Shown here piece after piece: positions 1 to 64,000 of a DNA stretch of 64,000 nt. This DNA comes from Paenibacillus aceti (GTDB lineage: Bacteria > Bacillota > Bacilli > Paenibacillales > Paenibacillaceae), in NCBI RefSeq assembly GCF_003614185.1, contig NZ_KZ987724.1, positions 478,679-542,678 on the forward strand, read 5' to 3'. Below the pieces are notes generated by a model, which made no database searches, was not told where the DNA came from, and worked only from the letters and a program-made list of their open reading frames with translations. The position numbers and the translations under genes are program-made. The stretch's first letter is position 1. The number at the start of each line of letters is the position of its first letter.

Positions 1-1
1 G

Positions 2-430
2 GAAGCCCGTAAGAAAGCGGACTTGGTGCTGGTCGTTGCCCATTGGGGCAAGGAACGGGTTACGAAGCTGGAGCAGCATCAGACGACTCTCGCTCACACT
101 TTCATCGATGCCGGCGCCGATCTGGTCATCGGCGGACATCCCCATGTGATGCAAGGAATCGAGCAATATAAGGGCAAGTGGGTCGTGTATAGCACCGGGA
201 ACTTTATCTTCACCAAATCAAATGATCCGAAGACATGGGAGACGGCGGTCTTCTCTGCCAAGTGCAGCAAGAGCCGGGATTGCCGATTGAAGCTGACACC
301 TTACTTGACGGAGATCGGGCAGCCAGTGCCGATGGAGGAGAAGGATGGATCGAAGCTGTTGCAAGAAGTGGAGGCTATGTCTCCAGGAATCAAGATCAAT
401 GCCTCTGGCGAGGTGAGCACGAAATCCTGA
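2..430 (+). CDS. CapA-family metallophosphatase-like protein, C-terminal part
   Basis: The reading frame is already open at the left edge, so only the last 142 or so codons are present and the true start lies outside the window. The visible part contains HWGKE followed by GADLVIGGHPHVMQGIE and YSTGNFIF, the conserved C-terminal blocks of the CapA/PgsA family (a calcineurin-like phosphoesterase fold linked to poly-gamma-glutamate or capsule synthesis). The full protein would be expected to sit at the cell surface behind an N-terminal anchor, which cannot be checked here. It ends in a TGA followed 27 bases later by a strong terminator, so it is the last gene of its unit. The family call is firm; a role in capsule formation is only inferred from the family. 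Confidence 0.85.
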   Translation, partial: EARKKADLVLVVAHWGKERVTKLEQHQTTLAHTFIDAGADLVIGGHPHVMQGIEQYKGKWVVYSTGNFIFTKSNDPKTWETAVFSAKCSKSRDCRLKLTPYLTEIGQPVPMEEKDGSKLLQEVEAMSPGIKINASGEVSTKS

Positions 431-456
431 TTAATACGGACTACATACACAATCAT

Positions 457-487
457 CGCCGATTCGTTATGAATCGGCGTTTTTTTA
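457..487 (+). terminator. Rho-independent terminator after the CapA-like gene
   Basis: Perfect 9-bp stem CGCCGATTC / GAATCGGCG with a 5-nt loop, followed directly by a T run. Confidence 0.9.
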
Positions 488-747
488 TGACCCTATACTG
501 GGGAGAATGGAGCTTATGACATGAGTGGAAGCGGGGATAGAAACTTGCAAAAAGAGGCGTATCTATGTCACAATCGACGTAGGTACGCTGAATTCCGTGC
601 TGGACATTTGTGCGAATTTGACAACGGGTACGAAAAGGGGCTCACGACCATTTTCTCAGGGTACAGGCCACGAGGTGCCCGTTGTTTTTGGTTTATTCTG
701 CTTATAGCATACATATCTTATCTTGTTGATTAAAGGGGAATCATCCA
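488..747. other. Intergenic stretch with no convincing gene
   Basis: Short overlapping open frames here (60-70 codons) resemble nothing I recognise and lack a convincing ribosome site. The stretch presumably carries the promoter of the following three-gene group, but I cannot identify clear -35/-10 boxes. An AAAGGGGA ribosome site at about 731-739 serves the GTG start at 748. Confidence 0.5.
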
Positions 748-1401
748 GTGAACAGAATGGTATCTAACGTATATTGTGTGGGCCGTAATTATCGCCTGCA
801 TGCCGAAGAGCTTGGCAATGCAGTGCCGACTGAGCCGATGATCTTCATGAAGCCGTCGCATGCAGTTGTACCACTAATTGGTGCGCAGCTTGATTTGCCT
901 CAGGAGCGTGGCGAGGTTCACTATGAGACCGAGCTTGTCCTGCGGATCGCCCGTGATTATAAGCCGGGTATGACGGTCGATGAACTCGTCGATGTCATGG
1001 CGTTCGGGATCGACTTCACGCTACGCGATGTTCAGAGTCGCTTGAAGGCTGCCGGGCATCCCTGGACAGCGGCGAAGGCCTTCCGTAGCTCGGCTCCCAT
1101 CACTCCTTATATCGCGTTTCCTGGAGCAGAGGAAGTGGCGGAGCAGGATTTCGTACTGCGCAAGAATGGCGAGATCGTTCAGTGTGGGAATACCGCGAAT
1201 ATGATCTTCCCATTGCAGCAGATAATTGACTTTATAGCGGAACGCTATGGTCTGGGTGAAGGGGATCATATCTTCACGGGAACCCCGGAAGGGGTTGGCC
1301 CTGTGTTCAAGGGAGATCAGTTGGAAATCTCCTATGGTTCCACTGTGCTAGGAAGCTGTGAGATTGTCAGCGGCCCGGCACCTCTGGAGCAGCCGATATG
1401 A
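748..1401 (+). CDS. Fumarylacetoacetate hydrolase (FAH) family protein
   Basis: The protein has 217 residues from a GTG start with AAAGGGGA about 8 bases upstream. It carries the FAH-fold hallmarks: YRLHAEE near the N-terminus, the metal-binding acidic cluster around EVHYETELVL, and FTGTPEGVGP near the C-terminus. The length fits the compact YcgM/FAHD1-like branch, whose members are metal-dependent acylpyruvate hydrolases or oxaloacetate decarboxylases acting on small C-C bonded keto acids in the cytoplasm. Its stop overlaps the start of the next gene by 4 bases (ATGA), so the two are translationally coupled. The exact substrate cannot be read from the sequence. Confidence 0.9.
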   Translation: MNRMVSNVYCVGRNYRLHAEELGNAVPTEPMIFMKPSHAVVPLIGAQLDLPQERGEVHYETELVLRIARDYKPGMTVDELVDVMAFGIDFTLRDVQSRLKAAGHPWTAAKAFRSSAPITPYIAFPGAEEVAEQDFVLRKNGEIVQCGNTANMIFPLQQIIDFIAERYGLGEGDHIFTGTPEGVGPVFKGDQLEISYGSTVLGSCEIVSGPAPLEQPI

Positions 1402-2231
1402 TAGACTGGATCATCGGAGCGTTATGTGCTCTCGTTATCGCTGGGGCGGCTTACTGGAAGCAGTCTTTATCCTTATCGGGCGCGGTGGCGGCTGTTGCAA
1501 TGGGCACGGTTTATTATGGAGCGGGCAATCTGTTCTGGTTCGGGACGCTGATCCTGTTCTTCGTCACCTCTTCGGTATTCTCCAAGCTGCGGGGCGACCG
1601 TAAGGCCGAGCTGGAGAAATCCTATGCGAAGAGCGGCAGGCGTGACGCTGGTCAAGTACTGGCGAATGGCGGGCTCGGAATGCTAGCCTGCATTCTGAAT
1701 GTCATCTGGCCGAGTCCGGCCTGGGGCTGGTTCTTCATCGGCTCCATGGCGGCGGTCACCGCGGATACCTGGGCTACGGAATGGGGCGGCCTCAGCAAGA
1801 CACCTCCTCGCTCAGTATTGAGCTGGAGGACCGTTCCGCCGGGAACGTCTGGGGGCGTCTCAGCGCTGGGCAGTATGGCTGCATTGATCGGCGCAGGCAT
1901 TATCGGAGGAGCCGCCTGGTTGCTGCTGAGTTGGACTGGAGAGACGCAGGCAGGGACACAGGACTTGATCCCGATTACACTATGGAAATGGGTAGTTATC
2001 GGCGGCGTGTCGGGTTTTTCCGGTGCTATGGCCGATTCGGTATTGGGAGCGACGGTGCAGAAGATGTATCGCTGCTCGGTATGCGGCAAGGTGGTTGAGG
2101 TGGAAGCACACTGCGGGCAGACGACAGTGTCTGATCGCGGCTGGAGCTGGATGAGTAATGACGCGGTAAATTTAATAAGCTCTGCGGCTGCTGGCTTGAT
2201 GGCCTGGGGGCTGGGAGTTATTTTGGCATAG
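1398..2231 (+). CDS. DUF92-family integral membrane protein
   Basis: A 277-residue hydrophobic protein with about seven predicted membrane segments. It has the DUF92 pattern: an N-terminal LIAGAAYWKQSLSLSGAVAA block, an RGDRKAELEKSYAKSGRR cytoplasmic loop, and a GSMAAVTADTWATEWGGLS block followed by GGVSALG. The plant relative VTE6 is a phytyl-phosphate kinase, so a lipid- or polyprenyl-phosphate kinase activity is possible, but the bacterial proteins are uncharacterised as far as I know. A small CSVCGKVVEVEAHC segment in the loop before the last helices could bind a metal. It overlaps the FAH gene by 4 bases and has GGAG upstream of its ATG. Confidence 0.85.
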   Translation: MIDWIIGALCALVIAGAAYWKQSLSLSGAVAAVAMGTVYYGAGNLFWFGTLILFFVTSSVFSKLRGDRKAELEKSYAKSGRRDAGQVLANGGLGMLACILNVIWPSPAWGWFFIGSMAAVTADTWATEWGGLSKTPPRSVLSWRTVPPGTSGGVSALGSMAALIGAGIIGGAAWLLLSWTGETQAGTQDLIPITLWKWVVIGGVSGFSGAMADSVLGATVQKMYRCSVCGKVVEVEAHCGQTTVSDRGWSWMSNDAVNLISSAAAGLMAWGLGVILA

Positions 2232-2274
2232 CAGGAGCACTGCATTACTAGAACAGAAAAGTAGGGACATGACG

Positions 2275-4278
2275 ATGAATATAATGACGGTTGAGCATTT
2301 AACGAAGACCTATGGCGAGAAGATTCTGTTTCAGGACGCTTCATTCGGGATGGATGAGCATGATAAAATCGGCGTGATCGGGGTAAACGGGACCGGTAAA
2401 TCGACATTTCTACGGGTTATTGCCGGCCATGATCAGGCAGATGAGGGGAAGGTATCTGTAAACCGAGATGTCCGTATTTCTTTTTTGCCGCAGAATCCGG
2501 AATTTGATGCTGAACTGACCGTTCTGCGCGGGGTGTTCCAGGTAGAGGACCCGCAGCTGAAGGTAGTATCCGAATATATGGAGACGATGGAGCTGCTGGA
2601 AATGCTGCCGGGCGATCCTTCATTAACGGATAAAATACTGCGGCTGACCCAGGAAATGGATCAGCTCCAGGCCTGGGATTTGGAGAATGAAGCGAAGACG
2701 GTTCTGTCCAAGCTCGGGATCACGGATTTCAGTCAGAAGATAGGCAGCTTATCCGGCGGCCAGCGGAAGCGGATAGCTCTCGCTTCTGCGCTAATTATTC
2801 CGTCGGAGCTGCTGATTATGGACGAGCCTACGAACCATCTCGATAATGACACGGTCGCTTGGCTTGAAGCCTTCCTGCAGAAGCGCCGCGGCGCCCTCCT
2901 GCTGATTACACATGATCGCTATTTCCTCGATCGCGTCTGCAATGTCATGCTGGAGCTGGATCACGGTCGTCTGTTCCGCTATGAAGCGAATTACAGCCGC
3001 TTCCTGGAGCTGAAGAGCGAGCGTGAGGAACGTGAGGCTGCCTCGGAACAGAAACGGCAGAATCTGCTACGCACGGAGCTAGCCTGGATTCGCCGTGGGG
3101 CCAAAGCGCGTTCTACGAAGCAGAAGGCCAGGATCGAGCGCTTTGAGCAGCTGCAAGCTCAGGAGACGGAGTATAAGAGCGACTCACTTGATATTTCGGT
3201 GGCTTCTACCCGGCTGGGCCGCAAGATTCTGGAGATCAACGAGCTCAGCAAATCCTTCGGGGAGCGCCAGCTGATTGCCGGCTTGAATTATACGGCCGTC
3301 CCCGGAGATCGCGTTGGAATTATCGGCCCGAACGGGAGCGGAAAATCGACGCTGCTGAATATGATTGCCGGACGGATTGAGCCTGACGGGGGCGAGATCG
3401 TCCTCGGCGCGACGGTCAAGCTGGGCTACTATACACAGGAGCATCAGGAGATGGACGGCAAGATGCGCGTCCTGGATTACATCAAGGAGGAAGCCGAGCT
3501 TGTAACTACGGCAGATGGCTCGCGTATTTCGGCCAGTCAAATGCTGGAGCGCTTCCTGTTCACAGGCGCCATGCAGTGGACCCCGATTGAGAAGCTGTCT
3601 GGCGGGGAGAGACGTCGCCTCTATCTGCTGCGTGTTCTGATGAGCGCCCCGAACGTGCTCTTGCTTGACGAACCGACCAATGATCTGGATATTCAGACCT
3701 TGACGGTACTAGAATCCTATCTGGATGAGTTCCCGGGCGCCGTATTCACGGTATCCCATGACCGTTACTTCCTCGATCGTAGCGTGGATAAGATTATGGC
3801 CTTCGAAGGTGACGGCCAGGTTGCTGTTCATGTCGGCGATTACAGCGACTATCAAGAGCGTGTACAACGCGGCGAATCTGGCGGAGCTGCGGCGGATATG
3901 GGAGCAGATCGCAGCGACGGTCGCAGTGGTGATCATCAGGGTGGCAAAGGTCACAGCGGTAAAGGCGATGGGAGCAATAACGGGATAGCTCAGGATAATG
4001 GAGCTAGCTCCGATAGTAGGGGAGCGCGAACGGAGCGGTTGAAGTTCAGTTACAATGAACAGCGTGAGTATGAGGCGATCGATGGAATGATCGAGGCGGC
4101 CGAGACGCGGCTCACCGCGATTGCCACCGAAATGGAGCAAGCGGCGAGTGATGCGGTCAGGCTGCAGGAGCTGATGCAGGAGCAGCAGACCGTAGAGGCT
4201 GAGCTGGAGCATTTGATTGAGCGCTGGACGTATTTGAACGAGCTTGCCGAGAAAATAGAGAATCAGCGTAATCAATAA
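2275..4278 (+). CDS. ABC-F family ATP-binding protein (Uup/YfmR-like)
   Basis: A soluble protein with two ABC ATPase domains and no membrane segments, which is the ABC-F layout (ribosome-associated translation factors or antibiotic-resistance proteins). Domain 1 has GVNGTGKST, LSGGQRKR and MDEPTNHLD; domain 2 has GPNGSGKST, LSGGERRR and LDEPTNDLD. The interdomain linker is the charged helical arm typical of the family. The C-terminal 85 residues form a predicted coiled coil like the Uup C-terminal domain that binds nucleic acid. Between domain 2 and the coiled coil is an unusual Gly/Asp/Ser-rich stretch of about 50 residues. ATG codons at 2269, 2275 and 2284 compete; 2275 has the best spacing from AGGGA. 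No membrane partner is encoded nearby. YfmR is the likeliest orthologue. Confidence 0.88.
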   Translation: MNIMTVEHLTKTYGEKILFQDASFGMDEHDKIGVIGVNGTGKSTFLRVIAGHDQADEGKVSVNRDVRISFLPQNPEFDAELTVLRGVFQVEDPQLKVVSEYMETMELLEMLPGDPSLTDKILRLTQEMDQLQAWDLENEAKTVLSKLGITDFSQKIGSLSGGQRKRIALASALIIPSELLIMDEPTNHLDNDTVAWLEAFLQKRRGALLLITHDRYFLDRVCNVMLELDHGRLFRYEANYSRFLELKSEREEREAASEQKRQNLLRTELAWIRRGAKARSTKQKARIERFEQLQAQETEYKSDSLDISVASTRLGRKILEINELSKSFGERQLIAGLNYTAVPGDRVGIIGPNGSGKSTLLNMIAGRIEPDGGEIVLGATVKLGYYTQEHQEMDGKMRVLDYIKEEAELVTTADGSRISASQMLERFLFTGAMQWTPIEKLSGGERRRLYLLRVLMSAPNVLLLDEPTNDLDIQTLTVLESYLDEFPGAVFTVSHDRYFLDRSVDKIMAFEGDGQVAVHVGDYSDYQERVQRGESGGAAADMGADRSDGRSGDHQGGKGHSGKGDGSNNGIAQDNGASSDSRGARTERLKFSYNEQREYEAIDGMIEAAETRLTAIATEMEQAASDAVRLQELMQEQQTVEAELEHLIERWTYLNELAEKIENQRNQ

Positions 4279-4292
4279 TGAGAGCAAACGGG

Positions 4293-4319
4293 AAAAACCT
4301 GCATTTCTGCAGGTTTTTT
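4293..4319. terminator. Bidirectional terminator between convergent genes
   Basis: Stem AACCTGCA / TGCAGGTT with loop TTTC, A run on the left and T run on the right, so it can stop transcription from both sides. Its core CCTGCATTTCTGCAGG closely resembles the hairpin units found at 47685-47812. Confidence 0.9.
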
Positions 4320-4334
4320 GCTGTTTGCTAGTTA

Positions 4335-5375
4335 TTATTCCGTAACGTAAGCGGTGAGTAGTCTAGTTGTGTTGATGACGGCTTGCTTATGCGTGCGCTC
4401 CATAGCATGTGAAGCATGCACGCCCGGTCCGATCAGAGCGGCGCGGATGTCGTTGCCGGCGCGCAGGGCGGCGGAAGCGTCTGAGCCATAATGCGGATAA
4501 ATATCGACCGCATGCGGAATTTCAAGCTGCTTGGCCAGCTCGATCAGCCGGCTGGTCATATCATAATCATAAGGGCCGCTGGAGTCCTTGGCGCAGATCG
4601 ACACATCCGTCTCTTTGCAGCTGAGGTCATCGCCCATCGCGCCCATATCTACGGCGATCATCTCGTCGATGCCCTCCGGCAGCCCGGCAGCTCCATGACC
4701 GACCTCCTCATAATTAGAGATAAGGAATACGAGATCATGCTTCGGCGTCCAGCCCTCGCGCTTGCTCGATTCGATCAATCCGAACAGAGCGGCCACGCTG
4801 GCCTTGTCATCGAGGTGGCGGGATTTCACATATCCGCTTGGCGTAACTATAGCCCGGGCATCGAAGGAGATGAAGTCACCGACAGAGATGCCGAGCTTCA
4901 GAACATCCTCTTTATTCTCTACCCTTTCATCGATGCGAACTTCCATATTTGCTTCTTCCCGTTTATAGGTGCGGGCATCATCATAGACATGTACAGAAGG
5001 ATGCAAAGAGAGAATCGTTCCGGTATATTTCTTGCCATCACGAGTGTGGATGACACAGTATTCATTCTCGATGCTGTTCATCAGGAAACCGCCGACGGAA
5101 GTCAGCTTCAACGTACCGTGCGCAGTGATGGAGCGAACCATCGCGCCAAGCGTGTCTATATGTCCACTGAGTGCAATGCGGCGGGAGGAATCGCTGCCCT
5201 TCAAGGTAAGCAGCGCACCACCCTTCGCATTTAGCGAGCAGGGCACGCCTAGCGATTCGGCTTCAGCGCGAACCAGCTCGATAGCTTCATGCGTATAGCC
5301 GGTTGGGCTGGGGGTATCGAGCAATTTTTTTAATAGATCTAGAATATAAGCTTCATTCGGTTGGATATTCATCAT
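4335..5375 (-). CDS. M42-family metallopeptidase (glutamyl/leucyl aminopeptidase type)
   Basis: A cytoplasmic dinuclear-metal aminopeptidase of 346 residues. Family motifs are visible in order: SGHIDT (first metal His, about residue 72), RHLDDK (bridging Asp), NYEEVGHG (catalytic and metal Glu residues), AVDMGAMGDD and a late HAMERTH (last metal His). M42 enzymes such as YsdC, FrvX and CelM usually assemble into dodecamers and trim peptides from the N-terminus. Two adjacent ATG codons (5375 and 5372) follow a GGAGG at the right distance. The gene is convergent with the ABC-F gene across a shared terminator. Substrate preference cannot be told from the sequence. Confidence 0.9.
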   Translation of the reverse strand: MMNIQPNEAYILDLLKKLLDTPSPTGYTHEAIELVRAEAESLGVPCSLNAKGGALLTLKGSDSSRRIALSGHIDTLGAMVRSITAHGTLKLTSVGGFLMNSIENEYCVIHTRDGKKYTGTILSLHPSVHVYDDARTYKREEANMEVRIDERVENKEDVLKLGISVGDFISFDARAIVTPSGYVKSRHLDDKASVAALFGLIESSKREGWTPKHDLVFLISNYEEVGHGAAGLPEGIDEMIAVDMGAMGDDLSCKETDVSICAKDSSGPYDYDMTSRLIELAKQLEIPHAVDIYPHYGSDASAALRAGNDIRAALIGPGVHASHAMERTHKQAVINTTRLLTAYVTE

Positions 5376-5441
5376 TATAATCCTCCATTGTTCATTCGAT
5401 GCTACTGCCGGGAAACGTCGCTGTCAAAGCTACGTCTTCCG

Positions 5442-5765
5442 TTACCCATTAGTCGACGGCTGTTCTTCAGCAGGCTGCTCTTCCGGCTTCGTTTCCGGGA
5501 AAACATAACCCGTAGCTTCCTGAATATGTACAAGCTTGGCGTTCAAGGTTTTGACTTCCTTCTGCAGGCGGTAGCCGCGGAAAATACCGAAGGAGCCGAC
5601 GATAATTCCGCCGAGCAGCGTACAGCCGAGAATGAGGAGAATCTTCGGTAGGCTGACCGTTCCGAACAGCAGGTTCACATCAACTGTATCGACATTGATT
5701 ACCGCGAATACAGCAGTAATTAGCGCGAAGACCAGTGCCAGGATAAGAGACCATTGAATTTTCAT
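5442..5765 (-). CDS. LapA-domain (DUF1049) small membrane protein
   Basis: A 107-residue protein with two hydrophobic helices (roughly residues 5-27 and 41-63), a NVDTVDVNLLFG segment between them, and a cytoplasmic tail with a short coiled coil and a Glu/Pro/Gln-rich end. This matches the LapA/YtxH-sized DUF1049 family. In E. coli the family member belongs to a lipopolysaccharide-assembly system; in Gram-positives its role is unknown. An in-frame upstream extension would add 17 charged residues, but AGGAGGT lies 12 bases before the ATG at 5765, so the shorter form is chosen. It is transcribed after pepF with a possible terminator between. Confidence 0.8.
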   Translation of the reverse strand: MKIQWSLILALVFALITAVFAVINVDTVDVNLLFGTVSLPKILLILGCTLLGGIIVGSFGIFRGYRLQKEVKTLNAKLVHIQEATGYVFPETKPEEQPAEEQPSTNG

Positions 5766-5797
5766 ATGAGGAAAACACCTCCTTCTTATTGACAGTA

Positions 5798-5833
5798 TAA
5801 AATCCCTCTCCCACAAGGGGCAAGGGATTTTTT
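5798..5833 (-). terminator. Terminator downstream of the oligoendopeptidase gene
   Basis: Inverted repeat AAAATCCCT / AGGGATTTT enclosing a smaller CCC/GGG match. On the minus strand it is followed by TTTTATACT. It lies between pepF and the LapA-domain gene. Confidence 0.65.
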
Positions 5834-5867
5834 AATGGCACTATTTTTGGATTGGAGCCGGTCTATG

Positions 5868-7658
5868 TTATTTCGTCAGCTCTTCCATTTGCTTGATAAC
5901 ATCCTCGAACACGCTCATGGCCTCACGGATCGGCTGTGGAGACGACATATCGACCCCGGCTTTGCTCAGAATGTTAATGGAATAGTCGCTGCCTCCGCTC
6001 TTCAGGAAGCCGAGATAGCGATCGACCGCTGGCTTGCCTTCTTCAAGGATCTTCTTGGAGAAGCTGGTAGCGGCGGAGAAGCCGGTCGCATATTTGTACA
6101 CATAGAAGCTGTTGTAGAAATGCGGAATCCGCGCCCATTCCATCTCAATATCCTGATCGACCTTCATCTCATCACCATGATACTTCAAATTAAGATCATA
6201 GTAGATCGACGACAGCTCTTGCGGAGTTAATGACTCTCCAGCTTCTGCGCGCTCATGAACGATCTTCTCGAACTCAGCGAACATCGTCTGCCGGAAGATC
6301 GTCGTGCGGAACTGATCAGCATAGTAGGTCAGCAGATAGAGTCTCTTCTTCGGATCCGTAGACTTCTTAAGCAAATAATCCATCAGCAGCGCTTCATTCG
6401 TCGTTGAAGCCACTTCGGCCAGGAAGATGGTGTACTGCGCATCCCGGTATTTCAGCGCTTCGTCTGAGAAATAGGAGTGCAGGGCGTGACCCATCTCATG
6501 CGCCAGCGTGAACATGCTGTTCAGGTTGTCCTTATGGTTGAGCAGCACGTAAGGATGTGTGCCATAAGCTCCCCAGCTGTATGCTCCGGTCCGTTTGCCT
6601 TCATTCTCATAGACATCGATCCAGCGGTTATCGAAGCCCTGCCGCAGCACGTTGAGATAATCCTCGCCAAGTGGTTCCAAGCCATCGAGCACGGTTTGCT
6701 TGGCCTCTTCATAAGTAATATCCCATTTATATTCCTCGACCAGCGGAGCGAACAGATCATACATATGCAGTTCGTCTACGCCGAGGAGCTTCTTCCGCAG
6801 CTTCATATAGCGATGCAGAAGCGGCAGGCTCTCGTGGATCGTATCGATCAGATTGGTGTATACCTCTTTGGGAATATTATCGCCATACAGGTACATTTCC
6901 AGCACAGAAGGGTATTTCCGGACACGGGAGTAGAACATATTCTTGTTCACATTGGCGCTAAAGGTAGCGGCAATTGTATTCTTTTGCTTGGAATATGTCT
7001 CATAGAGAGCCTTAAAAGCACGGCGGCGGACGTCCCGGTTCGGATTCTCCAGGAACTGAATATAGCTGCCATGGGTAAGCTCTACTTCCTTACCGTTCTC
7101 GTCCTCGATCTTCGGGAATTTCATGTCGGCATTATTGATCATACCGAAGATATTCTGCGGCGCTTGCGACAGATTGCCGACTTGGGCGAGCAGCGCCTCT
7201 TCAGTCTTGCTGAGGACATGTGCTTTCTCGCGTTTGATCTCCTGCAGGGTGAACTTATAGTCAGCCAGATCTGGATTATCGATCAGGGCATCCAGCTCCG
7301 TCTCAGGTAACGACAAAATTTCCGGCGTGATAAAAGACAACGCTTCGCTTACCTCAACACTTAGTTTTTTGGCTTTTTGAACAAGTGCCTGATATGTAGG
7401 GTTCGTTGTATCTTCATCATGGTGAAGATGGGCGTATACGTACAACCGTTCGAGCTTGTATGAGATATCATCTTCCAGTGCGAATACATCCTTAATCGGC
7501 TGCGGTCCGCTTAGCTTGCCTTCGAATTCAGCGGCCTTCTTCTTCAGTTCCTTTAATTCCTTGTAGGATTCATCCCAGGCCTGTTGGCTGGCGAACAGGT
7601 CCTTCAATTCCCATGTTTGGTCATGCTCGACCTCGGATCGTTTCGGTAATTTGCTCAT
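5868..7658 (-). CDS. pepF: Oligoendopeptidase F (M3B metallopeptidase)
   Basis: A 596-residue zinc oligopeptidase that cuts short peptides (typically 7-17 residues) and is normally cytoplasmic. The M3 signature TLAHEMGHALHSYF gives the HExxH zinc site at about residues 387-391, with the third ligand expected in the following LAEVASTTNEAL block. The length matches PepF of lactic acid bacteria and Bacillus. The chosen ATG at 7658 has GAGGAGG 7 bases upstream, and MSKLPKRSEV is a typical N-terminus. The frame stays open for 43 more codons upstream, to a TTG with its own GGGAGG, which would add a hydrophobic leader (see findings). No motif residue is missing. Confidence 0.92.
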   Translation of the reverse strand: MSKLPKRSEVEHDQTWELKDLFASQQAWDESYKELKELKKKAAEFEGKLSGPQPIKDVFALEDDISYKLERLYVYAHLHHDEDTTNPTYQALVQKAKKLSVEVSEALSFITPEILSLPETELDALIDNPDLADYKFTLQEIKREKAHVLSKTEEALLAQVGNLSQAPQNIFGMINNADMKFPKIEDENGKEVELTHGSYIQFLENPNRDVRRRAFKALYETYSKQKNTIAATFSANVNKNMFYSRVRKYPSVLEMYLYGDNIPKEVYTNLIDTIHESLPLLHRYMKLRKKLLGVDELHMYDLFAPLVEEYKWDITYEEAKQTVLDGLEPLGEDYLNVLRQGFDNRWIDVYENEGKRTGAYSWGAYGTHPYVLLNHKDNLNSMFTLAHEMGHALHSYFSDEALKYRDAQYTIFLAEVASTTNEALLMDYLLKKSTDPKKRLYLLTYYADQFRTTIFRQTMFAEFEKIVHERAEAGESLTPQELSSIYYDLNLKYHGDEMKVDQDIEMEWARIPHFYNSFYVYKYATGFSAATSFSKKILEEGKPAVDRYLGFLKSGGSDYSINILSKAGVDMSSPQPIREAMSVFEDVIKQMEELTK

Positions 7659-7877
7659 TGGTATCCTCCTCTGTTTTGGATAAGATGAAATGGCTGATGC
7701 TGGTTGATGAAAGGCGGTCTCGGCGAATATTCCGGAGAGCAGCAGGCAGCTGGACAGCAGGAGAGGAAGTACGGAATGTTGATTCAAGTTGGTAATACCT
7801 CCCTTAAGATATAGGGACTAGTATATCCTGACTTGAGGTGTAATATTTGCCGGCAGCTGTACTCCGGAACCCCTGAG

Positions 7878-8060
7878 TCAACCCAGACTCAAAAAACTGT
7901 AAACAATTAAGGCAAAGGCTGCCACGATCATTACGATCGCAGTGATGGCAAGCCCGCGCTTCAGCTTGGGCGGGATGGAATTCTTGCTGAGAATCAGTAC
8001 CAGCCCAAGACAGAAGGCGCAAATAATGAAGATAAGATAATTGGAGCTCTCCATGAACAT
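7878..8060 (-). CDS. Small two-helix membrane protein, unknown function
   Basis: A 60-residue protein with two hydrophobic helices (about residues 6-25 and 37-57) separated by a short basic loop, SKNSIPPKLKRG, giving a hairpin topology with the loop in the cytoplasm. I do not recognise a family. Two starts, ATG 8060 and ATG 8054, are possible; neither has a strong ribosome site, which lowers confidence. It sits between pepF and another small gene on the same strand. The hydrophobic pattern and clean ends favour a real gene over chance. Confidence 0.55.
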   Translation of the reverse strand: MFMESSNYLIFIICAFCLGLVLILSKNSIPPKLKRGLAITAIVMIVAAFALIVYSFLSLG

Positions 8061-8157
8061 ACTCGCTTTCTACAATTTTAGAATCGCAGCTGCCAGTTGG
8101 AAAACCGCGATTGCATCCCGATTAATGTACTTACGTACTTACGAAACAAGGTCTAGA

Positions 8158-8391
8158 CTAGACAAGCTTAAAGGCATTAATGATCTCATTCCATTCTTCT
8201 TCCCGACCGACGAAGTCTTCCTTCGGAAACCGGTCATTAGCCCATTTCATAAGAGCAGGGCGGCTTAGAAAAGTATGGGATTCTTCACCCCATTGGTCCG
8301 AGATTTCACGCAGTATGATATATTTGCCTTGAACCTCCACTGTCATCATATTCCATTTGTCATGCTTGTATATTTGGTGTTTTTTAATCAT
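8158..8391 (-). CDS. Small conserved-looking protein, unknown function
   Basis: A 77-residue soluble protein rich in Trp and charged residues, with no signal or membrane segment. It looks like a compact beta-strand/helix protein (TVEVQGKYIILREISDQW near the start, a helical and acidic second half). A GGAGAG ribosome site lies 6 bases before the ATG. I cannot name a family. It is divergent from the cold-shock gene and separated from it by about 250 bases containing that gene's promoter. Confidence 0.6.
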   Translation of the reverse strand: MIKKHQIYKHDKWNMMTVEVQGKYIILREISDQWGEESHTFLSRPALMKWANDRFPKEDFVGREEEWNEIINAFKLV

Positions 8392-8566
8392 TACGACTCT
8401 CCGATCTGTACGTCATTTGTGCGAATTTTGTGTGATGAATTACTTCGAATTTTAATCAACTTGAATTGGAATATTTTTAAGAAAATGATAACGCACTGTC
8501 TGAAGGAAAGCAAATAAAATAGGCTTGTATAGACTGGTAATAAACATTTTTAAGTGAAATGACACA

Positions 8567-8595
8567 TTGCATTGTTCAGGGGCATAGAGTATAAT
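8567..8595 (+). promoter_or_regulatory. Vegetative (sigma-A type) promoter of the cold-shock gene
   Basis: TTGCAT, 17-base spacer, TATAAT (8590-8595). It gives a leader of about 40 bases before the start codon, shorter than the leaders of E. coli cspA-type genes. Confidence 0.75.
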
Positions 8596-8641
8596 ATGGT
8601 TATTCGTCAATGATGGCGATTATTTTTAGGAGGTTGTTCAT

Positions 8642-8839
8642 TTGAAAGGTACAGTTAAATGGTTTAACGCAGAGAAAGGCTATGGCTTTATTCAAGTTGA
8701 AGGCGGCGAAGACGTATTCGTGCATTTCTCCGCAATCCAAGGCGACGGATTCAAAACTTTGGACGAAGGCCAAGCCGTTGAGTTCGAAATCACTGAGGGT
8801 AACCGTGGACCTCAAGCTGCTAACGTAATCAAATTATAA
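8642..8839 (+). CDS. Cold-shock protein (CspA/CspB family)
   Basis: A 65-residue single cold-shock domain that binds single-stranded RNA and DNA and acts as an RNA chaperone. RNP1 (KGYGFI, residues 13-18) and RNP2 (VFVHF, residues 26-30) are intact, with the GTVKWFN opening. The start is a TTG, with AGGAGG 8 bases upstream; the TTG is forced because the domain begins there. Its own promoter and terminator make it a single-gene unit. Bacillus carries several near-identical Csp proteins, so a specific letter cannot be assigned. Confidence 0.95.
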
Positions 8840-8897
8840 GAACTATTCCGATTAACGGATTACTTATAAAGTTTGGTTCCAAGCGCGACATTCAAAG

Positions 8898-8927
8898 ACA
8901 CAGCTCTAACTAGGGCTGTGTTTTTTT
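8898..8927 (+). terminator. Terminator of the cold-shock gene
   Basis: Stem ACACAGC / GCTGTGT with a 10-nt loop, followed by seven T residues. Confidence 0.88.
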
Positions 8928-8978
8928 GCATTTCGGGCAGGGAAGCCAGCATTGGCGATCTCGGCGATCGGCTTGGTG

Positions 8979-9196
8979 TTATGAAAGAGTCCTTGCTGCC
9001 TTACCGCCGACCTCTAACGAAACTCCAGAACGCTATTTTCCCGAAATCAGCGGTAAAATAATTTTAACGAAACCTCGTATCGTATTCTGGGGAAATACAC
9101 CTTTTAGATCCCTAATTTGCTCAAAAAGCGCTACCCAGTTTCGTTAAGATGGAGAACGGTGCTTTTTGGCCCCAATAGCGCTGTCCAGTTTCGTTA
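8979..9196. repeat. Intergenic repeat family 1, copy A (two direct plus two inverted units)
   Basis: Contains two direct units of the form TAACGAAAC-N7-CG(C/T)TATT or a close variant, starting at 9015 and 9065, and two inverted units AGCGCT-N5-GTTTCGTTA at 9127-9146 and 9177-9196. Direct units start 50 bases apart and inverted units end 50 bases apart, so the element is roughly mirror-symmetric. The segment 8979-9146 is colinear with copy B at 11282-11450. No open frame spans it. Confidence 0.85.
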
Positions 9197-9226
9197 GCGG
9201 TTGGACGATACATAAATAAAATTGAC

Positions 9227-9240
9227 GACAATCAGTTGTC
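9227..9240. promoter_or_regulatory. Inverted repeat upstream of the WYL regulator (candidate operator)
   Basis: GACAA-TCAG-TTGTC lies about 48 bases before the start codon of the WYL-family regulator, in a plausible place for autoregulation. This rests only on symmetry and position; I cannot pair it with a convincing promoter. Confidence 0.4.
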
Positions 9241-9287
9241 ACCAATAGTCTGATATATTGAAGATGGAACGGGGGACAGGATCAGCG

Positions 9288-10238
9288 ATGAAACGGATGG
9301 ATCGAATGATGGCGATCGTATTGGCGCTCCAGCATCAGACGGAAACAGCGCAATCGCTGGCCGATAAGCTGGAGGTATCGAAGCGAACGATTCTGCGCGA
9401 TGTACAGGCCCTGTCTGAGATCGGCGTTCCGATCTATGCGACGAGCGGTCCGGGCGGCGGATACCGCTTGATGGAGGGCTACAGATTGCCCCCGCTGCAG
9501 CTGGATGCGGAGGAAGCACTGGTGCTGCTGCTTGCGCTGGACGGGATGACGAAGTACAGCGACAGCCCCTTTCAACAAGCCAGATGGACCGTAAGGGACA
9601 AGATCCGCTCCGTGCTCCCGGAGCAAACCTTAGGTCGGATTGCTCCTTTACTGGGACATGTAGAGATGGAGGTGCCGGATCGTCGTTATAAAACTCCATT
9701 TTTAAGCGACCTGATGAACTACGCGGCGAGCGGAGAATGGCTCTTAACGCTATACCGTTCCCAGAACCATAGCCGACATCTGACTATCCGTCCTCAACGT
9801 GTATATGCCGCCCATGGTTTCTGGTACTGCGAAGCATACTCGGTTCAGCATGGAGAGGTACGGACATTCAGGGTTGATCGCTTCGCTGAAATGGAGGTGT
9901 CCGTCGTCCCGCAATCCGAAGAAGGCAACGGTGAGCTGCGCTTCATGAGCCCTTCCAAGGCGACCGAGCATGAGCAGACCGTACATATCTATGCGAAGCT
10001 CACCTATCGCGGGGCGCTGCTGGCGGAACAAGATCCTCATATGGGTCATTTGGTCAGACAGACGGGAGATGAGAAGTGGGAGGTCGCCTTCGATTGTCCG
10101 GGATCGGAATGGAATTGGGCGGTGGATTTTTTCTACTATATCGGGCTTGATGCTGAAGTGCTGGAGCCTGTCCGACTTCAAGAAGAGATCCGTCAGAAGG
10201 CGGGGCAGTTGGTGCAGAAGTATTCGAGGCATGACTGA
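9288..10238 (+). CDS. WYL-domain (YafY-type) transcriptional regulator
   Basis: A 316-residue DNA-binding regulator. The N-terminal winged helix (about residues 1-60, with LADKLEVSKRTILRDVQAL as recognition region) is followed by SGPGGGYRL, typical of DeoR/YafY-like HTH_11 proteins. The middle and C-terminal region (about 130-300) is a WYL-type ligand-sensing module, with RVYAAHGFWYCEAY matching the WYL core loosely. An in-frame TTG 10 codons upstream is possible, but GGGGGA lies about 10 bases before the ATG at 9288. The next gene starts 32 bases after the stop, so the two are probably one operon and functionally linked. The inducer is unknown. Confidence 0.88.
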   Translation: MKRMDRMMAIVLALQHQTETAQSLADKLEVSKRTILRDVQALSEIGVPIYATSGPGGGYRLMEGYRLPPLQLDAEEALVLLLALDGMTKYSDSPFQQARWTVRDKIRSVLPEQTLGRIAPLLGHVEMEVPDRRYKTPFLSDLMNYAASGEWLLTLYRSQNHSRHLTIRPQRVYAAHGFWYCEAYSVQHGEVRTFRVDRFAEMEVSVVPQSEEGNGELRFMSPSKATEHEQTVHIYAKLTYRGALLAEQDPHMGHLVRQTGDEKWEVAFDCPGSEWNWAVDFFYYIGLDAEVLEPVRLQEEIRQKAGQLVQKYSRHD

Positions 10239-10270
10239 CAGAAACCGGAGTAAATGAGGAGGCTCGTAGA

Positions 10271-11173
10271 ATGAAGACGGAAGGAAAAAAGGTATTGGAG
10301 CGCAGCAAGGATTTCATCTATAGGAACGCAAGATTGCTGGACCGGATGCGATTCGCCTACCATTTCGAGAACGGTACTAAGGCGGATGTACTCCGAGCGC
10401 TCCAGGCTTATCAGAATGAGGATGGTGGCTTTGGAAACGCGCTGGAGCCGGACATGCGCTGTCCGCACAGTCAGCCGGTAACTACGGAGTCAGCTCTGTT
10501 AATCATCCAGGAGGTGAGCGGCTTTGACCATGTCATGCTCGAGGGCATACTCTCTTATCTGCAGGGGATCAGCCTCCCTGGGGGCGGGCTGCCACGGGCT
10601 ACTACAGCTGTGAACGACTATCCTCATGCGCCTTGGTGGACCACGGAGCAGGATCATATGCCTTCCTTAAATCCTACGGGAAGTATAGTCGGCATACTGC
10701 GGAAACAGCAGGAGCGCACTGAGTTCCAAGCTGAGCACTGGTTCCAGGAGCATATAGGCTTTGTATGGCGCTGTCTGGAGGAATCGGCTACAGGTCCTGG
10801 AGATTACCATGATGCGATGCAGTGGATCTCCTTCCTGGAATCGGCTTCTGGTGAGCCGGAACGGACGGCTCATTATAAGAGGGTTCTTGATAAATGGCTG
10901 ACGGGACCAAACGGCATTGAGATGAACATTCATGCTGAAGGCTATGTCCACAAAATCCTTGACTATGCTAGAACGCCAGATAGTTATGCTTCCCGGCTCC
11001 TTCAGCCGGATGATGTCGAGCGGCATCTCGATGGGTTGGTAAACAGTCAGCAGGAGGATGGGAGCTGGAACATAACGTTCCCGGCAGTCAGTCCGGCTGG
11101 CGAGCAGGAATGGCGCGGCTCATTTACGGTCGACCACCTAATTACGCTGAAGGCGTATGGACGTCTCGACTAG
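10271..11173 (+). CDS. Alpha/alpha-toroid protein (prenyltransferase/squalene-cyclase-like repeats)
   Basis: A 300-residue soluble protein with toroid repeat signatures: ALQAYQNEDGGFGNALEPD near the start and VNSQQEDGSWNI near the end, both of the QxxDGxW/F class seen in terpene cyclases and protein prenyltransferase beta subunits. It is much shorter than squalene-hopene cyclases (about 630 residues) and lacks a DXDD-type acid motif that I can see, so cyclase activity is doubtful. AGGAGG precedes the ATG. It follows the WYL regulator gene directly and is closed by a terminator. Function unknown; the fold assignment is moderately firm. Confidence 0.75.
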   Translation: MKTEGKKVLERSKDFIYRNARLLDRMRFAYHFENGTKADVLRALQAYQNEDGGFGNALEPDMRCPHSQPVTTESALLIIQEVSGFDHVMLEGILSYLQGISLPGGGLPRATTAVNDYPHAPWWTTEQDHMPSLNPTGSIVGILRKQQERTEFQAEHWFQEHIGFVWRCLEESATGPGDYHDAMQWISFLESASGEPERTAHYKRVLDKWLTGPNGIEMNIHAEGYVHKILDYARTPDSYASRLLQPDDVERHLDGLVNSQQEDGSWNITFPAVSPAGEQEWRGSFTVDHLITLKAYGRLD

Positions 11174-11195
11174 GCTTCACTTCATATACAAAGAT

Positions 11196-11222
11196 AAAGG
11201 CCGCCCATACAGGGTGGCCTTT
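11196..11222 (+). terminator. Terminator of the WYL/toroid operon
   Basis: Stem AAAGGCCGCCC / GGGTGGCCTTT with a 5-nt loop. The following T-run is weak (only TTT plus AATG), so efficiency is uncertain. Confidence 0.65.
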
Positions 11223-11281
11223 AATGATATGTACGCCTGTCAGGGGCGTCATCCTTAAACTACGCGGGCGTTCAGCTCAGT

Positions 11282-11450
11282 GTCATGAACGAGCCCTTGC
11301 TGCCCTTCCGCCGACCTCTAACGAAACTCCAGAACGTTATTTCCCCGAAATCAGCGGTAAAAAAATTTTAACGAATCCTCATATCGTTATTCTCGGGAAA
11401 TCCTCTTTTTAGACCCCAATTGGCTCAAATAGCGCTACCCAGTTTCGTTA
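11282..11450. repeat. Intergenic repeat family 1, copy B
   Basis: Colinear with copy A over about 168 bases, in the same orientation. Direct units start at 11319 and 11369 (50 apart), and an inverted unit lies at 11431-11450. The first 35 bases before the units (CCTTGCTGCC and CCGCCGACCTC blocks) are shared with copy A, so duplication covers more than the hairpin units. Confidence 0.85.
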
Positions 11451-11463
11451 GAAGGAAGCTTCT

Positions 11464-12663
11464 TCAAACGTTCTTCGAAGAGCCAGTGGATTTCCCTGCC
11501 CTCAAGCCGGGGCCGCGGTGCAGATAACGGCTGGCGAAACCGAGACAAGCGGCGAGCGCGAATCCCATCGCAATGAGATAGAATTGTCTGCGGCCGAGCT
11601 CCTGGAACACCATGCCGCCGAATGTGCCGCTCAGCAGACCCGAAGCGCTGGACCAGACGATGGTGAACAAGGCCATACCTGTCGCCCGGAATTCATCTGG
11701 AATCAGTCTCGTCAGCATTCGGATCGAAGTGACGTAGAAGATCCCGAAGGACAGACTGTGCAGCAGCTGAATACCGACGATCGCATAGGCGGAGTCCGTT
11801 AGACCGACAAGCAGGAAGCGGGTTGCAAAGACAAGACTAGCAAAAATAAGCAGCGGCAGCTCTTTGAATCTCTCCCCATAGAGACTAAGGAACAGGAAGA
11901 TTGGAATTTCCGAGCAGGAAGAGGCCAGTTGCGCCCAGCCGATGATATTCTCCCCGGCACCGAGATCCTTCAATGTAATGGTCAGGAAGGCATCGTTCAT
12001 CCGCACGGAAAGAGCGAGACAGAAGACACAGCCGAAGAACCACAGCAGCTCCTTCTGACGCAGGATCGACCAGATGCCGGACATATTCATTTTGGCGACC
12101 GGAGTGCTCTGATCTTTGATGAACAAGGTAATGATCAGGGCGATAGCAGCGATGGTCATCGTGACCCACATCGTCCGATGCGAACCGATCAAAGATAACA
12201 CATAACCGATGACAAGCGCGAAGAAGGCGTAGCCGATCGAACCGAAAATACGTATCGTTATAAAGCTCTTACCATGCTCCCTGGCGGCGTTAATCGCCAT
12301 CGTATCGGATAGGGGCAAGACGGGATAATAGAAAAAGTAAAACACGGTAATAATCAGCATAATCACGGAAAATGAGGTTGAAATCGAGAGTATATAGGAC
12401 ATAATAATCTGTCCGATTAGTAGAATGCACATGATCTTCTTGATCGTTCTATATCTATCACTAGCTATGCTCCATAGCAGATTAGCAAATAAGGAAATCA
12501 TCGGCCCCAGTGCATACAGAATACCGATTTGACTACTGGTGAAGCCCAGCCCGGCATAGAACAGAGGGAAATAGGTGCTCACCAAGACAGTCGTTCCATA
12601 AATAGTGAAGGAGAAAGTGCGCAAGGATGTCAGATTAGACCGGGACAGGGAAGACGATTCCAT
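11464..12663 (-). CDS. MFS transporter (MFS_1-like, YwbF/NHS-type)
   Basis: A 399-residue membrane protein with about 12 hydrophobic helices. The loop after helix 2 carries the major-facilitator signature as WSIASDRYRTIKK, and LGFTSSQIGILYALGP before it is characteristic of the MFS_1-like branch that includes nucleoside and sugar-acid proton symporters. The open frame extends 67 codons further upstream, but that part is hydrophilic and unlike any transporter, so the ATG at 12663 is chosen; GAGG lies about 13 bases upstream. The substrate is unknown. It is a single gene, divergent from the sugar ABC importer. Confidence 0.85.
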   Translation of the reverse strand: MESSSLSRSNLTSLRTFSFTIYGTTVLVSTYFPLFYAGLGFTSSQIGILYALGPMISLFANLLWSIASDRYRTIKKIMCILLIGQIIMSYILSISTSFSVIMLIITVFYFFYYPVLPLSDTMAINAAREHGKSFITIRIFGSIGYAFFALVIGYVLSLIGSHRTMWVTMTIAAIALIITLFIKDQSTPVAKMNMSGIWSILRQKELLWFFGCVFCLALSVRMNDAFLTITLKDLGAGENIIGWAQLASSCSEIPIFLFLSLYGERFKELPLLIFASLVFATRFLLVGLTDSAYAIVGIQLLHSLSFGIFYVTSIRMLTRLIPDEFRATGMALFTIVWSSASGLLSGTFGGMVFQELGRRQFYLIAMGFALAACLGFASRYLHRGPGLRAGKSTGSSKNV

Positions 12664-12973
12664 AAATGGATGCAACCTCGTTTCGATGTAGTGGTCCGCT
12701 TGATGAAGCAAGCAGCCGTCTGCATTTACAGATAACGCTAGTATAGCATAATCGGCTGAAAAAGGAGGCGGATTTTGCCACTCGTAGCTAAGACCTTGAA
12801 GAGCAGCCTCTTCGGTGCTCGCGTACCCACTACATATGCTGTGTTCCTCATACCCTAGCCTCATCCCACCTTCTCGGTGCCGAAACCTCTCCTTTTTTAA
12901 CTCGATTCCATATGTCTATTTTGATCCACCTTAAAATGGCGGACTGCGGGGATTGGTCAAATTTGATATTGAA

Positions 12974-12988
12974 TTGAAAACGTTCTCT
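12974..12988 (+). promoter_or_regulatory. cre-like CcpA operator 1
   Basis: TTGAAAACGTTCTCT differs from the cre consensus (TGWAARCGYTWNCW-type) at about one position. It lies about 240 bases upstream of the ABC importer operon. Confidence 0.6.
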
Positions 12989-13122
12989 TTTTGAGCAAAT
13001 TAAACACATTATCCCCTTGTCAAACAGGATTGTCAAAATGGATGAAGCCTGATGTGGCGAGGGTTCGGCGCACTCATAAACCACATATTTACGTTTAGTT
13101 GCTCGTGCCCTATCGTTAAACG

Positions 13123-13136
13123 TGTAAGCGCTAGCA
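13123..13136 (+). promoter_or_regulatory. cre (CcpA operator) 2 upstream of the sugar ABC importer
   Basis: TGTAAGCGCTAGCA matches the consensus TGWAARCGYTWNCA at every position and is nearly palindromic. It lies about 90 bases before the first permease start codon, so catabolite repression by CcpA is likely. Confidence 0.75.
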
Positions 13137-13225
13137 ATCCTGCAGGATTCGCAAATAGCACTAAAAAGAGAGCTTCGAAATCATCCATGAAATCATCAAG
13201 AAATCATACTGAAAGGGGTGATCCT

Positions 13226-14191
13226 ATGCAAGACGCCAAAACAGCTGTTTCAGGTGAAGTAATGTTAAAGCCTAAGAAAAGCACCGGTAATAACCTTTGG
13301 AAAAGAATCAAACAGAACTGGGAATTGTACATCTTTATTGCGCCCGCCTTTTTCTACTTCCTTATTTTCGCTTATGGGCCGATGTACGGCATTCAAATCG
13401 CGTTTAAGAACTTTATCCCGACCAAAGGAATTACAGGAAGCCCCTGGGTTGGATTCGATCACTTTGAACGCTTTTTCCATTCGTATTACTTTTGGGACTT
13501 GCTCTGGAACACACTGAGTATCAGCTTGTATGAGTTAGCCGTAGGATTTCCAATTCCAATTATTTTGGCTCTTGCTTTCAATGAAGTCAGAAACGGATTT
13601 TTTAAGAAGCTGGCTCAGACGGTTACCTATGCACCTCACTTTATCTCTGTAGTCGTTATGGCCGGGATGATTATCGCCTTCTTGTCCCCGTCCACAGGGA
13701 TCATCGTTCACTTTATTGAGGGATTAGGTTTTCAAGCGCCTAGTTTTCTGACAGATCCAAGATGGTTCAAAACAATTTACGTATTGTCGGGGGTATGGCA
13801 GAGCGCAGGCTGGGGAACGATTATCTACTTGGCAGCGCTTTCCGGGGTGGACCCTGGACTTCATGAAGCGGCCGTAATTGACGGGGCTTCGAGGTTCCAG
13901 CGCATCCTTAATATTAACATTCCAACGTTGCTGCCTACGATGACCATTTTACTTATTCTGAGCATAGGAAGCTTGCTGGGGGTAGGATTTGAGAAAATAT
14001 TGCTGCTGCAAAATCCGCTTAACATGAAATCTTCGGACGTGATTTCCACCTTCGTGTACCGCTCCGGACTCGTGGATGCACAGTATAGCTTCTCAACAGC
14101 AATCGGCTTGTTCAACTCTATAATCAACTGCATCCTGCTGGTTACTGTCAACCAAATCGTACGCCGGACGAGCGAGAATAGTTTGTGGTAG
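13226..14191 (+). CDS. Carbohydrate ABC transporter permease (LplB-type)
   Basis: A 321-residue inner-membrane permease with six predicted helices. It opens with a cytoplasmic tail, and FIAPAFFYFLIFAYGPMYGIQIAF is the characteristic first helix of LplB/UgpA-type permeases. The EAA loop that contacts the ATPase is seen as HEAAVIDGASRFQRILNI. The open frame begins earlier at 13052, but AAAGGGGTGATCCT directly before the ATG at 13226 fixes the start. It is the first gene of a three-gene importer (permease, permease, binding lipoprotein). No ATPase is encoded here, as usual for this group, which shares an MsmX-like ATPase. Two cre sites lie upstream. Confidence 0.92.
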   Translation: MQDAKTAVSGEVMLKPKKSTGNNLWKRIKQNWELYIFIAPAFFYFLIFAYGPMYGIQIAFKNFIPTKGITGSPWVGFDHFERFFHSYYFWDLLWNTLSISLYELAVGFPIPIILALAFNEVRNGFFKKLAQTVTYAPHFISVVVMAGMIIAFLSPSTGIIVHFIEGLGFQAPSFLTDPRWFKTIYVLSGVWQSAGWGTIIYLAALSGVDPGLHEAAVIDGASRFQRILNINIPTLLPTMTILLILSIGSLLGVGFEKILLLQNPLNMKSSDVISTFVYRSGLVDAQYSFSTAIGLFNSIINCILLVTVNQIVRRTSENSLW

Positions 14192-14206
14192 GAAGGAGGG
14201 GCACGA

Positions 14207-15115
14207 ATGGTATCAGGTATAAAAGAAACCAAGCGCGATAAATTGTTTTTGCTCTGCAACTACTTTTTTGTAATCCTAGCTTTTGTAATCGTTCTATATC
14301 CTTTGATCTATATGATCAGCGCATCGATCAGTAATCCGAAATACGTCGCTTCCGGCGAGATGTGGCTGTGGCCGAAGGGAATTACCTTTGATGGATACAG
14401 GCGGGTGTTTGAGAATTCGAGTATCTGGATCGGTTATGGGAACACCATTTTGTATACGGCGGTCGGAACGACGATCAATCTGTTGGTTACGCTGCCAGCG
14501 GCATATGCTTTGAGCCGTAAGGACTTTGTCGGACGGAATTTCTTCATGGGCATGTTCATGGTCACGATGTTCTTCGGCGGCGGCTTGGTGCCGAGTTACT
14601 TGCTGATCAAACAACTTGGCATGGTCAATACGATGTGGGCCTTGGTTATTCCATCAGCGGCATCGATCTGGAACATTATCGTCTCCCGTACCTTCTTCCA
14701 GAGTTCTATTCCGAAGGAGCTTCCGGAAGCGGCTCAGGTCGATGGATGTACCAATATGAGACTGTTCATAAAAGTAATTCTCCCACTGTCGATGCCGATT
14801 ATCGCTGTTATGGCATTATTCTATGGGGTCGGTCATTGGAACAGTTATTTCTCGGCCATGATCTATTTGAATGACGCTGCGAAATATCCGCTTCAACTAG
14901 TGCTGCGGCAAATTCTGGTCCTTCAGGAAATGTCCGCGCAGGGCGGCGGGGCGATCGATGTATCTACAGCGGCTGCTATGAATAGTAAGGCGGAAATCGC
15001 CGCTCTGGTCAAATATGCAGTCATCATTGTAGCGACTTTACCAGTTATTGCTGTCTATCCGTTCTTACAGCGTTATTTCGTTCAGGGTGTTATGATTGGC
15101 TCGGTTAAGGGCTGA
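14207..15115 (+). CDS. Carbohydrate ABC transporter permease (LplC/YtcP-type)
   Basis: The second permease of the importer, 302 residues with six predicted helices. The EAA loop reads PEAAQVDGCTNMRLFIKVILP, split across the usual coupling helix, and the C-terminus ends YPFLQRYFVQGVMIGSVKG, which is diagnostic of the LplC/YtcP group. AGGAAGGAGGGG lies before the ATG, 15 bases after the upstream stop, so the two permeases are co-translated in a fixed ratio. The importer class usually handles oligosaccharides or complex plant or host glycans; the substrate here is inferred only from the neighbouring glycosidases. Confidence 0.93.
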   Translation: MVSGIKETKRDKLFLLCNYFFVILAFVIVLYPLIYMISASISNPKYVASGEMWLWPKGITFDGYRRVFENSSIWIGYGNTILYTAVGTTINLLVTLPAAYALSRKDFVGRNFFMGMFMVTMFFGGGLVPSYLLIKQLGMVNTMWALVIPSAASIWNIIVSRTFFQSSIPKELPEAAQVDGCTNMRLFIKVILPLSMPIIAVMALFYGVGHWNSYFSAMIYLNDAAKYPLQLVLRQILVLQEMSAQGGGAIDVSTAAAMNSKAEIAALVKYAVIIVATLPVIAVYPFLQRYFVQGVMIGSVKG

Positions 15116-15157
15116 TCTTTGCAAGCGAAAACATACTAAAGAAGGAGCAATGACATA

Positions 15158-16738
15158 ATGAAAAAAATTTGCAAGGTATCATCCATTATTCTTTGTCTCA
15201 CTTTATCTGCCGGCCTGTTAGCGGCTTGTGGATCATCCGGTAATGGGGACTCTGCGGCTAAAGTGGAAGGAATTAAGAAAGAAGGATTCCCGATCGTTGA
15301 AGAGCCGCTTACACTCACTATGATGTCTCAGGACGCAGGGGTTGCAGACTGGAATGATATGCCTGTGCTTCAGGAGATGGAGAAGCTGACCGGAATCAAA
15401 TTTACTTATCAGCTTGCACCGATCGATAGCTTCGCCACGAAGAAGAACCTTGTATTCGCCAGCGGTGACCTGCCGGACGTATTCTACGGTGCTGATCTTA
15501 AGTCAGCGGATCAGGTAACCTATGGGACACAGGGCGTGCTTATCCCTCTGGAGGGTTATATCGATGATGGATATGCACCTAATATCAAGAAAATTTTTGA
15601 CGAGCATCCAGAGATTCGCCAATCTTTTACGACTCCTGACGGACATATCTATGCACTTCCGAACGTGGACTTATCCGCAGTGTGGTACCGCAGTCCGATG
15701 TGGTATAACGGCAAGTTCTTGAAAGCCCTGAATATTACGGAGCTGCCGAAGACGACAGAGGAGCTGTATGACTATTTGAAACGGGTGAAGGAAGAGGACC
15801 CGAACGGCAATGGCAAGAAGGATGAAATTCCGCTGACTTCCGTGAAACTCGATGATTTGCGCATGTATTTCCTCGGCTTCTGGGGAATTTACAGTGAAGG
15901 TATTTATGCTGATAAGGACGGCAAGGTTCGCTATGCACCTCAGGAAGAAGGATACAAAGGGTATCTGACCTTCTTGAACAAGCTCTGGAACGAAGAACTG
16001 CTCGACCATGAGACCTTCTCCCAAACGCCTGAGCAGAAGAAGGCGAAGGGGCAGAACAACCAGATCGCCTTGTTCAACGACTACTATCCTTACTTTACGC
16101 TCGGCGGGGAGCCTAGCACAGAGCATCCGCTGATGACACCGGTGAAGAGTGAGATTGATGGTTCTCCGGTATACGGCAAGCATCCAGGACTTTCTGCTCA
16201 AGGAACCTTTGCGATTACGAGTAAGAACCCCGCTCCAGAAGCGACGATGCGCTGGATCGATTATCAATATGGCTATGAAGGAGCAACCTTGTTTGCTCAA
16301 GGACCTGAGGATCTGTTGTGGAAATACAAGAACAAAGACACGCATGAGAAAGAGTGGCTGCCGGTTCCAGGAGGCAAGGATCGTGAGGAATACCGCGGTA
16401 CGGTCACGCCTAACTACGGCATTCTGACACCGGGTATGAACTCCGCTGAGCTGACAGTAGGTTTGAAGAGTGATTTTGATAGATGGATCGATGAGGAGAA
16501 TCAAGAGAAGCTCGTACCGATCGGCAAGTCGCCATTCCCTAACGTATATTTGACGAATGATGAACAGAGCGAAGCCACAGCCTTGTTCTCTGACCTGAAC
16601 ACGTACGTACAGCAAATGGAAGCCAAATTCGTAACAGGTCAAGAGTCGTTGTCCAATTGGGATAAGTATGTAGACCAAGTGAAGAAAATGGGCGCGGACC
16701 GCATCGTTGAATTGTATCAAGCGGCATACGATCGTTAA
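15158..16738 (+). CDS. Extracellular solute-binding lipoprotein (LipO-like)
   Basis: A 526-residue family-1-type substrate-binding protein. A signal peptide ends in the lipobox LLAAC (Cys about residue 24), followed by GSSGNGDS, so the mature protein is lipid-anchored outside the cell. The LTMMSQDAG and LPDVFYGADL stretches and the long mature domain are typical of Paenibacillus LipO proteins, which are larger than classical sugar-binding proteins. It completes the importer 42 bases after the second permease and is followed by a strong terminator. The ligand is probably an oligosaccharide; a fucosylated or GlcNAc-containing one is inferred from the adjacent operon. Confidence 0.92.
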   Translation: MKKICKVSSIILCLTLSAGLLAACGSSGNGDSAAKVEGIKKEGFPIVEEPLTLTMMSQDAGVADWNDMPVLQEMEKLTGIKFTYQLAPIDSFATKKNLVFASGDLPDVFYGADLKSADQVTYGTQGVLIPLEGYIDDGYAPNIKKIFDEHPEIRQSFTTPDGHIYALPNVDLSAVWYRSPMWYNGKFLKALNITELPKTTEELYDYLKRVKEEDPNGNGKKDEIPLTSVKLDDLRMYFLGFWGIYSEGIYADKDGKVRYAPQEEGYKGYLTFLNKLWNEELLDHETFSQTPEQKKAKGQNNQIALFNDYYPYFTLGGEPSTEHPLMTPVKSEIDGSPVYGKHPGLSAQGTFAITSKNPAPEATMRWIDYQYGYEGATLFAQGPEDLLWKYKNKDTHEKEWLPVPGGKDREEYRGTVTPNYGILTPGMNSAELTVGLKSDFDRWIDEENQEKLVPIGKSPFPNVYLTNDEQSEATALFSDLNTYVQQMEAKFVTGQESLSNWDKYVDQVKKMGADRIVELYQAAYDR

Positions 16739-16770
16739 TACGGGACAGCAAGATTCGCAAAATTCAAATG

Positions 16771-16814
16771 AAGCCAACATTTCCCGGCCGTTTCCGACCG
16801 GATGTTGGCTTTCA
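16771..16814. terminator. Terminator between the binding protein and the AraC regulator
   Basis: Long stem AAGCCAACAT...CCGG / CCGG ATGTTGGCTT, located between convergent genes. T-rich sequence follows on the plus strand. Confidence 0.85.
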
Positions 16815-16817
16815 TTA

Positions 16818-19109
16818 TTATTCACCGTCCAAATCGGTTTTCGTTCCGGGTACGGTGTGCTGTGAGAACATTTTGCGGTATTGTCCTGGCGTATAGCCCG
16901 TCTCTTTTTTGAACTTGCGGATGAAGTTCGGTGCATCGAGATAGCCGACCTTCTGGATGATCTCCTTGAGCGGATCATTGGTCGTCTTGAGCTGATATTT
17001 GACCTCTTCTTCTCTCTTATGCCACACATACTGGATGAAGTTAAGCCCGACCTTCTCTTTGAAGGTGCGGCTGGCATGGGAAGGCGAGATATCGAATTCG
17101 AACGCTACCGTCTCCAGACTAAGGGCATTGTCCATATAATGCTCATCAATATAAGCGACGATCTGATCAATGATAGACTGCTCTTCCTTGTGGGTATCCT
17201 GCTCAACCTGCTCGCAGATTTGCGAGGCCAGCTTAAGCAGATCGCTCTCCAGCTCATCCAAAGAGTTGCTATAGAGCAGATTAGGAGCTATCTCCTGCAT
17301 CAGATGATGATGACTGCCTAGCTCGGAAGCGGTCTTCAAGATCGTATTCAGCAGATCGAAGCAGATACAGCGGATATATAATGCCGATAGCTCAGAGGGC
17401 TGCAAACCGACGAAGGCGTTATGAATCATCTGCGCCGCTACATCATAGCTGCCCTGCTTCAAGCTCTGTGATAGCTTAATCAGACTATTGGCCGGGATCC
17501 AGAATGTATGATCTGGCGAATCGGACAGCTTATCGAAGTAATTGACCGAGCCTTGTTCCGTGGATACACGTAGATCAAAGGCTGAACAGGCTTCAATATA
17601 AGATTGGTTCAGCTGGCTCAGGCTTGAATAGGCCGTACCGACCCCGATGGTAGGAACGATATCGAAGCTGTCTAGCAGATTGCTGCGCACGGCTTCGGTG
17701 ATCAGCCGCTTATGGGCGAATTCATCGGATGAACCATTAAGATCGAAGTTGATAATCAGCCCGATTTGATCCATCCGTGACAATTCAACTCCATAACCAT
17801 GGGCACCTAGCTCCGGAAATTCAATCTGGGTCAGCAATCCGATAATCTCCTGATGCTCCTGAATACCATTCTGCGTATCTTCATTCCAGCCGATAACCAT
17901 CACGAAGTAATGAGAGCGGTTGAAGTCGAGATCGAAGGCCTCGCGAAGCTCAGGCGTAAGGTCCTGGGAGTTACCATATTTAAGCAGCATGGACAGAAAA
18001 TGATGTCGTGCGAACGGTTCCTGCAGGTCGACCCGCGAGGAGTATTCCTGCAGCAGAGTGCGGATGCTCTCCAATTCATTACCGGCAGTGGTGCCGCTTA
18101 GATTCGAACCGGATTTGGAGGCGGCAAACTCCACCAGCATGGAAATCGGCTGATATTGCATTCTGGCCAGTACGAGCGCGATCGCTATACCGACAATGAC
18201 AACGATGGAGAACAGAATGATCATGAAGCTGCGTATATGCAGGACACTGCTGAAGAACTGTGAGCTCGGCATGATCGTGACATAGGTCCAGCCATTGGAC
18301 TGGGATTTGACGGCGACGATGGAGTGAGCCTCACCGTTAATAACGCGGTCCTCGATACCTGGCTTAAGATCAGCGAATAGCGATTTGGTTTCAACCGTGC
18401 TTAACGCTTCACCCTGACGGTTGTCCACCAGAATATGTCCCTCATTATCGAGGATATAGGTCTGTCCCTTGTAGCTCCCCAGGATCGAATCGACCAGGCT
18501 GGTCAGCTCGGATTCATTGATCAAATACATGATCGTGGCATGGGGGTTGGGACTGTTGGGTGTAATCGGAACCAAGTAAGCCAGCATCGATTTCTCCACT
18601 CCGGAGGGGTTGCTGACGATGTCTGACGGTCGTATCGCAGGGTATTTGGCTGAATTCAAATCATGAAAAAGGGCATTCTCATCCCATGTTTTAAAGCGAA
18701 GATTATTCGTGAACACATTGATATTATTCAGGCCCTTACTGGAGTAGATTTTATCGTCCTTGTGAAAGTACAGATAAATCTCGCCGATGATGGAGCTGGT
18801 GGCCCTGTATTGGTCGAGAGCCTGGATAGACTCGGAGCTGTAGATTGGATCGTGAACCTGATAGTACGTAAGTCTTCGGTCGTAAGAGATGCGGGTAGCG
18901 ATTTCATTAAGCTCCTTCATCCGGCCGTCGATCACTACTTTGGCTTGCGTTAATTGGGCGAGGCGTGACTGTTCGATCTCTGTCTGCAGACTAGTGATAG
19001 CGTTTTTATAAATCAGCACGCTCATGAACACTAAAGGAATAATCAGAATGAATAGATAAGACCAGATATACTTCAGAAATAATTTGGACTTGAAGTAGTT
19101 CAGTTTCAA
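16818..19109 (-). CDS. Membrane-anchored AraC-family regulator with extracytoplasmic sensor
   Basis: A 763-residue protein with a helix near residues 12-32, an extracellular region of about 270 residues resembling a Cache-type sensor, a second helix near residues 300-320 (MIILFSIVVIVGIAIALVLA), a cytoplasmic linker, and a C-terminal AraC double helix-turn-helix (last 100 residues, with FDISPSHASRTFKEKVG and VGYLDAPNFIRKFKKETGY). This is the YesN-like one-component layout common in Paenibacillus next to sugar importers. The start is a TTG with GGGGG about 8 bases upstream. It is convergent with the importer operon and divergent from the fucosidase operon, so it probably senses an external glycan and activates one or both. 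Confidence 0.9.
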   Translation of the reverse strand: MKLNYFKSKLFLKYIWSYLFILIIPLVFMSVLIYKNAITSLQTEIEQSRLAQLTQAKVVIDGRMKELNEIATRISYDRRLTYYQVHDPIYSSESIQALDQYRATSSIIGEIYLYFHKDDKIYSSKGLNNINVFTNNLRFKTWDENALFHDLNSAKYPAIRPSDIVSNPSGVEKSMLAYLVPITPNSPNPHATIMYLINESELTSLVDSILGSYKGQTYILDNEGHILVDNRQGEALSTVETKSLFADLKPGIEDRVINGEAHSIVAVKSQSNGWTYVTIMPSSQFFSSVLHIRSFMIILFSIVVIVGIAIALVLARMQYQPISMLVEFAASKSGSNLSGTTAGNELESIRTLLQEYSSRVDLQEPFARHHFLSMLLKYGNSQDLTPELREAFDLDFNRSHYFVMVIGWNEDTQNGIQEHQEIIGLLTQIEFPELGAHGYGVELSRMDQIGLIINFDLNGSSDEFAHKRLITEAVRSNLLDSFDIVPTIGVGTAYSSLSQLNQSYIEACSAFDLRVSTEQGSVNYFDKLSDSPDHTFWIPANSLIKLSQSLKQGSYDVAAQMIHNAFVGLQPSELSALYIRCICFDLLNTILKTASELGSHHHLMQEIAPNLLYSNSLDELESDLLKLASQICEQVEQDTHKEEQSIIDQIVAYIDEHYMDNALSLETVAFEFDISPSHASRTFKEKVGLNFIQYVWHKREEEVKYQLKTTNDPLKEIIQKVGYLDAPNFIRKFKKETGYTPGQYRKMFSQHTVPGTKTDLDGE

Positions 19110-19284
19110 AATTCTGCCCCCTAGTAAGATGTCATTCTCTCTTTTATTTTTAATGATACCAACAAAACGGAGATTTAGACATAGATATAGACAAGATTTA
19201 CAGGCGGAATGAAGGTGGACAAAATTTAATTTTCTGACAAGAATCTATCTTTTGGCAGGAGAGCCTATATATCGGAGGGAAGAC

Positions 19285-20679
19285 ATGAGTGAGAATAAAT
19301 GGATAGATGACGAGCTGGAATCCGTGGTGGAACAAGGGGTGCATAATTACAGCAGTGAGGAGCATTGGGTCAAGCCGGAAGATCCGCTGCTGCTGGAGCG
19401 TCTGGAGTGGTTCAAGGATCAGAAGCTCGGACTGATGATGCACTGGGGCCCCTATTCCCAGCTTGGCCTTGTGGAATCTTGGGCGCTGAGTGATGTGGAC
19501 GAGGAATGGTCACGGAATGAGATCGATTGGGATATCGATGCGGAAGAGCTGAAGCGGCAGTATTTTAATCTGAACAAGACGTTCAACCCGCTGCGCTTCC
19601 AACCGGATCTATGGGCGGACCTGGCCGCCAGCAACGGATTCAAATATCTGAACTTCACGACCAAGCATCATGACGGATTCTGTATGTGGGATACGAAGAC
19701 GACGGATTATCGGATCACAGGCCCGGATTGCCCGTTCCATACGCATAAATATGCCGATATCACGAAGCAGCTGTTCGATGCCTTCCGCGCCAGAGGGCTG
19801 GGCATTTCCGCATACTTCTCCAAGGCGGACTGGCATACGCCTTATTACTGGGCGCCAGGGATGCGGCCGGGAACGACGACATCGCGGGGGCCGACCTATG
19901 ATCCGAAGCAATATCCTTGGCTGTGGGAACAATTCGTTAAATTCACCCATGAGCAGATTATGGAGCTGATGACGAACTATGGCCGAATCGATGTGCTATG
20001 GCTGGATGCTGGTTGGGTCAATGACTATCGTGATCAGAACATCAGACTCGGTGAAGTGGTCGAGAGGGCCCGGGAAATCCAGCCTTGGCTGCTATCAGCA
20101 GACCGTACGGTCGGAGGTCCTTATGAGAATCTGATCACGCCGGAGCAGACGCTGCCGGATCGAGCGCTGCATGTGCCGTGGGAGAGCTGTATTACGATGG
20201 GCTCGGCATTCTCATTTCGCTATGAGGACAATTATAAATCGGTGCGCCAGCTGATCCATCTGCTGGTGGAGATCGTGGCCAAGGGCGGCAATCTGGCCTT
20301 GAACGTCGGCCCTCAACCGGACGGCCGGATTTCGAAGACAGCGATTTCCCGGATTCAAGGAATGGGAGAATGGTTGAAGGTGCATGGTGAAGCGATTTAT
20401 GGAACGAGGATTTGCGAGCCTTACTCGGTCGGAAACATCCAGTTTACACAAAAGGATGACAAGGTCTACGCCTTCTATCTGTACAAGAGTGAGCAGGAGA
20501 ATGTACCGCAGGAACTGATTCTTCCACTGCAGAGAGAGATCAGCCTCAGCCGGATCGACTTGATCGGCGGCAGTGACGCGCTGGAATACCGCCGGACGGA
20601 GCAGGGAATCGTGGTCCGGCTGCCAGAGGCGGAGACCGGGGGCAAGGCCCCGATCGCTCATGTATTTCGGATTCAATAA
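19285..20679 (+). CDS. Alpha-L-fucosidase, GH29 (first of two)
   Basis: A 464-residue cytoplasmic glycoside hydrolase with no signal peptide. The GH29 barrel is recognised from MMHWGPYS near the start, TTKHHDGFCMWDTK (about residues 125-139) and RIDVLWLDAGW, whose Asp (about residue 241) is the expected nucleophile for retaining cleavage of alpha-L-fucosides. It lacks a clear C-terminal carbohydrate-binding domain beyond a short beta region. The frame is open from 19252, but CGGAGGG sits 5-6 bases before the ATG at 19285. It opens a five-gene operon. The paralogue downstream is clearly divergent, so the two probably act on different fucose linkages. Confidence 0.92.
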   Translation: MSENKWIDDELESVVEQGVHNYSSEEHWVKPEDPLLLERLEWFKDQKLGLMMHWGPYSQLGLVESWALSDVDEEWSRNEIDWDIDAEELKRQYFNLNKTFNPLRFQPDLWADLAASNGFKYLNFTTKHHDGFCMWDTKTTDYRITGPDCPFHTHKYADITKQLFDAFRARGLGISAYFSKADWHTPYYWAPGMRPGTTTSRGPTYDPKQYPWLWEQFVKFTHEQIMELMTNYGRIDVLWLDAGWVNDYRDQNIRLGEVVERAREIQPWLLSADRTVGGPYENLITPEQTLPDRALHVPWESCITMGSAFSFRYEDNYKSVRQLIHLLVEIVAKGGNLALNVGPQPDGRISKTAISRIQGMGEWLKVHGEAIYGTRICEPYSVGNIQFTQKDDKVYAFYLYKSEQENVPQELILPLQREISLSRIDLIGGSDALEYRRTEQGIVVRLPEAETGGKAPIAHVFRIQ

Positions 20680-20750
20680 TAGATGACGGAGCAACAGGTG
20701 ATAGATCGACTCTATTTTAGCAAAATGGAAATGGAAGGGTGTTGAGCAGA

Positions 20751-22037
20751 ATGCAGCAATGGTTTGAGGAAGCGAAGCTGGGTATTTTTATACACTATGG
20801 CATTTATGCAGTAGACGGAGTTTCGGAATCATGGTCCTTTTATAATGGCAGGATGTCCTATGAGCAGTACATGAAGCAATTGGATGGATTTACGGCGTCG
20901 CGATTCGATGCGGATGAGTGGGCCGACCTGATCGAGAAGTCCGGGGCCAAATATGCGGTGCTGACGACGAAGCATCATGATGGGGTGGCGCTCTGGGATA
21001 CGAAGTACAGCGATTTGAATGTCGTGAAGAAGACCCCGGCCGGGCGTGATCTGATCAAGGAATATGCTGAAGCAATCACCAAAAGAGGCATCCGCCTGGG
21101 GATGTACTACTCGCTGATCGACTGGTCGCATCCGGACTATCCGAGCGTATATGAAGGCGGCAAGGTGCCGGAGGATCTGAGCAAGGTTAATCGCTTCTCA
21201 AGCCCGTTGGACGGGGTTCAGGATGAAGAGAAATGGCAGAGATTCCTGGAGTTTAACAATAATCAGCTGCGCGAAATTCTGACTAATTACGGCAAGGTGG
21301 ATCTGCTCTGGTTCGATGGGGATTGGGAGCGGAGCGCGGAGCAATGGAATCTGCCGGAGTTCAAGCATTATCTGCAGTCTTTTAACCCCGATCTGATCAT
21401 TAATTCACGGCTTCAAGGCCATGGTGACTATAAAACACCGGAGCAAGGGCTGCCGATTACGAGACCGGAAGGTCCGTGGGAGTTCTGTACGACGATCAAT
21501 AGCTCTTGGGGTTATGTGCCGAGGGATAATCATTATAAATCACTGAATCAGATTATCCGTATGTTCTGTGATTGCATCTCTATGGGCGGGAATATGCTGC
21601 TGGACATCGGCCCTAGAGAGGATGGAACGATCGACCAGAGACAGGTCGATATTCTGCTTGGGCTCGGCGATTGGATTCACACCCATGAAGAAGCGGTATA
21701 TGGGACGCAGGAAGGGATTATGACCAGGTACTATCTTGGGGGAAGCACGCTGTCCAAGGACAAGAAGACGCTGTATCTCTTCGTATATGATACTCCGAAG
21801 GAGAGTATATGTCTCAAGGGGCTCTGCAATCCGATCAAGAAAATTACGGTGCTGCATTCAGGCAAAGAGCTGACCTATGACATTCACGGCGGCGTTCCTT
21901 GGTTCAATATCCCGGGTACGACCTGGATCCATCTGACGCCTGAAGATACGCATGAGCAGGTCACGGTGCTTAAGCTGGAATTTGACGAGGAAGTGGAGAT
22001 GTACGGGGGCTCCGGGGCCGTTGTTACCCATAATTGA
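20751..22037 (+). CDS. Alpha-L-fucosidase, GH29 (second of two)
   Basis: A second GH29 enzyme of 428 residues, also without signal peptide. Motifs: LGIFIHYGIYAVDGVSESW at the N-terminus, TTKHHDGVALWDTK (about residues 72-85) and KVDLLWFDGDW, with the nucleophile Asp at about residue 189. The C-terminal 120 residues form a beta-rich domain typical of the family. GTG 20739, TTG 20742 and ATG 20751 are in frame; the ATG is preferred, with GGAAGGG about 11 bases before it. It follows the first fucosidase by 71 bases. Sequence divergence from its neighbour argues against a recent tandem duplication. Confidence 0.92.
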   Translation: MQQWFEEAKLGIFIHYGIYAVDGVSESWSFYNGRMSYEQYMKQLDGFTASRFDADEWADLIEKSGAKYAVLTTKHHDGVALWDTKYSDLNVVKKTPAGRDLIKEYAEAITKRGIRLGMYYSLIDWSHPDYPSVYEGGKVPEDLSKVNRFSSPLDGVQDEEKWQRFLEFNNNQLREILTNYGKVDLLWFDGDWERSAEQWNLPEFKHYLQSFNPDLIINSRLQGHGDYKTPEQGLPITRPEGPWEFCTTINSSWGYVPRDNHYKSLNQIIRMFCDCISMGGNMLLDIGPREDGTIDQRQVDILLGLGDWIHTHEEAVYGTQEGIMTRYYLGGSTLSKDKKTLYLFVYDTPKESICLKGLCNPIKKITVLHSGKELTYDIHGGVPWFNIPGTTWIHLTPEDTHEQVTVLKLEFDEEVEMYGGSGAVVTHN

Positions 22038-22100
22038 TCGTCAGTGGTCTGTGGCATAAATAGCATAATTATAAATTAACCTACGTTCGGAGGAGACAAC

Positions 22101-23123
22101 ATGAATCTGAGTGGAGTACCGGAGCCGAGAATCGAGTATAACCCGAAGCATTATATTTGCCGCCGTGCGGCGGGACCGCTCGTGCTGGACGGCCGACTTG
22201 ACAAGCCCTTCTGGCAAGGGGCGGAATGGACGGAGGATTTCGTAGATATCGAGGGCGATCTCCGTCCGAGACCCGCCAAGCAGACCCGCGTCAAGATGCT
22301 CTGGGACGATGAATATTTCTATTTTGGAGCGGAGCTGATTGAGGATCAGATTTGGGCGACGCTGACAGAGCGTGATTCGGTTATTTTCTATGATAATGAT
22401 TTTGAGATATTCATCGATCCCGACGGCGATACGCATCAATACTATGAATTCGAGATGAATGCCCTGAACACGGTATGGGATCTGCTGCTCGTCAAGCCTT
22501 ACCGCGATGGAGGGCCGCCGGTGAACGGCTGGGATATCAGCGGTCTGAAGACGGCGGTTCATATCGATGGAGAGCTGAATTGCCCCGATGCTGAGAACCG
22601 GAAGTGGAGCGTAGAGGTGGCGATCCCTTGGAAAATCCTGAAGGAATGCGCGCCGGAGGTGCGCTCGCCACTTGCAGGTGAGTTCTGGCGGGTGAACTTC
22701 TCTCGCGTCGAGTGGCGCACCGAGGTGAAGGACGGCAAGTACAGCAAGGTGATTAACCCGGATACAGGCCAGCCGTATCCAGAGGACAATTGGGTATGGT
22801 CGCCGATGGGAATTATCAATATGCATTATCCCGAGCTGTGGGGATATGTCGTATTTGCGGATGCCAACGGGCCGGATACTTTTACCTTGCCGCAGGATGA
22901 GCTTATCAAGTGGGAGCTGCGGAAGCTGTATTATCGCCAGCGCAATTATTTTGAGAGCAACGGTCAATTTACTCAGGATGTAGAGGTGCTGCTGGGCGGG
23001 GAGAAGCTCGGGATCACGCCGACGATGGAGACGACGCGAAGCCTGTTCCAGATCACGGCTCCATCAGCGGACGGAACTGCTATGTATTGCATTCGTGAAG
23101 ACGGAAAACTGTGGAAGGAGTGA
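22101..23123 (+). CDS. CBM9-like carbohydrate-binding protein
   Basis: A 340-residue protein resembling the stand-alone CBM9-like (DOMON-related) family often found in glycan-degradation loci of Bacteroidetes and Paenibacilli. The characteristic start is PLVLDGRLDKPFWQGAEW, then a KMLWDDEYFYFGAEL strand, a YDNDFEIFIDPDGD block and WSVEVAIPW. Unlike the xylanase-attached CBM9 modules it has no signal peptide and no fused enzyme, so it should be cytoplasmic. Whether it binds sugar or has an unrecognised catalytic function is unknown. GGAGGAG precedes the ATG. It lies 63 bases after the second fucosidase and 9 bases before the transglutaminase-like gene. Confidence 0.82.
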   Translation: MNLSGVPEPRIEYNPKHYICRRAAGPLVLDGRLDKPFWQGAEWTEDFVDIEGDLRPRPAKQTRVKMLWDDEYFYFGAELIEDQIWATLTERDSVIFYDNDFEIFIDPDGDTHQYYEFEMNALNTVWDLLLVKPYRDGGPPVNGWDISGLKTAVHIDGELNCPDAENRKWSVEVAIPWKILKECAPEVRSPLAGEFWRVNFSRVEWRTEVKDGKYSKVINPDTGQPYPEDNWVWSPMGIINMHYPELWGYVVFADANGPDTFTLPQDELIKWELRKLYYRQRNYFESNGQFTQDVEVLLGGEKLGITPTMETTRSLFQITAPSADGTAMYCIREDGKLWKE

Positions 23124-23132
23124 GCGGAGAAG

Positions 23133-25775
23133 ATGACTAACAACAAGGTACTCTCATTGGATTCTAAGACGATGGAATTGATCGATCGCAAGCTGCGCGT
23201 CAAGCGGGAGATGGCCCGCGCCAAGGAGCATGAGCTATTCGATGTGTTCGAACAGGATTTGACAGAGGAGGAGACCTGGGCGCTTAAATATCTCTATACT
23301 TATATGTCAGTTAATGATATGGCCGATTACGATAGCGACTTATTTCTCAGCTATGTGCGCAAGTCGCTGGAAATCCGCAAGAAAATGCCTTGGGGAAGTC
23401 GGGTGCCGGATCATTTATTCCTCCATTTCGTATTACCTTACCGGGTAAATACAGAGAATATCGAGGATTCCCGTGGCATTCTGCATCAGGAGCTGTTCGA
23501 GCGCACGAAGTCGCTCTCCATGGCTGATGTGATTCTGGAGACGAATTACTGGTGTCACGAGAAGGCGACCTATATTGGCAGCGACTTGCGGACCATCGCT
23601 CCGTTGTCGTTGATTCGGAATGCGCGCGGACGCTGCGGTGAGGAATCGACGCTAGCTGTGGCGGCCTTACGCAGTATTGGCATCCCGGCCCGCCAGGTGT
23701 ATACGCCGCGCTGGGCGCATTGCGATAGTAACCATGCCTGGGTAGAGGCCTGGGCTGATGGTACCTGGTACTATATCGGCGCATGCGAGCCGGAGGCCCG
23801 CTTGAATCAGGGCTGGTTCAGCCCGCCGGCACGCAGAGCGATGCTGATCAACACTCGAATTTATGCCGATTATCCGGGGCCAGAGGATATTACGCTGGCG
23901 GACGAATGGTTTACGGAAATTAATTTGCTTGAAAATTACGCTCCTGCGCGGGTGATTACCGTCTCTGTCAAGGATGGGGAAGGCCAACCTGTCAGCGGGG
24001 CTAAGGTGCGCTTTGAACTTTATAATACGGCTGAATTTTATCCGATTGCCACGATCCCGACGAATGAACAGGGAGAAGCCGTCTTCAAGACAGGTCTTGG
24101 CGATTTGTTGGTCCGTGTAGTGAAGGATGGTCAGTGGGGCGAGGGGAAAATAACGGTGGCGGACAATGATCGCTTCGAAATTGTCCTGGATCAGACGGAA
24201 CAGCCGAGCGGAACGCAGGATCTGGATATGGTCCCGCCGCCAGAACGCGAGGGCGAAGCAGTTGCTCCATTGAGCGAGGAAAGTGTGGAGCGTCATAATC
24301 GCCGTCTGGAGGCAGGCACGAAGATCCGCACCTCTTTCGAGGATACGTTCTTGAACGAAACGGCTGCCTCAGAGCTGGCTGCTGAAGTCGGACTGCCTGC
24401 GGATCGGGTATGGAATATGCTGCAGAAGGCGCGTGGCAATAGCCATGAGATCGCTGCATTCTTGCGCGAGCAATCGAGAGAGCATGGGGAGTGGTCGCTG
24501 CGCCTGCTTGAGAGCCTGAATGAGAAGGATCTGGTCGATACGTTCCGGGATACGCTGGTTGATCATTTGCATGGAGCGTTGGCTCTGAAGGGAGATCTTC
24601 CGGAGGATGTATTTGCTCAATATCTACTGTGTCCGCGTGTATTGTATGAGATGATCGTGCCGTACAGACGTTTCTTCCAGGAAGCATTCACCGAGGAAGA
24701 AGTGGCGAAGTTCAAGGCTGATCCGGCCGTGCTTGCTAGCAAGCTGGACGAGAACTACAGCCGGCGGGAGGATTTGCCGAACCTGAAGGGGAAAGGCAAT
24801 CCAGTAGGCACATATAAGCTTATGGCAGGCGATCCGGTATCACTGGATATTCTGTTCGTCGCGATTTGCCGCAGCTGGGGCATTCCGGCGCGGATGCATC
24901 CAAGTGAATTGAAGCCGCAATATATGGCCGACGGCGGTTGGGTCGATGCTGTGCTGGATGCATCTGTACCTTGCGAGGAAGCCGAAGCCGCTAAGGCTTG
25001 GGGCAATATCCGGCTGCTTAAGGATGCCCAGGCTCCTGCTGACGCCCCGGCGGCTTCTTACTTCGAGAACTTCTCATTTGCCCGGCTGGAGCATGGAGTG
25101 TATAAGACGCTGATCTTCTCGGAGGGTCAACAAGATGTGTACGATCAGCTGTTCGAAGTGGAGCCAGGTTCATACCGATTGACCACGGGCGTTCGTCTGA
25201 AGGATGGAACGGTGCAGGTACGTTTCACTTATTTCCAGGTTCGTGCTGGGGAACAGACGGATGTGGTATTAACCTTCCGGCATGAGGAGCATGAAATTCC
25301 GGTGCTGGGAACTATGGATCGGCAAGTTCCGCTCACGACACTGGATGGCGCAAGCTGCAAGCTGGATAAACTGATTGGGGATAGCGGCGCGATTGTCGCC
25401 TGGATTGAACCGGAGCGTGAACCAACCAAGCATCTGTTCCGTGAAATTGGCGAACTGACGGAAGCATTTGCCGAACTGGCGGCTCCGATAGTATTGATCA
25501 TCGGGGATGCGGAGTGGACCGCGTCCTTTGATACGGCCCATTATCCGAAATTGCCTGGAACTACTGTATTTGCTCGTGATGCTTCATATGCAGCTTTGCT
25601 GGATGTCATCTCGCAGTCCTCGGCTCATGATGCTGGTTATCCGCATCTGTTCGTGTTGGATGGCGCCGATCAGATCCGCTACATGACTTCAGGATATAAG
25701 CTTGGTACTGGAAAGGAATCACTCCAAGTATTATCGGCTGTCAGACAGAAGTCCAAGGATCGGAGTGAAGTATAA
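23133..25775 (+). CDS. Multidomain transglutaminase-like protein (PNGase-like signature)
   Basis: An 880-residue cytoplasmic protein. Residues about 90-250 form a transglutaminase-fold domain with GRCGEES (Cys168) and SNHAWVEAW (His201), followed by WYYIGACEPE where transglutaminases and peptide N-glycanases carry the third, acidic residue; here Gly216 seems to stand at the Asp position. Residues 270-355 look like an Ig-like, carboxypeptidase-regulatory-type domain (VSVKDGEGQPVSGAKVRF). Residues about 465-630 echo the first domain without its Cys (WGIPARMHP, GGWVDAVLD). Residues about 730-870 resemble a thioredoxin-like fold lacking CxxC. It sits between the CBM9-like and GH18 genes, almost touching both. 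Amide hydrolysis on glycopeptides is inference only; the function is unknown. Confidence 0.8.
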   Translation: MTNNKVLSLDSKTMELIDRKLRVKREMARAKEHELFDVFEQDLTEEETWALKYLYTYMSVNDMADYDSDLFLSYVRKSLEIRKKMPWGSRVPDHLFLHFVLPYRVNTENIEDSRGILHQELFERTKSLSMADVILETNYWCHEKATYIGSDLRTIAPLSLIRNARGRCGEESTLAVAALRSIGIPARQVYTPRWAHCDSNHAWVEAWADGTWYYIGACEPEARLNQGWFSPPARRAMLINTRIYADYPGPEDITLADEWFTEINLLENYAPARVITVSVKDGEGQPVSGAKVRFELYNTAEFYPIATIPTNEQGEAVFKTGLGDLLVRVVKDGQWGEGKITVADNDRFEIVLDQTEQPSGTQDLDMVPPPEREGEAVAPLSEESVERHNRRLEAGTKIRTSFEDTFLNETAASELAAEVGLPADRVWNMLQKARGNSHEIAAFLREQSREHGEWSLRLLESLNEKDLVDTFRDTLVDHLHGALALKGDLPEDVFAQYLLCPRVLYEMIVPYRRFFQEAFTEEEVAKFKADPAVLASKLDENYSRREDLPNLKGKGNPVGTYKLMAGDPVSLDILFVAICRSWGIPARMHPSELKPQYMADGGWVDAVLDASVPCEEAEAAKAWGNIRLLKDAQAPADAPAASYFENFSFARLEHGVYKTLIFSEGQQDVYDQLFEVEPGSYRLTTGVRLKDGTVQVRFTYFQVRAGEQTDVVLTFRHEEHEIPVLGTMDRQVPLTTLDGASCKLDKLIGDSGAIVAWIEPEREPTKHLFREIGELTEAFAELAAPIVLIIGDAEWTASFDTAHYPKLPGTTVFARDASYAALLDVISQSSAHDAGYPHLFVLDGADQIRYMTSGYKLGTGKESLQVLSAVRQKSKDRSEV

Positions 25776-26813
25776 ATGACGAAGCGGGCATATATCGTCG
25801 ATGGCTATATCGTGGATGACAAGCTGCCGAGTATGACTAAGGAAGATCTGTCGAAGCTGACGCATCTTAACATCGCCTTCGGTCATATCATCGATCAGCA
25901 AATTTCCACCGCTCATTTGAAAAATTTAGGAGTATTGCAGAGGATCAAGGGTGAGCATCCTGAACTGAATCTACTGCTGTCTGTAGGTGGCTGGAGCGCC
26001 GATGGCTTCTCGCAAGCGGCGGCAACTGAGGTGGGGAGAGCTAGCATGGCCGAATCAGCCCTTCGGGTCTTAACGGATTATCCATTTGATGGTATCGATC
26101 TGGATTGGGAATATCCTTGCTATGGTGAAGCCGAGATCGCGTCCAGATCCGAGGATAAGACGAATTTCACCCTGCTGCTACGGACTTTGCGGGAAGCACT
26201 CGATCGTAAAGGAGCCGAGGACGGACGCCATTATATGCTCACGATCGCTGCAGGAGCCGATCAATATTATATTGATGGCACCGAGATGGATAAGGTCCAG
26301 GAGTATGTCGATTTCGTGCAGTTGATGACCTATGACATGCGCGGCGGCTTCCAGGTGCTGACCGGGCATCACACGAATCTGTATACACCGGACGGCGATT
26401 TGTTCCGCATCAGTACGGATGCATCTGTGAAGCTGTTCATACGCGCCGGAGTACCGCGGGAAAAAATCGTCATCGGGGCCGCTTTCTATTCGCGGCTCTG
26501 GAACGAGGTGCCAGACCGTCATTTCGGTCTCCACCAAATGGCTGGCACCACCGGCGGATATGGCCCGGATTATACGACACTGGTTAAGGACTATATCAAT
26601 AAGAACGGGTACACTCGTTACTGGGATGCGAAGGCATGTGCGCCATATCTGTTCAACGGATCGAGCTTGATCTCCTACGATGATGAGGAATCGATCGGGC
26701 ATAAGTGCGAATATGTGAAGGATAGCGGCCTGGCTGGCATCATGTTCTGGGAATACAGCTGCGATGAGACCCATCGTCTGCTAGATGCAATATCCAGCGG
26801 ACTTCGTCATTAA
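25776..26813 (+). CDS. Glycoside hydrolase family 18 (chitinase/endo-beta-N-acetylglucosaminidase type)
   Basis: A 345-residue single-domain GH18 enzyme. The catalytic motif DGIDLDWEYP gives Asp108, Asp110 and the acid Glu112; LLLSVGGWS is the preceding conserved strand and QLMTYDMRG the later substrate-binding strand. The family hydrolyses GlcNAc-beta-1,4-GlcNAc links by substrate-assisted catalysis. There is no signal peptide and no chitin-binding module, so secreted chitin degradation is unlikely; it probably acts on imported chitobiose-core or N-glycan fragments. Its ATG begins immediately after the TAA of the previous gene, the tightest junction in the operon, which suggests coupled translation with the transglutaminase-like protein. 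Confidence 0.9.
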   Translation: MTKRAYIVDGYIVDDKLPSMTKEDLSKLTHLNIAFGHIIDQQISTAHLKNLGVLQRIKGEHPELNLLLSVGGWSADGFSQAAATEVGRASMAESALRVLTDYPFDGIDLDWEYPCYGEAEIASRSEDKTNFTLLLRTLREALDRKGAEDGRHYMLTIAAGADQYYIDGTEMDKVQEYVDFVQLMTYDMRGGFQVLTGHHTNLYTPDGDLFRISTDASVKLFIRAGVPREKIVIGAAFYSRLWNEVPDRHFGLHQMAGTTGGYGPDYTTLVKDYINKNGYTRYWDAKACAPYLFNGSSLISYDDEESIGHKCEYVKDSGLAGIMFWEYSCDETHRLLDAISSGLRH

Positions 26814-26827
26814 AAGTCATAAATAGA

Positions 26828-26922
26828 GAAGGCTGAAGGTGAATAGCATCATCCGGTCAATCCGGATGAATGGCACATAGTCGTATTGTGCTAACTGCTT
26901 GCCACCCGCAGCCTTCTTTTTT
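26828..26922 (+). terminator. Branched terminator of the fucosidase operon
   Basis: Outer stem GAAGGCTG (26828-26835) pairs with CAGCCTTC (26909-26916), followed by six T residues. Inside lies CATCCGG / CCGGATG (26850-26868) and a possible third helix around TGGCACAT / ATTGTGCTA. The multi-branched form is larger than a normal terminator. Confidence 0.75.
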
Positions 26923-27054
26923 GGGAGATACCAACTAGATTCTGCACCAAATCCTTATGCAACTATTCACGCACCCAATTTCCGTATCGCGCCACAGTCG
27001 AACCTATGCAGCAATCTTGCCAATATCCTCACAAAGCCCCCTTACATCAAACTC

Positions 27055-27188
27055 TAACGAAACTTGATATCGCTATTCACGTCCAAAAGGGCCTCTGAAA
27101 ATTGTAACGAAACGGGGTAACGCTATTTCACCCAAATCGCGACTTAATCCCCTAATTTAGCCCCGATAACGATTATGGTGTTTCGTTA
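27055..27188. repeat. Intergenic repeat family 1, copy C
   Basis: Direct units TAACGAAAC-N7-CGCTATT start at 27055 and 27105 (50 apart), and an inverted unit GATAACG-N7-GTGTTTCGTTA ends at 27188. Outside the units it has little similarity to copies A and B, so the units and their spacing are what is conserved. The rest of the gap 26923-27369 shows no gene. Confidence 0.8.
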
Positions 27189-27369
27189 GAATCATGAGGA
27201 GTGGTAAATCGTCGCAGTAGCTTTCTCCGTAGGTAGATAATGGTGGATTATCTTAGTGAAGAGCAGGTGCAGAGATATGAGCATTCAATAAACACCAGGT
27301 TGTCTGATGATAAGCTTCTTCGTAAAATGATAGTGTGATCAGTGGGTGGAAAATGGGGGGACATTGGCT

Positions 27370-28209
27370 GTGATTCAATATACTAACGGTGCGGTAACGG
27401 TTTTTCAAAGTGTTCTGTATCAGACGACATCTACGGTGGTTGAGTTGGGGGATGCGATTCTGATTGTAGATCCGGCTTGGCTTCCGGGAGAGGTCGAGGC
27501 AATTAGGAGCTATGTGGATTCGGTACGGGGGGATAAGGCTTGCTATTTGCTGTTTACGCATGGGGATTTTGATCATATCATCGGCTATAAGGCCTTTCCA
27601 GGTGCCAAGACGATTGGAAGTGCAGGACTCGCTGAGTATCCGGAAAAAGAACATACTCTACAGATCATTCGCGACTTTGATGCCAGATACTACGTTACGC
27701 GCGATTATCCCATCGAGTTCCCGAAGCTGGATATCGTGATCGGAGAGGATGGACAGGAGGTGATGATGGGTTCCACCATGCTAACCTTCTATCTGGCACC
27801 AGGACATACCGCGGAAGGTATATTTACACTGATCGATTCGGCGGGACTTTTTGTAGCGGGGGATTATTTGTCTGATTTTGAGCTGCCGTTTATTTTTGAT
27901 AGTGCGATAGCTTACGAGGAGACAATTCGCAAGGCTAAGCAGATTGTGCAGACTCATTCGGTTAAGTTGCTCGTTCCGGGGCATGGGCAGTGTACGGAGC
28001 AGCTTATGGAGATGGAGCGCAGAGTGGATCTGGCCTTGGGTCATTTGCAGCGATTGAAGCAGGCTGTTATCGCAGGCGATGAGCAGGCACTCGAACAATT
28101 ACGACTGGAGCATGGCTTTGTTTCCCCGGCAACGGATCGTTGTCATCGGGAAAATATAAGCATGATTCAGAAAGAGTATCTGAAGCAGGGAGAGTCTGGA
28201 AAAATCTAA
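27370..28209 (+). CDS. MBL-fold metallo-hydrolase
   Basis: A 279-residue metallo-beta-lactamase-fold protein. The metal motif appears as FTHGDFDHIIG, so the usual HxHxDH has Asp in place of the second His, as in several related hydrolases. Further ligand blocks are LAPGHTAEG, FVAGDYLSD and LVPGHGQC. The protein is probably a cytoplasmic hydrolase of small esters, thioesters or phosphoesters; the substrate is not predictable. GTG at 27370 lies 9 bases after GGGGGG and is preferred over in-frame GTG 27346 and TTG 27364. It is a single gene, with repeat arrays on both sides. Confidence 0.85.
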   Translation: MIQYTNGAVTVFQSVLYQTTSTVVELGDAILIVDPAWLPGEVEAIRSYVDSVRGDKACYLLFTHGDFDHIIGYKAFPGAKTIGSAGLAEYPEKEHTLQIIRDFDARYYVTRDYPIEFPKLDIVIGEDGQEVMMGSTMLTFYLAPGHTAEGIFTLIDSAGLFVAGDYLSDFELPFIFDSAIAYEETIRKAKQIVQTHSVKLLVPGHGQCTEQLMEMERRVDLALGHLQRLKQAVIAGDEQALEQLRLEHGFVSPATDRCHRENISMIQKEYLKQGESGKI

Positions 28210-28242
28210 GGTTGTGTCGGATGGGTAGCACAGACCCAGGCG

Positions 28243-28426
28243 AGTTGCAGAAATACACTTATTTTTGGAAAATAGTACATGAAATCGGATATAGATGCGA
28301 TAATACACTTATTTCCTGCATTTAAGCCTCGATTTTAAGAAAATCGTCCAAATAGATGTATTAAAGCACTTATATTCTCTACAGAGCGCTTAATAGAGCA
28401 ATATAGTTGCATATTTGCACTTATCA
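28243..28426. repeat. Hairpin-array repeat family 2, array upstream of the LacI regulator
   Basis: Four related units, AGTTGCA-like half followed by a TGCAACT/TACACTTAT-like half, start at 28243, 28293, 28354 and 28405 (intervals 50, 61, 51). The last unit, 28396-28424, is an exact 29-base reverse complement of 29802-29830 on the far side of the LacI gene. Confidence 0.8.
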
Positions 28427-28535
28427 CGTCCACGCAAGTCACACCATCACACTCGCCCCACACGTCACACATACCACACACATCCACATCTATACATACA
28501 CCGATCACATACCGAGCACAATCGCACATAGCAGC
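28425..28535. repeat. CA-rich, strand-biased low-complexity tract
   Basis: About 110 bases dominated by CAC, ACA and CACAT words, with very few G residues on the plus strand. The open frames across it give only His/Thr-rich or Cys/Val/Asp-rich junk peptides. No gene is supported. Confidence 0.7.
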
Positions 28536-28616
28536 AATCACAAAATAGTCCCCGGCGAACCGTCGCAAGTCCGACATAAATTTAGCCAAGTGTAAAAAAT
28601 ATCTCAGAAAATAATT

Positions 28617-28644
28617 TTGACATCTGTTACCCTTTCTTTAAAAT
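28617..28644 (+). promoter_or_regulatory. Promoter of the LacI-family regulator
   Basis: TTGACA (28617-28622), 16-base spacer, TAAAAT (28639-28644). The start codon is 71 bases further on. Confidence 0.7.
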
Positions 28645-28715
28645 AAATGTCAGATTTGAAATGCGTTTTGCGGGGTCAACCTGTATTCTGAAGGAAAGTG
28701 TGGTAACAGGGGGCA

Positions 28716-29726
28716 ATGAAAGATATAAAAATTATCGATGTAGCAAAGCAAGCCGATGTGTCGCCAGCCACGGTGTCTCGGGTGTTGAATGGAAGCAAGC
28801 TTGTCAATGTCAAGACTCGGCAGAGAGTGATGCAGGTGATCCGTGAACTCGAATATATCCCTAACAATATGGGTAAGCAGCTGCGTTGTCGCAAAGCGAT
28901 GACCTTGGCGGTTGTGGTCTCGGATGTACTGGCCTCATATTATGCAGAGATTATTAAAGGGATCGAGAATATGGCGAACTCGCTGAACTACCGGGTGTTG
29001 ATTTGCGATGCGCAGAACCAGAGGCAAAAGGAACTGGAATTCCTGTCATTGCTGATAAACCATACGGTAGATGCTCTAATTATGGTCACTCCGAGTCTCT
29101 CAGATGAGGAACTCAGTTCTTATGCAGATGATGGTTATCATCTCGGGGTGATCGGGCGGAAGGTCGAGAATCCGCGGATTCCCTGTTCTTTTACGGACAA
29201 TATCAGCTTAGCCAGGGATGTTGTCTTCCATCTGGCCGAGCAGGGGCATCGCAAGATCGCTTTTTTAAGCGGTTACATGAGTGCGACCGACAGTATCAAA
29301 CGATTGGAAGGGTTCATCAAAGCGCTGGAAGAAGCGGGGATTCCGTTAGAGCAGAGCTTGATTGAGAATGGCGACTTTTCAGAGATAGGCGGATATGGGG
29401 CATTCAAGCGATTGCGCAGCCAGCGTCAGGATTTCACCGCCGTCTTTACCGCGAATGATGAGATGGCGCTTGGCGTGTATAAAGCCTGTGCCGAGCTGGG
29501 CATATCGATCCCTGAGCAGTTAGTGGTCGTAGGTGTGGATAACATTCGTCTGACGAATTATGTTGTGCCACGAATCAGCTCAATGGAGCAGCCTTTATAC
29601 ATGTTAGGCTCTGTGCTGGCCGAGAAATTGATCGATCAGATGAATGGGAACAGGCTGGCGGATAAGAGGCAATTTAAGCTGGAGGCGGAGCTTATAGTCA
29701 AAGAATCGTCATGCATGCAAATTTAA
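28716..29726 (+). CDS. LacI/GalR-family transcriptional regulator
   Basis: A 336-residue repressor-type protein. The N-terminal helix-turn-helix reads IIDVAKQADVSPATVSRVLNG (residues 5-25), followed by the hinge YIPNNMGKQLRCRKAMT and a periplasmic-binding-protein-like sensor domain (VVVSDVLASYYAEIIKGIE, VFTANDEMALGVYKA, VVGVDNI). These are the standard features of sugar-responsive regulators. AGGGGGC lies just before the ATG. It is not adjacent to a metabolic operon in its own orientation, so its target is unclear; the upstream MBL gene or the fucosidase locus are candidates. Its own promoter and terminator make it a single transcription unit inside two hairpin arrays. Confidence 0.93.
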   Translation: MKDIKIIDVAKQADVSPATVSRVLNGSKLVNVKTRQRVMQVIRELEYIPNNMGKQLRCRKAMTLAVVVSDVLASYYAEIIKGIENMANSLNYRVLICDAQNQRQKELEFLSLLINHTVDALIMVTPSLSDEELSSYADDGYHLGVIGRKVENPRIPCSFTDNISLARDVVFHLAEQGHRKIAFLSGYMSATDSIKRLEGFIKALEEAGIPLEQSLIENGDFSEIGGYGAFKRLRSQRQDFTAVFTANDEMALGVYKACAELGISIPEQLVVVGVDNIRLTNYVVPRISSMEQPLYMLGSVLAEKLIDQMNGNRLADKRQFKLEAELIVKESSCMQI

Positions 29727-29767
29727 AAAGCGAAGCTATCCTGGGCTCAGGATGGCTTCGCTTTTTT
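29727..29767 (+). terminator. Terminator of the LacI-family regulator
   Basis: Stem AAAGCGAAGC-TATCC / GGAT-GGCTTCGCTTT followed by T residues. Confidence 0.9.
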
Positions 29768-29801
29768 ATCTTAGGGAAGGGGGAGCGCGCCTACCTAGCC
29801 C

Positions 29802-29988
29802 ATAAGTGCAAATATGCAACTATATTGCTCTTTCCTCCCTTCCATAGCTCATATAACTGCATTTCTACAACTATTTGACTGGATTCTCTTCCATATGGGG
29901 CTTTTTCCGGGAAATAGATGTATATATGCAGTTATTTTCTAATTTCAGAGGTACCTTTCCGGGAATAGTTGTATTTTTGCAGCTATAT
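29802..29988. repeat. Hairpin-array repeat family 2, array downstream of the LacI regulator
   Basis: Four units begin at 29802, 29853, 29916 and 29967 (intervals 51, 63, 51). The first two are in inverted orientation relative to the array upstream and the last two in direct orientation, so the array is mirrored about its centre. A GCTTTTTCCGGGAAATAG / ACCTTTCCGGGAATAG stretch also repeats before units three and four. No gene is seen in 29768-30270. Confidence 0.8.
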
Positions 29989-30152
29989 GGCAGATTATTG
30001 CTTGCACCACAGCATCCCGCTCACTGTACTGCCTGCATAACGGCACCGTCTAGCATTTCTGCTCATATTGCGGCATTAGCGGACTAGCTTTGGCACGATT
30101 GATAGGCATAAACTGAAAAAGGGAACCTATTTTCAATATATGACATACTATT

Positions 30153-30183
30153 TATTGATAAATCGATCAATATTGTGTATTAT
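30153..30183 (+). promoter_or_regulatory. Promoter with overlapping inverted repeat, upstream of the CcpN-like gene
   Basis: TTGATA (30155-30160), 17-base spacer, TATTAT (30178-30183) with a preceding TG. The -35 box is embedded in a perfect inverted repeat TATTGAT-AAATCG-ATCAATA (30153-30172), a good position for repressor binding. Which protein binds is unknown. Confidence 0.7.
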
Positions 30184-30298
30184 ATATTTATCTCAAAGGG
30201 ATACATATCCGATTCCTTTAGGATTAAGGATATACCGACTCCGAGTAGAGTGGCATATTGGGCAGTAGCCCATACTTGGAAATGGGAGGGGAATTGTA

Positions 30299-30934
30299 AT
30301 CGAACTAACACCACGTCAATTGAAAATTATCGATATTGTGAAGAAAAGAGCTCCGATTACTGGTGAGCAAATTGCCGAAAGTCTGAATCTAACGAGACCG
30401 ACCATCCGGAGCGATCTTTCCATATTGGTTATGCTTGAATATATCGATGCTAAACCAAAGGTAGGGTACTTTCCAGGCAAGAAGGCTGTCGCCCGGGTTC
30501 CCGGAGGGGATTTGCTGAAGGAGACGAAGGTCAAGGATATCCAGAGCAATCCGATTATTATCCGCGAAGCAACTACGATTCAGGATGCTGTAGTGACCTT
30601 GTTCCTGCAGGATGTGGGTACGCTGATTATTTGTGATGCCGATGGCAAGCTGGCCGGGGTCGCTTCACGCAAGGATTTTCTGAAGGTAACGCTCGGAAAT
30701 CCAGCGGCAGTCTCTATGCCAGTGAGTATGGTAATGACCAGGCAATCCAAGATAGTAACGGTTTCTCCTGAGGATTCTGTGCTTGATGCGGCACATAAGA
30801 TGATTTTCTATGAAGTCGACAGCTTGCCGGTCGTTGTCCAGAGCGATAAGGATGACACTTCCAGACTGGATGTTGTCGGCAAGGTGACTAAGACTTCAAT
30901 CATTAAATTGATACTAGAAGTGGAAGTCAAATAG
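30299..30934 (+). CDS. ccpN: CcpN-like helix-turn-helix regulator with two CBS domains
   Basis: A DNA-binding regulator of gluconeogenic genes in Bacillus (CcpN represses gapB and pckA on glucose). The winged helix GEQIAESLNLTRPTIRSDL is followed by GYF and a CBS pair (about residues 75-205), expected to bind adenine nucleotides. The conserved N-terminus, like IEL-xx-RQ in CcpN, is encoded in frame upstream of the first canonical start (TTG 30320), but no ATG, GTG or TTG is available there. GGGAGGGG (30284-30291) lies 7 bases before an ATC at 30299 and just before ATT 30293. Starting at 30299 gives 211 residues, equal to CcpN. The next gene is the YqfL homologue, as in B. subtilis. The start is uncertain. 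Confidence 0.85.
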   Translation: MELTPRQLKIIDIVKKRAPITGEQIAESLNLTRPTIRSDLSILVMLEYIDAKPKVGYFPGKKAVARVPGGDLLKETKVKDIQSNPIIIREATTIQDAVVTLFLQDVGTLIICDADGKLAGVASRKDFLKVTLGNPAAVSMPVSMVMTRQSKIVTVSPEDSVLDAAHKMIFYEVDSLPVVVQSDKDDTSRLDVVGKVTKTSIIKLILEVEVK

Positions 30935-30957
30935 GAGAAACCGGGGGGATAAAGAGA

Positions 30958-31776
30958 ATGGAGCAAGGTTCGCATTATATTACAATCGTATCCGATTCGA
31001 TCGGGGATACCGCTGATGCTGTGGTACAGGCGGTGATACATCAATTTCAGAATCAGCAGGTCACTATCCGCCGTTACGGTAATGTCAGAAGTGAGGATGA
31101 ACTGAAAAAGCTGATGGAGGAGACGGCACAGTTTAACGGATTTGTCGCTTATACTCTCGTTCAGCCTGAACTCCGGGAGATGATCCGGGAGGAAGCAGTT
31201 CGACTCGATCTCCGTATCGTCGATATTATGGGGCCGATGATGCAGGCCTTCATCGATACCTTCGATGATGCGCCGCAGGAGCGGCCGGGTCTGCTGCATC
31301 AGATGGACGATAAATATTTCCGCAGAATTGAAGCGATTGAGTTCACCGTTGCCTGTGATGACGGGCGTGATCTTGGAGCGATGCTGAAGGCGGATATTGT
31401 GCTGCTTGGGATGTCGCGCACCTCGAAGACGCCGCTAAGTATTTTCCTGGCCCATCGGGGTAAGAAGGTAGTCAATTATGCGGTTGTCCCGGAGGTTGGG
31501 CCGCCACAGGAACTGTTGAGTCTGCCGCCGAATAGGGTGATCGGACTGACGATGAAGCCGGAATATATGCTCCAGATTCGCTCCGAACGGCTTAAGATGC
31601 TGGGTCTGCCGGAAGGCTCCCAATATGCCAGCCTTGAGCGGATTCGCGAGGAGACGGAATATGCGATGGCGTTATACGCCAAGCTGGGCTGTCCGGTGAT
31701 TGATATAACGAACAAGGCAATTGAAGAGACGGCCGGGATTATTATGGGATATATCCCTGATTCGCCAGAAGCGTAG
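30958..31776 (+). CDS. Pyruvate, phosphate dikinase regulatory protein (DUF299, YqfL)
   Basis: A 272-residue bifunctional kinase/pyrophosphorylase of the PPDK/PEP-synthase regulatory family, which uses ADP to phosphorylate and Pi to dephosphorylate a Thr of the dikinase. The P-loop-like GMSRTSKTPLS lies near residue 150, and FTVACDDGRD precedes it. HYITIVSDSIGDTAD is the family N-terminus. It starts 23 bases after the CcpN-like gene, the same pairing as ccpN-yqfL of B. subtilis, where it influences gluconeogenesis. GGGGGGA is positioned upstream of the ATG. No dikinase gene is visible in the window, so its target must be encoded elsewhere. Confidence 0.92.
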   Translation: MEQGSHYITIVSDSIGDTADAVVQAVIHQFQNQQVTIRRYGNVRSEDELKKLMEETAQFNGFVAYTLVQPELREMIREEAVRLDLRIVDIMGPMMQAFIDTFDDAPQERPGLLHQMDDKYFRRIEAIEFTVACDDGRDLGAMLKADIVLLGMSRTSKTPLSIFLAHRGKKVVNYAVVPEVGPPQELLSLPPNRVIGLTMKPEYMLQIRSERLKMLGLPEGSQYASLERIREETEYAMALYAKLGCPVIDITNKAIEETAGIIMGYIPDSPEA

Positions 31777-31836
31777 GCAGTTTGGCTATAATTAAGCTTT
31801 TAACATAAAGGATTAATATTATTGGGGGGAAAACAG

Positions 31837-32829
31837 ATGGAACGAGAATTAGCTTTGGAGATCGTACGTGTAACTGAAATGGGGGCTCTATCCTCGGCGT
31901 GCTTCATCGGCAGAGGTGATAAGAATGCTGCTGATCAGGCTGCTACAACGGCTATTCGTTCCATGTTCGATTCGGTATCGATCGACGGGACAGTCGTCAT
32001 CGGTGAAGGTGAGATGGACGATGCACCGATGCTCTACATCGGAGAGAAGGTAGGGAACAAGCAAGGTCCTTCCGTCGATGTAGCGGTAGATCCGCTTGAG
32101 GGTACAGAGGTTGTAGCCCGCGGCTTGGAGAATGCCCAATCCGTCATCGCTATCGCTGATAAAGGAAGTCTGCTGCATGCGCCTGATATCTACATGCAGA
32201 AGCTGGCTTGCGGCCCGCAGTTGGCCGGTAAGCTGAGTATCGATGATCCTGTAGACGTAACCTTGCAGAAGGTGAGTCAAATTACAGGCAAGGCGATATC
32301 CGAGCTGAGAATTATGGTGCTCGATCGGGAACGCCACAGAGAACTGATCGACAGCTTGCGTCAAGCAGGCGTTCGCGTCAAACTGCTTGATCATGGTGAT
32401 ATTGCCGGGGCGATTGCGACGGCTCTGCCGGACAATGAGGTTGATCTGTACATGGGCTCCGGTGGTGCTCCTGAAGGGGTGCTCGCGGCTGCCGCTCTGA
32501 AATGCCTCGGCGGTGAAATCCAGGGTCGGCTTCTGCCGCGAGGACCGTTCGAGCTGCAACGCTGCCATATGATGGGGCTGGAAGATCCGCTGCGCGTCTT
32601 GTACATGGAAGACATGGTGGGCAATGGCGATGTCCTCTTTGCAGCTACTGGCGTAACCACCGGTGAATTCTTGACCGGGGTACGATTTATCGGCGACGAC
32701 CGGGCCGAGACTCATTCGGTCATTATGCGGGCGCAGAGCCGTACGATTCGTTATATCCGCAGCATTCATTTTCTGCCGAGTAAGCAGATCGATATGGATG
32801 CGGGCTTCAGACATGCTGAAGCGATGTAA
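31837..32829 (+). CDS. glpX: Class II fructose-1,6-bisphosphatase (GlpX)
   Basis: A 330-residue gluconeogenic phosphatase converting fructose-1,6-bisphosphate to fructose-6-phosphate in the cytoplasm. Class II marks: ADQAATTAIR, VIGEGEMDDAPML (metal and phosphate binding) and DPLEGTEV, with GSGGAPEGVLAAAALK later. An in-frame start 5 codons upstream is possible, but GGGGGGA sits about 7 bases before the ATG at 31837, and MERELALEI is the family N-terminus. It lies 60 bases after the dikinase regulator gene and upstream of 6-phosphofructokinase, so opposing enzymes of the same step are encoded close together. Confidence 0.95.
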   Translation: MERELALEIVRVTEMGALSSACFIGRGDKNAADQAATTAIRSMFDSVSIDGTVVIGEGEMDDAPMLYIGEKVGNKQGPSVDVAVDPLEGTEVVARGLENAQSVIAIADKGSLLHAPDIYMQKLACGPQLAGKLSIDDPVDVTLQKVSQITGKAISELRIMVLDRERHRELIDSLRQAGVRVKLLDHGDIAGAIATALPDNEVDLYMGSGGAPEGVLAAAALKCLGGEIQGRLLPRGPFELQRCHMMGLEDPLRVLYMEDMVGNGDVLFAATGVTTGEFLTGVRFIGDDRAETHSVIMRAQSRTIRYIRSIHFLPSKQIDMDAGFRHAEAM

Positions 32830-32904
32830 CAAGTGGCCGAATTTGGCCGAAGTATCTTTTCCAATTTAATGTTTTTTGCAATTAGGTTTTAAACTCCGTT
32901 CTTG

Positions 32905-32948
32905 CGGAGGAGCTTGACTAATCCTAGTCAGGTTCCTCCGATTTTTTT
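32905..32948 (+). terminator. Terminator after glpX
   Basis: CGGAGGA (32905-32911) pairs with TCCTCCG (32934-32940) around an inner GACTA/TAGTC helix, followed by seven T residues. Confidence 0.9.
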
Positions 32949-32996
32949 GTATAACACGAAATTTATCTAAAAGTTTAAGTATGTGATTTAGTTTAT

Positions 32997-33025
32997 TTGT
33001 ACAATAAGGTGGAACATATTATAAT
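32997..33025 (+). promoter_or_regulatory. Promoter of the terpene synthase gene
   Basis: TTGTAC, 17-base spacer, TATAAT (33020-33025), about 65 bases before the start codon. Confidence 0.7.
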
Positions 33026-33089
33026 ATAGAATGATTTTCAGTATGCAGATTTAACCGTGCAGATCTATCAACGTTGTGGAGGCAGGCCA

Positions 33090-34169
33090 TTGATTGAACT
33101 TGAGCAGGACCGGAACCAATTTCCGCGTGAACCGTTAAGGCTGATGAGCCGGGTATATAAGTTCATCCTCCCGGATGTTCGTAGGGAATTGGAAGGTTGG
33201 AGGAAAGTCGCAGGGGAGATTCCTGATCCAGAGCTGAGAAATCAGGCGCTGGCCAGCATTCAGACAAAGGAATTTCATTGTCAGGGTGGGGCTGTTTATG
33301 CAGCGGCAAATTTGCCGAAACGACATGTTTTAATTCCATTGATTGTTGCTTTTCAGACGATCAGCGATTATTTAGATAATTTATGCGATCGAAGTACCTC
33401 AATGAATGCGGATGATTTTCGTTTATTGCATCAAAGCATGCTGGACGCAGTGAATCCAGGGGCCGAGACTAGAGACTATTACGCTTTACGTGAAGAGAAG
33501 GACGATGGAGGTTATTTGCATCGGCTAGTTCAGACCTGCCGGGACAATATCGCTCTGTTGCCGGGATATGATGCGGCCAAGCCTTATATCCAGGATCTTG
33601 TCGGACTCTATACTGATCTTCAGGTATATAAGCATATTGATCCAAGTCTCCGTGAAGATGCCCTGATCAAGTGGTGGGATCAACACAAGGAGCTTACCCC
33701 TCATTTACAGTGGAATGAATTTGCTGCCGCCACTGGCTCGACATTAGGGGTATTTATGCTGTTCCTGGCAGCGAGTAACGAGAGTTTAGATGAAAGCAGT
33801 GCGAAGACGATTCGCGATGCTTACTTCCCGCATGTCTGTGGTCTACATATTATGCTTGATTATTTAATTGATCAGGAGGAAGATGAGATTGGCGGGGATT
33901 TAAATTTCTGCAGTTACTATGACAGCAAGGAAGTCATGTTGGAACGGATCGCCTATATTGTGGACGGCGCCCGGCAAGACATTAAGAAGCTTCCGGCTTC
34001 ATCTTTTCACAGGATGATTATCGAGGGTTTGCTCGCGCTGTATCTGTCAGACCCTAAGGTAAGTGAACAGCAGGAAATTTATGATGTTTCAAAGCGTTTG
34101 ATGAGAAGGAGCCCGCTTATGAGGCTGTTCTTCTTCGCCAACAGCATGTGGATCCGCAAACGCCTTTAA
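33090..34169 (+). CDS. ytpB: Tetraprenyl-beta-curcumene synthase family protein (DUF2600, YtpB-like)
   Basis: A 359-residue all-helical protein of the YtpB family. In B. subtilis YtpB converts heptaprenyl diphosphate into tetraprenyl-beta-curcumene, a precursor of C35 terpenols found in spores. The Asp-rich FQTISDYLDNLCDR near residue 95 is the likely Mg-diphosphate site, and HIMLDYLIDQEEDEIGGDLN the second. The start is a TTG with GGAGG 8 bases upstream; an in-frame GTG 11 codons earlier lacks one. It has its own promoter and sits between glpX and pfkA. The cyclase that would act next is not in the window (the toroid protein at 10.3 kb is far too short). Confidence 0.85.
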   Translation: MIELEQDRNQFPREPLRLMSRVYKFILPDVRRELEGWRKVAGEIPDPELRNQALASIQTKEFHCQGGAVYAAANLPKRHVLIPLIVAFQTISDYLDNLCDRSTSMNADDFRLLHQSMLDAVNPGAETRDYYALREEKDDGGYLHRLVQTCRDNIALLPGYDAAKPYIQDLVGLYTDLQVYKHIDPSLREDALIKWWDQHKELTPHLQWNEFAAATGSTLGVFMLFLAASNESLDESSAKTIRDAYFPHVCGLHIMLDYLIDQEEDEIGGDLNFCSYYDSKEVMLERIAYIVDGARQDIKKLPASSFHRMIIEGLLALYLSDPKVSEQQEIYDVSKRLMRRSPLMRLFFFANSMWIRKRL

Positions 34170-34223
34170 ATTATGTATTATTAGAGATGTAGAGATTTAT
34201 TTAATGATTAGGAGGAAATCATC

Positions 34224-35195
34224 ATGTCAGCAGTTAAAAAAATCGCAGTCCTAACCAGTGGTGGAGATTCCCAAGGCATGAATGCGGCAGTGCGCGCTGT
34301 TGTACGCAGCGGATTGTATTATGGTTTGGAAGTATACGGAGTTCAAAGAGGGTATCAAGGTCTGTTGAATAACGATATATTCTCCATGGATATCCGTAGT
34401 GTAGGCGACATTATTCAACGCGGTGGTACGATTCTTCAATCCGCACGCTGTCTGGAATTCAGAACGCCTGAAGGCCAACAGAAGGGCGCAGATATTCTAC
34501 GCGAACGCGGCATCGACGGCCTGGTAGTTATCGGTGGCGACGGCTCCTATCAAGGTGCTGAGAAGCTGAGCAAACTGGGGATTAAGACGATGGGCTTGCC
34601 TGGTACGATCGATAATGATATCTCGTTCACCGACTATACAATTGGTTTTGATACTGCGGTTGGTATCGTTGTGGATGCCGTTAATAAACTGCGTGACACG
34701 ATGTCTTCCCATGAACGCGCTTCTGTAGTAGAAGTTATGGGTCGTCATTCCGGTGATATCGCCTTGTATTCCGGATTGGCTTCAGGGGCAGAGACTATTC
34801 TCGTTCCTGAGGTACCGTTTGATCTGAATGAAGTGGCTGACCGCATGAGACAGAACTTCGACAATGGTAAGAGACATAGTATCGTTATCGTAGCTGAAGG
34901 CGTAGGTAAGGGTGAAGAAGTGGTTGAAGCGATCAAGAAGCGCCAGCCTTCCCTGGAGCCGCGTGCAACGGTACTTGGACATATCCAACGTGGCGGATGC
35001 CCGACTCCGTTCGACCGCAACCTGGCGAGCAGACTCGGAGATTTCGCGGTACGCAGCCTGATTGCTGGTGAATCGAACAAGGCCTGCGGCATGATCGGCG
35101 GAGAGATGGTATTGACCGATATCGAGAAGGTCGTTGCTACCAAGAAGCCATTTGATATGAAAATGTACGAATTGGCGTCCCGTTTGTCCCAATAA
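34224..35195 (+). CDS. pfkA: 6-phosphofructokinase (ATP-dependent)
   Basis: A 323-residue glycolytic enzyme phosphorylating fructose-6-phosphate at C1. Motifs: TSGGDSQGMNAAVR at the nucleotide site, VVIGGDGSYQGA, LPGTIDND with the catalytic Asp, and EVMGRHSGDIAL for substrate binding (Ser in place of the commoner Cys in MGRHCG). GHIQRGG follows in the C-terminal domain. AGGAGG lies 8 bases before the ATG. It ends at a strong terminator. Being next to glpX and the CcpN/YqfL pair places glycolytic and gluconeogenic control in one neighbourhood, although it is separately transcribed or reads through from ytpB. Confidence 0.97.
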   Translation: MSAVKKIAVLTSGGDSQGMNAAVRAVVRSGLYYGLEVYGVQRGYQGLLNNDIFSMDIRSVGDIIQRGGTILQSARCLEFRTPEGQQKGADILRERGIDGLVVIGGDGSYQGAEKLSKLGIKTMGLPGTIDNDISFTDYTIGFDTAVGIVVDAVNKLRDTMSSHERASVVEVMGRHSGDIALYSGLASGAETILVPEVPFDLNEVADRMRQNFDNGKRHSIVIVAEGVGKGEEVVEAIKKRQPSLEPRATVLGHIQRGGCPTPFDRNLASRLGDFAVRSLIAGESNKACGMIGGEMVLTDIEKVVATKKPFDMKMYELASRLSQ

Positions 35196-35223
35196 GCTCT
35201 TAATTTACTTCTATATAAGTAAA

Positions 35224-35260
35224 AAAACACGAGGTTCCGTATATGGAGTCTCGTGTTTTT
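35224..35260. terminator. Terminator between pfkA and the peroxiredoxin gene
   Basis: AAAACACGAG / CTCGTGTTTT with a 16-nt loop and T run, between convergent genes. Confidence 0.85.
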
Positions 35261-35302
35261 GCTTAATTGCGCTGCTAACGAACTCGCAATCGTATTTAGT
35301 GA

Positions 35303-35749
35303 CTACTTCATCAGGAGCTTATCGATTGCGGCCAGAATATCTTCGGTGGAGGGAAGGCCCTTCTCCGCGAAGGCGATTTTGCCTTCCAGGTCGATGACGA
35401 ATACGGTTCGCTGCTGGGTCAGGAAGCCGAGCGACTTGCCTATGCCATACAGACGGCGGATGGCCCCACCTTCGTCTACTACGAGCGGGAAGCGATAGCC
35501 TTGCTTGGCAGCAAATTTCTCGTGGCTGTCCTTAGAGGCAGGATTCACACCCAGAACTATGGCTCCTCTCTCGGCATATTCTGACTCGGCATCACGTACA
35601 GCACAGAGCTGCTTCGTACATCCCGGCGTCTCGTCCATCGGATAGAAAATAAGTACAATCGGCTTCTGTCCAAGCAAATTTGTAAGATCGATGGTACCTT
35701 GTGTACTGTCCGCCTGGAAGAGGGGGGCTTGTTCATGCGGTCTCAGCAT
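35303..35749 (-). CDS. Peroxiredoxin (BCP/PrxQ type)
   Basis: A 148-residue thiol peroxidase. The peroxidatic centre FYPMDETPGCTKQLC holds the catalytic Cys and a second Cys five residues later, the spacing typical of BCP/PrxQ proteins that form an intramolecular disulfide. It should reduce hydrogen peroxide and organic hydroperoxides in the cytoplasm with thioredoxin. An in-frame GTG three codons upstream is possible, but AAGGAG is best spaced for the ATG at 35749. It follows the MATE gene by 19 bases on the same strand and is probably co-transcribed. Confidence 0.92.
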   Translation of the reverse strand: MLRPHEQAPLFQADSTQGTIDLTNLLGQKPIVLIFYPMDETPGCTKQLCAVRDAESEYAERGAIVLGVNPASKDSHEKFAAKQGYRFPLVVDEGGAIRRLYGIGKSLGFLTQQRTVFVIDLEGKIAFAEKGLPSTEDILAAIDKLLMK

Positions 35750-35768
35750 AGAGAACACTCCTTCATAA

Positions 35769-37142
35769 TCAATGAGATTGTTCGACCGGTATCATGCGTT
35801 GGGCAATTCCTCGCTGTATGACATAGAGACGATGAAGCAAAAGCACCGCGGCCGCAGCCAGACCTGAGATGAGTCCGATCCAGTATCCATAGGGTCCCAG
35901 GTCGGTATATTTAGCAAGAACGACGCCGAGCGGCAGGCCGATGATCCAATAGGCGAGCAGGCTGATCCAGAATGCCGGGTTTACATCTTTATAGCCGCGC
36001 AGCGCGCCTTGGGTCGGTGTTGAAATAGCATCGGAAATTTGGAAGAACACCGCGTATACAAGAAAATGTGTAATCAAATTAATAACGGCCTGATCGCTGG
36101 AATACAGGCTAGCGACGTTGTGACGGAACACCATGAGCAGGATGGCAGTGACGAGCGATAAACCGATAGCCGTACTGATCCCGATGACGGCGTATTGCTT
36201 GGCATCTTTGAGTCGAGACGCGCCTGTCTCGAAGCCGACCAGGATCGTAAGCGCCAGACAGATGCTCAGTGGGAGCATATACAGGGTCGAAGCGAAATTG
36301 TTCGCCGCCTGATGGGCTGCGATCGTCAATGTATCGAAGCGGCTCATCAATAGCGTAACTGCGGCGAATACAGCTGTCTCGAAGAACATAGAGAAGCCGA
36401 TCGGTACGCCCAGCTTCATCAGTTCCTTCCATTTATTAAGCGAGATGCGGTGCAGCTTGGCGAAGACACCGAAGGAGGCAAAAGGCTCCATTCTATGCGC
36501 AATCAAGACCGCGATCAGGAAGATACACCAATAGGTAAAAGCCGAAGCGATGCCTGAACCGATCCCGCCAAGTCTTGGAAAGCCGAGACGTCCGAAGATG
36601 AGCAGATAACCGGCTCCGATATTCAGAGGTAAGGAGATCAACGAGATTATCATCGATACTCGGGTCTGTCCCAAGGCATCGATGAATGAACGGATTACGA
36701 TATATCCGAATAAGGGCAGGATGCCTGTCGAGATCGAGACGAGATAATAGAAGGCGACATGATGAACCTTAGGCTCTAATTCCATCCTATTCAGAAGCGG
36801 TGAAATTAGAAAAGCCCCGACGATAAGGACGAAGATGCTGACGGCGACTGCGAGCCATAAGGCTTGCATCACGTTATAGCCAACCTTGTCCTGCTTACCC
36901 GCACCGATTAACTGTGACACAATAGGGGTGATCCCCATCAGTACCCCGCTAAGTCCGGTCTGAATCGGAACCCAGAGGCTAGCGCCGATGGCTGTGCCCG
37001 CTAGATCGCCGGGACTGGCATGTCCAGACATGATCGTGTCGAAGAAAGTCATTAACGACATCGTAATCTGTGTAACCAGAATGGGGATCAGAATATGTAG
37101 AAACTGGATGTATTTTTGCTTCAAGGTATAAGTTTCTTTCAT
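35769..37142 (-). CDS. MATE-family efflux transporter (NorM-like)
   Basis: A 457-residue membrane protein with about 12 predicted helices and a clear internal duplication, as in MATE sodium- or proton-coupled multidrug exporters. Family marks: SLMTFFDTIMSGH in the first helices, PIVSQLIGAGKQDKVG and, in the second half, ILVGFETGASRLKDAKQ. ATG 37142 is chosen over ATG 37157 because GGAG lies 9 bases before it. It shares a transcription unit with the peroxiredoxin gene. The drug range is unknown. Confidence 0.9.
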   Translation of the reverse strand: MKETYTLKQKYIQFLHILIPILVTQITMSLMTFFDTIMSGHASPGDLAGTAIGASLWVPIQTGLSGVLMGITPIVSQLIGAGKQDKVGYNVMQALWLAVAVSIFVLIVGAFLISPLLNRMELEPKVHHVAFYYLVSISTGILPLFGYIVIRSFIDALGQTRVSMIISLISLPLNIGAGYLLIFGRLGFPRLGGIGSGIASAFTYWCIFLIAVLIAHRMEPFASFGVFAKLHRISLNKWKELMKLGVPIGFSMFFETAVFAAVTLLMSRFDTLTIAAHQAANNFASTLYMLPLSICLALTILVGFETGASRLKDAKQYAVIGISTAIGLSLVTAILLMVFRHNVASLYSSDQAVINLITHFLVYAVFFQISDAISTPTQGALRGYKDVNPAFWISLLAYWIIGLPLGVVLAKYTDLGPYGYWIGLISGLAAAAVLLLHRLYVIQRGIAQRMIPVEQSH

Positions 37143-37237
37143 CACGTAAGACTCCATTCATTGTAGCAGCAATAATAGATGATAAAAAGATAGCCCTGCC
37201 ACGAATGGTCAGGGGATTAGGTAGAAATAAAAAGCGC

Positions 37238-37275
37238 AAAAAACCGCTTCTTCTGCTATCAAGCAAAAGAAACGG
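37238..37275 (-). terminator. Terminator after the 66-residue protein gene
   Basis: On the minus strand CCGTTTCTTTTGCT pairs with AGCAGAAGAAGCGG (two G-U pairs) around a 4-nt loop, followed by six T residues. It separates the small gene from the MATE gene. Confidence 0.85.
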
Positions 37276-37303
37276 CTTGGTGAGGCAGTGCTTATCTTTT
37301 ATT

Positions 37304-37504
37304 TTAATGAAGAAATGCTGAATTTTGATGCTCGCAGATGCTGTACTGGATAATCTCCAACGCATCTTCCGGTTCCAAGATGGTCAGACCATCACGGAGG
37401 ATGATCATAGAGTTGAGCTCCTTCTGATCCAAGAAAGGCAGCATATCCGGAAACCACTTTCTAACAATTTGTGCCAGTTTTACCGTTTCCATTTCCACTT
37501 CCAT
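37304..37504 (-). CDS. Small soluble protein, unknown function
   Basis: A 66-residue acidic protein with a predicted helix-rich fold, no signal or membrane segment (VKLAQIVRKWFPDMLPFLDQ, then EDALEIIQYSICEHQ). I do not recognise a family. AGGAGG lies 8 bases before the ATG, and a good terminator follows the stop, so it is probably a real independent gene. Confidence 0.65.
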   Translation of the reverse strand: MEVEMETVKLAQIVRKWFPDMLPFLDQKELNSMIILRDGLTILEPEDALEIIQYSICEHQNSAFLH

Positions 37505-37686
37505 CACCCTTTCCTCCTAGAATCATTCTTAATTCGAATCATTCAAAATCGGAAAAGCACGAGCTTGTGAAATCAGGTAAAGCGAAGGCAAAAAAGTTGT
37601 ATGAGGTTATCTAAGGAACCGTTTGACATTATTATAGCATATTGACGCAAAATTGGAACGGCACCGAATTTCAGATTATCAGGCCA

Positions 37687-38508
37687 TCAGCGTCTGCGGA
37701 AGGAGCCCATTACGCCCGTTGTTTCCACAATATTGACGAAGGCCGTTGGATCGGTCCTCCTGATAATGTCCTTAAGCTCGGTGAGCTCATACATCGTCGT
37801 CACGGTCATTAGCATATCTTTTTCTTTATGGGAAAAGGCGCCTTCAGTCTTGATCTTCGTAACTCCACGCGGACGGGCCAGCAGTAGATCCAATAACTCC
37901 TCGGTTCGGTCGGTCACGATGAACAAGGTAACTTTATTATGGCTCACGTGGATCATATCTAATACTTTGCCGGTTAAATAAATGGATACCATTGAAGCCA
38001 GAGCTAAATTCCAGTTGCCGTTAAGATAGCCCATGGCTAGAATGACCACTCCATTCATAAAGACCAGAATGCTGCCAACCGGAAAATCACGGTAACGGGT
38101 AATGGCCGATCCGAGGATATCGAACCCGCCTGATGAGCCGCCAACCCGGAAGGAGATGCCGCTGCCGATACCGACGAGCACACCGCCGAAGACCGCTGAC
38201 AGCAAGGTGTCGGAGGCTAGTGCCCGTTCCGGGATGAGCGCCATCATGAGGGTTACACCAGCGACAGACAGGATGCTAAGTCCAATGAAACGTCTGCCAA
38301 GCAGGAATAATCCGATGATTAACAGTGGGATATTGTAGGCGAGATACATCGTGCTAATATTAAATGGTGTAAAATATCCCGTCAGCATAGCTAATCCGGA
38401 GACACCGCCGCTAAGCAGATGTTGTGGCACGAGGAACAAGTTGAAGCCTGAGGCGATAAAGGCCGCCCCAATCAAGATGATGATACAGTTCCTGATCTCC
38501 TTGAACAC
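37687..38508 (-). CDS. YitT-family membrane protein (DUF161 plus DUF2179)
   Basis: A 273-residue protein with about five membrane helices (DUF161, residues 10-190) and a C-terminal cytoplasmic DUF2179 domain (about 215-270). Marks are GFNLFLVPQHLLSGGVSG, FRVGGSSGGFDI and the tail TTMYELTELKDIIRRTDP. The family is widespread in Firmicutes, and its transport or sensing role is not established. The start is GTG, with GAGGAGG 8 bases upstream. It is a single gene, divergent from cshA. Confidence 0.92.
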   Translation of the reverse strand: MFKEIRNCIIILIGAAFIASGFNLFLVPQHLLSGGVSGLAMLTGYFTPFNISTMYLAYNIPLLIIGLFLLGRRFIGLSILSVAGVTLMMALIPERALASDTLLSAVFGGVLVGIGSGISFRVGGSSGGFDILGSAITRYRDFPVGSILVFMNGVVILAMGYLNGNWNLALASMVSIYLTGKVLDMIHVSHNKVTLFIVTDRTEELLDLLLARPRGVTKIKTEGAFSHKEKDMLMTVTTMYELTELKDIIRRTDPTAFVNIVETTGVMGSFRRR

Positions 38509-38578
38509 TAGAAAATCCTCCTCTAAATAATAAGTAGTATACCAAGCTGCATTCTACTGGTATTTATGAAATGATTTG

Positions 38579-38587
38579 TGCTATAAT
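38579..38587 (+). promoter_or_regulatory. Extended -10 promoter of cshA
   Basis: TGCTATAAT is a perfect extended -10 element; the -35 region is weak. It implies a leader of about 220 bases before the TTG start. The leader holds a small hairpin GTGGA-ATG-TCCAC about 30 bases before the gene, compatible with the temperature or autogenous control reported for DEAD-box helicase genes. No named riboswitch is seen. Confidence 0.6.
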
Positions 38588-38813
38588 GTTTGAGATGTTC
38601 TTGAGTAGGGATCTCTTTCCACTTTGATGGTCAATGTATTTCGGTGAAATGGCCAGTTGAATTTAGGTTAATTCGTCGTCAGATGATTATTTTGATCCAG
38701 AGCCTATGTAAATTTTTCGGGCCGACTGGACAGTCTATAAACGATTAAACGCTACTTAAGAATACAGTTAAGAAGGTGGAATGTCCACTATATAAAAGGA
38801 GTTTGAGGACAAT

Positions 38814-40379
38814 TTGAACACATTTTCAGAATTCGGCCTAGAGCCAAAAGTATTACAAGCTATAACGGAGCTTGGATTTGAGGAAGCAACTCCGATTCAG
38901 GTTAAATCGATCCCGATCGCGATGCAAGGACGCGATATGATTGGACAAGCGCAGACAGGTACAGGAAAGACCGCCGCATTTGGTTTACCGCTTATTAATA
39001 AAATTCCTAGAGATGAAGAGCATATCGTTGCTCTGATCATGACGCCTACCCGTGAATTGGCGATTCAGGTTGCTGAAGAAATCGGCAAGCTGGCCCGCTT
39101 CAAAGGTACTCGTTCTTTGGCTATCTATGGTGGCCAGGACATTGTACGGCAAATTCGTGCACTGAAGAGAAAGCCACAGATTATTATCGGTACCCCAGGT
39201 CGTTTGCTGGACCATATCAACCGTAAAACAATCAAGCTAGATGATGTTAAGACCGTTGTTCTTGATGAAGCTGACGAAATGCTCGATATGGGCTTCATGG
39301 AGGATATTCAATCCATCTTGAAGCTTGTCCCCGAAGAACGTCAGACGATGTTATTTTCCGCGACTATGCCTGTAAATATCCAGAAACTGGCGCAAAGATT
39401 TTTGAAAAATCCTGAGCAGGTCTCGGTTATCCCTAAGCAAGTAAGTGCCCCGCTTATTGAGCAAGCCTATGTGGAGGTCAATGAACGTCAGAAATTTGAT
39501 GCCCTTTCCCGTTTGCTTGATATGGAGTCCCCTGAGCTAGCGATCGTATTCGGACGGACGAAGCGCCGGGTAGACGAGCTGTCTGAAGCTCTGCAGAAAC
39601 GAGGTTACTCCGCGGATGGCCTGCATGGTGATTTGTCGCAGAATCAACGTGACAACGTGATGCGCAAATTCCGTGACGGAAGCATCGATGTGCTCGTGGC
39701 GACCGACGTGGCTGCCCGCGGCCTGGACGTATCCGGCGTGACGCATGTCGTTAACTTTGACCTGCCGCAGGACCCTGAGAGCTATGTACACCGTATCGGT
39801 CGTACCGGTCGTGCGGGTAAGGAAGGTAAGGCGTGGAGCTTCGTGACTCCGCGGGAGATCGATCATCTGCACTTCATCGAGCGGATTACCCGTCACAAGA
39901 TTGCCCGTAAACCGCTGCCTACACTTGCTGAAGCGATTGAAGGCAAGCAGCGGATCGCTGCTGAGCGTATCCTGGAGATCGTGGAAGAAGGAGAGCTTAG
40001 AGAATACAAGGGGATTGCGATTCAATTGCTGGAGCAATATGATTCTGTCAATCTGCTGGCAGCTGCCTTCAAACTGATCACAGGTGAGAAGAATGACAAG
40101 GCGTCCATCGAATTGACTCCGGAAGAGCCAATTCGCGTAAAACGCCGTAACCCGGACATCCGTTCCAGCGGGCGTAAGCCTTCCGGATACGGCAATCGTG
40201 GTGGTGGCTACCGTCGTGATAATCGCGAGGGTGGAAACCGCGGTGGTTACAAAGGCGGCTACAGCAAGGACGGCGGACGCGATTCCCATCGCGGAAGCTC
40301 CTCTGATCGCAAACCGCGTTCCAATTACAATAATAGTGAACGCAGATCGAAGAATGGCGGAAGCTACTCCGATAAGTAA
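38814..40379 (+). CDS. cshA: DEAD-box RNA helicase (CshA-like)
   Basis: A 521-residue RNA helicase. The motifs are complete: Q motif region [13 protein letters not shown] (residues 46-53), [14 protein letters not shown] (151-158), SAT, RGLDV and HRIGRTGR. The C-terminal 80 residues are an Arg/Gly-rich tail ([18 protein letters not shown] and similar), which tethers the enzyme to RNA. CshA works in RNA decay and ribosome assembly and aids growth in the cold. The start is TTG with GAGGACAA upstream. The long leader and strong terminator make it a single-gene unit. The paralogues CshB and DbpA lack this tail length. Confidence 0.93.
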
Positions 40380-40412
40380 TAGCTCGCTCCGCTGAGTTTT
40401 GTTTGGAATAGC

Positions 40413-40446
40413 AAAGAAGACGAAGGGTCACTTCGTCTTCTTTTTG
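40413..40446. terminator. Terminator between cshA and the YjcZ-family gene
   Basis: GAAGACGAAG / CTTCGTCTTC with a 5-nt loop, flanked by A and T runs. Confidence 0.9.
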
Positions 40447-40455
40447 TTGCTATTT

Positions 40456-40578
40456 CTACCACACGAAAGTCCGGCTAACAATAACAAGCAGAATGAACAA
40501 CACTAAAATTGTACCTGTAGACGTCCATCCGCCACCACAGCTACCACAACTTCCGAAACCACCAACAACACCAGACAT
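40456..40578 (-). CDS. YjcZ-family sporulation miniprotein
   Basis: A 40-residue peptide too short for routine gene calling. It begins MSGVVGGFGSCGSCGGGW, followed by TSTGTILVLFILLVIVSRTF: a Gly/Cys-rich head plus one membrane helix. This is the YjcZ family, small proteins associated with sporulation in Bacilli. GGAGG lies 8 bases before the ATG. A second family member lies at 59316-59420. It is convergent with cshA across a shared terminator. Confidence 0.88.
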   Translation of the reverse strand: MSGVVGGFGSCGSCGGGWTSTGTILVLFILLVIVSRTFVW

Positions 40579-40763
40579 GGGATAACCTCCTTCATAATAA
40601 ATCTTGTTGAGTTTTGTAAGTTACGGTATATCTTATGCTGGGTAAATGAACCAGTCTAGACTCTTACCTATGTATGTACAAAATAGGCGCTGGATAGTCG
40701 GCCATGAATCATGTATAGTTATTAATATAGACAGATTCTGTTACTGATGGAGGGAGATTTTTT

Positions 40764-41576
40764 TTGGAGACTAAAGGTTTGATGGGTGGTTTATACAAGA
40801 TCACCGAGTGGATCATGCGAATCGCCGGTAGCAATTTGTACTGGATTATTTGTTCTTCGCCATTCCTTTTTGTAGTATTTTTCAAGTTGATTTATAGCGC
40901 GGACCCAGCAGCACAGCCTGAAGTTGCAACATACTGGGCTATGGCTATTTTGGCACCGTTTACACTTTTTCCCGCTACAGCGGCCCTGTTCTCGGTGACG
41001 AGGAAATGGGTGCTCGGCGAGACGGATCTAAGTATTACCAAGCTATTCTTCAAAGGCTACAAGAACAATTACAAGCAAAGCATGCTCGGCGGTATTTTCT
41101 ATACTCTGTTAATAGTAGTGATGTGCGTCGATTATCAAGTATACATGAAGCAGTTCAAGAATATGCAGCTGTTAGGAATCGTGATGCTGGTGCTGCTATT
41201 CTTCCTGTTATTGTCCTTATTTAATTTCTTCTCGCTGGTTGCTCATTTTGAGATGAAGGCATCCATGCTGATCAAGAATGCGGTCCTGCTCACCGTTCTA
41301 AGGCCTTTCAGAACACTGTCCACATTCCTCTGTGCAGTGCTCGTCGGGTTTATCACCTTGAAGTTCACTTGGTTGATTCCGTTCGGCTTTGCAACGCTGA
41401 TCGCCTGGATGGCCTACTTCAACTTTAATATAGCTTATAATAAGGTGCAGGAGAAGGTCGAGAGACTACGAAAGCTCGATGAAGAGGATAATGAACAAGC
41501 GGATGGGGAAAACGCTGGAGAAGTGGATACGACCCCTGCAGAGCTGCCTGAAGGAGAAGACAAGGAGAAGAACTGA
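40764..41576 (+). CDS. YesL/DUF624-family membrane protein
   Basis: A 270-residue protein with about five membrane helices and an acidic cytoplasmic tail (EEDNEQADGENAGEVD). The opening GGLYKITEWIMRIAGSNLYW and the SVTRKWVLGE loop after the second helix are the DUF624 pattern. YesL in B. subtilis sits in a rhamnogalacturonan gene group, but most relatives have no assigned role. The start is TTG with GGAGGG about 9 bases before. It stands alone between the YjcZ-like gene and the 6S RNA region. Confidence 0.85.
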   Translation: METKGLMGGLYKITEWIMRIAGSNLYWIICSSPFLFVVFFKLIYSADPAAQPEVATYWAMAILAPFTLFPATAALFSVTRKWVLGETDLSITKLFFKGYKNNYKQSMLGGIFYTLLIVVMCVDYQVYMKQFKNMQLLGIVMLVLLFFLLLSLFNFFSLVAHFEMKASMLIKNAVLLTVLRPFRTLSTFLCAVLVGFITLKFTWLIPFGFATLIAWMAYFNFNIAYNKVQEKVERLRKLDEEDNEQADGENAGEVDTTPAELPEGEDKEKN

Positions 41577-41639
41577 TTGTCAGCTTTGGGACAAGCTGTT
41601 AGGCTGCCCGCGAAAATGCGACATCTATCAAGTTTCTAA

Positions 41640-41668
41640 TTGATTTACGAAGTCAGAAGTTCTATAAT
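41640..41668 (+). promoter_or_regulatory. Promoter of the putative 6S RNA
   Basis: TTGATT (41640-41645), 17-base spacer, TATAAT (41663-41668). Transcription should start about seven bases later, exactly where the predicted RNA's closing stem begins. Confidence 0.75.
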
Positions 41669-41674
41669 GTTAAT

Positions 41675-41866
41675 ACGTCCTGCGATGTGCGTTTCGGTTA
41701 ATTGTTGTTTTGAACCAATGACAAAGTCTCGGGAGACTTACATTACGCCGTAGCTGAAAGGCCCTATCCAGCGGATTAGGGGACTTCATAAGCGGCGCTG
41801 CGGTCACCCACCTGCTAAGAGCAGGTTCGAGACACGATAATCGGACGGCATAGGCGGGTCTTCTTT
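41675..41866 (+). ncRNA. ssrS: Putative 6S RNA (SsrS/BsrA-type)
   Basis: A structured non-coding region of about 190 bases. The 5' end CGTCCTGCGATGTG pairs with the 3' end GGCGGGTC to close the molecule. Inside are a perfect ACCTGCT-AAG-AGCAGGT hairpin (around 41808-41826), AAGTCTC/GAGACTT and CCCTA/TAGGG helices, and unpaired stretches suitable for the central bubble. 6S RNA mimics an open promoter and binds RNA polymerase holoenzyme in stationary phase. The promoter is well placed and a terminator follows. The 5' end resembles the B. subtilis 6S RNA as I remember it. No open frame of note crosses it. Identity should be checked with a covariance model. Confidence 0.72.
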
Positions 41867-41880
41867 AAATATTGGACATG

Positions 41881-41934
41881 GCACTTTGAAGGATTTTTTG
41901 TGAAAAAGTCCTCAAAGTGCCTTTTTATTTTCCT
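41881..41934 (+). terminator. Terminator downstream of the 6S RNA
   Basis: GGCACTTTGA / TCAAAGTGCC extended by AGGA-TTTTT / AAAAA-TCC, then a T run. Confidence 0.9.
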
Positions 41935-41957
41935 AGCTGGGTTGGGTTCGACTTTGT

Positions 41958-41986
41958 TTGTGCTTGAATCAATGTTACACTACAAT
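41958..41986 (+). promoter_or_regulatory. Candidate promoter of the DUF1499-like gene
   Basis: TTGTGC, 17-base spacer, TACAAT. Moderate match only; a second TATAAT at 42004 lacks a partner. Confidence 0.4.
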
Positions 41987-42058
41987 ATAGAGGAAAATTA
42001 ATCTATAATATGAGTTATACTTACTATTTCTTGCCGAGTATGAAGGAGGAAGAGCAGG

Positions 42059-42451
42059 TTGTCGCTAAAAAGAACATTAGTCGGTATTTTTCGCAGCTAT
42101 GACGGTACAAGTGATCGCTCGAAGACACCTGAATTAAAAACGAGATATTATCAATTATCCAGGGATAAGGCCTGGGAAGAAATAAGCTCAACATTGAAGA
42201 AGATTCCCGGATATAAAGTGCTGCATGAGGTTCCTACGGTAGGAGAGATTACGCTTGAGAAGCGGACCAAATTTGGACGGGTCATGGATATTACGGTATC
42301 TTTAGTCTCTACGGGACCTGTTCGTACCGCAGTCGATGTTTACTCTGCTACTCGTGGTTCCATGGGCGATCTGGGAGCGAATTATCGCAATATTCTCCAA
42401 TTGTTCGCCATACTGGATAAGAAGCTATCCGCCTATAAGGTAACATCGTAA
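42059..42451 (+). CDS. DUF1499-like small cytosolic protein
   Basis: A 130-residue soluble protein. The C-terminal block AVDVYSATRGSMGDLGANYR resembles the DVRSASRxGxxDLGxN ending of DUF1499 proteins, and YYQLSRDKAWEEISSTLKKIPGYKV resembles its start. Its function is unknown to me. The start is TTG with GGAGG 9 bases before. It is followed by a bidirectional terminator facing tpx. Confidence 0.7.
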   Translation: MSLKRTLVGIFRSYDGTSDRSKTPELKTRYYQLSRDKAWEEISSTLKKIPGYKVLHEVPTVGEITLEKRTKFGRVMDITVSLVSTGPVRTAVDVYSATRGSMGDLGANYRNILQLFAILDKKLSAYKVTS

Positions 42452-42466
42452 TTCGTATTAAGGTGT

Positions 42467-42506
42467 GAAAAGCGAGCAGGGAGGCTCTCCTCCTTACTCG
42501 CTTTTC
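42467..42506. terminator. Bidirectional terminator between the DUF1499-like gene and tpx
   Basis: GAAAAGCGAG / CTCGCTTTTC with an inner AGGGAGG/CCTCCT helix. Confidence 0.88.
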
Positions 42507-42533
42507 TTGTCATTATATGAATGGGCTGGAGTG

Positions 42534-43055
42534 TTACGCTAGCAGATTCTTCACAGCAGCGATTGGCGCATCATAATTCGGATGCTCGCCCATCTCAGCC
42601 AGAACTTCGACATAACGGATCGTATTGTCCTTGTCAAGTACGAAGACAGCGCGGTGATCGAGGGCGAATTCCTTGATCAGGACGCCGTAGGCCTTGCCGA
42701 AGGAATTGTCTTTGTAGTCGGATAAGGTAACTACGCGATCCACTCCAGCAGCGCCGCACCAGCGGGCTTGGGCGAATGGAAGGTCTGCGCTGATCGTCAG
42801 AATCACGACATCTTCGCCAAGCTCAGCAGCTTCTTGGTTGAAGCGCCTTGTCTGAGCGTCGCATACACCTGTATCGAGGGAAGGTACGACACTGATCAGC
42901 TTGATTTTGCCGGCATAGTCGGCGAGGGTTGCTTCTTCAAGCAGGTTTTTATTTAAGCGGAAATCGGGAGCCTTATCCCCGACCTTTAATTCAGGTCCAA
43001 TCAGGGTAATTGGATTGCCTTTGAATGTAGCTACATTAGTACGTTCTTGTGTCAT
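42534..43055 (-). CDS. tpx: Thiol peroxidase Tpx
   Basis: A 173-residue atypical two-Cys peroxiredoxin that reduces lipid and alkyl hydroperoxides with thioredoxin. The peroxidatic Cys is in [16 protein letters not shown] (about residue 65), and the resolving Cys in [11 protein letters not shown] (about residue 99). [13 protein letters not shown] is the family N-terminal block. AGGAGGAG precedes the ATG. It is a single gene divergent from the rhomboid gene. No peroxide regulator box was recognised in the 110-base gap. Confidence 0.96.
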
Positions 43056-43165
43056 CTGTCTTCTCCTCCTATTGATTAGATAAAGTTTCTAATTTTAATT
43101 ATAATCGTTTTAAAAAGAGATTGTCCAACTATATAAAAAAGGATGGAGCATAAGGAGGAAAATAT

Positions 43166-43780
43166 ATGATCTTTTTGCGCTACGAAGATTGGAGAAGTTA
43201 CTTGCGTTATTACCCGGTCACGAGCCTGCTCTTGGCTGCTAATATCGTGATGTTCATCGTTGAAATGGTATACGGAGGCTCTAACGATAATTATACTTTG
43301 CTGAGGCTGGGCGCCGTTACGAATGTCCCTACGCTTGATACCGAGTGGTGGAGATTGTTCGCCGCTATGTTCCTGCATGCGGGATTCAGGCATTTATTTT
43401 CTAACTGTTTTGCGATTCTGGTCTTCGCACCGCCTCTGGAACGATTGATGGGGCATTTTAAATATATTTTGTTATATCTATTAAGTGGAGTGATCGGTAA
43501 TATTATCAGCTTGGCCGTATATCAGCGTTCGGCGGATTACCATATAGCAGTTGGGGCCTCGGGGGCCGTCTATGGCATATATGGCGCGTTCCTGTTTATC
43601 GCTTTGTTCCAGCGTCACCTGATGGATGAGAACTCCCGCAAAACACTGTATAGCCTGCTGATGATCGGTGTTGTCTACTCCCTTGCTGTTCCGCAAATTA
43701 ACTGGATTGCTCATTTTGGAGGTCTATTGGCCGGTTTCCTGGTTTACGCTATTCTGAGCAGATTTGTAAAGAAACGTTGA
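43166..43780 (+). CDS. Rhomboid-family intramembrane serine protease
   Basis: A 204-residue six-helix membrane protease. The catalytic dyad is visible as GASGAVYG (Ser in the fourth helix) and AHFGGLLAG (His in the sixth), and HLFSN is the conserved oxyanion-side motif. It cleaves transmembrane segments of other membrane proteins; substrates are unknown. The protein lacks the TPR tail of YqgP/GluP and is thus a minimal rhomboid. AAGGAGG lies before the ATG. Confidence 0.93.
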   Translation: MIFLRYEDWRSYLRYYPVTSLLLAANIVMFIVEMVYGGSNDNYTLLRLGAVTNVPTLDTEWWRLFAAMFLHAGFRHLFSNCFAILVFAPPLERLMGHFKYILLYLLSGVIGNIISLAVYQRSADYHIAVGASGAVYGIYGAFLFIALFQRHLMDENSRKTLYSLLMIGVVYSLAVPQINWIAHFGGLLAGFLVYAILSRFVKKR

Positions 43781-43832
43781 ACCAATAGAAAGTACATGGT
43801 AAATTAAAGAAGTACAGGTCTATAGGTGACTT

Positions 43833-43855
43833 TGTTAACAGATTAAGCGTTAACA
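43833..43855. promoter_or_regulatory. Perfect inverted repeat upstream of the LysR-family gene
   Basis: TGTTAAC-AGATTAAGC-GTTAACA has two perfect 7-base arms about 98 bases before the chosen regulator start, the usual place for autoregulation by LysR-type proteins. Confidence 0.5.
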
Positions 43856-43952
43856 TTCTGCTCTGCTGTCCTATGAACTATAGTCCGGTACTTTTGAATG
43901 GTCCTGGTTTCAAAGGATCTTGAACAGAAGTGAAATGGAGCGATCAGATTCT

Positions 43953-44864
43953 GTGGAATTAAGACAACTGCAGTATTTTGTAAAAGTGGCGAAGAAGGAG
44001 CATGTCACACAGGCAGCTGAGGAGCTGCATGTGGCGCAGTCAGCGGTAAGCAGACAGATTCACCAGCTGGAGCAGGAACTGGGCGTTAACTTGTTCATGC
44101 AGAAGGGCAGGAACCTGCATCTCACGGCGGTAGGGCAACTGTTCTGCAGCAGAGTGGAGACGATTCTGAAGGATTTGGACCGGGCAGTCACTGAAGTTCA
44201 CGAGTTTCTCGATCCGGAGCTTGGCGAGATCCGGCTTGGATTTCCGAACAGCCTTGGAATTCATTTTATACCCAGCATCGTCTCGGAATTTCGTAAATTA
44301 TATCCTAATGTTAAATTCCGCTTCAGACAAGGGACTTATCCTACATTAATCCGCGATGTAGTCTCCGGGGAGGTTGACCTGGCGTTCATTTCCCCTTTTC
44401 CGGAGAGCCATGATCAGGTCATCGGAAATATCGTCTTGACCGAGGAATTGGTAGCTATTCTACCGCCCGGACATCCTTTGGCGGGGGAGCAGAGCATCAG
44501 GCTGAACCAGCTGAAGGATGATAACTTCATTTTATTTGGAAACGGTTACTCTTTGCGCCCGATCGTGTGGCATGCTTGCCTGGAAGCAGGTTTTACCCCG
44601 AAGGTGGCGTTTGAAGGTGAAGAGACAGATACGATTCGCGGACTTGTCGCGGCGGGAATGGGGGTAAGCTTGCTGCCGGAGATGGCCCTGTATCAGAGCT
44701 TCCTGCTGCAGCCGAGCCGGGTCCGAATCTCCCAGCCGAAGGTGACAAGGACGATTGGCCTGATCCATCGCACCGATGAGAAGCTGCCGCTCGTCGCGCA
44801 ATCATTCAGAGGATTCTTACTCGAATACTTTGGACTTCAAATTGATACTCCGCCGAGTCAGTGA
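43953..44864 (+). CDS. LysR-family transcriptional regulator
   Basis: A regulator of about 303 residues. The N-terminal winged helix is MELRQLQYFVKVAKKEHVTQ, then AAEELHVAQSAVSRQI as recognition helix. The remainder is a periplasmic-binding-protein-like inducer domain (LGFPNSLGIHFIPSIVSEF, VDLAFISPFPE, GMGVSLLPEMA). The family N-terminus argues for GTG 43953; in-frame TTG 43920 and ATG 43935 would add 6-11 residues, and AAAGGA is near the TTG. Its closest relatives are YwbI/CzcR-type proteins as far as can be judged. The target is unknown; a palindromic site upstream suggests autoregulation. Confidence 0.9.
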   Translation: MELRQLQYFVKVAKKEHVTQAAEELHVAQSAVSRQIHQLEQELGVNLFMQKGRNLHLTAVGQLFCSRVETILKDLDRAVTEVHEFLDPELGEIRLGFPNSLGIHFIPSIVSEFRKLYPNVKFRFRQGTYPTLIRDVVSGEVDLAFISPFPESHDQVIGNIVLTEELVAILPPGHPLAGEQSIRLNQLKDDNFILFGNGYSLRPIVWHACLEAGFTPKVAFEGEETDTIRGLVAAGMGVSLLPEMALYQSFLLQPSRVRISQPKVTRTIGLIHRTDEKLPLVAQSFRGFLLEYFGLQIDTPPSQ

Positions 44865-44878
44865 TCGGCGGTTTTGTT
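44850..44878 (+). terminator. Terminator of the LysR-family gene
   Basis: CCGCCGA / TCGGCGG with an 8-nt loop, followed by TTTTGTTTT. Confidence 0.88.
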
Positions 44879-44894
44879 TTGAGAAATACAGTAT

Positions 44895-44922
44895 AAAAAA
44901 TGCACCCATTCAGGGTGCATTT
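44895..44922 (-). terminator. Terminator of the YugP-like gene
   Basis: AAATGCACCC / GGGTGCATTT with a 5-nt loop; the A run at 44895-44900 gives a T tail on the minus strand. Confidence 0.88.
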
Positions 44923-44926
44923 CCAT

Positions 44927-45607
44927 TTAATCACGATTGCTGGTGAAAATCAGAATGTAGCGAAGCAATTCCAGCACGGAGATGAGCGCGGCTGCAACAT
45001 AGGTTAAGGCAGCGGCGTTCAGCACTTTAGCGACGCCTCGTTCTTCATCGTTGGTGACGAAGCCTTGGACGAGCATGATCTTACGCGCCCGGTTGCTGGC
45101 GTTAAACTCGACGGGCAGGGTCACGATTTGAAATAATACCGCTGCCGAGAAGAAGATGATGCCAAGTCCGATAAGATTGAAAGCGCCAAATATGAACCCT
45201 GCCAAGAGCAGGAATGGAGCTACGCCGGAAGCGAAGTTCACCAAAGGGAACATGCGATGACGCAGTACAAGCATCGGATACGATTCCTTGTGCTGAATAG
45301 CATGGCCTACTTCATGGCAGGCAACCGATACGGCTGAGATGGAGCTTTCATAATATACGGGTTCAGATAGTCGCACGACCTTGTGGATCGGATCATAGTG
45401 GTCGGTCAGGGCTCCGCGGACAGGCTCGATCGGGATGTCGTACAAGCCGTTGGCGTCGAGCATGCGTCTTGCCGCATCATGTCCAGTTAACCCGTACATA
45501 TTTTGCACCTGAGCATATTTGTTAAATGTACCTTTTACCCGGAATTGAGCCCATAGGGATAAGCCAAAGGCGAGTAAAATCGGTATGAGCATGATGTCTG
45601 AGTACAT
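44927..45607 (-). CDS. yugP: Zinc metallopeptidase, YugP family
   Basis: A 226-residue membrane protein with an N-terminal helix and two or three C-terminal helices. Zinc motif VACHEVGHAIQH (about residue 96) lies between them. The N-terminal cytoplasmic part is a tidy YugP block (GLTGHDAARRMLDANGL). The family is widespread but uncharacterised. GGAGGAATG precedes the ATG. It lies 63 bases from the MerR gene on the same strand, so possibly under its control. Confidence 0.9.
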   Translation of the reverse strand: MYSDIMLIPILLAFGLSLWAQFRVKGTFNKYAQVQNMYGLTGHDAARRMLDANGLYDIPIEPVRGALTDHYDPIHKVVRLSEPVYYESSISAVSVACHEVGHAIQHKESYPMLVLRHRMFPLVNFASGVAPFLLLAGFIFGAFNLIGLGIIFFSAAVLFQIVTLPVEFNASNRARKIMLVQGFVTNDEERGVAKVLNAAALTYVAAALISVLELLRYILIFTSNRD

Positions 45608-45670
45608 TTATCATTCCTCCATAGATAGTAAAGTGTGCTAGACAATCAAGGAAATCAGTTCGCTAATATT

Positions 45671-46102
45671 CTAGTTAAATGGGTTATGGTTCATCAGGAT
45701 CTGAATCGCTTCGATGCAAGCGAGGCTCTGCGGCATTAGATTGGAATATGCGCGCCGCGCCTGACCTGGTTTAAGGTTGGAGATTAACGGTTCGATCTCC
45801 TTAACCTCACGTTCGAGCTGCTGCATCTTTATTTCCAGAGAGCTAAGTATTTCATTAACTTGCTCTTCCCCGCTTACAGAACTCCATTGATCTAACTTCT
45901 CGCGAATTTCCTCTAGCGTATATTTTTCATGTTTCATTTGATTAATACGTTCGAGTCTCTTCAAGGTTTCAGAACTGTACAATCGGTAATTCTTCCGGGT
46001 ACGTTTCTCAGGCCCGATCAGACCAAGCTTCGTGTAATAATCTATTGTTCGCTCACTGACATTCGCAGCTTTGGCTAGTTCACCTATGCGATACAACTTC
46101 AT
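45671..46102 (-). CDS. MerR-family transcriptional regulator
   Basis: A 143-residue regulator. The N-terminal MerR helix-turn-helix YRIGELAKAANVSERTIDYY and the winged KNYRLY motif are followed by a long coiled coil (residues 75-115). No cysteine pair for metal binding is seen, so a small-molecule or protein signal is more likely. The ribosome site is poor (GGGGAT very near the ATG). It probably forms a unit with the yugP gene downstream. Confidence 0.88.
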   Translation of the reverse strand: MKLYRIGELAKAANVSERTIDYYTKLGLIGPEKRTRKNYRLYSSETLKRLERINQMKHEKYTLEEIREKLDQWSSVSGEEQVNEILSSLEIKMQQLEREVKEIEPLISNLKPGQARRAYSNLMPQSLACIEAIQILMNHNPFN

Positions 46103-46306
46103 ATCCCCAATAGATTCACCCTCTCTCCATATAAATAATCTCAGTATGTTATCTCTATATATAGGATATATGATAACTGATATTCAACTATACAGTCAAA
46201 CGTCACACTTGCTAAAAGGCAGTCTCTAGCTTAATCTCATGTAAGCATTTAATGACATTTGGTGTTAAGTATTCCGCGATTGAACGGTTATTTTTCCTAA
46301 AAAGCA

Positions 46307-46336
46307 TTGTTATGCCGCTAAATCCAGCCATATAAT
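46307..46336 (+). promoter_or_regulatory. Promoter of the decayed ammonium transporter gene
   Basis: TTGTTA (46307-46312), 18-base spacer, TATAAT (46331-46336). Confidence 0.6.
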
Positions 46337-46355
46337 CAGTTTAACCATTCAAAAA

Positions 46356-46372
46356 TGTTAGATAACATTACA
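46356..46372 (+). promoter_or_regulatory. GlnR/TnrA-type nitrogen-control box
   Basis: TGTTAGATAACATTACA matches the consensus TGTNA-N7-TNACA exactly. It lies just after the promoter and 19 bases before the amt remnant, a position expected for GlnR repression. Confidence 0.75.
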
Positions 46373-46390
46373 TTTAGGGGCTGATTAGGG

Positions 46391-46941
46391 ATGAGAAAGA
46401 AATGGGTCTACGGATTGCTGGTATGGATTGCCGGATTATCCAATCCTGTCTCTGCATATGCAGCGGAGTCCAAGGTGAGCGGAGAAGTATTGCAAGTAGG
46501 GATTAACTCGGTATTCGTCTTTATAGCGGCGATGTTGGTATTCTTCATGCAGGCAGGGTTCGCGCTGCTCGAGGCAGGCTCGTTACGGATGAAGAACGCC
46601 GGACATGTAGCGGGCAAGATGGTTCGAGCGGGCTGGGCTTGATGATCCGATTGCCTTTTCCGTCCATGGGATTGCTGGAGTGTGGGGAGCTATTTCCACC
46701 GGGTTATTCGCAACACCAGGATTGGCGGAGACGACCGGGGTGGGATCGGCAGGACTGTTCTATGGCGGTGGGCTGGGGCAATTAGGCGTGCAGCTGCTGG
46801 GTGTAATCGGGACTCGGCGGTATGAAAATGTTGATGGGGCTTCGTGTAACGGAAGAGGAGGAAATGATAGGGCTGGACATTAGCGAGCATGGCGGATATG
46901 GCTACCCTGAACAGATGAGTTTGCTGAAGTTCTCAGAATGA
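46391..46941 (+). pseudogene. Ammonium transporter (Amt) remnant with internal deletions
   Basis: The first 80 codons encode a normal Amt N-terminus: signal peptide ending AYAAES and FFMQAGFALLEAGSLRMKNAGHVAGK. This then runs into a stop in a changed frame. In the next frame lies DDPIAFSVHGIAGVWGAIS plus GLFATPGLAETT, which in intact Amt proteins belongs to a late helix, so about 250 residues are missing. A further shift gives GLRVTEEEEMIGLDISEHG, the usual Amt C-terminal tail, ending at 46939-46941. The gene has thus lost its central part and suffered at least two frame changes. It cannot make a transporter. Confidence 0.9.
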
Positions 46942-47030
46942 GATTGCACTTCCGAAATAGCTGTAACAATTCTGGAAATCAGGGTACAATATACTAATAA
47001 GGTTACATTAAATTTGAAGGAACGGATGTC

Positions 47031-47627
47031 ATGAGACGACATAAATGGATTTTAGCCGGTTTGATTATCTTATTAGCTGCCGTATTGTACGTGAATTTGG
47101 GCGATGGAGTTCTGCCCTTCTGGGGCAAGGAGGGGAAGCAGAAGGAAACAGCAGCGGCCCAATCCAGTCAAGCGCTGACAGAGCTGCTCGCCAAGGGAAC
47201 GCCTAAACCGGGGACTCCTGCGCCTTCATTCTCTCTGGAGGATTTAGAGGGGCAGACCTATTCTGTAGGTGGCGAGCGGGACAAGGCGCTACTAGTGAAT
47301 TTCTGGGCTTCATGGTGCGACCCCTGCAAGGAGGAAGCGCCGGATCTAGTTAAGCTGGCGGAGAAGTATAGCGATTCTCTGGATGTATACGCGGTGAACG
47401 TTACTTTTTACGACAAGCCTGACAAGGTTAAAGAGTTCGTTCAGGAGTATGGCTATATCTTCCCGGTGCTGCTCGATAAGAAGGGAGAGGTTTACCAGAA
47501 GTATAACGGTATCGCTTTTCCGACGAATGTCCTTATTAATAAGGAAGGAAATATACAGGAGGTTATCATCGGTTCGCTCTCTCGGAAGGAACTGGAGGCC
47601 AAGTTGAAGGAATTGGTGAAGTCGTAG
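47031..47627 (+). CDS. TlpA/ResA-family thiol-disulfide oxidoreductase
   Basis: A 198-residue membrane-anchored thioredoxin-fold protein. One N-terminal helix (residues 6-24) tethers it outside the membrane. The active site is FWASWCDPCKEE (CxxC about residues 96-99), and the cis-Pro appears in IAFPTNVLI. The family reduces apocytochrome cysteines or other extracytoplasmic disulfides. ResA and its partners are usually in cytochrome operons, but here it stands alone. The start has GGAACGGATG-like purines upstream. The mature length of about 170 residues is normal. Confidence 0.9.
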   Translation: MRRHKWILAGLIILLAAVLYVNLGDGVLPFWGKEGKQKETAAAQSSQALTELLAKGTPKPGTPAPSFSLEDLEGQTYSVGGERDKALLVNFWASWCDPCKEEAPDLVKLAEKYSDSLDVYAVNVTFYDKPDKVKEFVQEYGYIFPVLLDKKGEVYQKYNGIAFPTNVLINKEGNIQEVIIGSLSRKELEAKLKELVKS

Positions 47628-47684
47628 TGGTAATGGGTAGCTCGTGACCTGTTGGGCTGTTCTGTGTTGGATAGCAGGGAAAAT

Positions 47685-47817
47685 CCTGCAAAAGTGCAGG
47701 CTTTTGAGGAGAAAATCGTACATCGGGGGATTATTTTGCTGAATTCCTGCATTTTCGCAGGCTTTTGTTCGCGATATGCCTTTAAAGTAGGAAAAGCCTG
47801 CATTTTCGCAGGCTTTT
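47685..47817. repeat. Hairpin-array repeat family 3
   Basis: Three units with stem CCTGCA / TGCAGG or CCTGC / GCAGG start at 47685, 47746 and 47797 (intervals 61 and 51). The second and third cores, CCTGCATTTTCGCAGG, are identical, and each unit is followed by CTTTTG or CTTTTCC. The last may also serve as terminator for genes on either side. Confidence 0.8.
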
Positions 47818-47889
47818 CCTATATTCACATAGCGCGAGCGCGGGAATCAAGAGATTCGTATAGCGAGTATAGTGAGCTGAGCTAAAGAG

Positions 47890-49512
47890 TTAGTGATTGA
47901 CGAGCCCCTTCTCAACCGAGCGGATCTCCTCGATGCCTTCGCGCTTGTCTTGGCCAAGCAGCGCATACTGGAAGCTGTCAACGAGCGCTTCCCAGCTGGC
48001 CTCGATGACGTTGCCGGAGACGCCGACCGTGTTCCAAGAGTTCTCCAGGTTCTGCGATTCGATCAGTACGCGAACCTTCGAAGCGGTCGCCTCTTTATCA
48101 TCCAGCACACGAACCTTATAGTCGGACAAGTGGACATCGTTCAGGCCGGGGTAATAGCTGATGAGCGCTTTACGAAGCGCATTGTCCAGCGCGTTGACAG
48201 GACCGTTCCCCTCGGCCGCGGTGTAAATGGGTGTGCCGTCCACATTCAGCTTCACGAACGCTTCGGAGACGACCGGCTTGCCTGCCGATTTCTCGACCAG
48301 CATTTTGAAGGACTCGAACGTGAACAGCTTCTTCAGTTCTCCGTTAGCCTCGCGCAGCATCAGCTCCAACGAAGCGTCGGCGCCTTCAAATTGATAGCCT
48401 TGATGCTCTAGCTCCTTAATTCTCGAGATGACTTCACGTGTGCTTTCTTTGTTAGGATCGAATTCAATCCCCATCTTCTGCGCTTTGGACAGAATATTGC
48501 TCTGCCCGGCCAGTTCGGAGACGAGCACTCTCTGGTGATTGCCTACCCGTTCCGGCTCAATATGCTCATAGGTACGTGAATCACGCAGAATGGCTGAGAC
48601 GTGAATGCCGCCTTTATGCGCGAAGGCTGCAGTACCGACATAGGGCTGGTTGACTGGCATATGAACATTGGCGATCTCGCTGATATAACGGGCGGTGTTC
48701 GTAAGCTCTGCGAGTTGCTCCGCTTCCAGCACCTCATATCCAAGCTTGAGCTGCAGATTAGGGATAATGGAGCAGAGATTCGCGTTGCCGCAGCGCTCTC
48801 CGTAACCGTTCATCGTGCCTTGGATCTGTTCGGCACCAGCACGAACGGCACTTAAGGTGTTGGCTACGGCCAGCTCGCAGTCATTATGTGTATGGATGCC
48901 CAGCCTGGCTGTACCGGCGATCTGTCCGCCCAGCACGGTGACGATATCGGATACTTCGTGTGGCATGGTGCCCCCGTTCGTATCGCACATAACGAGCCAA
49001 TCCGCTCCAGCTTCCTCGGCTCTACGCATCACGGCTACAGCATATTCAGGATTGTTCTTGTAGCCGTCGAAGAAATGCTCGGCGTCGAACATCACTTCGA
49101 GTCCGTGCTGCTTCAAATAGGCGATAGAATCATAGATCATCGCCAGATTCTCTTCGAGGGTGGTCTGCAGGGCGGTGTGAACATGGAAGTCCCAGGACTT
49201 CCCGACAAGAGTAGCCGCCTGAGCGCCGGAGTCGATGAGCCGTTGCAGATTGGCGTCTTGCTCGGCCAGACTGTTCTTGCGGCGCGTACTACCGAATGCC
49301 GTAATCTTCGCATTCAAATGCAAATCCTTGACGCGATCGAAGAATTCGATATCCTTACTATTGCTGCCGGGGATGCCGCCTTCAATGTAATGGACACCTA
49401 ATTGATCCAGCTTCTTGGCAATCTTCAATTTGTCCTCTGCGGATAAGCTAATGCCTTCTCCTTGAGTACCATCGCGCAAAGTTGTGTCGAAGATAGTTAG
49501 AGCTTTTGACAT
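47890..49512 (-). CDS. cimA: Citramalate synthase
   Basis: A 540-residue acyltransferase making (R)-citramalate from pyruvate and acetyl-CoA, the first step of the threonine-independent isoleucine route. Motifs: FDTTLRDGTQGEGISLS at the N-terminus, HTHNDCELAVANTLSAVRAGA for metal and substrate, and GTMNGYGERCGNANL. The C-terminal LeuA-like regulatory domain (about 400-530) includes AAEGNGPVNALDNALRKAL. CimA and 2-isopropylmalate synthase share the fold, but the GGIPGSNSKDIEFF segment and length fit CimA. AAAGGGGGAT lies 10 bases before the ATG. No other branched-chain gene is nearby. Confidence 0.9.
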   Translation of the reverse strand: MSKALTIFDTTLRDGTQGEGISLSAEDKLKIAKKLDQLGVHYIEGGIPGSNSKDIEFFDRVKDLHLNAKITAFGSTRRKNSLAEQDANLQRLIDSGAQAATLVGKSWDFHVHTALQTTLEENLAMIYDSIAYLKQHGLEVMFDAEHFFDGYKNNPEYAVAVMRRAEEAGADWLVMCDTNGGTMPHEVSDIVTVLGGQIAGTARLGIHTHNDCELAVANTLSAVRAGAEQIQGTMNGYGERCGNANLCSIIPNLQLKLGYEVLEAEQLAELTNTARYISEIANVHMPVNQPYVGTAAFAHKGGIHVSAILRDSRTYEHIEPERVGNHQRVLVSELAGQSNILSKAQKMGIEFDPNKESTREVISRIKELEHQGYQFEGADASLELMLREANGELKKLFTFESFKMLVEKSAGKPVVSEAFVKLNVDGTPIYTAAEGNGPVNALDNALRKALISYYPGLNDVHLSDYKVRVLDDKEATASKVRVLIESQNLENSWNTVGVSGNVIEASWEALVDSFQYALLGQDKREGIEEIRSVEKGLVNH

Positions 49513-49694
49513 AGTGGAAGTATCCCCCTTTGGAAGTCATCAGAATAAGCACCGATTTAGGTATATTTTCTAATTATAGCATCCTGATATTTTAAATGTA
49601 ATATAATTTTCGTTAAAAATTCGCTATCGTTATTGACCATTTTTCAGAGGAAAGGGTATGCTGAAATTATTAGTATATAAATGAGGGGAAACGC

Positions 49695-50993
49695 TTGGAT
49701 AATGTCGATAAATACTATCCTGCCAAGGGGCGGGTTGTGCTGCATGTCGATATGAACGCTTTCTACTGCTCAGTGCATGAGGCGGAGGAGCCGGAGAAGT
49801 ACCGGAATCGCCCGACCGCCGTGGCTGGCAGTGTGGAGCTGCGCAAAGGAGTCATCGTCACCAGCTCTTATGCGGCTCGTAGAAGAGGCGTAGCTACCGG
49901 CTTGACGGTCAGCCAGGGGCTGAAGAAGTGCCCGGAGCTGATCGTGATTCAGCCAGACTTCCATTTGTATCGGAAATACTCCAGAGCCTTTATGAATATA
50001 GCATATAGCTACACGCCGCTATTGCAGGCCGTATCCATTGATGAATGCTATCTGGATATTACCGGCTCGAAGCAATTCGGAACGCCACTGGATATCGCCC
50101 GGACGATTCAGTCTCGCATTGCCAGCGAGCTTGGCTTGCCTTGCTCGATCGGGATCGCGCCGAATAAGCTATTAGCCAAGATGGCCTCGGACATGAAGAA
50201 GCCAAACGGCATTACGGTGCTGAGGATCCGAGATATTCCGGCATTGCTCTGGGATAAGCCTTGTAATGAGATGTTCGGGATCGGTCGACGTACGGCGGAG
50301 AAGCTGAAGAAGCTGCGCATCTATACGATCGGACAATTGGCTACGGCCGACGAGCGGCTATTAATAGAAAGATTCGGCGTTGTCGGACGCTGGATGAAGC
50401 AGGCGGCGAATGGCCATGACGACTCGCCGGTTATCGATGAGCGGGAGAAGAATAAATCGATTGGGCACACGACGACTCTGCCACGAGATATCAGCGAGAT
50501 GGAAGAGGTGCAGCGGGTGCTGCTGAATCTGGCCGACCAAGTGACAAGGCGCTTGCGCAGGCAGCAATTGATGGCTCAGACCGTGCAGATTACGATCCGT
50601 ACGCCGGATATGAAGACGATCACGAGATCGCATAGTCTTGAGACCGTAACAGAGCGGGCGGAGGAAGTGTACGCAGAAGCGTGCAAGCTGTACAAGCAGC
50701 ATTGGAACGTAGACAAGCCAGTCAGGCTGCTGGGAATAACGCTGCAGAATTTGATCCCCAAGGAGGAATCGGCGCTGCAGCTTGATCTGTTCGACTATGA
50801 ACAGCAGCCGAAGAAGGAATCGCTGACCAAGACGATGGACATGCTGCGCGATAAATTTGGCGAGAGCGCTGTGCTGACGGCGGGGATGCTATCGGATGAT
50901 CCTTCGGCGCTGATCCGCAACCATAAAGTCCGCGGTACTTCGCTGCAGACGGATTTTCTTCTGACGAATAATGAAGTGAATGATGAGGAATGA
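49695..50993 (+). CDS. dinB: DNA polymerase IV (Y-family, DinB)
   Basis: A 432-residue translesion polymerase. Catalytic acidic residues are in HVDMNAFYCSV (Asp19) and SIDECYLD (Asp116, Glu117). Then come the thumb (GIGRRTAEKLKKLRI) and little-finger domain (KSIGHTTTLPRD). A C-terminal LQLDLFDYE matches the beta-clamp-binding motif. The start is TTG with GAGGGG upstream. I found no LexA (CGAAC-N4-GTTCG) box before it, so damage control is not evident. A second Y-family gene is often present in Bacilli, so the exact orthologue is not fixed. Confidence 0.92.
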   Translation: MDNVDKYYPAKGRVVLHVDMNAFYCSVHEAEEPEKYRNRPTAVAGSVELRKGVIVTSSYAARRRGVATGLTVSQGLKKCPELIVIQPDFHLYRKYSRAFMNIAYSYTPLLQAVSIDECYLDITGSKQFGTPLDIARTIQSRIASELGLPCSIGIAPNKLLAKMASDMKKPNGITVLRIRDIPALLWDKPCNEMFGIGRRTAEKLKKLRIYTIGQLATADERLLIERFGVVGRWMKQAANGHDDSPVIDEREKNKSIGHTTTLPRDISEMEEVQRVLLNLADQVTRRLRRQQLMAQTVQITIRTPDMKTITRSHSLETVTERAEEVYAEACKLYKQHWNVDKPVRLLGITLQNLIPKEESALQLDLFDYEQQPKKESLTKTMDMLRDKFGESAVLTAGMLSDDPSALIRNHKVRGTSLQTDFLLTNNEVNDEE

Positions 50994-51027
50994 TCAACGG
51001 TTTCGATTGGAATAATGCGGAAAATGA

Positions 51028-51357
<330 letters not shown>

Positions 51358-51499
51358 GATAGCGGGGTTAACCGGCTGCTAATAACATCATAAGACAGAG
51401 ATTCTACACTGGACGATGGCGCCTGATTATGAAGTGAAGCTTCAGATTCTATTCATCTCATCGGCTGCTCGTCCGGGCTCGCAGTCTCTATTCATAGTC

Positions 51500-51541
51500 G
51501 AAGCCTCTCCTTCCTATCATGGAAGGGGAGGCTTCTATTTT
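51500..51541 (+). terminator. Terminator in the fer to L,D-transpeptidase gap
   Basis: GAAGCCTCTCCTTCC / GGAAGGGGAGGCTTC with a 6-nt loop, then TATTTT. The rest of 51358-51693 shows no gene. Confidence 0.82.
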
Positions 51542-51693
51542 GGTTTAGACAATGTATCTGCAGATCTAGTTCTGAACTCCGTACAAGTAGGACAATAGAT
51601 CGTTTTCTGATAATAGATAGAGAAAATTCGACTCTTTTGCCGATATATAGATTAGATAGAGTTTATGCTAAATATATATTTCGGAGGAGAGCC

Positions 51694-53154
51694 ATGAAGA
51701 ACTCGGCTTACCTGAAGGGTTACGTAAAGAATCATCCTGAGAATAAAATGGCCTGGTATTTACTGGGTAAAGAATATGAGAGTGCGGGGCAGGAAGCGAA
51801 GGCCCAATACTGCTATATCCAAGCTGGAAGCGTCTATGAAGCCTTTGAAGCGACCAAAGTGCCTGCGGATTTATGGCAGGAATATCAAGACAAGCTGGTG
51901 GAGGAGTCCAAACGGAAGGAGAAGAAGAAGGGGCTGATTCGAAAGATCGGCATCGTACTTGTCTTTTTGCTGCTCATTAATTTATCTGCTGCTTACGCGC
52001 CAGGGCAATTTGCCGTGGTTCCGTCTGTGGAGGACGATTCAGGTCTCACTGTTGAAGATATCTCTAATTTATCTGTAGAGGAATTGGGCCTCGCTGTGAA
52101 AGATTCCGATCCGGGAAGTGAAGCGGCATGGCTGGGGGGCGAGGGCGTCTCAGCTCTGACGACGGAGTTCACTGCGGGCGCGTATGAGAGCAATCCGGAT
52201 AATCCATATAAATCGCTGGAGGATATGTATGGCGAAGAACTGGCTACGACGGCTTCCAGATTGGTTGTGCTCGGCATGAAGAAGAAGGCGGAATGGCTGA
52301 TCTGGACGAAGGATATGCCCGTTGTATATGAGTTGGACAGAAGCCCGCAGGATGGTGTGATGAAGGTTCAGTCCTATGATCCGAAGGCTTGCCTATGTAC
52401 ACCTCCAGATGCGAGTGGACTGCAGAAGGAAGGAAAGGCGTGGATCGAGCGGCAGGAGTCGCTAGTGGTACTGTCTACAGCGATCCGTAATTATAAGCAG
52501 CAGAGCGGAGCATGGCCGGAGCATCTGGATCAACTGGTACAGCCGTTCCCGGACAATTGGCTGGCTGGTAGGAATCCACTGATGAGGCGTGAATTCAGTC
52601 GTGTCTTGGATATTCAGAAGAAGGCTGCCACTGGCAAGGCAGGAGAAGCCAAGGGGCAGAACGTAAGCGAAGATGAGCTATTCGGTAGCGCAAACGGTGA
52701 AGCTCTGTTCTTCATAGAGCCTCTGCGAATTGTCGTAGATAAGGATGCGCATGTACTGGCGGTAGTAAGCGGGAAGATTATACTGCGAAGCTACAAGATC
52801 GGACTTGGCGGCAGCAAAACTCCGGAAGGAACTTATCAAATCAACGATAAGGTGATTAACCCGAATGGACGGGATGATGGAGAGTTCGGGAGCCGGGGGA
52901 TGCAGCTGTCAGATACGAATTACGCCATTCATGGAACGAATGAGCCGGATAGCATCGGCAAGGATGAGTCGCTGGGTTGTATCAGAATGCTGAAGAAGGA
53001 TATCGAGGAGCTATTCGATATGATGCCGCGTGGGTCGAAGGTGGAGATCGGCAAGGGGATTCTTCCTCGATTGGAGAGTGTTCCTAAGGAGCGCTTCGTG
53101 CTGAAACGCAGCCAGGATCAGACGAATCCCCACCGTACCTATCATTGGCTGTAA
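51694..53154 (+). CDS. L,D-transpeptidase (YkuD domain) with TPR-like N-terminus
   Basis: A 486-residue protein with one membrane helix at about residues 85-104. The N-terminal cytoplasmic 80 residues (KNHPENKMAWYLLGKEYES) look like one or two TPR-type helical repeats. The outside portion ends in a YkuD catalytic domain with AIHGTNEPDSIGK and SLGCIRM (catalytic Cys), which cross-links or remodels peptidoglycan. The middle is a low-complexity spacer of about 200 residues. An in-frame start 19 codons upstream lacks a ribosome site; CGGAGGAG precedes ATG 51694. No SPOR or LysM module is seen. Confidence 0.88.
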   Translation: MKNSAYLKGYVKNHPENKMAWYLLGKEYESAGQEAKAQYCYIQAGSVYEAFEATKVPADLWQEYQDKLVEESKRKEKKKGLIRKIGIVLVFLLLINLSAAYAPGQFAVVPSVEDDSGLTVEDISNLSVEELGLAVKDSDPGSEAAWLGGEGVSALTTEFTAGAYESNPDNPYKSLEDMYGEELATTASRLVVLGMKKKAEWLIWTKDMPVVYELDRSPQDGVMKVQSYDPKACLCTPPDASGLQKEGKAWIERQESLVVLSTAIRNYKQQSGAWPEHLDQLVQPFPDNWLAGRNPLMRREFSRVLDIQKKAATGKAGEAKGQNVSEDELFGSANGEALFFIEPLRIVVDKDAHVLAVVSGKIILRSYKIGLGGSKTPEGTYQINDKVINPNGRDDGEFGSRGMQLSDTNYAIHGTNEPDSIGKDESLGCIRMLKKDIEELFDMMPRGSKVEIGKGILPRLESVPKERFVLKRSQDQTNPHRTYHWL

Positions 53155-53175
53155 GAAGATGATGGAGCACACATC

Positions 53176-53313
53176 TCAAAGCTTAGATACGACAAGGACG
53201 ATGATAACGAACAGAATGAGCACTCCGGTCACTGAACTTGCCCAGATGAGTGCCTTCTTGTTCACTTCGTCCTTCTTTTGCTGCAAGGTTGGCGGTTTAC
53301 GTTTATTGGACAT
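53176..53313 (-). CDS. Small single-helix membrane protein
   Basis: A 45-residue peptide below usual gene-calling limits. A basic Lys/Gln-rich head (MSNKRKPPTLQQKKDEVNKK) leads into one hydrophobic helix of about 20 residues (ALIWASSVTGVLILFVIIV) and a short basic end. GGGG lies about 8 bases before the ATG. It converges on the L,D-transpeptidase gene. I do not know the family; the amphipathic design is plausible for a real membrane miniprotein. Confidence 0.6.
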   Translation of the reverse strand: MSNKRKPPTLQQKKDEVNKKALIWASSVTGVLILFVIIVLVVSKL

Positions 53314-53503
53314 CGATCATTCCCCTTTCTTGTGCTTGAAGGCGTATACATAGTCTATTCTATAGGCAATTCTTATAAATTTCCATAAGCTTGTTATATA
53401 CTTCACTTGGAACTCTAAACTTTTCTTTTGGCTCAGAAACGGCTAAACTGGAAAAGGAGATAAAGTTAGCGCAAGGGCGAAGGATCGGAGTGAAGCGAAG
53501 AAC

Positions 53504-54598
53504 GTGTTGTATCGTAATTTAGGAAAACCTATATTTTTTAAGCTGGACCCAGAGGCAGCTCATCATCTGGTGATCGGTGGTTTACATAAAACAGCGAAAA
53601 TACCAGGAATGATTCCCGTTGTTCGCGGAATGTACGGTGTGCCGGAGGTGCCGGAGCTTGCTATGGATTTATTCGGGGTGCATTTTCCCTCTCCCGTAGG
53701 GCTGGCCGCCGGTCTTGATAAGAATGCGGAAGCGGTAGAAGGATTTTCCTCTATTGGCTTCGGCTTCATGGAAGTAGGGACGGTGACTCCGAAGGGGCAG
53801 CCGGGCAATGAACAGCCCCGATTGTTCAGGCTTCCTCCCGATGAAGCGCTGATTAATCGTATGGGATTTAACAACCGCGGTGCTGAGGATATGGCCGAAC
53901 GACTTGCGGCACTGAAGTCACGCCGGATTCCGGTGGCGGTGAATATCGGCAAGAACAAGCTGACGCCAAATGAAGAAGCCAATGCGGACTATGAGCGGTG
54001 TATCTCGATTCTGTACCCGTATGCGGATTTCTTCGTGGTCAATATCAGTTCACCGAATACGCCTAATCTGCGTAGTCTGCAGCATGGGAGCGAGCTAGCT
54101 TCATTATTGAAGGCCGTGACGGATGAGATGGCGTCGCAGGCGAAGCATCATGGAGTCGACAAATCCGTATTAGTGAAGATCGCTCCTGATGTCAGTGATG
54201 AGGAATTGGAATATATGATCGACACGATTCAGAAGAGTGGGGTATCCGGGCTGATTGCCACGAATACGACGATCTCCCGCGACGGTCTGGCGCATGGTAA
54301 TGCCCAGGAAACCGGAGGCTTAAGCGGCAAGCCGCTGCGGGCCAGATCGACGGAAGTCGTGTCCAGAGCGTATCGACAGACGGGAGGGAAACTGCCGATC
54401 ATTGGATCAGGCGGGATCTTTACGGCTGCTGACGCTTATGAGAAGATCCGGGCGGGCGCAAGCCTGGTAGAAATTTATACGGCGCTGATTTATGAAGGCC
54501 CCGAGATTAACCGCAAGCTGCATCGCGGGTTAAGGGAGCTGCTGCGGCGGGATGGGTTCTCCCATATATCCGAAGCGGTCGGTGCTGATCACCGATAA
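53504..54598 (+). CDS. pyrD: Dihydroorotate dehydrogenase, class 2 (quinone-dependent)
   Basis: A 364-residue flavoenzyme oxidising dihydroorotate to orotate with membrane quinone. The N-terminal helices (LGKPIFFKLDPEAAHHLVI) are the membrane-docking part that distinguishes class 2 from cytosolic class 1 enzymes. The catalytic Ser is in NISSPNTPNLRSLQ, and FMN-binding residues are in LAAGLDKNAE and IGSGGI. GTG 53504 or TTG 53507 serve as start. It is away from a pyr operon, as is common for this class. The next gene begins 28 bases after its stop. Confidence 0.93.
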   Translation: MLYRNLGKPIFFKLDPEAAHHLVIGGLHKTAKIPGMIPVVRGMYGVPEVPELAMDLFGVHFPSPVGLAAGLDKNAEAVEGFSSIGFGFMEVGTVTPKGQPGNEQPRLFRLPPDEALINRMGFNNRGAEDMAERLAALKSRRIPVAVNIGKNKLTPNEEANADYERCISILYPYADFFVVNISSPNTPNLRSLQHGSELASLLKAVTDEMASQAKHHGVDKSVLVKIAPDVSDEELEYMIDTIQKSGVSGLIATNTTISRDGLAHGNAQETGGLSGKPLRARSTEVVSRAYRQTGGKLPIIGSGGIFTAADAYEKIRAGASLVEIYTALIYEGPEINRKLHRGLRELLRRDGFSHISEAVGADHR

Positions 54599-54626
54599 GG
54601 GGCTACTGAAGATAGGAGGCACAACG

Positions 54627-55448
54627 ATGGATAGTAGAGATTGGGGAACATTTTTGCTTCCATATGAACAAGCTGTTGAAGAGTTGAAGGTCAAGTTCAA
54701 GACGATGCGGTCCGAGCTCAAGAAGATTGAGGAATATGCTCCGATTGAGTTCGTCACCGGGCGGGTCAAGAAGATATCCAGTATTCTCGATAAAGCGAAG
54801 CGGTTGAACGTTCCGATGGAAGATTTGGAGACGGGGATTGAAGATATCGCGGGAATCCGGATTATGTGCCAGTTCGTTGAAGATATCCGCCGGGTCGCAG
54901 AGTATATCAGGAAGCGTAAGGATCTGACGGTTCTATATGAGAAGGACTATATTACGAATTATAAGGAGAGCGGCTATCGCAGCTTCCATATGATTGTGGA
55001 ATACCCGGTGCAGACGGCATTGGGACAGAAAAATGTACTGGCCGAGATTCAGATCAGGACGTTAGCTATGAATTTCTGGGCGACGATCGAGCATTCGCTG
55101 AATTACAAGTATCGTCAGATGCTGCCTGAAGAAATGCGTGTCCGGCTGAAAAAGACTGCAGAAGCAGCGTTTATTCTTGATAATGAAATGTCCAGTATCC
55201 GCCAGGAAATTCTTGATGCTCAGAAGAGCTTTGAGGATGATGCCAATATCGTCTCCTCGGTGCTGAATGCGATCCATCGTTTGTACTTCTACCATAAGGT
55301 GTCTGAGGCGATCGAGTCGCAGGAGCGGTTCAACCAGCTCTGGGAGGCCCGGGACATGGAGGGAATGAAGGCTCTGCTCGGTGAAGTCAAGGAGATGCTC
55401 CAGGATTCCAAGATAAAGGCAGAGGAAGACGCTGCGAATGAAGAATGA
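54627..55448 (+). CDS. Small alarmone synthetase (RelQ/YjbM type)
   Basis: A 273-residue single RelA/SpoT synthetase domain making (p)ppGpp. The core is DIAGIRIMCQFVEDIRRVAEYI, KDYITNYKESGYRSFHMIVEY and EIQIRTLAMNFWATIEHSLNYK, with a C-terminal helical tail used for tetramer formation in RelQ. No hydrolase or regulatory TGS/ACT domains are present. AGGAGGC lies 8 bases before ATG 54627; an earlier in-frame ATG would overlap pyrD. It overlaps the next gene by 11 bases. Confidence 0.92.
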   Translation: MDSRDWGTFLLPYEQAVEELKVKFKTMRSELKKIEEYAPIEFVTGRVKKISSILDKAKRLNVPMEDLETGIEDIAGIRIMCQFVEDIRRVAEYIRKRKDLTVLYEKDYITNYKESGYRSFHMIVEYPVQTALGQKNVLAEIQIRTLAMNFWATIEHSLNYKYRQMLPEEMRVRLKKTAEAAFILDNEMSSIRQEILDAQKSFEDDANIVSSVLNAIHRLYFYHKVSEAIESQERFNQLWEARDMEGMKALLGEVKEMLQDSKIKAEEDAANEE

Positions 55449-55914
55449 ACCGTTGTACGTGGCGTTTCTGGTCTATTTTAATCGTGATAGGGATTATTTC
55501 GAATGCCATGAAGTGATGGAAGAATTATGGCTGGCCAAGGGGCATGACCCGCTCTATAAAGGGCTGCTCCAGGTTGCGGTTGGGTTATTCCATTTCCGCT
55601 ACGGGAACGTGATGGGTGCCAGGAAAATGCTGCGCTCCGCCGTGGAGCGTCTGAGACCATATCCGGCGGATTGCCTGGGGATTGATCTGGGCAAGCTGCG
55701 CAGTGAGGCAGCGCAATATGCTGCTGATCTGCAGGCGTATGAGCAGAGGCCATTTGCATATTATGATCTGACGATCGATATTACAGATGCAGAGCTATAT
55801 GCAGCGGTGGAGCAGGCTTCTCGCGGGATCACCCCTAACGAACCACAGCGGCTTCGACCTATGCGCGGGGCCAAGCACGAACAACGAATGCAGCACCCAT
55901 CCAGTGGATCATAA
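55438..55914 (+). CDS. DUF309 domain protein
   Basis: A 158-residue soluble protein with DUF309 in the N-terminal 70 residues, recognised from FNRDRDYFECHEVMEELW and LLQVAVGLFHFRYGN. The conserved His/Glu pair may bind metal, but the family function is unestablished. The C-terminal part is less conserved and ends in a polar tail. Its start overlaps the alarmone synthetase by 11 bases, so the two are translationally coupled. Confidence 0.87.
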   Translation: MKNEPLYVAFLVYFNRDRDYFECHEVMEELWLAKGHDPLYKGLLQVAVGLFHFRYGNVMGARKMLRSAVERLRPYPADCLGIDLGKLRSEAAQYAADLQAYEQRPFAYYDLTIDITDAELYAAVEQASRGITPNEPQRLRPMRGAKHEQRMQHPSSGS

Positions 55915-55923
55915 AGATATCGG

Positions 55924-55952
55924 CCGCTTTCGCGATAGCGAGGGCGGTTTTT
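55924..55952 (+). terminator. Terminator after the DUF309 gene
   Basis: CCGC-TT-TCGC / GCGA-GG-GCGG type interrupted stem with a GATA loop and a TTTTT tail. Confidence 0.6.
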
Positions 55953-56089
55953 ACATAAATGTACGATTTTGCGGCAGTTGACACGGGTATTTTATGCTTA
56001 TAACTTCCTTTCGCGAAAAGCAAGGGGCTTGTGGTACAATAGTTTTGCTTTTTTATTTTACACAAGTCTATATAGTTGGAAGGTGAAGC

Positions 56090-57658
56090 ATGGGGTTACA
56101 ATTACCGATCGCTTTTGCGACGAGAATGCAGCTGCTGCTTGGGGATGAATATGAAGAATTTCTCGCTTCTTATGAGAAGCCACGTTATGCGGGAATCCGC
56201 GTAAATACACTTAAAATCGATGTAGAGTCTTTCCGCGCGATATCGCCGTTCGAGCTTAAGCCCATTCCATGGTGCGAGACGGGATTCTATGTGGAAGAGA
56301 GCTTGAAGCCGGGCAAGCATCCGTATTATCATGCGGGCTTGTATTATATACAAGAACCGAGTGCGATGGCTCCTGTTGAGGTGCTCGACGTGAATCCGGG
56401 GGACCGTGTGCTCGATCTATGTGCAGCTCCGGGGGGGAAATCGACGCAAATTGCTGCTAAGCTGCGCGGCCAAGGCCTGCTGGTGACGAATGATATCAGT
56501 GCAGAACGAACCAAAGCGTTAGCCAAAAATATTGAGTTAAGCGGTGTGCGTAACGCGATTGTCTTGAATGAGACGCCTGAACGGATCGCTGGCCGATTCC
56601 CGCAGTTCTTCGACCGCATTCTGATCGATGCGCCTTGCTCGGGTGAGGGAATGTTCCGTAAGGATGAGGATATGATCAGACAATGGGAGAAACGCTCGCT
56701 TGAGCAGTATACGAATATGCAGCGGGATATTCTGCATACAGCGGCCAGAATGCTGTCTCCTGGCGGGAGGATCGTGTATTCAACCTGTACCTTTGCACCG
56801 GAGGAGAATGAAGCGATTATCGCCGAGTTCCTTCAGCAGAATGAAGATTATGAAGTTATTCCATTGCCCGTTGAAGGGGGCTTTGCGCCTGGACGAGCCG
56901 ATTGGCTCGTTCAGGCGGAAGGTTTGGCAGACTTGGACAAGCGCCAAGGTCTCACAGTGGATACGGCTGCCAAGACCGATCGCTGCGGACGATTATGGCC
57001 GCATCGGGTCGATGGTGAAGGGCATTTCCTTGCTGTACTCCAGCATCAGGGACAAGCTGAGGCAACGCTGGATATAGCTGAGATGATCCCTTGCCTTGAT
57101 CGTGTGAATAGTGGACATCATGAAGCTACAGATAAGAAGGGTAAAATGAAACAGCCTCACAGACGCTCCAAAGGGTCGCGTAATGTGAGTAAGTACTCGA
57201 CTGCCCCGACGGATATCAGCGAGCTGCTGGCAGGCTGGGATAAGTTCAGCGATGAGCATCTCCAGAGCAAGCCTGCGGGCGAGGTCATGCTGTTCGGCAG
57301 TCATGTGTATATTTCTCCCCTGCCTAAGGACAGGCTGGATGGTCTAAAGACGATCCGTCCAGGCTGGTATATCGGTGCAGTGAAGCATGGACGATTCAGT
57401 CCCGGCCACCCGCTCGCTACCGGACTGAAGCCGGAGGAAGCGGTGCGAGTCTTGGATCTGTCGGTTCAAGACGGCGAGGCCGTGAAATATTTAAAGGGAG
57501 AAACGCTGGAAATCCCACAGCCCCGTGTTCAGTTTAAAGAGGAGCTCGGCCCTAAGGGATACGTGCTAGTGATGGCAGGCGGCTTCCCTCTAGGCTGGGG
57601 CAAATGGATGGATGGAATTCTTAAGAATGAATATCCTGCCGGATGGAGGTGGACATAA
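56090..57658 (+). CDS. RsmF/NOL1-NOP2-Sun family RNA cytosine methyltransferase (copy 1)
   Basis: A 522-residue SAM-dependent m5C methyltransferase. Motifs: VLDLCAAPGGKSTQIAAKL (SAM binding), DAPCSGEGMFRKD (motif IV, Cys) and YSTCTFAPEENE (motif VI, catalytic Cys). The length and C-terminal PUA-like region correspond to the RsmF group, which methylates 16S rRNA. A basic/low-complexity stretch (GHHEATDKKGKMKQPHRRS) interrupts the middle. A paralogue in the opposite strand lies at 59542-60954. GGAAGGTGA precedes the ATG. Confidence 0.93.
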   Translation: MGLQLPIAFATRMQLLLGDEYEEFLASYEKPRYAGIRVNTLKIDVESFRAISPFELKPIPWCETGFYVEESLKPGKHPYYHAGLYYIQEPSAMAPVEVLDVNPGDRVLDLCAAPGGKSTQIAAKLRGQGLLVTNDISAERTKALAKNIELSGVRNAIVLNETPERIAGRFPQFFDRILIDAPCSGEGMFRKDEDMIRQWEKRSLEQYTNMQRDILHTAARMLSPGGRIVYSTCTFAPEENEAIIAEFLQQNEDYEVIPLPVEGGFAPGRADWLVQAEGLADLDKRQGLTVDTAAKTDRCGRLWPHRVDGEGHFLAVLQHQGQAEATLDIAEMIPCLDRVNSGHHEATDKKGKMKQPHRRSKGSRNVSKYSTAPTDISELLAGWDKFSDEHLQSKPAGEVMLFGSHVYISPLPKDRLDGLKTIRPGWYIGAVKHGRFSPGHPLATGLKPEEAVRVLDLSVQDGEAVKYLKGETLEIPQPRVQFKEELGPKGYVLVMAGGFPLGWGKWMDGILKNEYPAGWRWT

Positions 57659-57663
57659 GCGAT

Positions 57664-58422
57664 ATGGGAACAGGCAAGAAGAGGCAGAGAATCGATAAAG
57701 TTCTCGGAAACCTCGGATACGGCTCGCGGTCTGAGCTGAAGAAAATGGTAAAGCAGGGTCGGATTACGCTGAACGGAGCTGTCGTGAAGGATAGTGGCGC
57801 GCAGACAGATCCGGAGTGTGATACGATTGAGGTCGACGGGGAGACTGTCGTATATCGCAAATTTATATATTTGATGCTGCATAAGCCTCCGGGCGTTATT
57901 TCCGCAACCGAGGATCTCAGGGACAAGACAGTGATTGACCTGCTGCCGGATGAATTCAAGGTATTCTCTCCTTTTCCGGTTGGAAGACTGGATAAGGATA
58001 CGGAGGGGCTGCTGCTGCTGACGAATGACGGAGGGCTGGCTCATGATCTGTTATCTCCGCGCAAGCATGTTCCGAAGACTTATCTGGCCGATTGTGTCGG
58101 CCGGATCGGAGATGCGGAAATTGCCCAATTTAAGACTGGCGTAAGGCTGGATGATGGTTATATCACCTTGCCGGCTAAGTTGGAAATATTGCATTATAGC
58201 GAGTATGCCGACGGCAGAGTCAAGTCGCGTATATCCCTGACGATCTCGGAAGGGAAGTTCCATCAGGTGAAGCGCATGTTCGAGTCGGTAGGTTCCAAGG
58301 TGACCTATCTGAAGCGGGTATCGATGGGGGCACTGCAGCTGGATGAGACACTTCCGATGGGTTCTTTTCGCGAATTAACTGCGGCGGAGCTGGAGCTATT
58401 GACGGGAGTCAAGAATAGATAG
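57664..58422 (+). CDS. rRNA pseudouridine synthase (RsuA/RluB family)
   Basis: A 252-residue enzyme isomerising uridines in rRNA. An N-terminal S4 domain (RIDKVLGNLGYGSRSELKKM) is followed by the catalytic domain with GRLDKDTEGLLLLTNDG, whose Asp is the catalytic residue, and ISEGKFHQVKRMFESVG. The frame opens inside the methyltransferase gene at ATG 57643, but GGAGGTGG at 57646 serves ATG 57664. It lies 5 bases after the methyltransferase stop, so the rRNA-modifying genes are co-transcribed. The target site in 16S or 23S is not predictable. Confidence 0.93.
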   Translation: MGTGKKRQRIDKVLGNLGYGSRSELKKMVKQGRITLNGAVVKDSGAQTDPECDTIEVDGETVVYRKFIYLMLHKPPGVISATEDLRDKTVIDLLPDEFKVFSPFPVGRLDKDTEGLLLLTNDGGLAHDLLSPRKHVPKTYLADCVGRIGDAEIAQFKTGVRLDDGYITLPAKLEILHYSEYADGRVKSRISLTISEGKFHQVKRMFESVGSKVTYLKRVSMGALQLDETLPMGSFRELTAAELELLTGVKNR

Positions 58423-58439
58423 AGAAGGAGTGGAGAGAG

Positions 58440-59234
58440 ATGAAGTATAAATTGATTGCGCTGGATGTTGACGGCACACTGCTGACCGATGATCATGTGC
58501 TGACGCCGGGAACGATTGAAGTGATTAAACAAATCGCTGAACAGGGCACGGAATTTGTCCTGTGTACCGGACGCGCACCACTGAGCTGCATTCCCTATAT
58601 GGAGCAGATGGGCCTGGACGACTATGCGATTACGCATAATGGCGCAGCAACGATCAGTGTTAAGGACGGGAGCGTCATCCACGACTTCTCACTGCGCAGT
58701 GAGGGGTTGGAGCGTTATATTCATTACTGTGAGGAACGCAATCTTCATTATGATTTGAATACGACCTTCAGGCTATATGTCAAGGGAGCTGCCGGACTTA
58801 GCCGGGAAGCGCTCGATATGTACCGCAAATTTCTGATTGAACCGAAGGATCTGACAGAGCGTCCCGCCGATGATCCGTTCGTTAAGATGACCGTGTCCGG
58901 GGATACTCCGCTCATGGATCAAGTCATGGAAGAATGGAATACTTGGACGCATGAATTCAACGTGCTGCGCAGCGGAGACTATTTCATCGATCTGATGCAT
59001 AAGGATTCCTCCAAGGGCTCAGCGCTGAGTAATCTGGCGGAGATCCGCGGGATTCCGGCGGAGAATGTGCTGGCGATCGGCAATTATTATAATGATCTGA
59101 CGATGCTGGAATTTGCCGGATTAGGTATTGCGATGGACAATTCGCCGCAGGAAGTGAAGGATGTGGCTGATGTCATGACAGCATCCAATAATGAAGAAGG
59201 CGTTAAGCTTGCTTTGCAAAAATATTGCTTGTAA
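58440..59234 (+). CDS. Cof-type HAD-IIB phosphatase
   Basis: A 264-residue haloacid-dehalogenase phosphatase. Motif I is ALDVDGTLL (Asp nucleophile), motif II LCTGR, motif III Lys in SSKGSALSNLA, and motif IV AIGNYYNDLTMLEFAG. The cap is of type C2B, as in sugar-phosphate and flavin-phosphate phosphatases such as YwtE and YidA. It follows the pseudouridine synthase by 17 bases with AAGGAG upstream. Substrate unknown. Confidence 0.93.
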   Translation: MKYKLIALDVDGTLLTDDHVLTPGTIEVIKQIAEQGTEFVLCTGRAPLSCIPYMEQMGLDDYAITHNGAATISVKDGSVIHDFSLRSEGLERYIHYCEERNLHYDLNTTFRLYVKGAAGLSREALDMYRKFLIEPKDLTERPADDPFVKMTVSGDTPLMDQVMEEWNTWTHEFNVLRSGDYFIDLMHKDSSKGSALSNLAEIRGIPAENVLAIGNYYNDLTMLEFAGLGIAMDNSPQEVKDVADVMTASNNEEGVKLALQKYCL

Positions 59235-59261
59235 AACATATCCCATAAGTCGTGCGAAAAG

Positions 59262-59298
59262 AAAAAGGGCGGTGAACCAGTGGTTCGCCGCTCTTTTT
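59262..59298. terminator. Bidirectional terminator between the HAD and YjcZ-family genes
   Basis: AAAAGGGCGGTGAACCA / TGGTTCGCCGCTCTTTTT with a one-base loop region; stem of about 16 bp with two mismatches. Confidence 0.88.
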
Positions 59299-59315
59299 CT
59301 AATCAGATTTCAGGG

Positions 59316-59420
59316 TCAGATGACAAATGCACGGGATATGATAACGAGCAGGATGAACAGTACAAGAATGACACCTGTTGAAGTCCAACCTCCACCGATT
59401 CCGCCGCCGAATACTTCGCC
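59316..59420 (-). CDS. YjcZ-family sporulation miniprotein (second copy)
   Basis: A 34-residue peptide: Gly-rich head MGEVFGGIGGGW, then TSTGVILVLFILLVIISRAF. It is clearly homologous to the one at 40456-40578 but lacks its Cys pairs. GGGAGGA lies before the ATG. It is about 120 bases downstream of the methyltransferase paralogue on the same strand. Confidence 0.88.
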   Translation of the reverse strand, partial: GEVFGGGIGGGWTSTGVILVLFILLVIISRAFVI

Positions 59421-59541
59421 CATTGTGATTCCTCCCTTAGTCTTATCTTGTTCCCGTTCATCACGGGATACGGTATTTTATGTTTGGGAGCGAATATGGT
59501 ATGGACTATTACCATGATTGACACAAAACAGGGGATTAGCC

Positions 59542-60954
59542 TTAATGGCAGCAACGGCTGCGCAGGCCCTTGGGCAGATGGTTCTTCAATTGGCCGCCGC
59601 TAGCCTTGCCCCAGCCAACCGGGTAGCTGGCGCTGCCGCATAGCACGGTCACGAGAACCCAGCCGCGCAGCTCCGGCGCGACGGATAGAGCTTCCCCATG
59701 CAGAAAGGCGGCAAGCTGAGGCGAATCGGCTTCCAGGGACAAGCTATGCGCCGCCTCTTCCGGGCGGGAAGCCATCGCCAGAGCGTGAGCCGGAATGAAG
59801 CGATTCTTGTGACAGTCGCCGACATGCAGCCCGGCTCGGGGAAGCTTAATTCCGGAGAATTGTTCTATATCCAGGATCAATCCCTGACTTTGGGGCAGTA
59901 AATATAAGGCTTCTCCAAACAGGACGGGCGTTGCCCCGATGGCCTTGAACCCGGGCAGATCCCGTCTGGCCCAGCTGGTGAAGGCCTCCCAGGCGTTCTT
60001 CAATTCTTTGCCTGCTTCAAGACCGGTGCGTTTTGATTTTCCGCGCTTCTTCTGGCTCTTGTCCCCGCTCTTGCTCAGACCTGCTTGTTCCTCCTCCAGC
60101 GTATCTCGCTCCAGTACGGCGACATAATGCCCTTCACCCCGCTGTACATGGGGCCATACCCGTCTTTCGGCTTTTAAACGCATGAACGGATAGGCCTCGA
60201 GGACCCGGGCGATCATTTCCTCATTTTCGCTGCGGTTGAAGGTGCAGGTAGAGTAGGCGATGGTGCCGCCAGGCTTCAGCATGGCGATCGCACCCTGCAG
60301 GATGTCCCATTGCCGGCTGGCACAGAGCGCGACTGAGTCCGGAGACCATTCCGCGATGGCGGACGGGTCTTTGCGGAACATCCCTTCTCCGGAGCAAGGG
60401 GCGTCAAGCATAATCCGGTCGAAGGTTAAGGGGAAACGAGCCGACAGCTCGGGCGGTGAAGCCTGGGTGACGATCGCTCTGCGAATCCCCATCCGTTCCA
60501 CATTTTCCGCCAGTATCTTAGCACGTTGTGGATGGATTTCGTTGCTGATCAGCAGGCCTTGGCCGTTCAGTTTTGCAGCGATTTGAGTCGTCTTGCCGCC
60601 CGGAGCGGCTGCGAGGTCGAGGATAGTCTCGCCGGGCTGCGGGTCGAGCATTTCTACCGCCGACATGGCGGAGGGTTCTTGAATATAATAGAGCCCGGCC
60701 ATGTGATACGGATGCTTGCCCGGGCGGGTATCTTCCTTGTAATAGTAGCCTGTATTGCACCAGGGAACAGGACTTAGATTGAAGGTGCGAATTATATTTG
60801 TTAGAGAATCATCGGATTTGAGTTTCAGTGAGTTGATGCGTAGGCCGAAAGTACGTGGTTGTTCGTAGCTGTTCAGAAAGGCACTGCCTTCCTCTTGTCC
60901 CAGCATGTGAAGGATCTGCTCCTTGTATTCTGCAGGCAGGGATGGGTCTGACAT
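59542..60954 (-). CDS. RsmF/NOL1-NOP2-Sun family RNA cytosine methyltransferase (copy 2)
   Basis: A 470-residue paralogue of the protein at 56.1 kb with the same order of motifs: ILDLAAAPGGKTTQIAAKL, DAPCSGEGMFRKD and YSTCTFNRSENEE. It is shorter in the middle, and a Lys/Arg-rich linker (KSQKKRGKSKRTG) divides the catalytic and PUA-like parts. Both catalytic Cys residues are kept, so it should be active on a different target nucleotide. GGAG lies 10 bases before the ATG. Clear divergence points to an old duplication or separate acquisition. Confidence 0.92.
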   Translation of the reverse strand: MSDPSLPAEYKEQILHMLGQEEGSAFLNSYEQPRTFGLRINSLKLKSDDSLTNIIRTFNLSPVPWCNTGYYYKEDTRPGKHPYHMAGLYYIQEPSAMSAVEMLDPQPGETILDLAAAPGGKTTQIAAKLNGQGLLISNEIHPQRAKILAENVERMGIRRAIVTQASPPELSARFPLTFDRIMLDAPCSGEGMFRKDPSAIAEWSPDSVALCASRQWDILQGAIAMLKPGGTIAYSTCTFNRSENEEMIARVLEAYPFMRLKAERRVWPHVQRGEGHYVAVLERDTLEEEQAGLSKSGDKSQKKRGKSKRTGLEAGKELKNAWEAFTSWARRDLPGFKAIGATPVLFGEALYLLPQSQGLILDIEQFSGIKLPRAGLHVGDCHKNRFIPAHALAMASRPEEAAHSLSLEADSPQLAAFLHGEALSVAPELRGWVLVTVLCGSASYPVGWGKASGGQLKNHLPKGLRSRCCH

Positions 60955-61174
60955 ATTTGCGGCTCCTTTTCGATCAAATAATATTCCTTTCGCAGTTTAC
61001 CATAATGGATAGCTCGGTTCAAAAGCTTTTTAGACGCGAGTATTGCTGGAATTTGATGTTATGGATAGAAAAAGGGGAATGGATGTTCCGCTCTGCCTAT
61101 GGCATAATAAGATGAGATGGTTCATTCGCATATAGGACTACCTTTTATACATAGAGCAAAGGAGAACCTTTTTA

Positions 61175-62296
61175 ATGAGATTACTACAAGCTTTATTCTT
61201 TCCTCCGGAACAGCCGGGAGGCGTATCATCGATGATCCCTTTTTTACAGGAACGGTTTAATTCTCCCCGTTGGGAGATGGAATTATTTTCGATCCCAAAA
61301 CGTATTAGAGATAAAGGGCATGAACCTGTCCGCTTTCATACTTTTGATTGGCAGCAATATGGGGACAGTCCGATCGTGCAGAAATATATACAGACCTATC
61401 AGGACTACGTATGGTGGACGAGGCTGCGCCTGATCAAGCCGTATGATTTGATTCATGCGCATCATCCGATCGCGGGGCTGGCGATGAAGGAGGTCTTCCC
61501 GGAGACACCGGTGTTACAGAGCATTCACTCCAGCTATGAGCGGGAATTGCTACTCAACGGTCGGATCAAGCCGGATGGGCCGGAGCAGCGGTTTTTGACT
61601 TCTTTGTACAGGGAGCTTGAAGCGCGTACAGATCGGTTGTTCACCGTATCCCAATCCTTCAAGAGCTATCTGTCGGATTATGTAGACAACCCGGAGCAGA
61701 TCGGGGTCATACCGAACGGCTTCGATGAGCGGCGCTTCAAGCCAGTGCCCCATGAGAATGAGGTGACACAGCTTGTAACGGTATGCCGGCTCGTACCAGC
61801 CAAAGGATTGGATATTCTGCTCAGAGCCTGTAAGGAGCTTAAGTCGCGCGGGCTAAACTATGTGCTGCATATTATCGGCGATGGCCCGATCCGCAAGGGG
61901 CTTGAGGATTTGGCCAAGGAACTAGGGATATATAATGAGACGATCTTCTATGGCTACACCTTGCATCCTGAGGAATTTATGCCTTTCTTCGATGTATTCG
62001 TGCTTCCTTCCCGGGCCGAGGCGTTCGGCTCGGTATTTGCTGAAGCTGCGCTCTGCAGTTTGGCATTGGTAGGCACGGATGTCGGAGGCATCGCCGAGCA
62101 GATCGAGAATGGTTCCAACGGTCTGCTCGTCCCGCCGGAGGATGCGGTTGCACTGGCCGATGCCTTGGAGCAGGTCATTATCGACCCGGCCTTCCGTTAT
62201 GAGTTGGCCCGTACCGGCTCTGATCATGCCAAGCAGCACTATTCCTTGAACCGGGTTGTCTATGAATTGAAGAAGCTATATTTGGAGTATCAATGA
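61175..62296 (+). CDS. Glycosyltransferase family 4
   Basis: A 373-residue GT-B fold retaining glycosyltransferase. The N-terminal domain opens LQALFFPPEQPGGVSSMIP (acceptor domain, Gly loop). The C-terminal domain has VGVIPNGFDERRF, the nucleotide-sugar site and EAFGSVFAEA (EX7E motif) followed by GGIAEQI. It probably transfers a sugar to a lipid, a polysaccharide or a cell-wall polymer. No other polysaccharide genes are nearby, so the product is unknown. AAAGGAG precedes the ATG. Confidence 0.92.
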   Translation: MRLLQALFFPPEQPGGVSSMIPFLQERFNSPRWEMELFSIPKRIRDKGHEPVRFHTFDWQQYGDSPIVQKYIQTYQDYVWWTRLRLIKPYDLIHAHHPIAGLAMKEVFPETPVLQSIHSSYERELLLNGRIKPDGPEQRFLTSLYRELEARTDRLFTVSQSFKSYLSDYVDNPEQIGVIPNGFDERRFKPVPHENEVTQLVTVCRLVPAKGLDILLRACKELKSRGLNYVLHIIGDGPIRKGLEDLAKELGIYNETIFYGYTLHPEEFMPFFDVFVLPSRAEAFGSVFAEAALCSLALVGTDVGGIAEQIENGSNGLLVPPEDAVALADALEQVIIDPAFRYELARTGSDHAKQHYSLNRVVYELKKLYLEYQ

Positions 62297-62318
62297 GAGA
62301 GTGCCTGGTATCTGTTAT

Positions 62319-63362
62319 CTATGGTTTCGCTCGCTTCGGTCTGTAGGTAGCCAGCATCGCTACCCAGAGCAGGCTGAATATGCCGAAGAGCGGGTATAAT
62401 ATAGACAGTAATGTGCTGAAGCCGAATTGGCTGGTCGCATAGCACAAGCAGAGAATCGTCACGGAAATGAGACGAGGGGGTACATTAATCCGCTGTCTAA
62501 GCTGCAGGGTGACCCCATAAATATCGGATACGAAGGTGCTGAATATTTCCATGAAGATCAGCAGGATATAGATAAGCTGGATTGCACTTCCCAATTGCTG
62601 GGCGATATTGCCCATCGGAATCTCAAATTGGACGATGCCTGGCATATTCGCGGATAAGGCGAAATGACCCGCCATCAGCATAAAACCGACGCCGCAGCCG
62701 CCGAGAACGCCTCCCCATATAATAGCTCGGCGGTTATTCGTGTGGCTGCCGATCGGGACGAGTACAGCTTGCGCCATCGACAGATTGAAGGCGGTGTACA
62801 TCAGCGGGGATGCCCAGGCGGCGAACAGGCCTGTATCGGTATCGAGGGTCAGGAAGCGTGTGGCGCCTGGAGAACCGGCGGTATTAATAATGATGGCCAG
62901 CGACAGGGTGATCATCATCGGCACGACGATGGAATTGAGCTTCATAATTCCGCTAATTCCTCTGCCGAGCAGCATATAGGTGCAGATCAGCGTGATCCAA
63001 AGGCCAATCTGGTAATTAATACCGAGATGCTCATTGAAGACGGAGCCGGCTCCAGCCAGCATAACGCTATTCACCCCGATCAGCACGAGCAGGGTGAACA
63101 AGCTTAGCGCTTGTCCGAATTTCTCGCCGAATAATTTACGGTTCAGGTCTTCATAGGAGACGGCTTTGATCTTGCTGGCCAGCAGCATCATCTTCGTACC
63201 GAGCCATATGAAGAGAAGGGTGGCCAATAGAATGGTCAGAATCCCCCATTTGCCAAAACGGGTAAAAAACTGCAGTATCTCTTGCCCGGTTGCAAAACCG
63301 GCGCCGACAACGGTCCCGATATAAGTGAATGCAATCTGCAAAACTTTGACGGCATTTTTCAT
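62319..63362 (-). CDS. YkvI-family membrane transporter-like protein
   Basis: A 347-residue protein with about ten membrane helices and the amino-acid-permease-like unwound segment GTVVGAGFATGQEILQFF in helix 1. The family (YkvI) belongs to the APC-type LeuT superfold. No substrate has been established that I know of. GGGAGGA lies before the ATG. It is divergent from xpt and convergent with the glycosyltransferase gene. Confidence 0.87.
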   Translation of the reverse strand: MKNAVKVLQIAFTYIGTVVGAGFATGQEILQFFTRFGKWGILTILLATLLFIWLGTKMMLLASKIKAVSYEDLNRKLFGEKFGQALSLFTLLVLIGVNSVMLAGAGSVFNEHLGINYQIGLWITLICTYMLLGRGISGIMKLNSIVVPMMITLSLAIIINTAGSPGATRFLTLDTDTGLFAAWASPLMYTAFNLSMAQAVLVPIGSHTNNRRAIIWGGVLGGCGVGFMLMAGHFALSANMPGIVQFEIPMGNIAQQLGSAIQLIYILLIFMEIFSTFVSDIYGVTLQLRQRINVPPRLISVTILCLCYATSQFGFSTLLSILYPLFGIFSLLWVAMLATYRPKRAKP

Positions 63363-63474
63363 GTTTTCCTCCCGGTAATTATGCTATATATAGTACAAGG
63401 TATGTTGTCTTCAAAGAGGACATGACTCAATCTGTAAAATGAAACTTATTTGCTGTAACTCGGGAGGAATTAGG

Positions 63475-64000
63475 ATGGATAAATTAAAACAACGAATCGT
63501 TGAGGATGGCATGGTGGTATCGGAGGAAGTATTGAAATTGGACAAGCTGCTTAACCATCAGGTTGATCCGCAGCTTATGATGGAGCTTGGCCAGGAATTT
63601 GCCCAGCGATTCCGTGATGAAGGGGTTACCCGCGTCGTTACGGTGGAATCCTCAGGGATCTCCATCGCGTTCGCTACCGCTTATGCTCTAGGTGTACCTC
63701 TGGTATTCGCGCGGCGCAAGAAGACGCTGCTGGAGGAAGCGGATATGCTTCAGGAACGGGTTCCATCCTTTACGAAGGGGATTGTGAGCGATATTCTGAT
63801 TTCCCGAGATCTGATTTCTGCGCAGGACCGGATTCTGTTCATCGATGATATTATTGCCCACGGCGATGCCGCCAAAGGTCTGATCAAAATTATCGAACGC
63901 TCCGGCGCCAAGCTGGTCGGTGCGGGGATTGTTGTCGAGAAATGTTTCCAGCCCGGGGCGCAAGCGCTTCGCGAGCAAGGAATCCGTTTGGAGACGTTGG
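63475..64000 (+). CDS. xpt: Xanthine phosphoribosyltransferase, 3' end outside the window
   Basis: At least 175 residues of a purine-salvage enzyme converting xanthine and PRPP to XMP. The ATG at 63475 has CGGGAGGA 5 bases upstream. MDKLKQRIVEDGMVVSEEVLK is the Xpt N-terminus, and VESSGISIAFATAYALGVP and LFIDDIIAHGDAAKGL (PRPP loop) follow. The frame is open to the right edge; Xpt is normally about 190 residues, so only the last part is cut off. In B. subtilis xpt carries a guanine riboswitch; no such motif fits in the 112-base gap here. Confidence 0.93.
   Translation, partial: MDKLKQRIVEDGMVVSEEVLKLDKLLNHQVDPQLMMELGQEFAQRFRDEGVTRVVTVESSGISIAFATAYALGVPLVFARRKKTLLEEADMLQERVPSFTKGIVSDILISRDLISAQDRILFIDDIIAHGDAAKGLIKIIERSGAKLVGAGIVVEKCFQPGAQALREQGIRLETL

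Follow-up and report, generated by a model that had tools for sequence, protein, structure and literature searches.

A conserved Paenibacillaceae gene set, with a transglutaminase-like protein at its core, for the probable uptake and breakdown of the sugar stub that anchors glycans to proteins

In Lactobacillus casei, Fuc-alpha1,6-GlcNAc-Asn is degraded by AlfC and then by the glycosylasparaginase AsnA2 of the alf-2 system, as set out in the available sections of PMC6960285, and in Streptococcus pneumoniae the EndoD/NgtS/CPL system combines an ABC importer of N-glycan pieces with exoglycosidases including GH29, GH38 and GH125 enzymes (PMC5215778). In Bacteroides, PNGase F and type II enzymes cut N-glycans off between GlcNAc and Asn, in the company of glycosidases that include GH29 (PMC9522356), and the cytosolic PNGase NGLY1/Png1 has a transglutaminase fold and no secretion signal (PMC9102325). 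Here we describe a conserved Paenibacillaceae gene set whose probable task is to take up and degrade the sugar stub that anchors glycans to proteins; one of its products, a transglutaminase-like protein (TG), may cut the sugar-protein bond.

The locus lies in the window, that is, the whole 64,000-nucleotide stretch of Paenibacillus aceti DNA that was analysed. In the list of open reading frames (ORFs), FucA, FucB, CBM9-like, TG and GH18 are five consecutive plus-strand ORFs (19285-26813; Table 1), and with ATG starts (at 19285 for FucA and 20751 for FucB) the intergenic gaps are 71, 63, 9 and 0 bases, bearing out the near-contiguity claimed in a preliminary description of this DNA. A purine-rich stretch precedes every start codon of the five genes. 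A strongly hydrophobic N-terminus was found in 0/5 of the operon proteins, and the nearby solute-binding protein (SBP) carries a lipoprotein-type signal; the N-termini thus agree with the earlier statement that the operon lacks signal peptides and stands near a lipoprotein binding protein. The unit is wider than five genes: conserved with them are the genes of the importer (13052-16738) and, at 16818-19109, a regulator of AraC type.

Table 1. Genes of the operon and its conserved flank, with positions in the window.
Feature	Position	Strand	Remarks
Permease A, ABC importer (BPD_transp_1)	13052..14191	+	Pfam; kept beside operon; start probably within ORF
Permease B, ABC importer (BPD_transp_1)	14207..15115	+	Pfam; conserved
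SBP, lipoprotein solute-binding protein	15158..16738	+	Lipoprotein-type signal
AraC-type regulator, sensor-like N-terminal part	16818..19109	-	Divergent from operon; start uncertain
FucA, GH29 alpha-L-fucosidase, 464 aa from ATG	19285..20679	+	No signal peptide
FucB, GH29 alpha-L-fucosidase, 428 aa from ATG	20751..22037	+	No signal peptide
CBM9-like protein	22101..23123	+	CBM9 fold at residues 16-256, then C-terminal helix-and-sheet part
TG, transglutaminase-like protein, 880 aa	23133..25775	+	Candidate glycan-amide hydrolase or peptidase
GH18 N-acetylglucosaminidase-like enzyme	25776..26813	+	No signal peptide; 6inx a close relative

Pfam agreed with the identities given earlier, namely two fucosidases, a CBM9-like, a transglutaminase-like and a GH18 protein. 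FucA and FucB both belong to GH29, matching PF01120 with E values of 2e-83 and 1e-95 (281 and 321 bits against a curated cut-off of 25.2), and the CBM9-like protein has the CBM9 fold, its CBM9_1 match (E 4e-11) spanning about half of the profile. TG matched Transglut_core (PF01841) over residues 132-214 of 880 (E 3e-22; 79.6 bits, cut-off 23), and GH18 matched PF00704 (E 2e-72; 245 bits, cut-off 29.6). The GH18 catalytic motif is DxxDxDxE, and the translation contains DGIDLDWE, placing the protein in this family by both profile and motif. It is related over its full length (555 bits) to the equally sized PDB 6inx, with the PDB molecule name N-acetylglucosaminidase, which we take to be the Paenibacillus barengoltzii GH18 N-acetylglucosaminidase PbNag39.

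Conservation was evaluated in a genus set of 41 genomes, our own included. A TG gene that is complete or nearly so, whether in a single piece or split into several, was detected in 17 of the 41, and two others (G012 and G014) had short fragments only. The five-gene neighbourhood proposed earlier recurs elsewhere, since one or more GH29 genes occurred together with TG, GH18 and the CBM9-like gene in 16/16 other TG-bearing genus genomes, and the grouping is beyond chance. The opposite possibility raised there, that TG and GH18 genes normally occur apart from fucosidases, did not hold, as GH29 and GH18 genes lay near TG in 17/17 TG-bearing genus genomes. Of the importer, the binding-protein gene at a minimum was inside all 16 other genus loci (16-kb stretches, one of 15 kb, some of which end inside the importer). 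A FucA counterpart was present in 15 of these 16 loci; FucB had a relative of more than 80% identity in 4 of them and a relative of about 35% in a further 3. The CBM9-like partner, at 53-100% identity, was found in exactly the 17 TG genomes and in 0 of the 24 others (Fisher p 7e-12 over 41 genomes, kinship ignored), with weaker matches of 26-32% in other genus genomes. The cluster-type GH18 (65-100% identity; 48% in G002 and G005) was found in the 17 TG genomes plus G014, where it adjoins the TG remnant. Loci L045 and L046 have a TG about 32% and a binding protein about 28% identical to those of the window, and a CBM9 gene on the opposite strand that runs off the end of the stretch. GH125 (81-100% identity) was detected in 37 of the 41 genomes, its tie to TG not being significant (Fisher p 0.13), and strong GH85 matches in 21 (8 of 17 with TG and 13 of 24 without; Fisher p 0.76). 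Because both families occur across the genus with or without TG, they were rejected as co-occurrence evidence, and only their position inside TG loci was used.

From a broader scan the best 80 of 568 matches were taken, and the 46 Firmicutes loci and 49 further loci compared below are accordingly the closest relatives and an unfair sample of the family. The 46 Firmicutes loci include our own, one Clostridiaceae locus (L068) and some contigs too short to span the whole flank, leave out L047 and L059 as duplicates of L032 and L035, and in some cases end before the importer; neighbour families were searched by tblastn with single reference proteins within 9 kb, a procedure that distant members can escape. 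Among the matches listed, CBM9 was found in 43 of the 46 loci, GH18 in 42, SBP in 40 and GH29 in 37, and AraC-type matches in 33, a count that takes in other AraC genes too. By the same tblastn search within 9 kb, no GH29 match was listed in 9/46 and no GH18 match in 4/46 Firmicutes loci, and given the nine loci without GH29 the fucosidases are a frequent but optional module. The most constant core is the CBM9-TG pair, and the core of the locus is this pair with GH18 and the importer. TG-CBM9 occurs without GH18 in L065 and L073; in the latter, where no GH29 match was found either, the pair lies beside genes for asparaginase II and an M17 aminopeptidase.

Some sister loci carry further glycosidases: among the matches listed, GH125 occurs in 4 of the 46 Firmicutes loci and GH38 in 2 of them. 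The GH125 alpha-mannosidase gene sits between the fucosidases and CBM9 in L048, L049, L061 and L062, a GH38 gene shares this slot in L049, and in L052 the GH38 gene is at the locus edge, upstream of the importer. GH38 and GH125 enzymes can also act on other mannans. In G002 and G005, TG is directly followed on the same strand by the gene for a GH85 endo-beta-N-acetylglucosaminidase that has S-layer-homology (SLH) domains and an apparent signal peptide. According to published accounts, N-glycans are released by GH85, and N-glycan cores are the target of the GH125/GH38 pair. A 1067-aa frame of L049 (positions 1960-5163) with a GH42-like trace was considered as a beta-mannosidase and rejected, its one PDB match being marginal (a GH5 mannanase, 0.0035).

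Our genome has N-glycan capacity outside the window locus, with three GH125, five GH38N (one weak) and two GH85 matches. One of its loci, L136, combines an NgtS-type binding protein, permeases, GH3, GH38, GH125 and GH130; the best PDB relatives of this binding protein are NgtS entries (E 6e-83; 5suo and 5swa carry that name), and the GH125 of L136 shares 84% identity with its counterpart in the L049 TG locus. In another, L159, a GH85 enzyme with an apparent signal peptide adjoins a binding protein that shares 54% identity with the L136 one. The best PDB relatives of the window SBP are FusA (5g5y) and AlgQ1/2, and no NgtS entry was among its 15 PDB matches listed at E 0.01 or better. Since 5g5y is FusA, the idea of an NgtS-type window SBP was dropped, and the NgtS link is confined to L136 and its L159 relative. 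No match to the glycosylasparaginase family PF01112, of which AsnA2 of L. casei is presumably a member, was found in our genome, and 2 of the 41 genus genomes had one.

We propose that the whole locus is an N-glycan-core utilisation system for the cytoplasmic breakdown of (Fuc)GlcNAc1-2-Asn or -peptide, with the fucosidases optional, and put the probability of this at roughly 0.55, a figure that excludes the TG step. Gene content, conservation, the lack of signal peptides and the N-glycan enzymes in sister loci and in the genome are established, and we infer the substrate and all enzyme steps of the locus as follows. Outside the cell, GH85 endoglycosidases, mannosidases and proteases would cut N-glycoproteins down to core pieces carrying at most a little peptide, such as (Fuc)GlcNAc2-Asn or (Fuc)GlcNAc-Asn, and these would enter through the adjacent ABC importer. 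The GH29 enzymes would then take off the core fucose, GH18 would split GlcNAc-beta-1,4-GlcNAc and the CBM9-like protein would hold the glycan, with binding only and no catalysis assumed. TG, acting through Cys and His within its transglutaminase fold, would open the GlcNAc-Asn amide or else trim the peptide.

Import and breakdown of this kind is the best-supported reading because relatives carry GH125, GH38 or surface GH85 and the genome has separate N-glycan loci. Against it speak the SBP, which is not NgtS-like, the window locus itself, in which Pfam found no mannosidase and no endoglycosidase, and the presence of GH125 in only 4 of the 46 listed Firmicutes loci. The preliminary description had envisaged that fucosylated chitobiose or glycopeptide fragments are imported and broken down inside the cell; the N-glycan modules of the relatives strengthen this idea, with the change that the fucosidases are optional.

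TG itself comprises a TG core with Cys168 and His201, an Ig-like part (residues 273-354), a second TG-like part without the Cys and a thioredoxin-like fold (723-876). The core is transglutaminase-like, as in cytosolic PNGase, and its best PDB sequence matches are the peptide:N-glycanases 1x3w (0.0068) and 3esw (0.0075), both weak, followed by the putative cysteine protease 3isr (0.041) and the peptide N-glycanase 2f4m (0.11). Cys168 and His201 are invariant in 61 TG sequences, the Cys being fixed in part by the search pattern, and the position of the catalytic triad Asp is Gly216 in 61/61, so that a Cys-His-Asp triad is not present; judged from these sequences, the missing Asp speaks against TG as a plain PNGase. 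The VIA-align rows of the TG model were mostly thioredoxin-fold proteins and eukaryotic transglutaminases, and PNGases were not among the 50 rows listed, which excludes nothing. Given the N-glycan-core reading, TG is a tentative candidate for cutting the GlcNAc-Asn amide, with the odds leaning against it. The weak PNGase similarity and a genome without a PF01112 glycosylasparaginase count for TG as an amidase, but the triad Asp is missing, and cleavage of the glycan-amide link, as suggested in the preliminary description, is thus a role that we infer for TG.

On the Bacteroidota side, 49 of the best 80 of 568 loci have a TG at 35-41% identity (47 are labelled as Bacteroidota groups, L077 as an uncultured bacterium and L126 as Candidatus Saccharicenans). 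A hydrophobic N-terminus was found in 47/49 of these proteins versus 1/31 from Firmicutes, among the matches listed. Within 9 kb of TG in the 49 listed loci, the commonest partner was CutC (14 loci, 13 within 1 kb), with GH92 in 6, GH29 in 5, GH38 in 3 and GH125 in 1, and the tblastn search listed a GH18 match in 0/49. GH38, TG and GH92 are contiguous in L080, and in L083 GH125, CutC and TG are followed on the other strand by CBM9, a symporter, GH130 and GH94. TG was also found beside GH31, GH97 or LepA, and many loci had no glycan neighbour among the families sought. The Bacteroidota-side TG shows no tie to either fucose or GH18, and its neighbours, counted without a control set of random loci, are suggestive only. 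These relatives, exported and mostly without mannosidase or fucosidase neighbours among the matches listed, stand against a narrow reading. It is doubtful, though conceivable, that TG is the first of a widespread group of bacterial transglutaminase-fold glycan-amide hydrolases, in which the cytosolic Paenibacillaceae members would be altered-triad counterparts of NGLY1 freeing GlcNAc from Asn and the exported Bacteroidota members, with CBM9 or CutC partners, would serve N-glycan breakdown. The papers searched gave no link between CutC and glycosylasparaginase.

The same neighbourhoods bear on the idea of a general glycoconjugate module made up of TG and CBM9, unrelated to N-glycans in its role and recruited beside various glycosidases. 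Such a module would suit the hydrophobic N-termini on the Bacteroidota side and neighbours as diverse as CutC, GH31, GH97, LepA and mannosidases, yet a single conserved locus houses most of the Firmicutes copies, some of them accompanied by N-glycan modules, and L080, L083, L095 and L101 on the Bacteroidota side also carry GH92, GH38, GH125, GH130 or GH2 genes, and we consider it rather unlikely. We give similarly little credence to chitin-oligosaccharide use, in which imported chitobiose and chitotriose would be split by GH18, with the fucosidases, CBM9 and TG as accessories for modified chitin or fungal wall. GH18 is nearest to GH18 N-acetylglucosaminidase and chitinase domains, its close relative 6inx, taken as PbNag39, is a chitin-oligomer enzyme, and nine Firmicutes loci have no GH29 match; however, 37 of the 46 listed loci do have one, the GH125, GH38 and GH85 of sister loci are not chitin enzymes, and L065 and L073 keep TG-CBM9 without GH18.

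TG could instead be a cysteine peptidase taking amino acids off imported glycopeptides and leaving GlcNAc-Asn to another enzyme, which we regard as unlikely. The putative cysteine protease 3isr scores near the PNGases (0.041 versus 0.007), an aminopeptidase and asparaginase II adjoin CBM9-TG in L073, and a cytoplasmic peptidase, PepV, is proposed for the L. casei pathway in the available part of PMC6960285. Our genome, however, has no PF01112 enzyme to split GlcNAc-Asn, and TG is constantly paired with a carbohydrate-binding fold in the genus. Very improbable, in our estimate, is some other fucosylated GlcNAc substrate, for example a glycan of the bacterial surface or the lipochitooligosaccharides that soil symbionts make, with TG acting on the amide of an acyl or peptide group. 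The same enzyme set might in principle suit GlcNAc oligomers that bear both fucose and an amide, but the mannosidases and GH85 of sister loci would have no evident role.

The component families are known; their combination and the role of TG were not found in the literature searched. No paper linking a transglutaminase-like protein to bacterial N-glycan loci was found in a search that took in few subscription papers and no preprints, and a 2023 review (PMC10154615) does not contain the word transglutaminase. The word occurs once in a Paenibacillus genome paper (PMC10353221). If the N-glycan-core reading is right, soil Firmicutes may use protein-linked N-glycans by an unrecognised, widely conserved route, with TG as a testable candidate for the GlcNAc-Asn step. 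Were TG to have this activity, it would represent a new class of bacterial deglycosylating enzymes, useful as a tool and informative on transglutaminase-fold chemistry.

Among the described systems, the Bacteroides PNGases act at the same bond but consist of two eight-stranded beta-sheets and have a signal peptide, and the word transglutaminase is absent from PMC9522356. TG shares with NGLY1/Png1 the fold, the lack of a secretion signal and the GRCGE and (A/S)CE motifs in their alignment, while the similarity is weak (E 0.007), the catalytic Asp is replaced by Gly, and TG has an Ig-like part, a second TG-like part and a thioredoxin fold (compared with the available part of PMC9102325). PbNag39, the relative of GH18, was studied for chitin conversion. 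Our genome's second locus resembles the S. pneumoniae system in its NgtS-type protein; the window differs in its FusA/AlgQ-like SBP and in having no mannosidase, and TG, CBM9 and GH18 are absent from the components tabulated in the part of PMC5215778 at hand. The closest precedent for the proposed mechanism appears to be alf-2 of L. casei, in which, as described in the available sections of PMC6960285, the permease AlfH and AsnA2 are used (our genome being without PF01112) and no GH18, CBM9 or TG takes part. Common to both, if the mechanism proposed here is correct, would be uptake of core-fucosylated glycoamino acids, a cytoplasmic GH29-type fucosidase such as AlfC, GlcNAc-Asn cleavage and possibly a peptidase.

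The last part of the CBM9-like protein, a C-terminal helix-and-sheet part, has a fold like that of type IV pilins, and despite this pilin-like fold no export signal was present in the protein. The transglutaminase-like (TG) protein encoded by the next gene ends in a domain with a thioredoxin-like fold, whose consensus includes an EPxREPTKH stretch. No CxxC was found in the window protein, and the domain is probably redox-inactive.

Among relatives in the genus, the TG gene is broken by a frame change or by stops in genomes G031 (locus L035) and G018 (L044), possibly reflecting decay or assembly error, while in G014 it is reduced to a C-terminal remnant adjoining GH18. Two genes lie downstream of the window operon, and the gene for the LacI-type regulator, with 86% identity, also stands behind GH18 in TG loci L031, L032, and L035; it was found there in none of the 13 remaining genus stretches taken.

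Beyond the genus, 13 of the 49 Bacteroidota-side loci among the best 80 of 568 TG loci have a gene for CutC, a protein whose name derives from copper homeostasis, no more than 1 kb from the TG gene (L076, L077, L083, L087, L088, L093, L094, L099, L109, L111, L118, L123, and L124), often with a gap of <40 bases. CutC is a candidate for a glycan-related role that deserves a look. In TG locus L049, a gene for a protein of ~1067 residues with a faint GH42/GH5 trace adjoins GH125, and a similar gene occurs in L048; the product is perhaps an undescribed glycosidase.

Features of the window, of a relative's TG locus, and of further stretches of the same genome (G000)
Stretch	Position	Feature
Window	22896-23120	CBM9-like protein, residues 266-340
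Window	25299-25760	TG protein, residues 723-876
Window	27346-28209	Protein with weak metallo-beta-lactamase-type matches
Window	28716-29726	LacI-type regulator
L049	1960-5163	~1067-residue protein
L135 (G000:C1:640001-660000)	3549-11274	GH92 and GntR-like regulator (judged by eye), opposite GH125 and GH38
L136 (G000:C1:4825001-4845000)	819-12374	NgtS-type binding protein, permeases, GH3, GH38, GH125, GH130
L159 (G000:C1:1130001-1148000)	707-11149	Apparent two-component pair, importer, GH85

The genome that carries the window operon also holds L135, which is an additional alpha-mannosidase locus. The GH85 of L159 has an apparent signal peptide. L136 is a second locus, unlinked to the operon, and its binding protein is of the type of NgtS, from the Streptococcus pneumoniae N-glycan importer; a second NgtS-like binding protein is part of the L159 importer.
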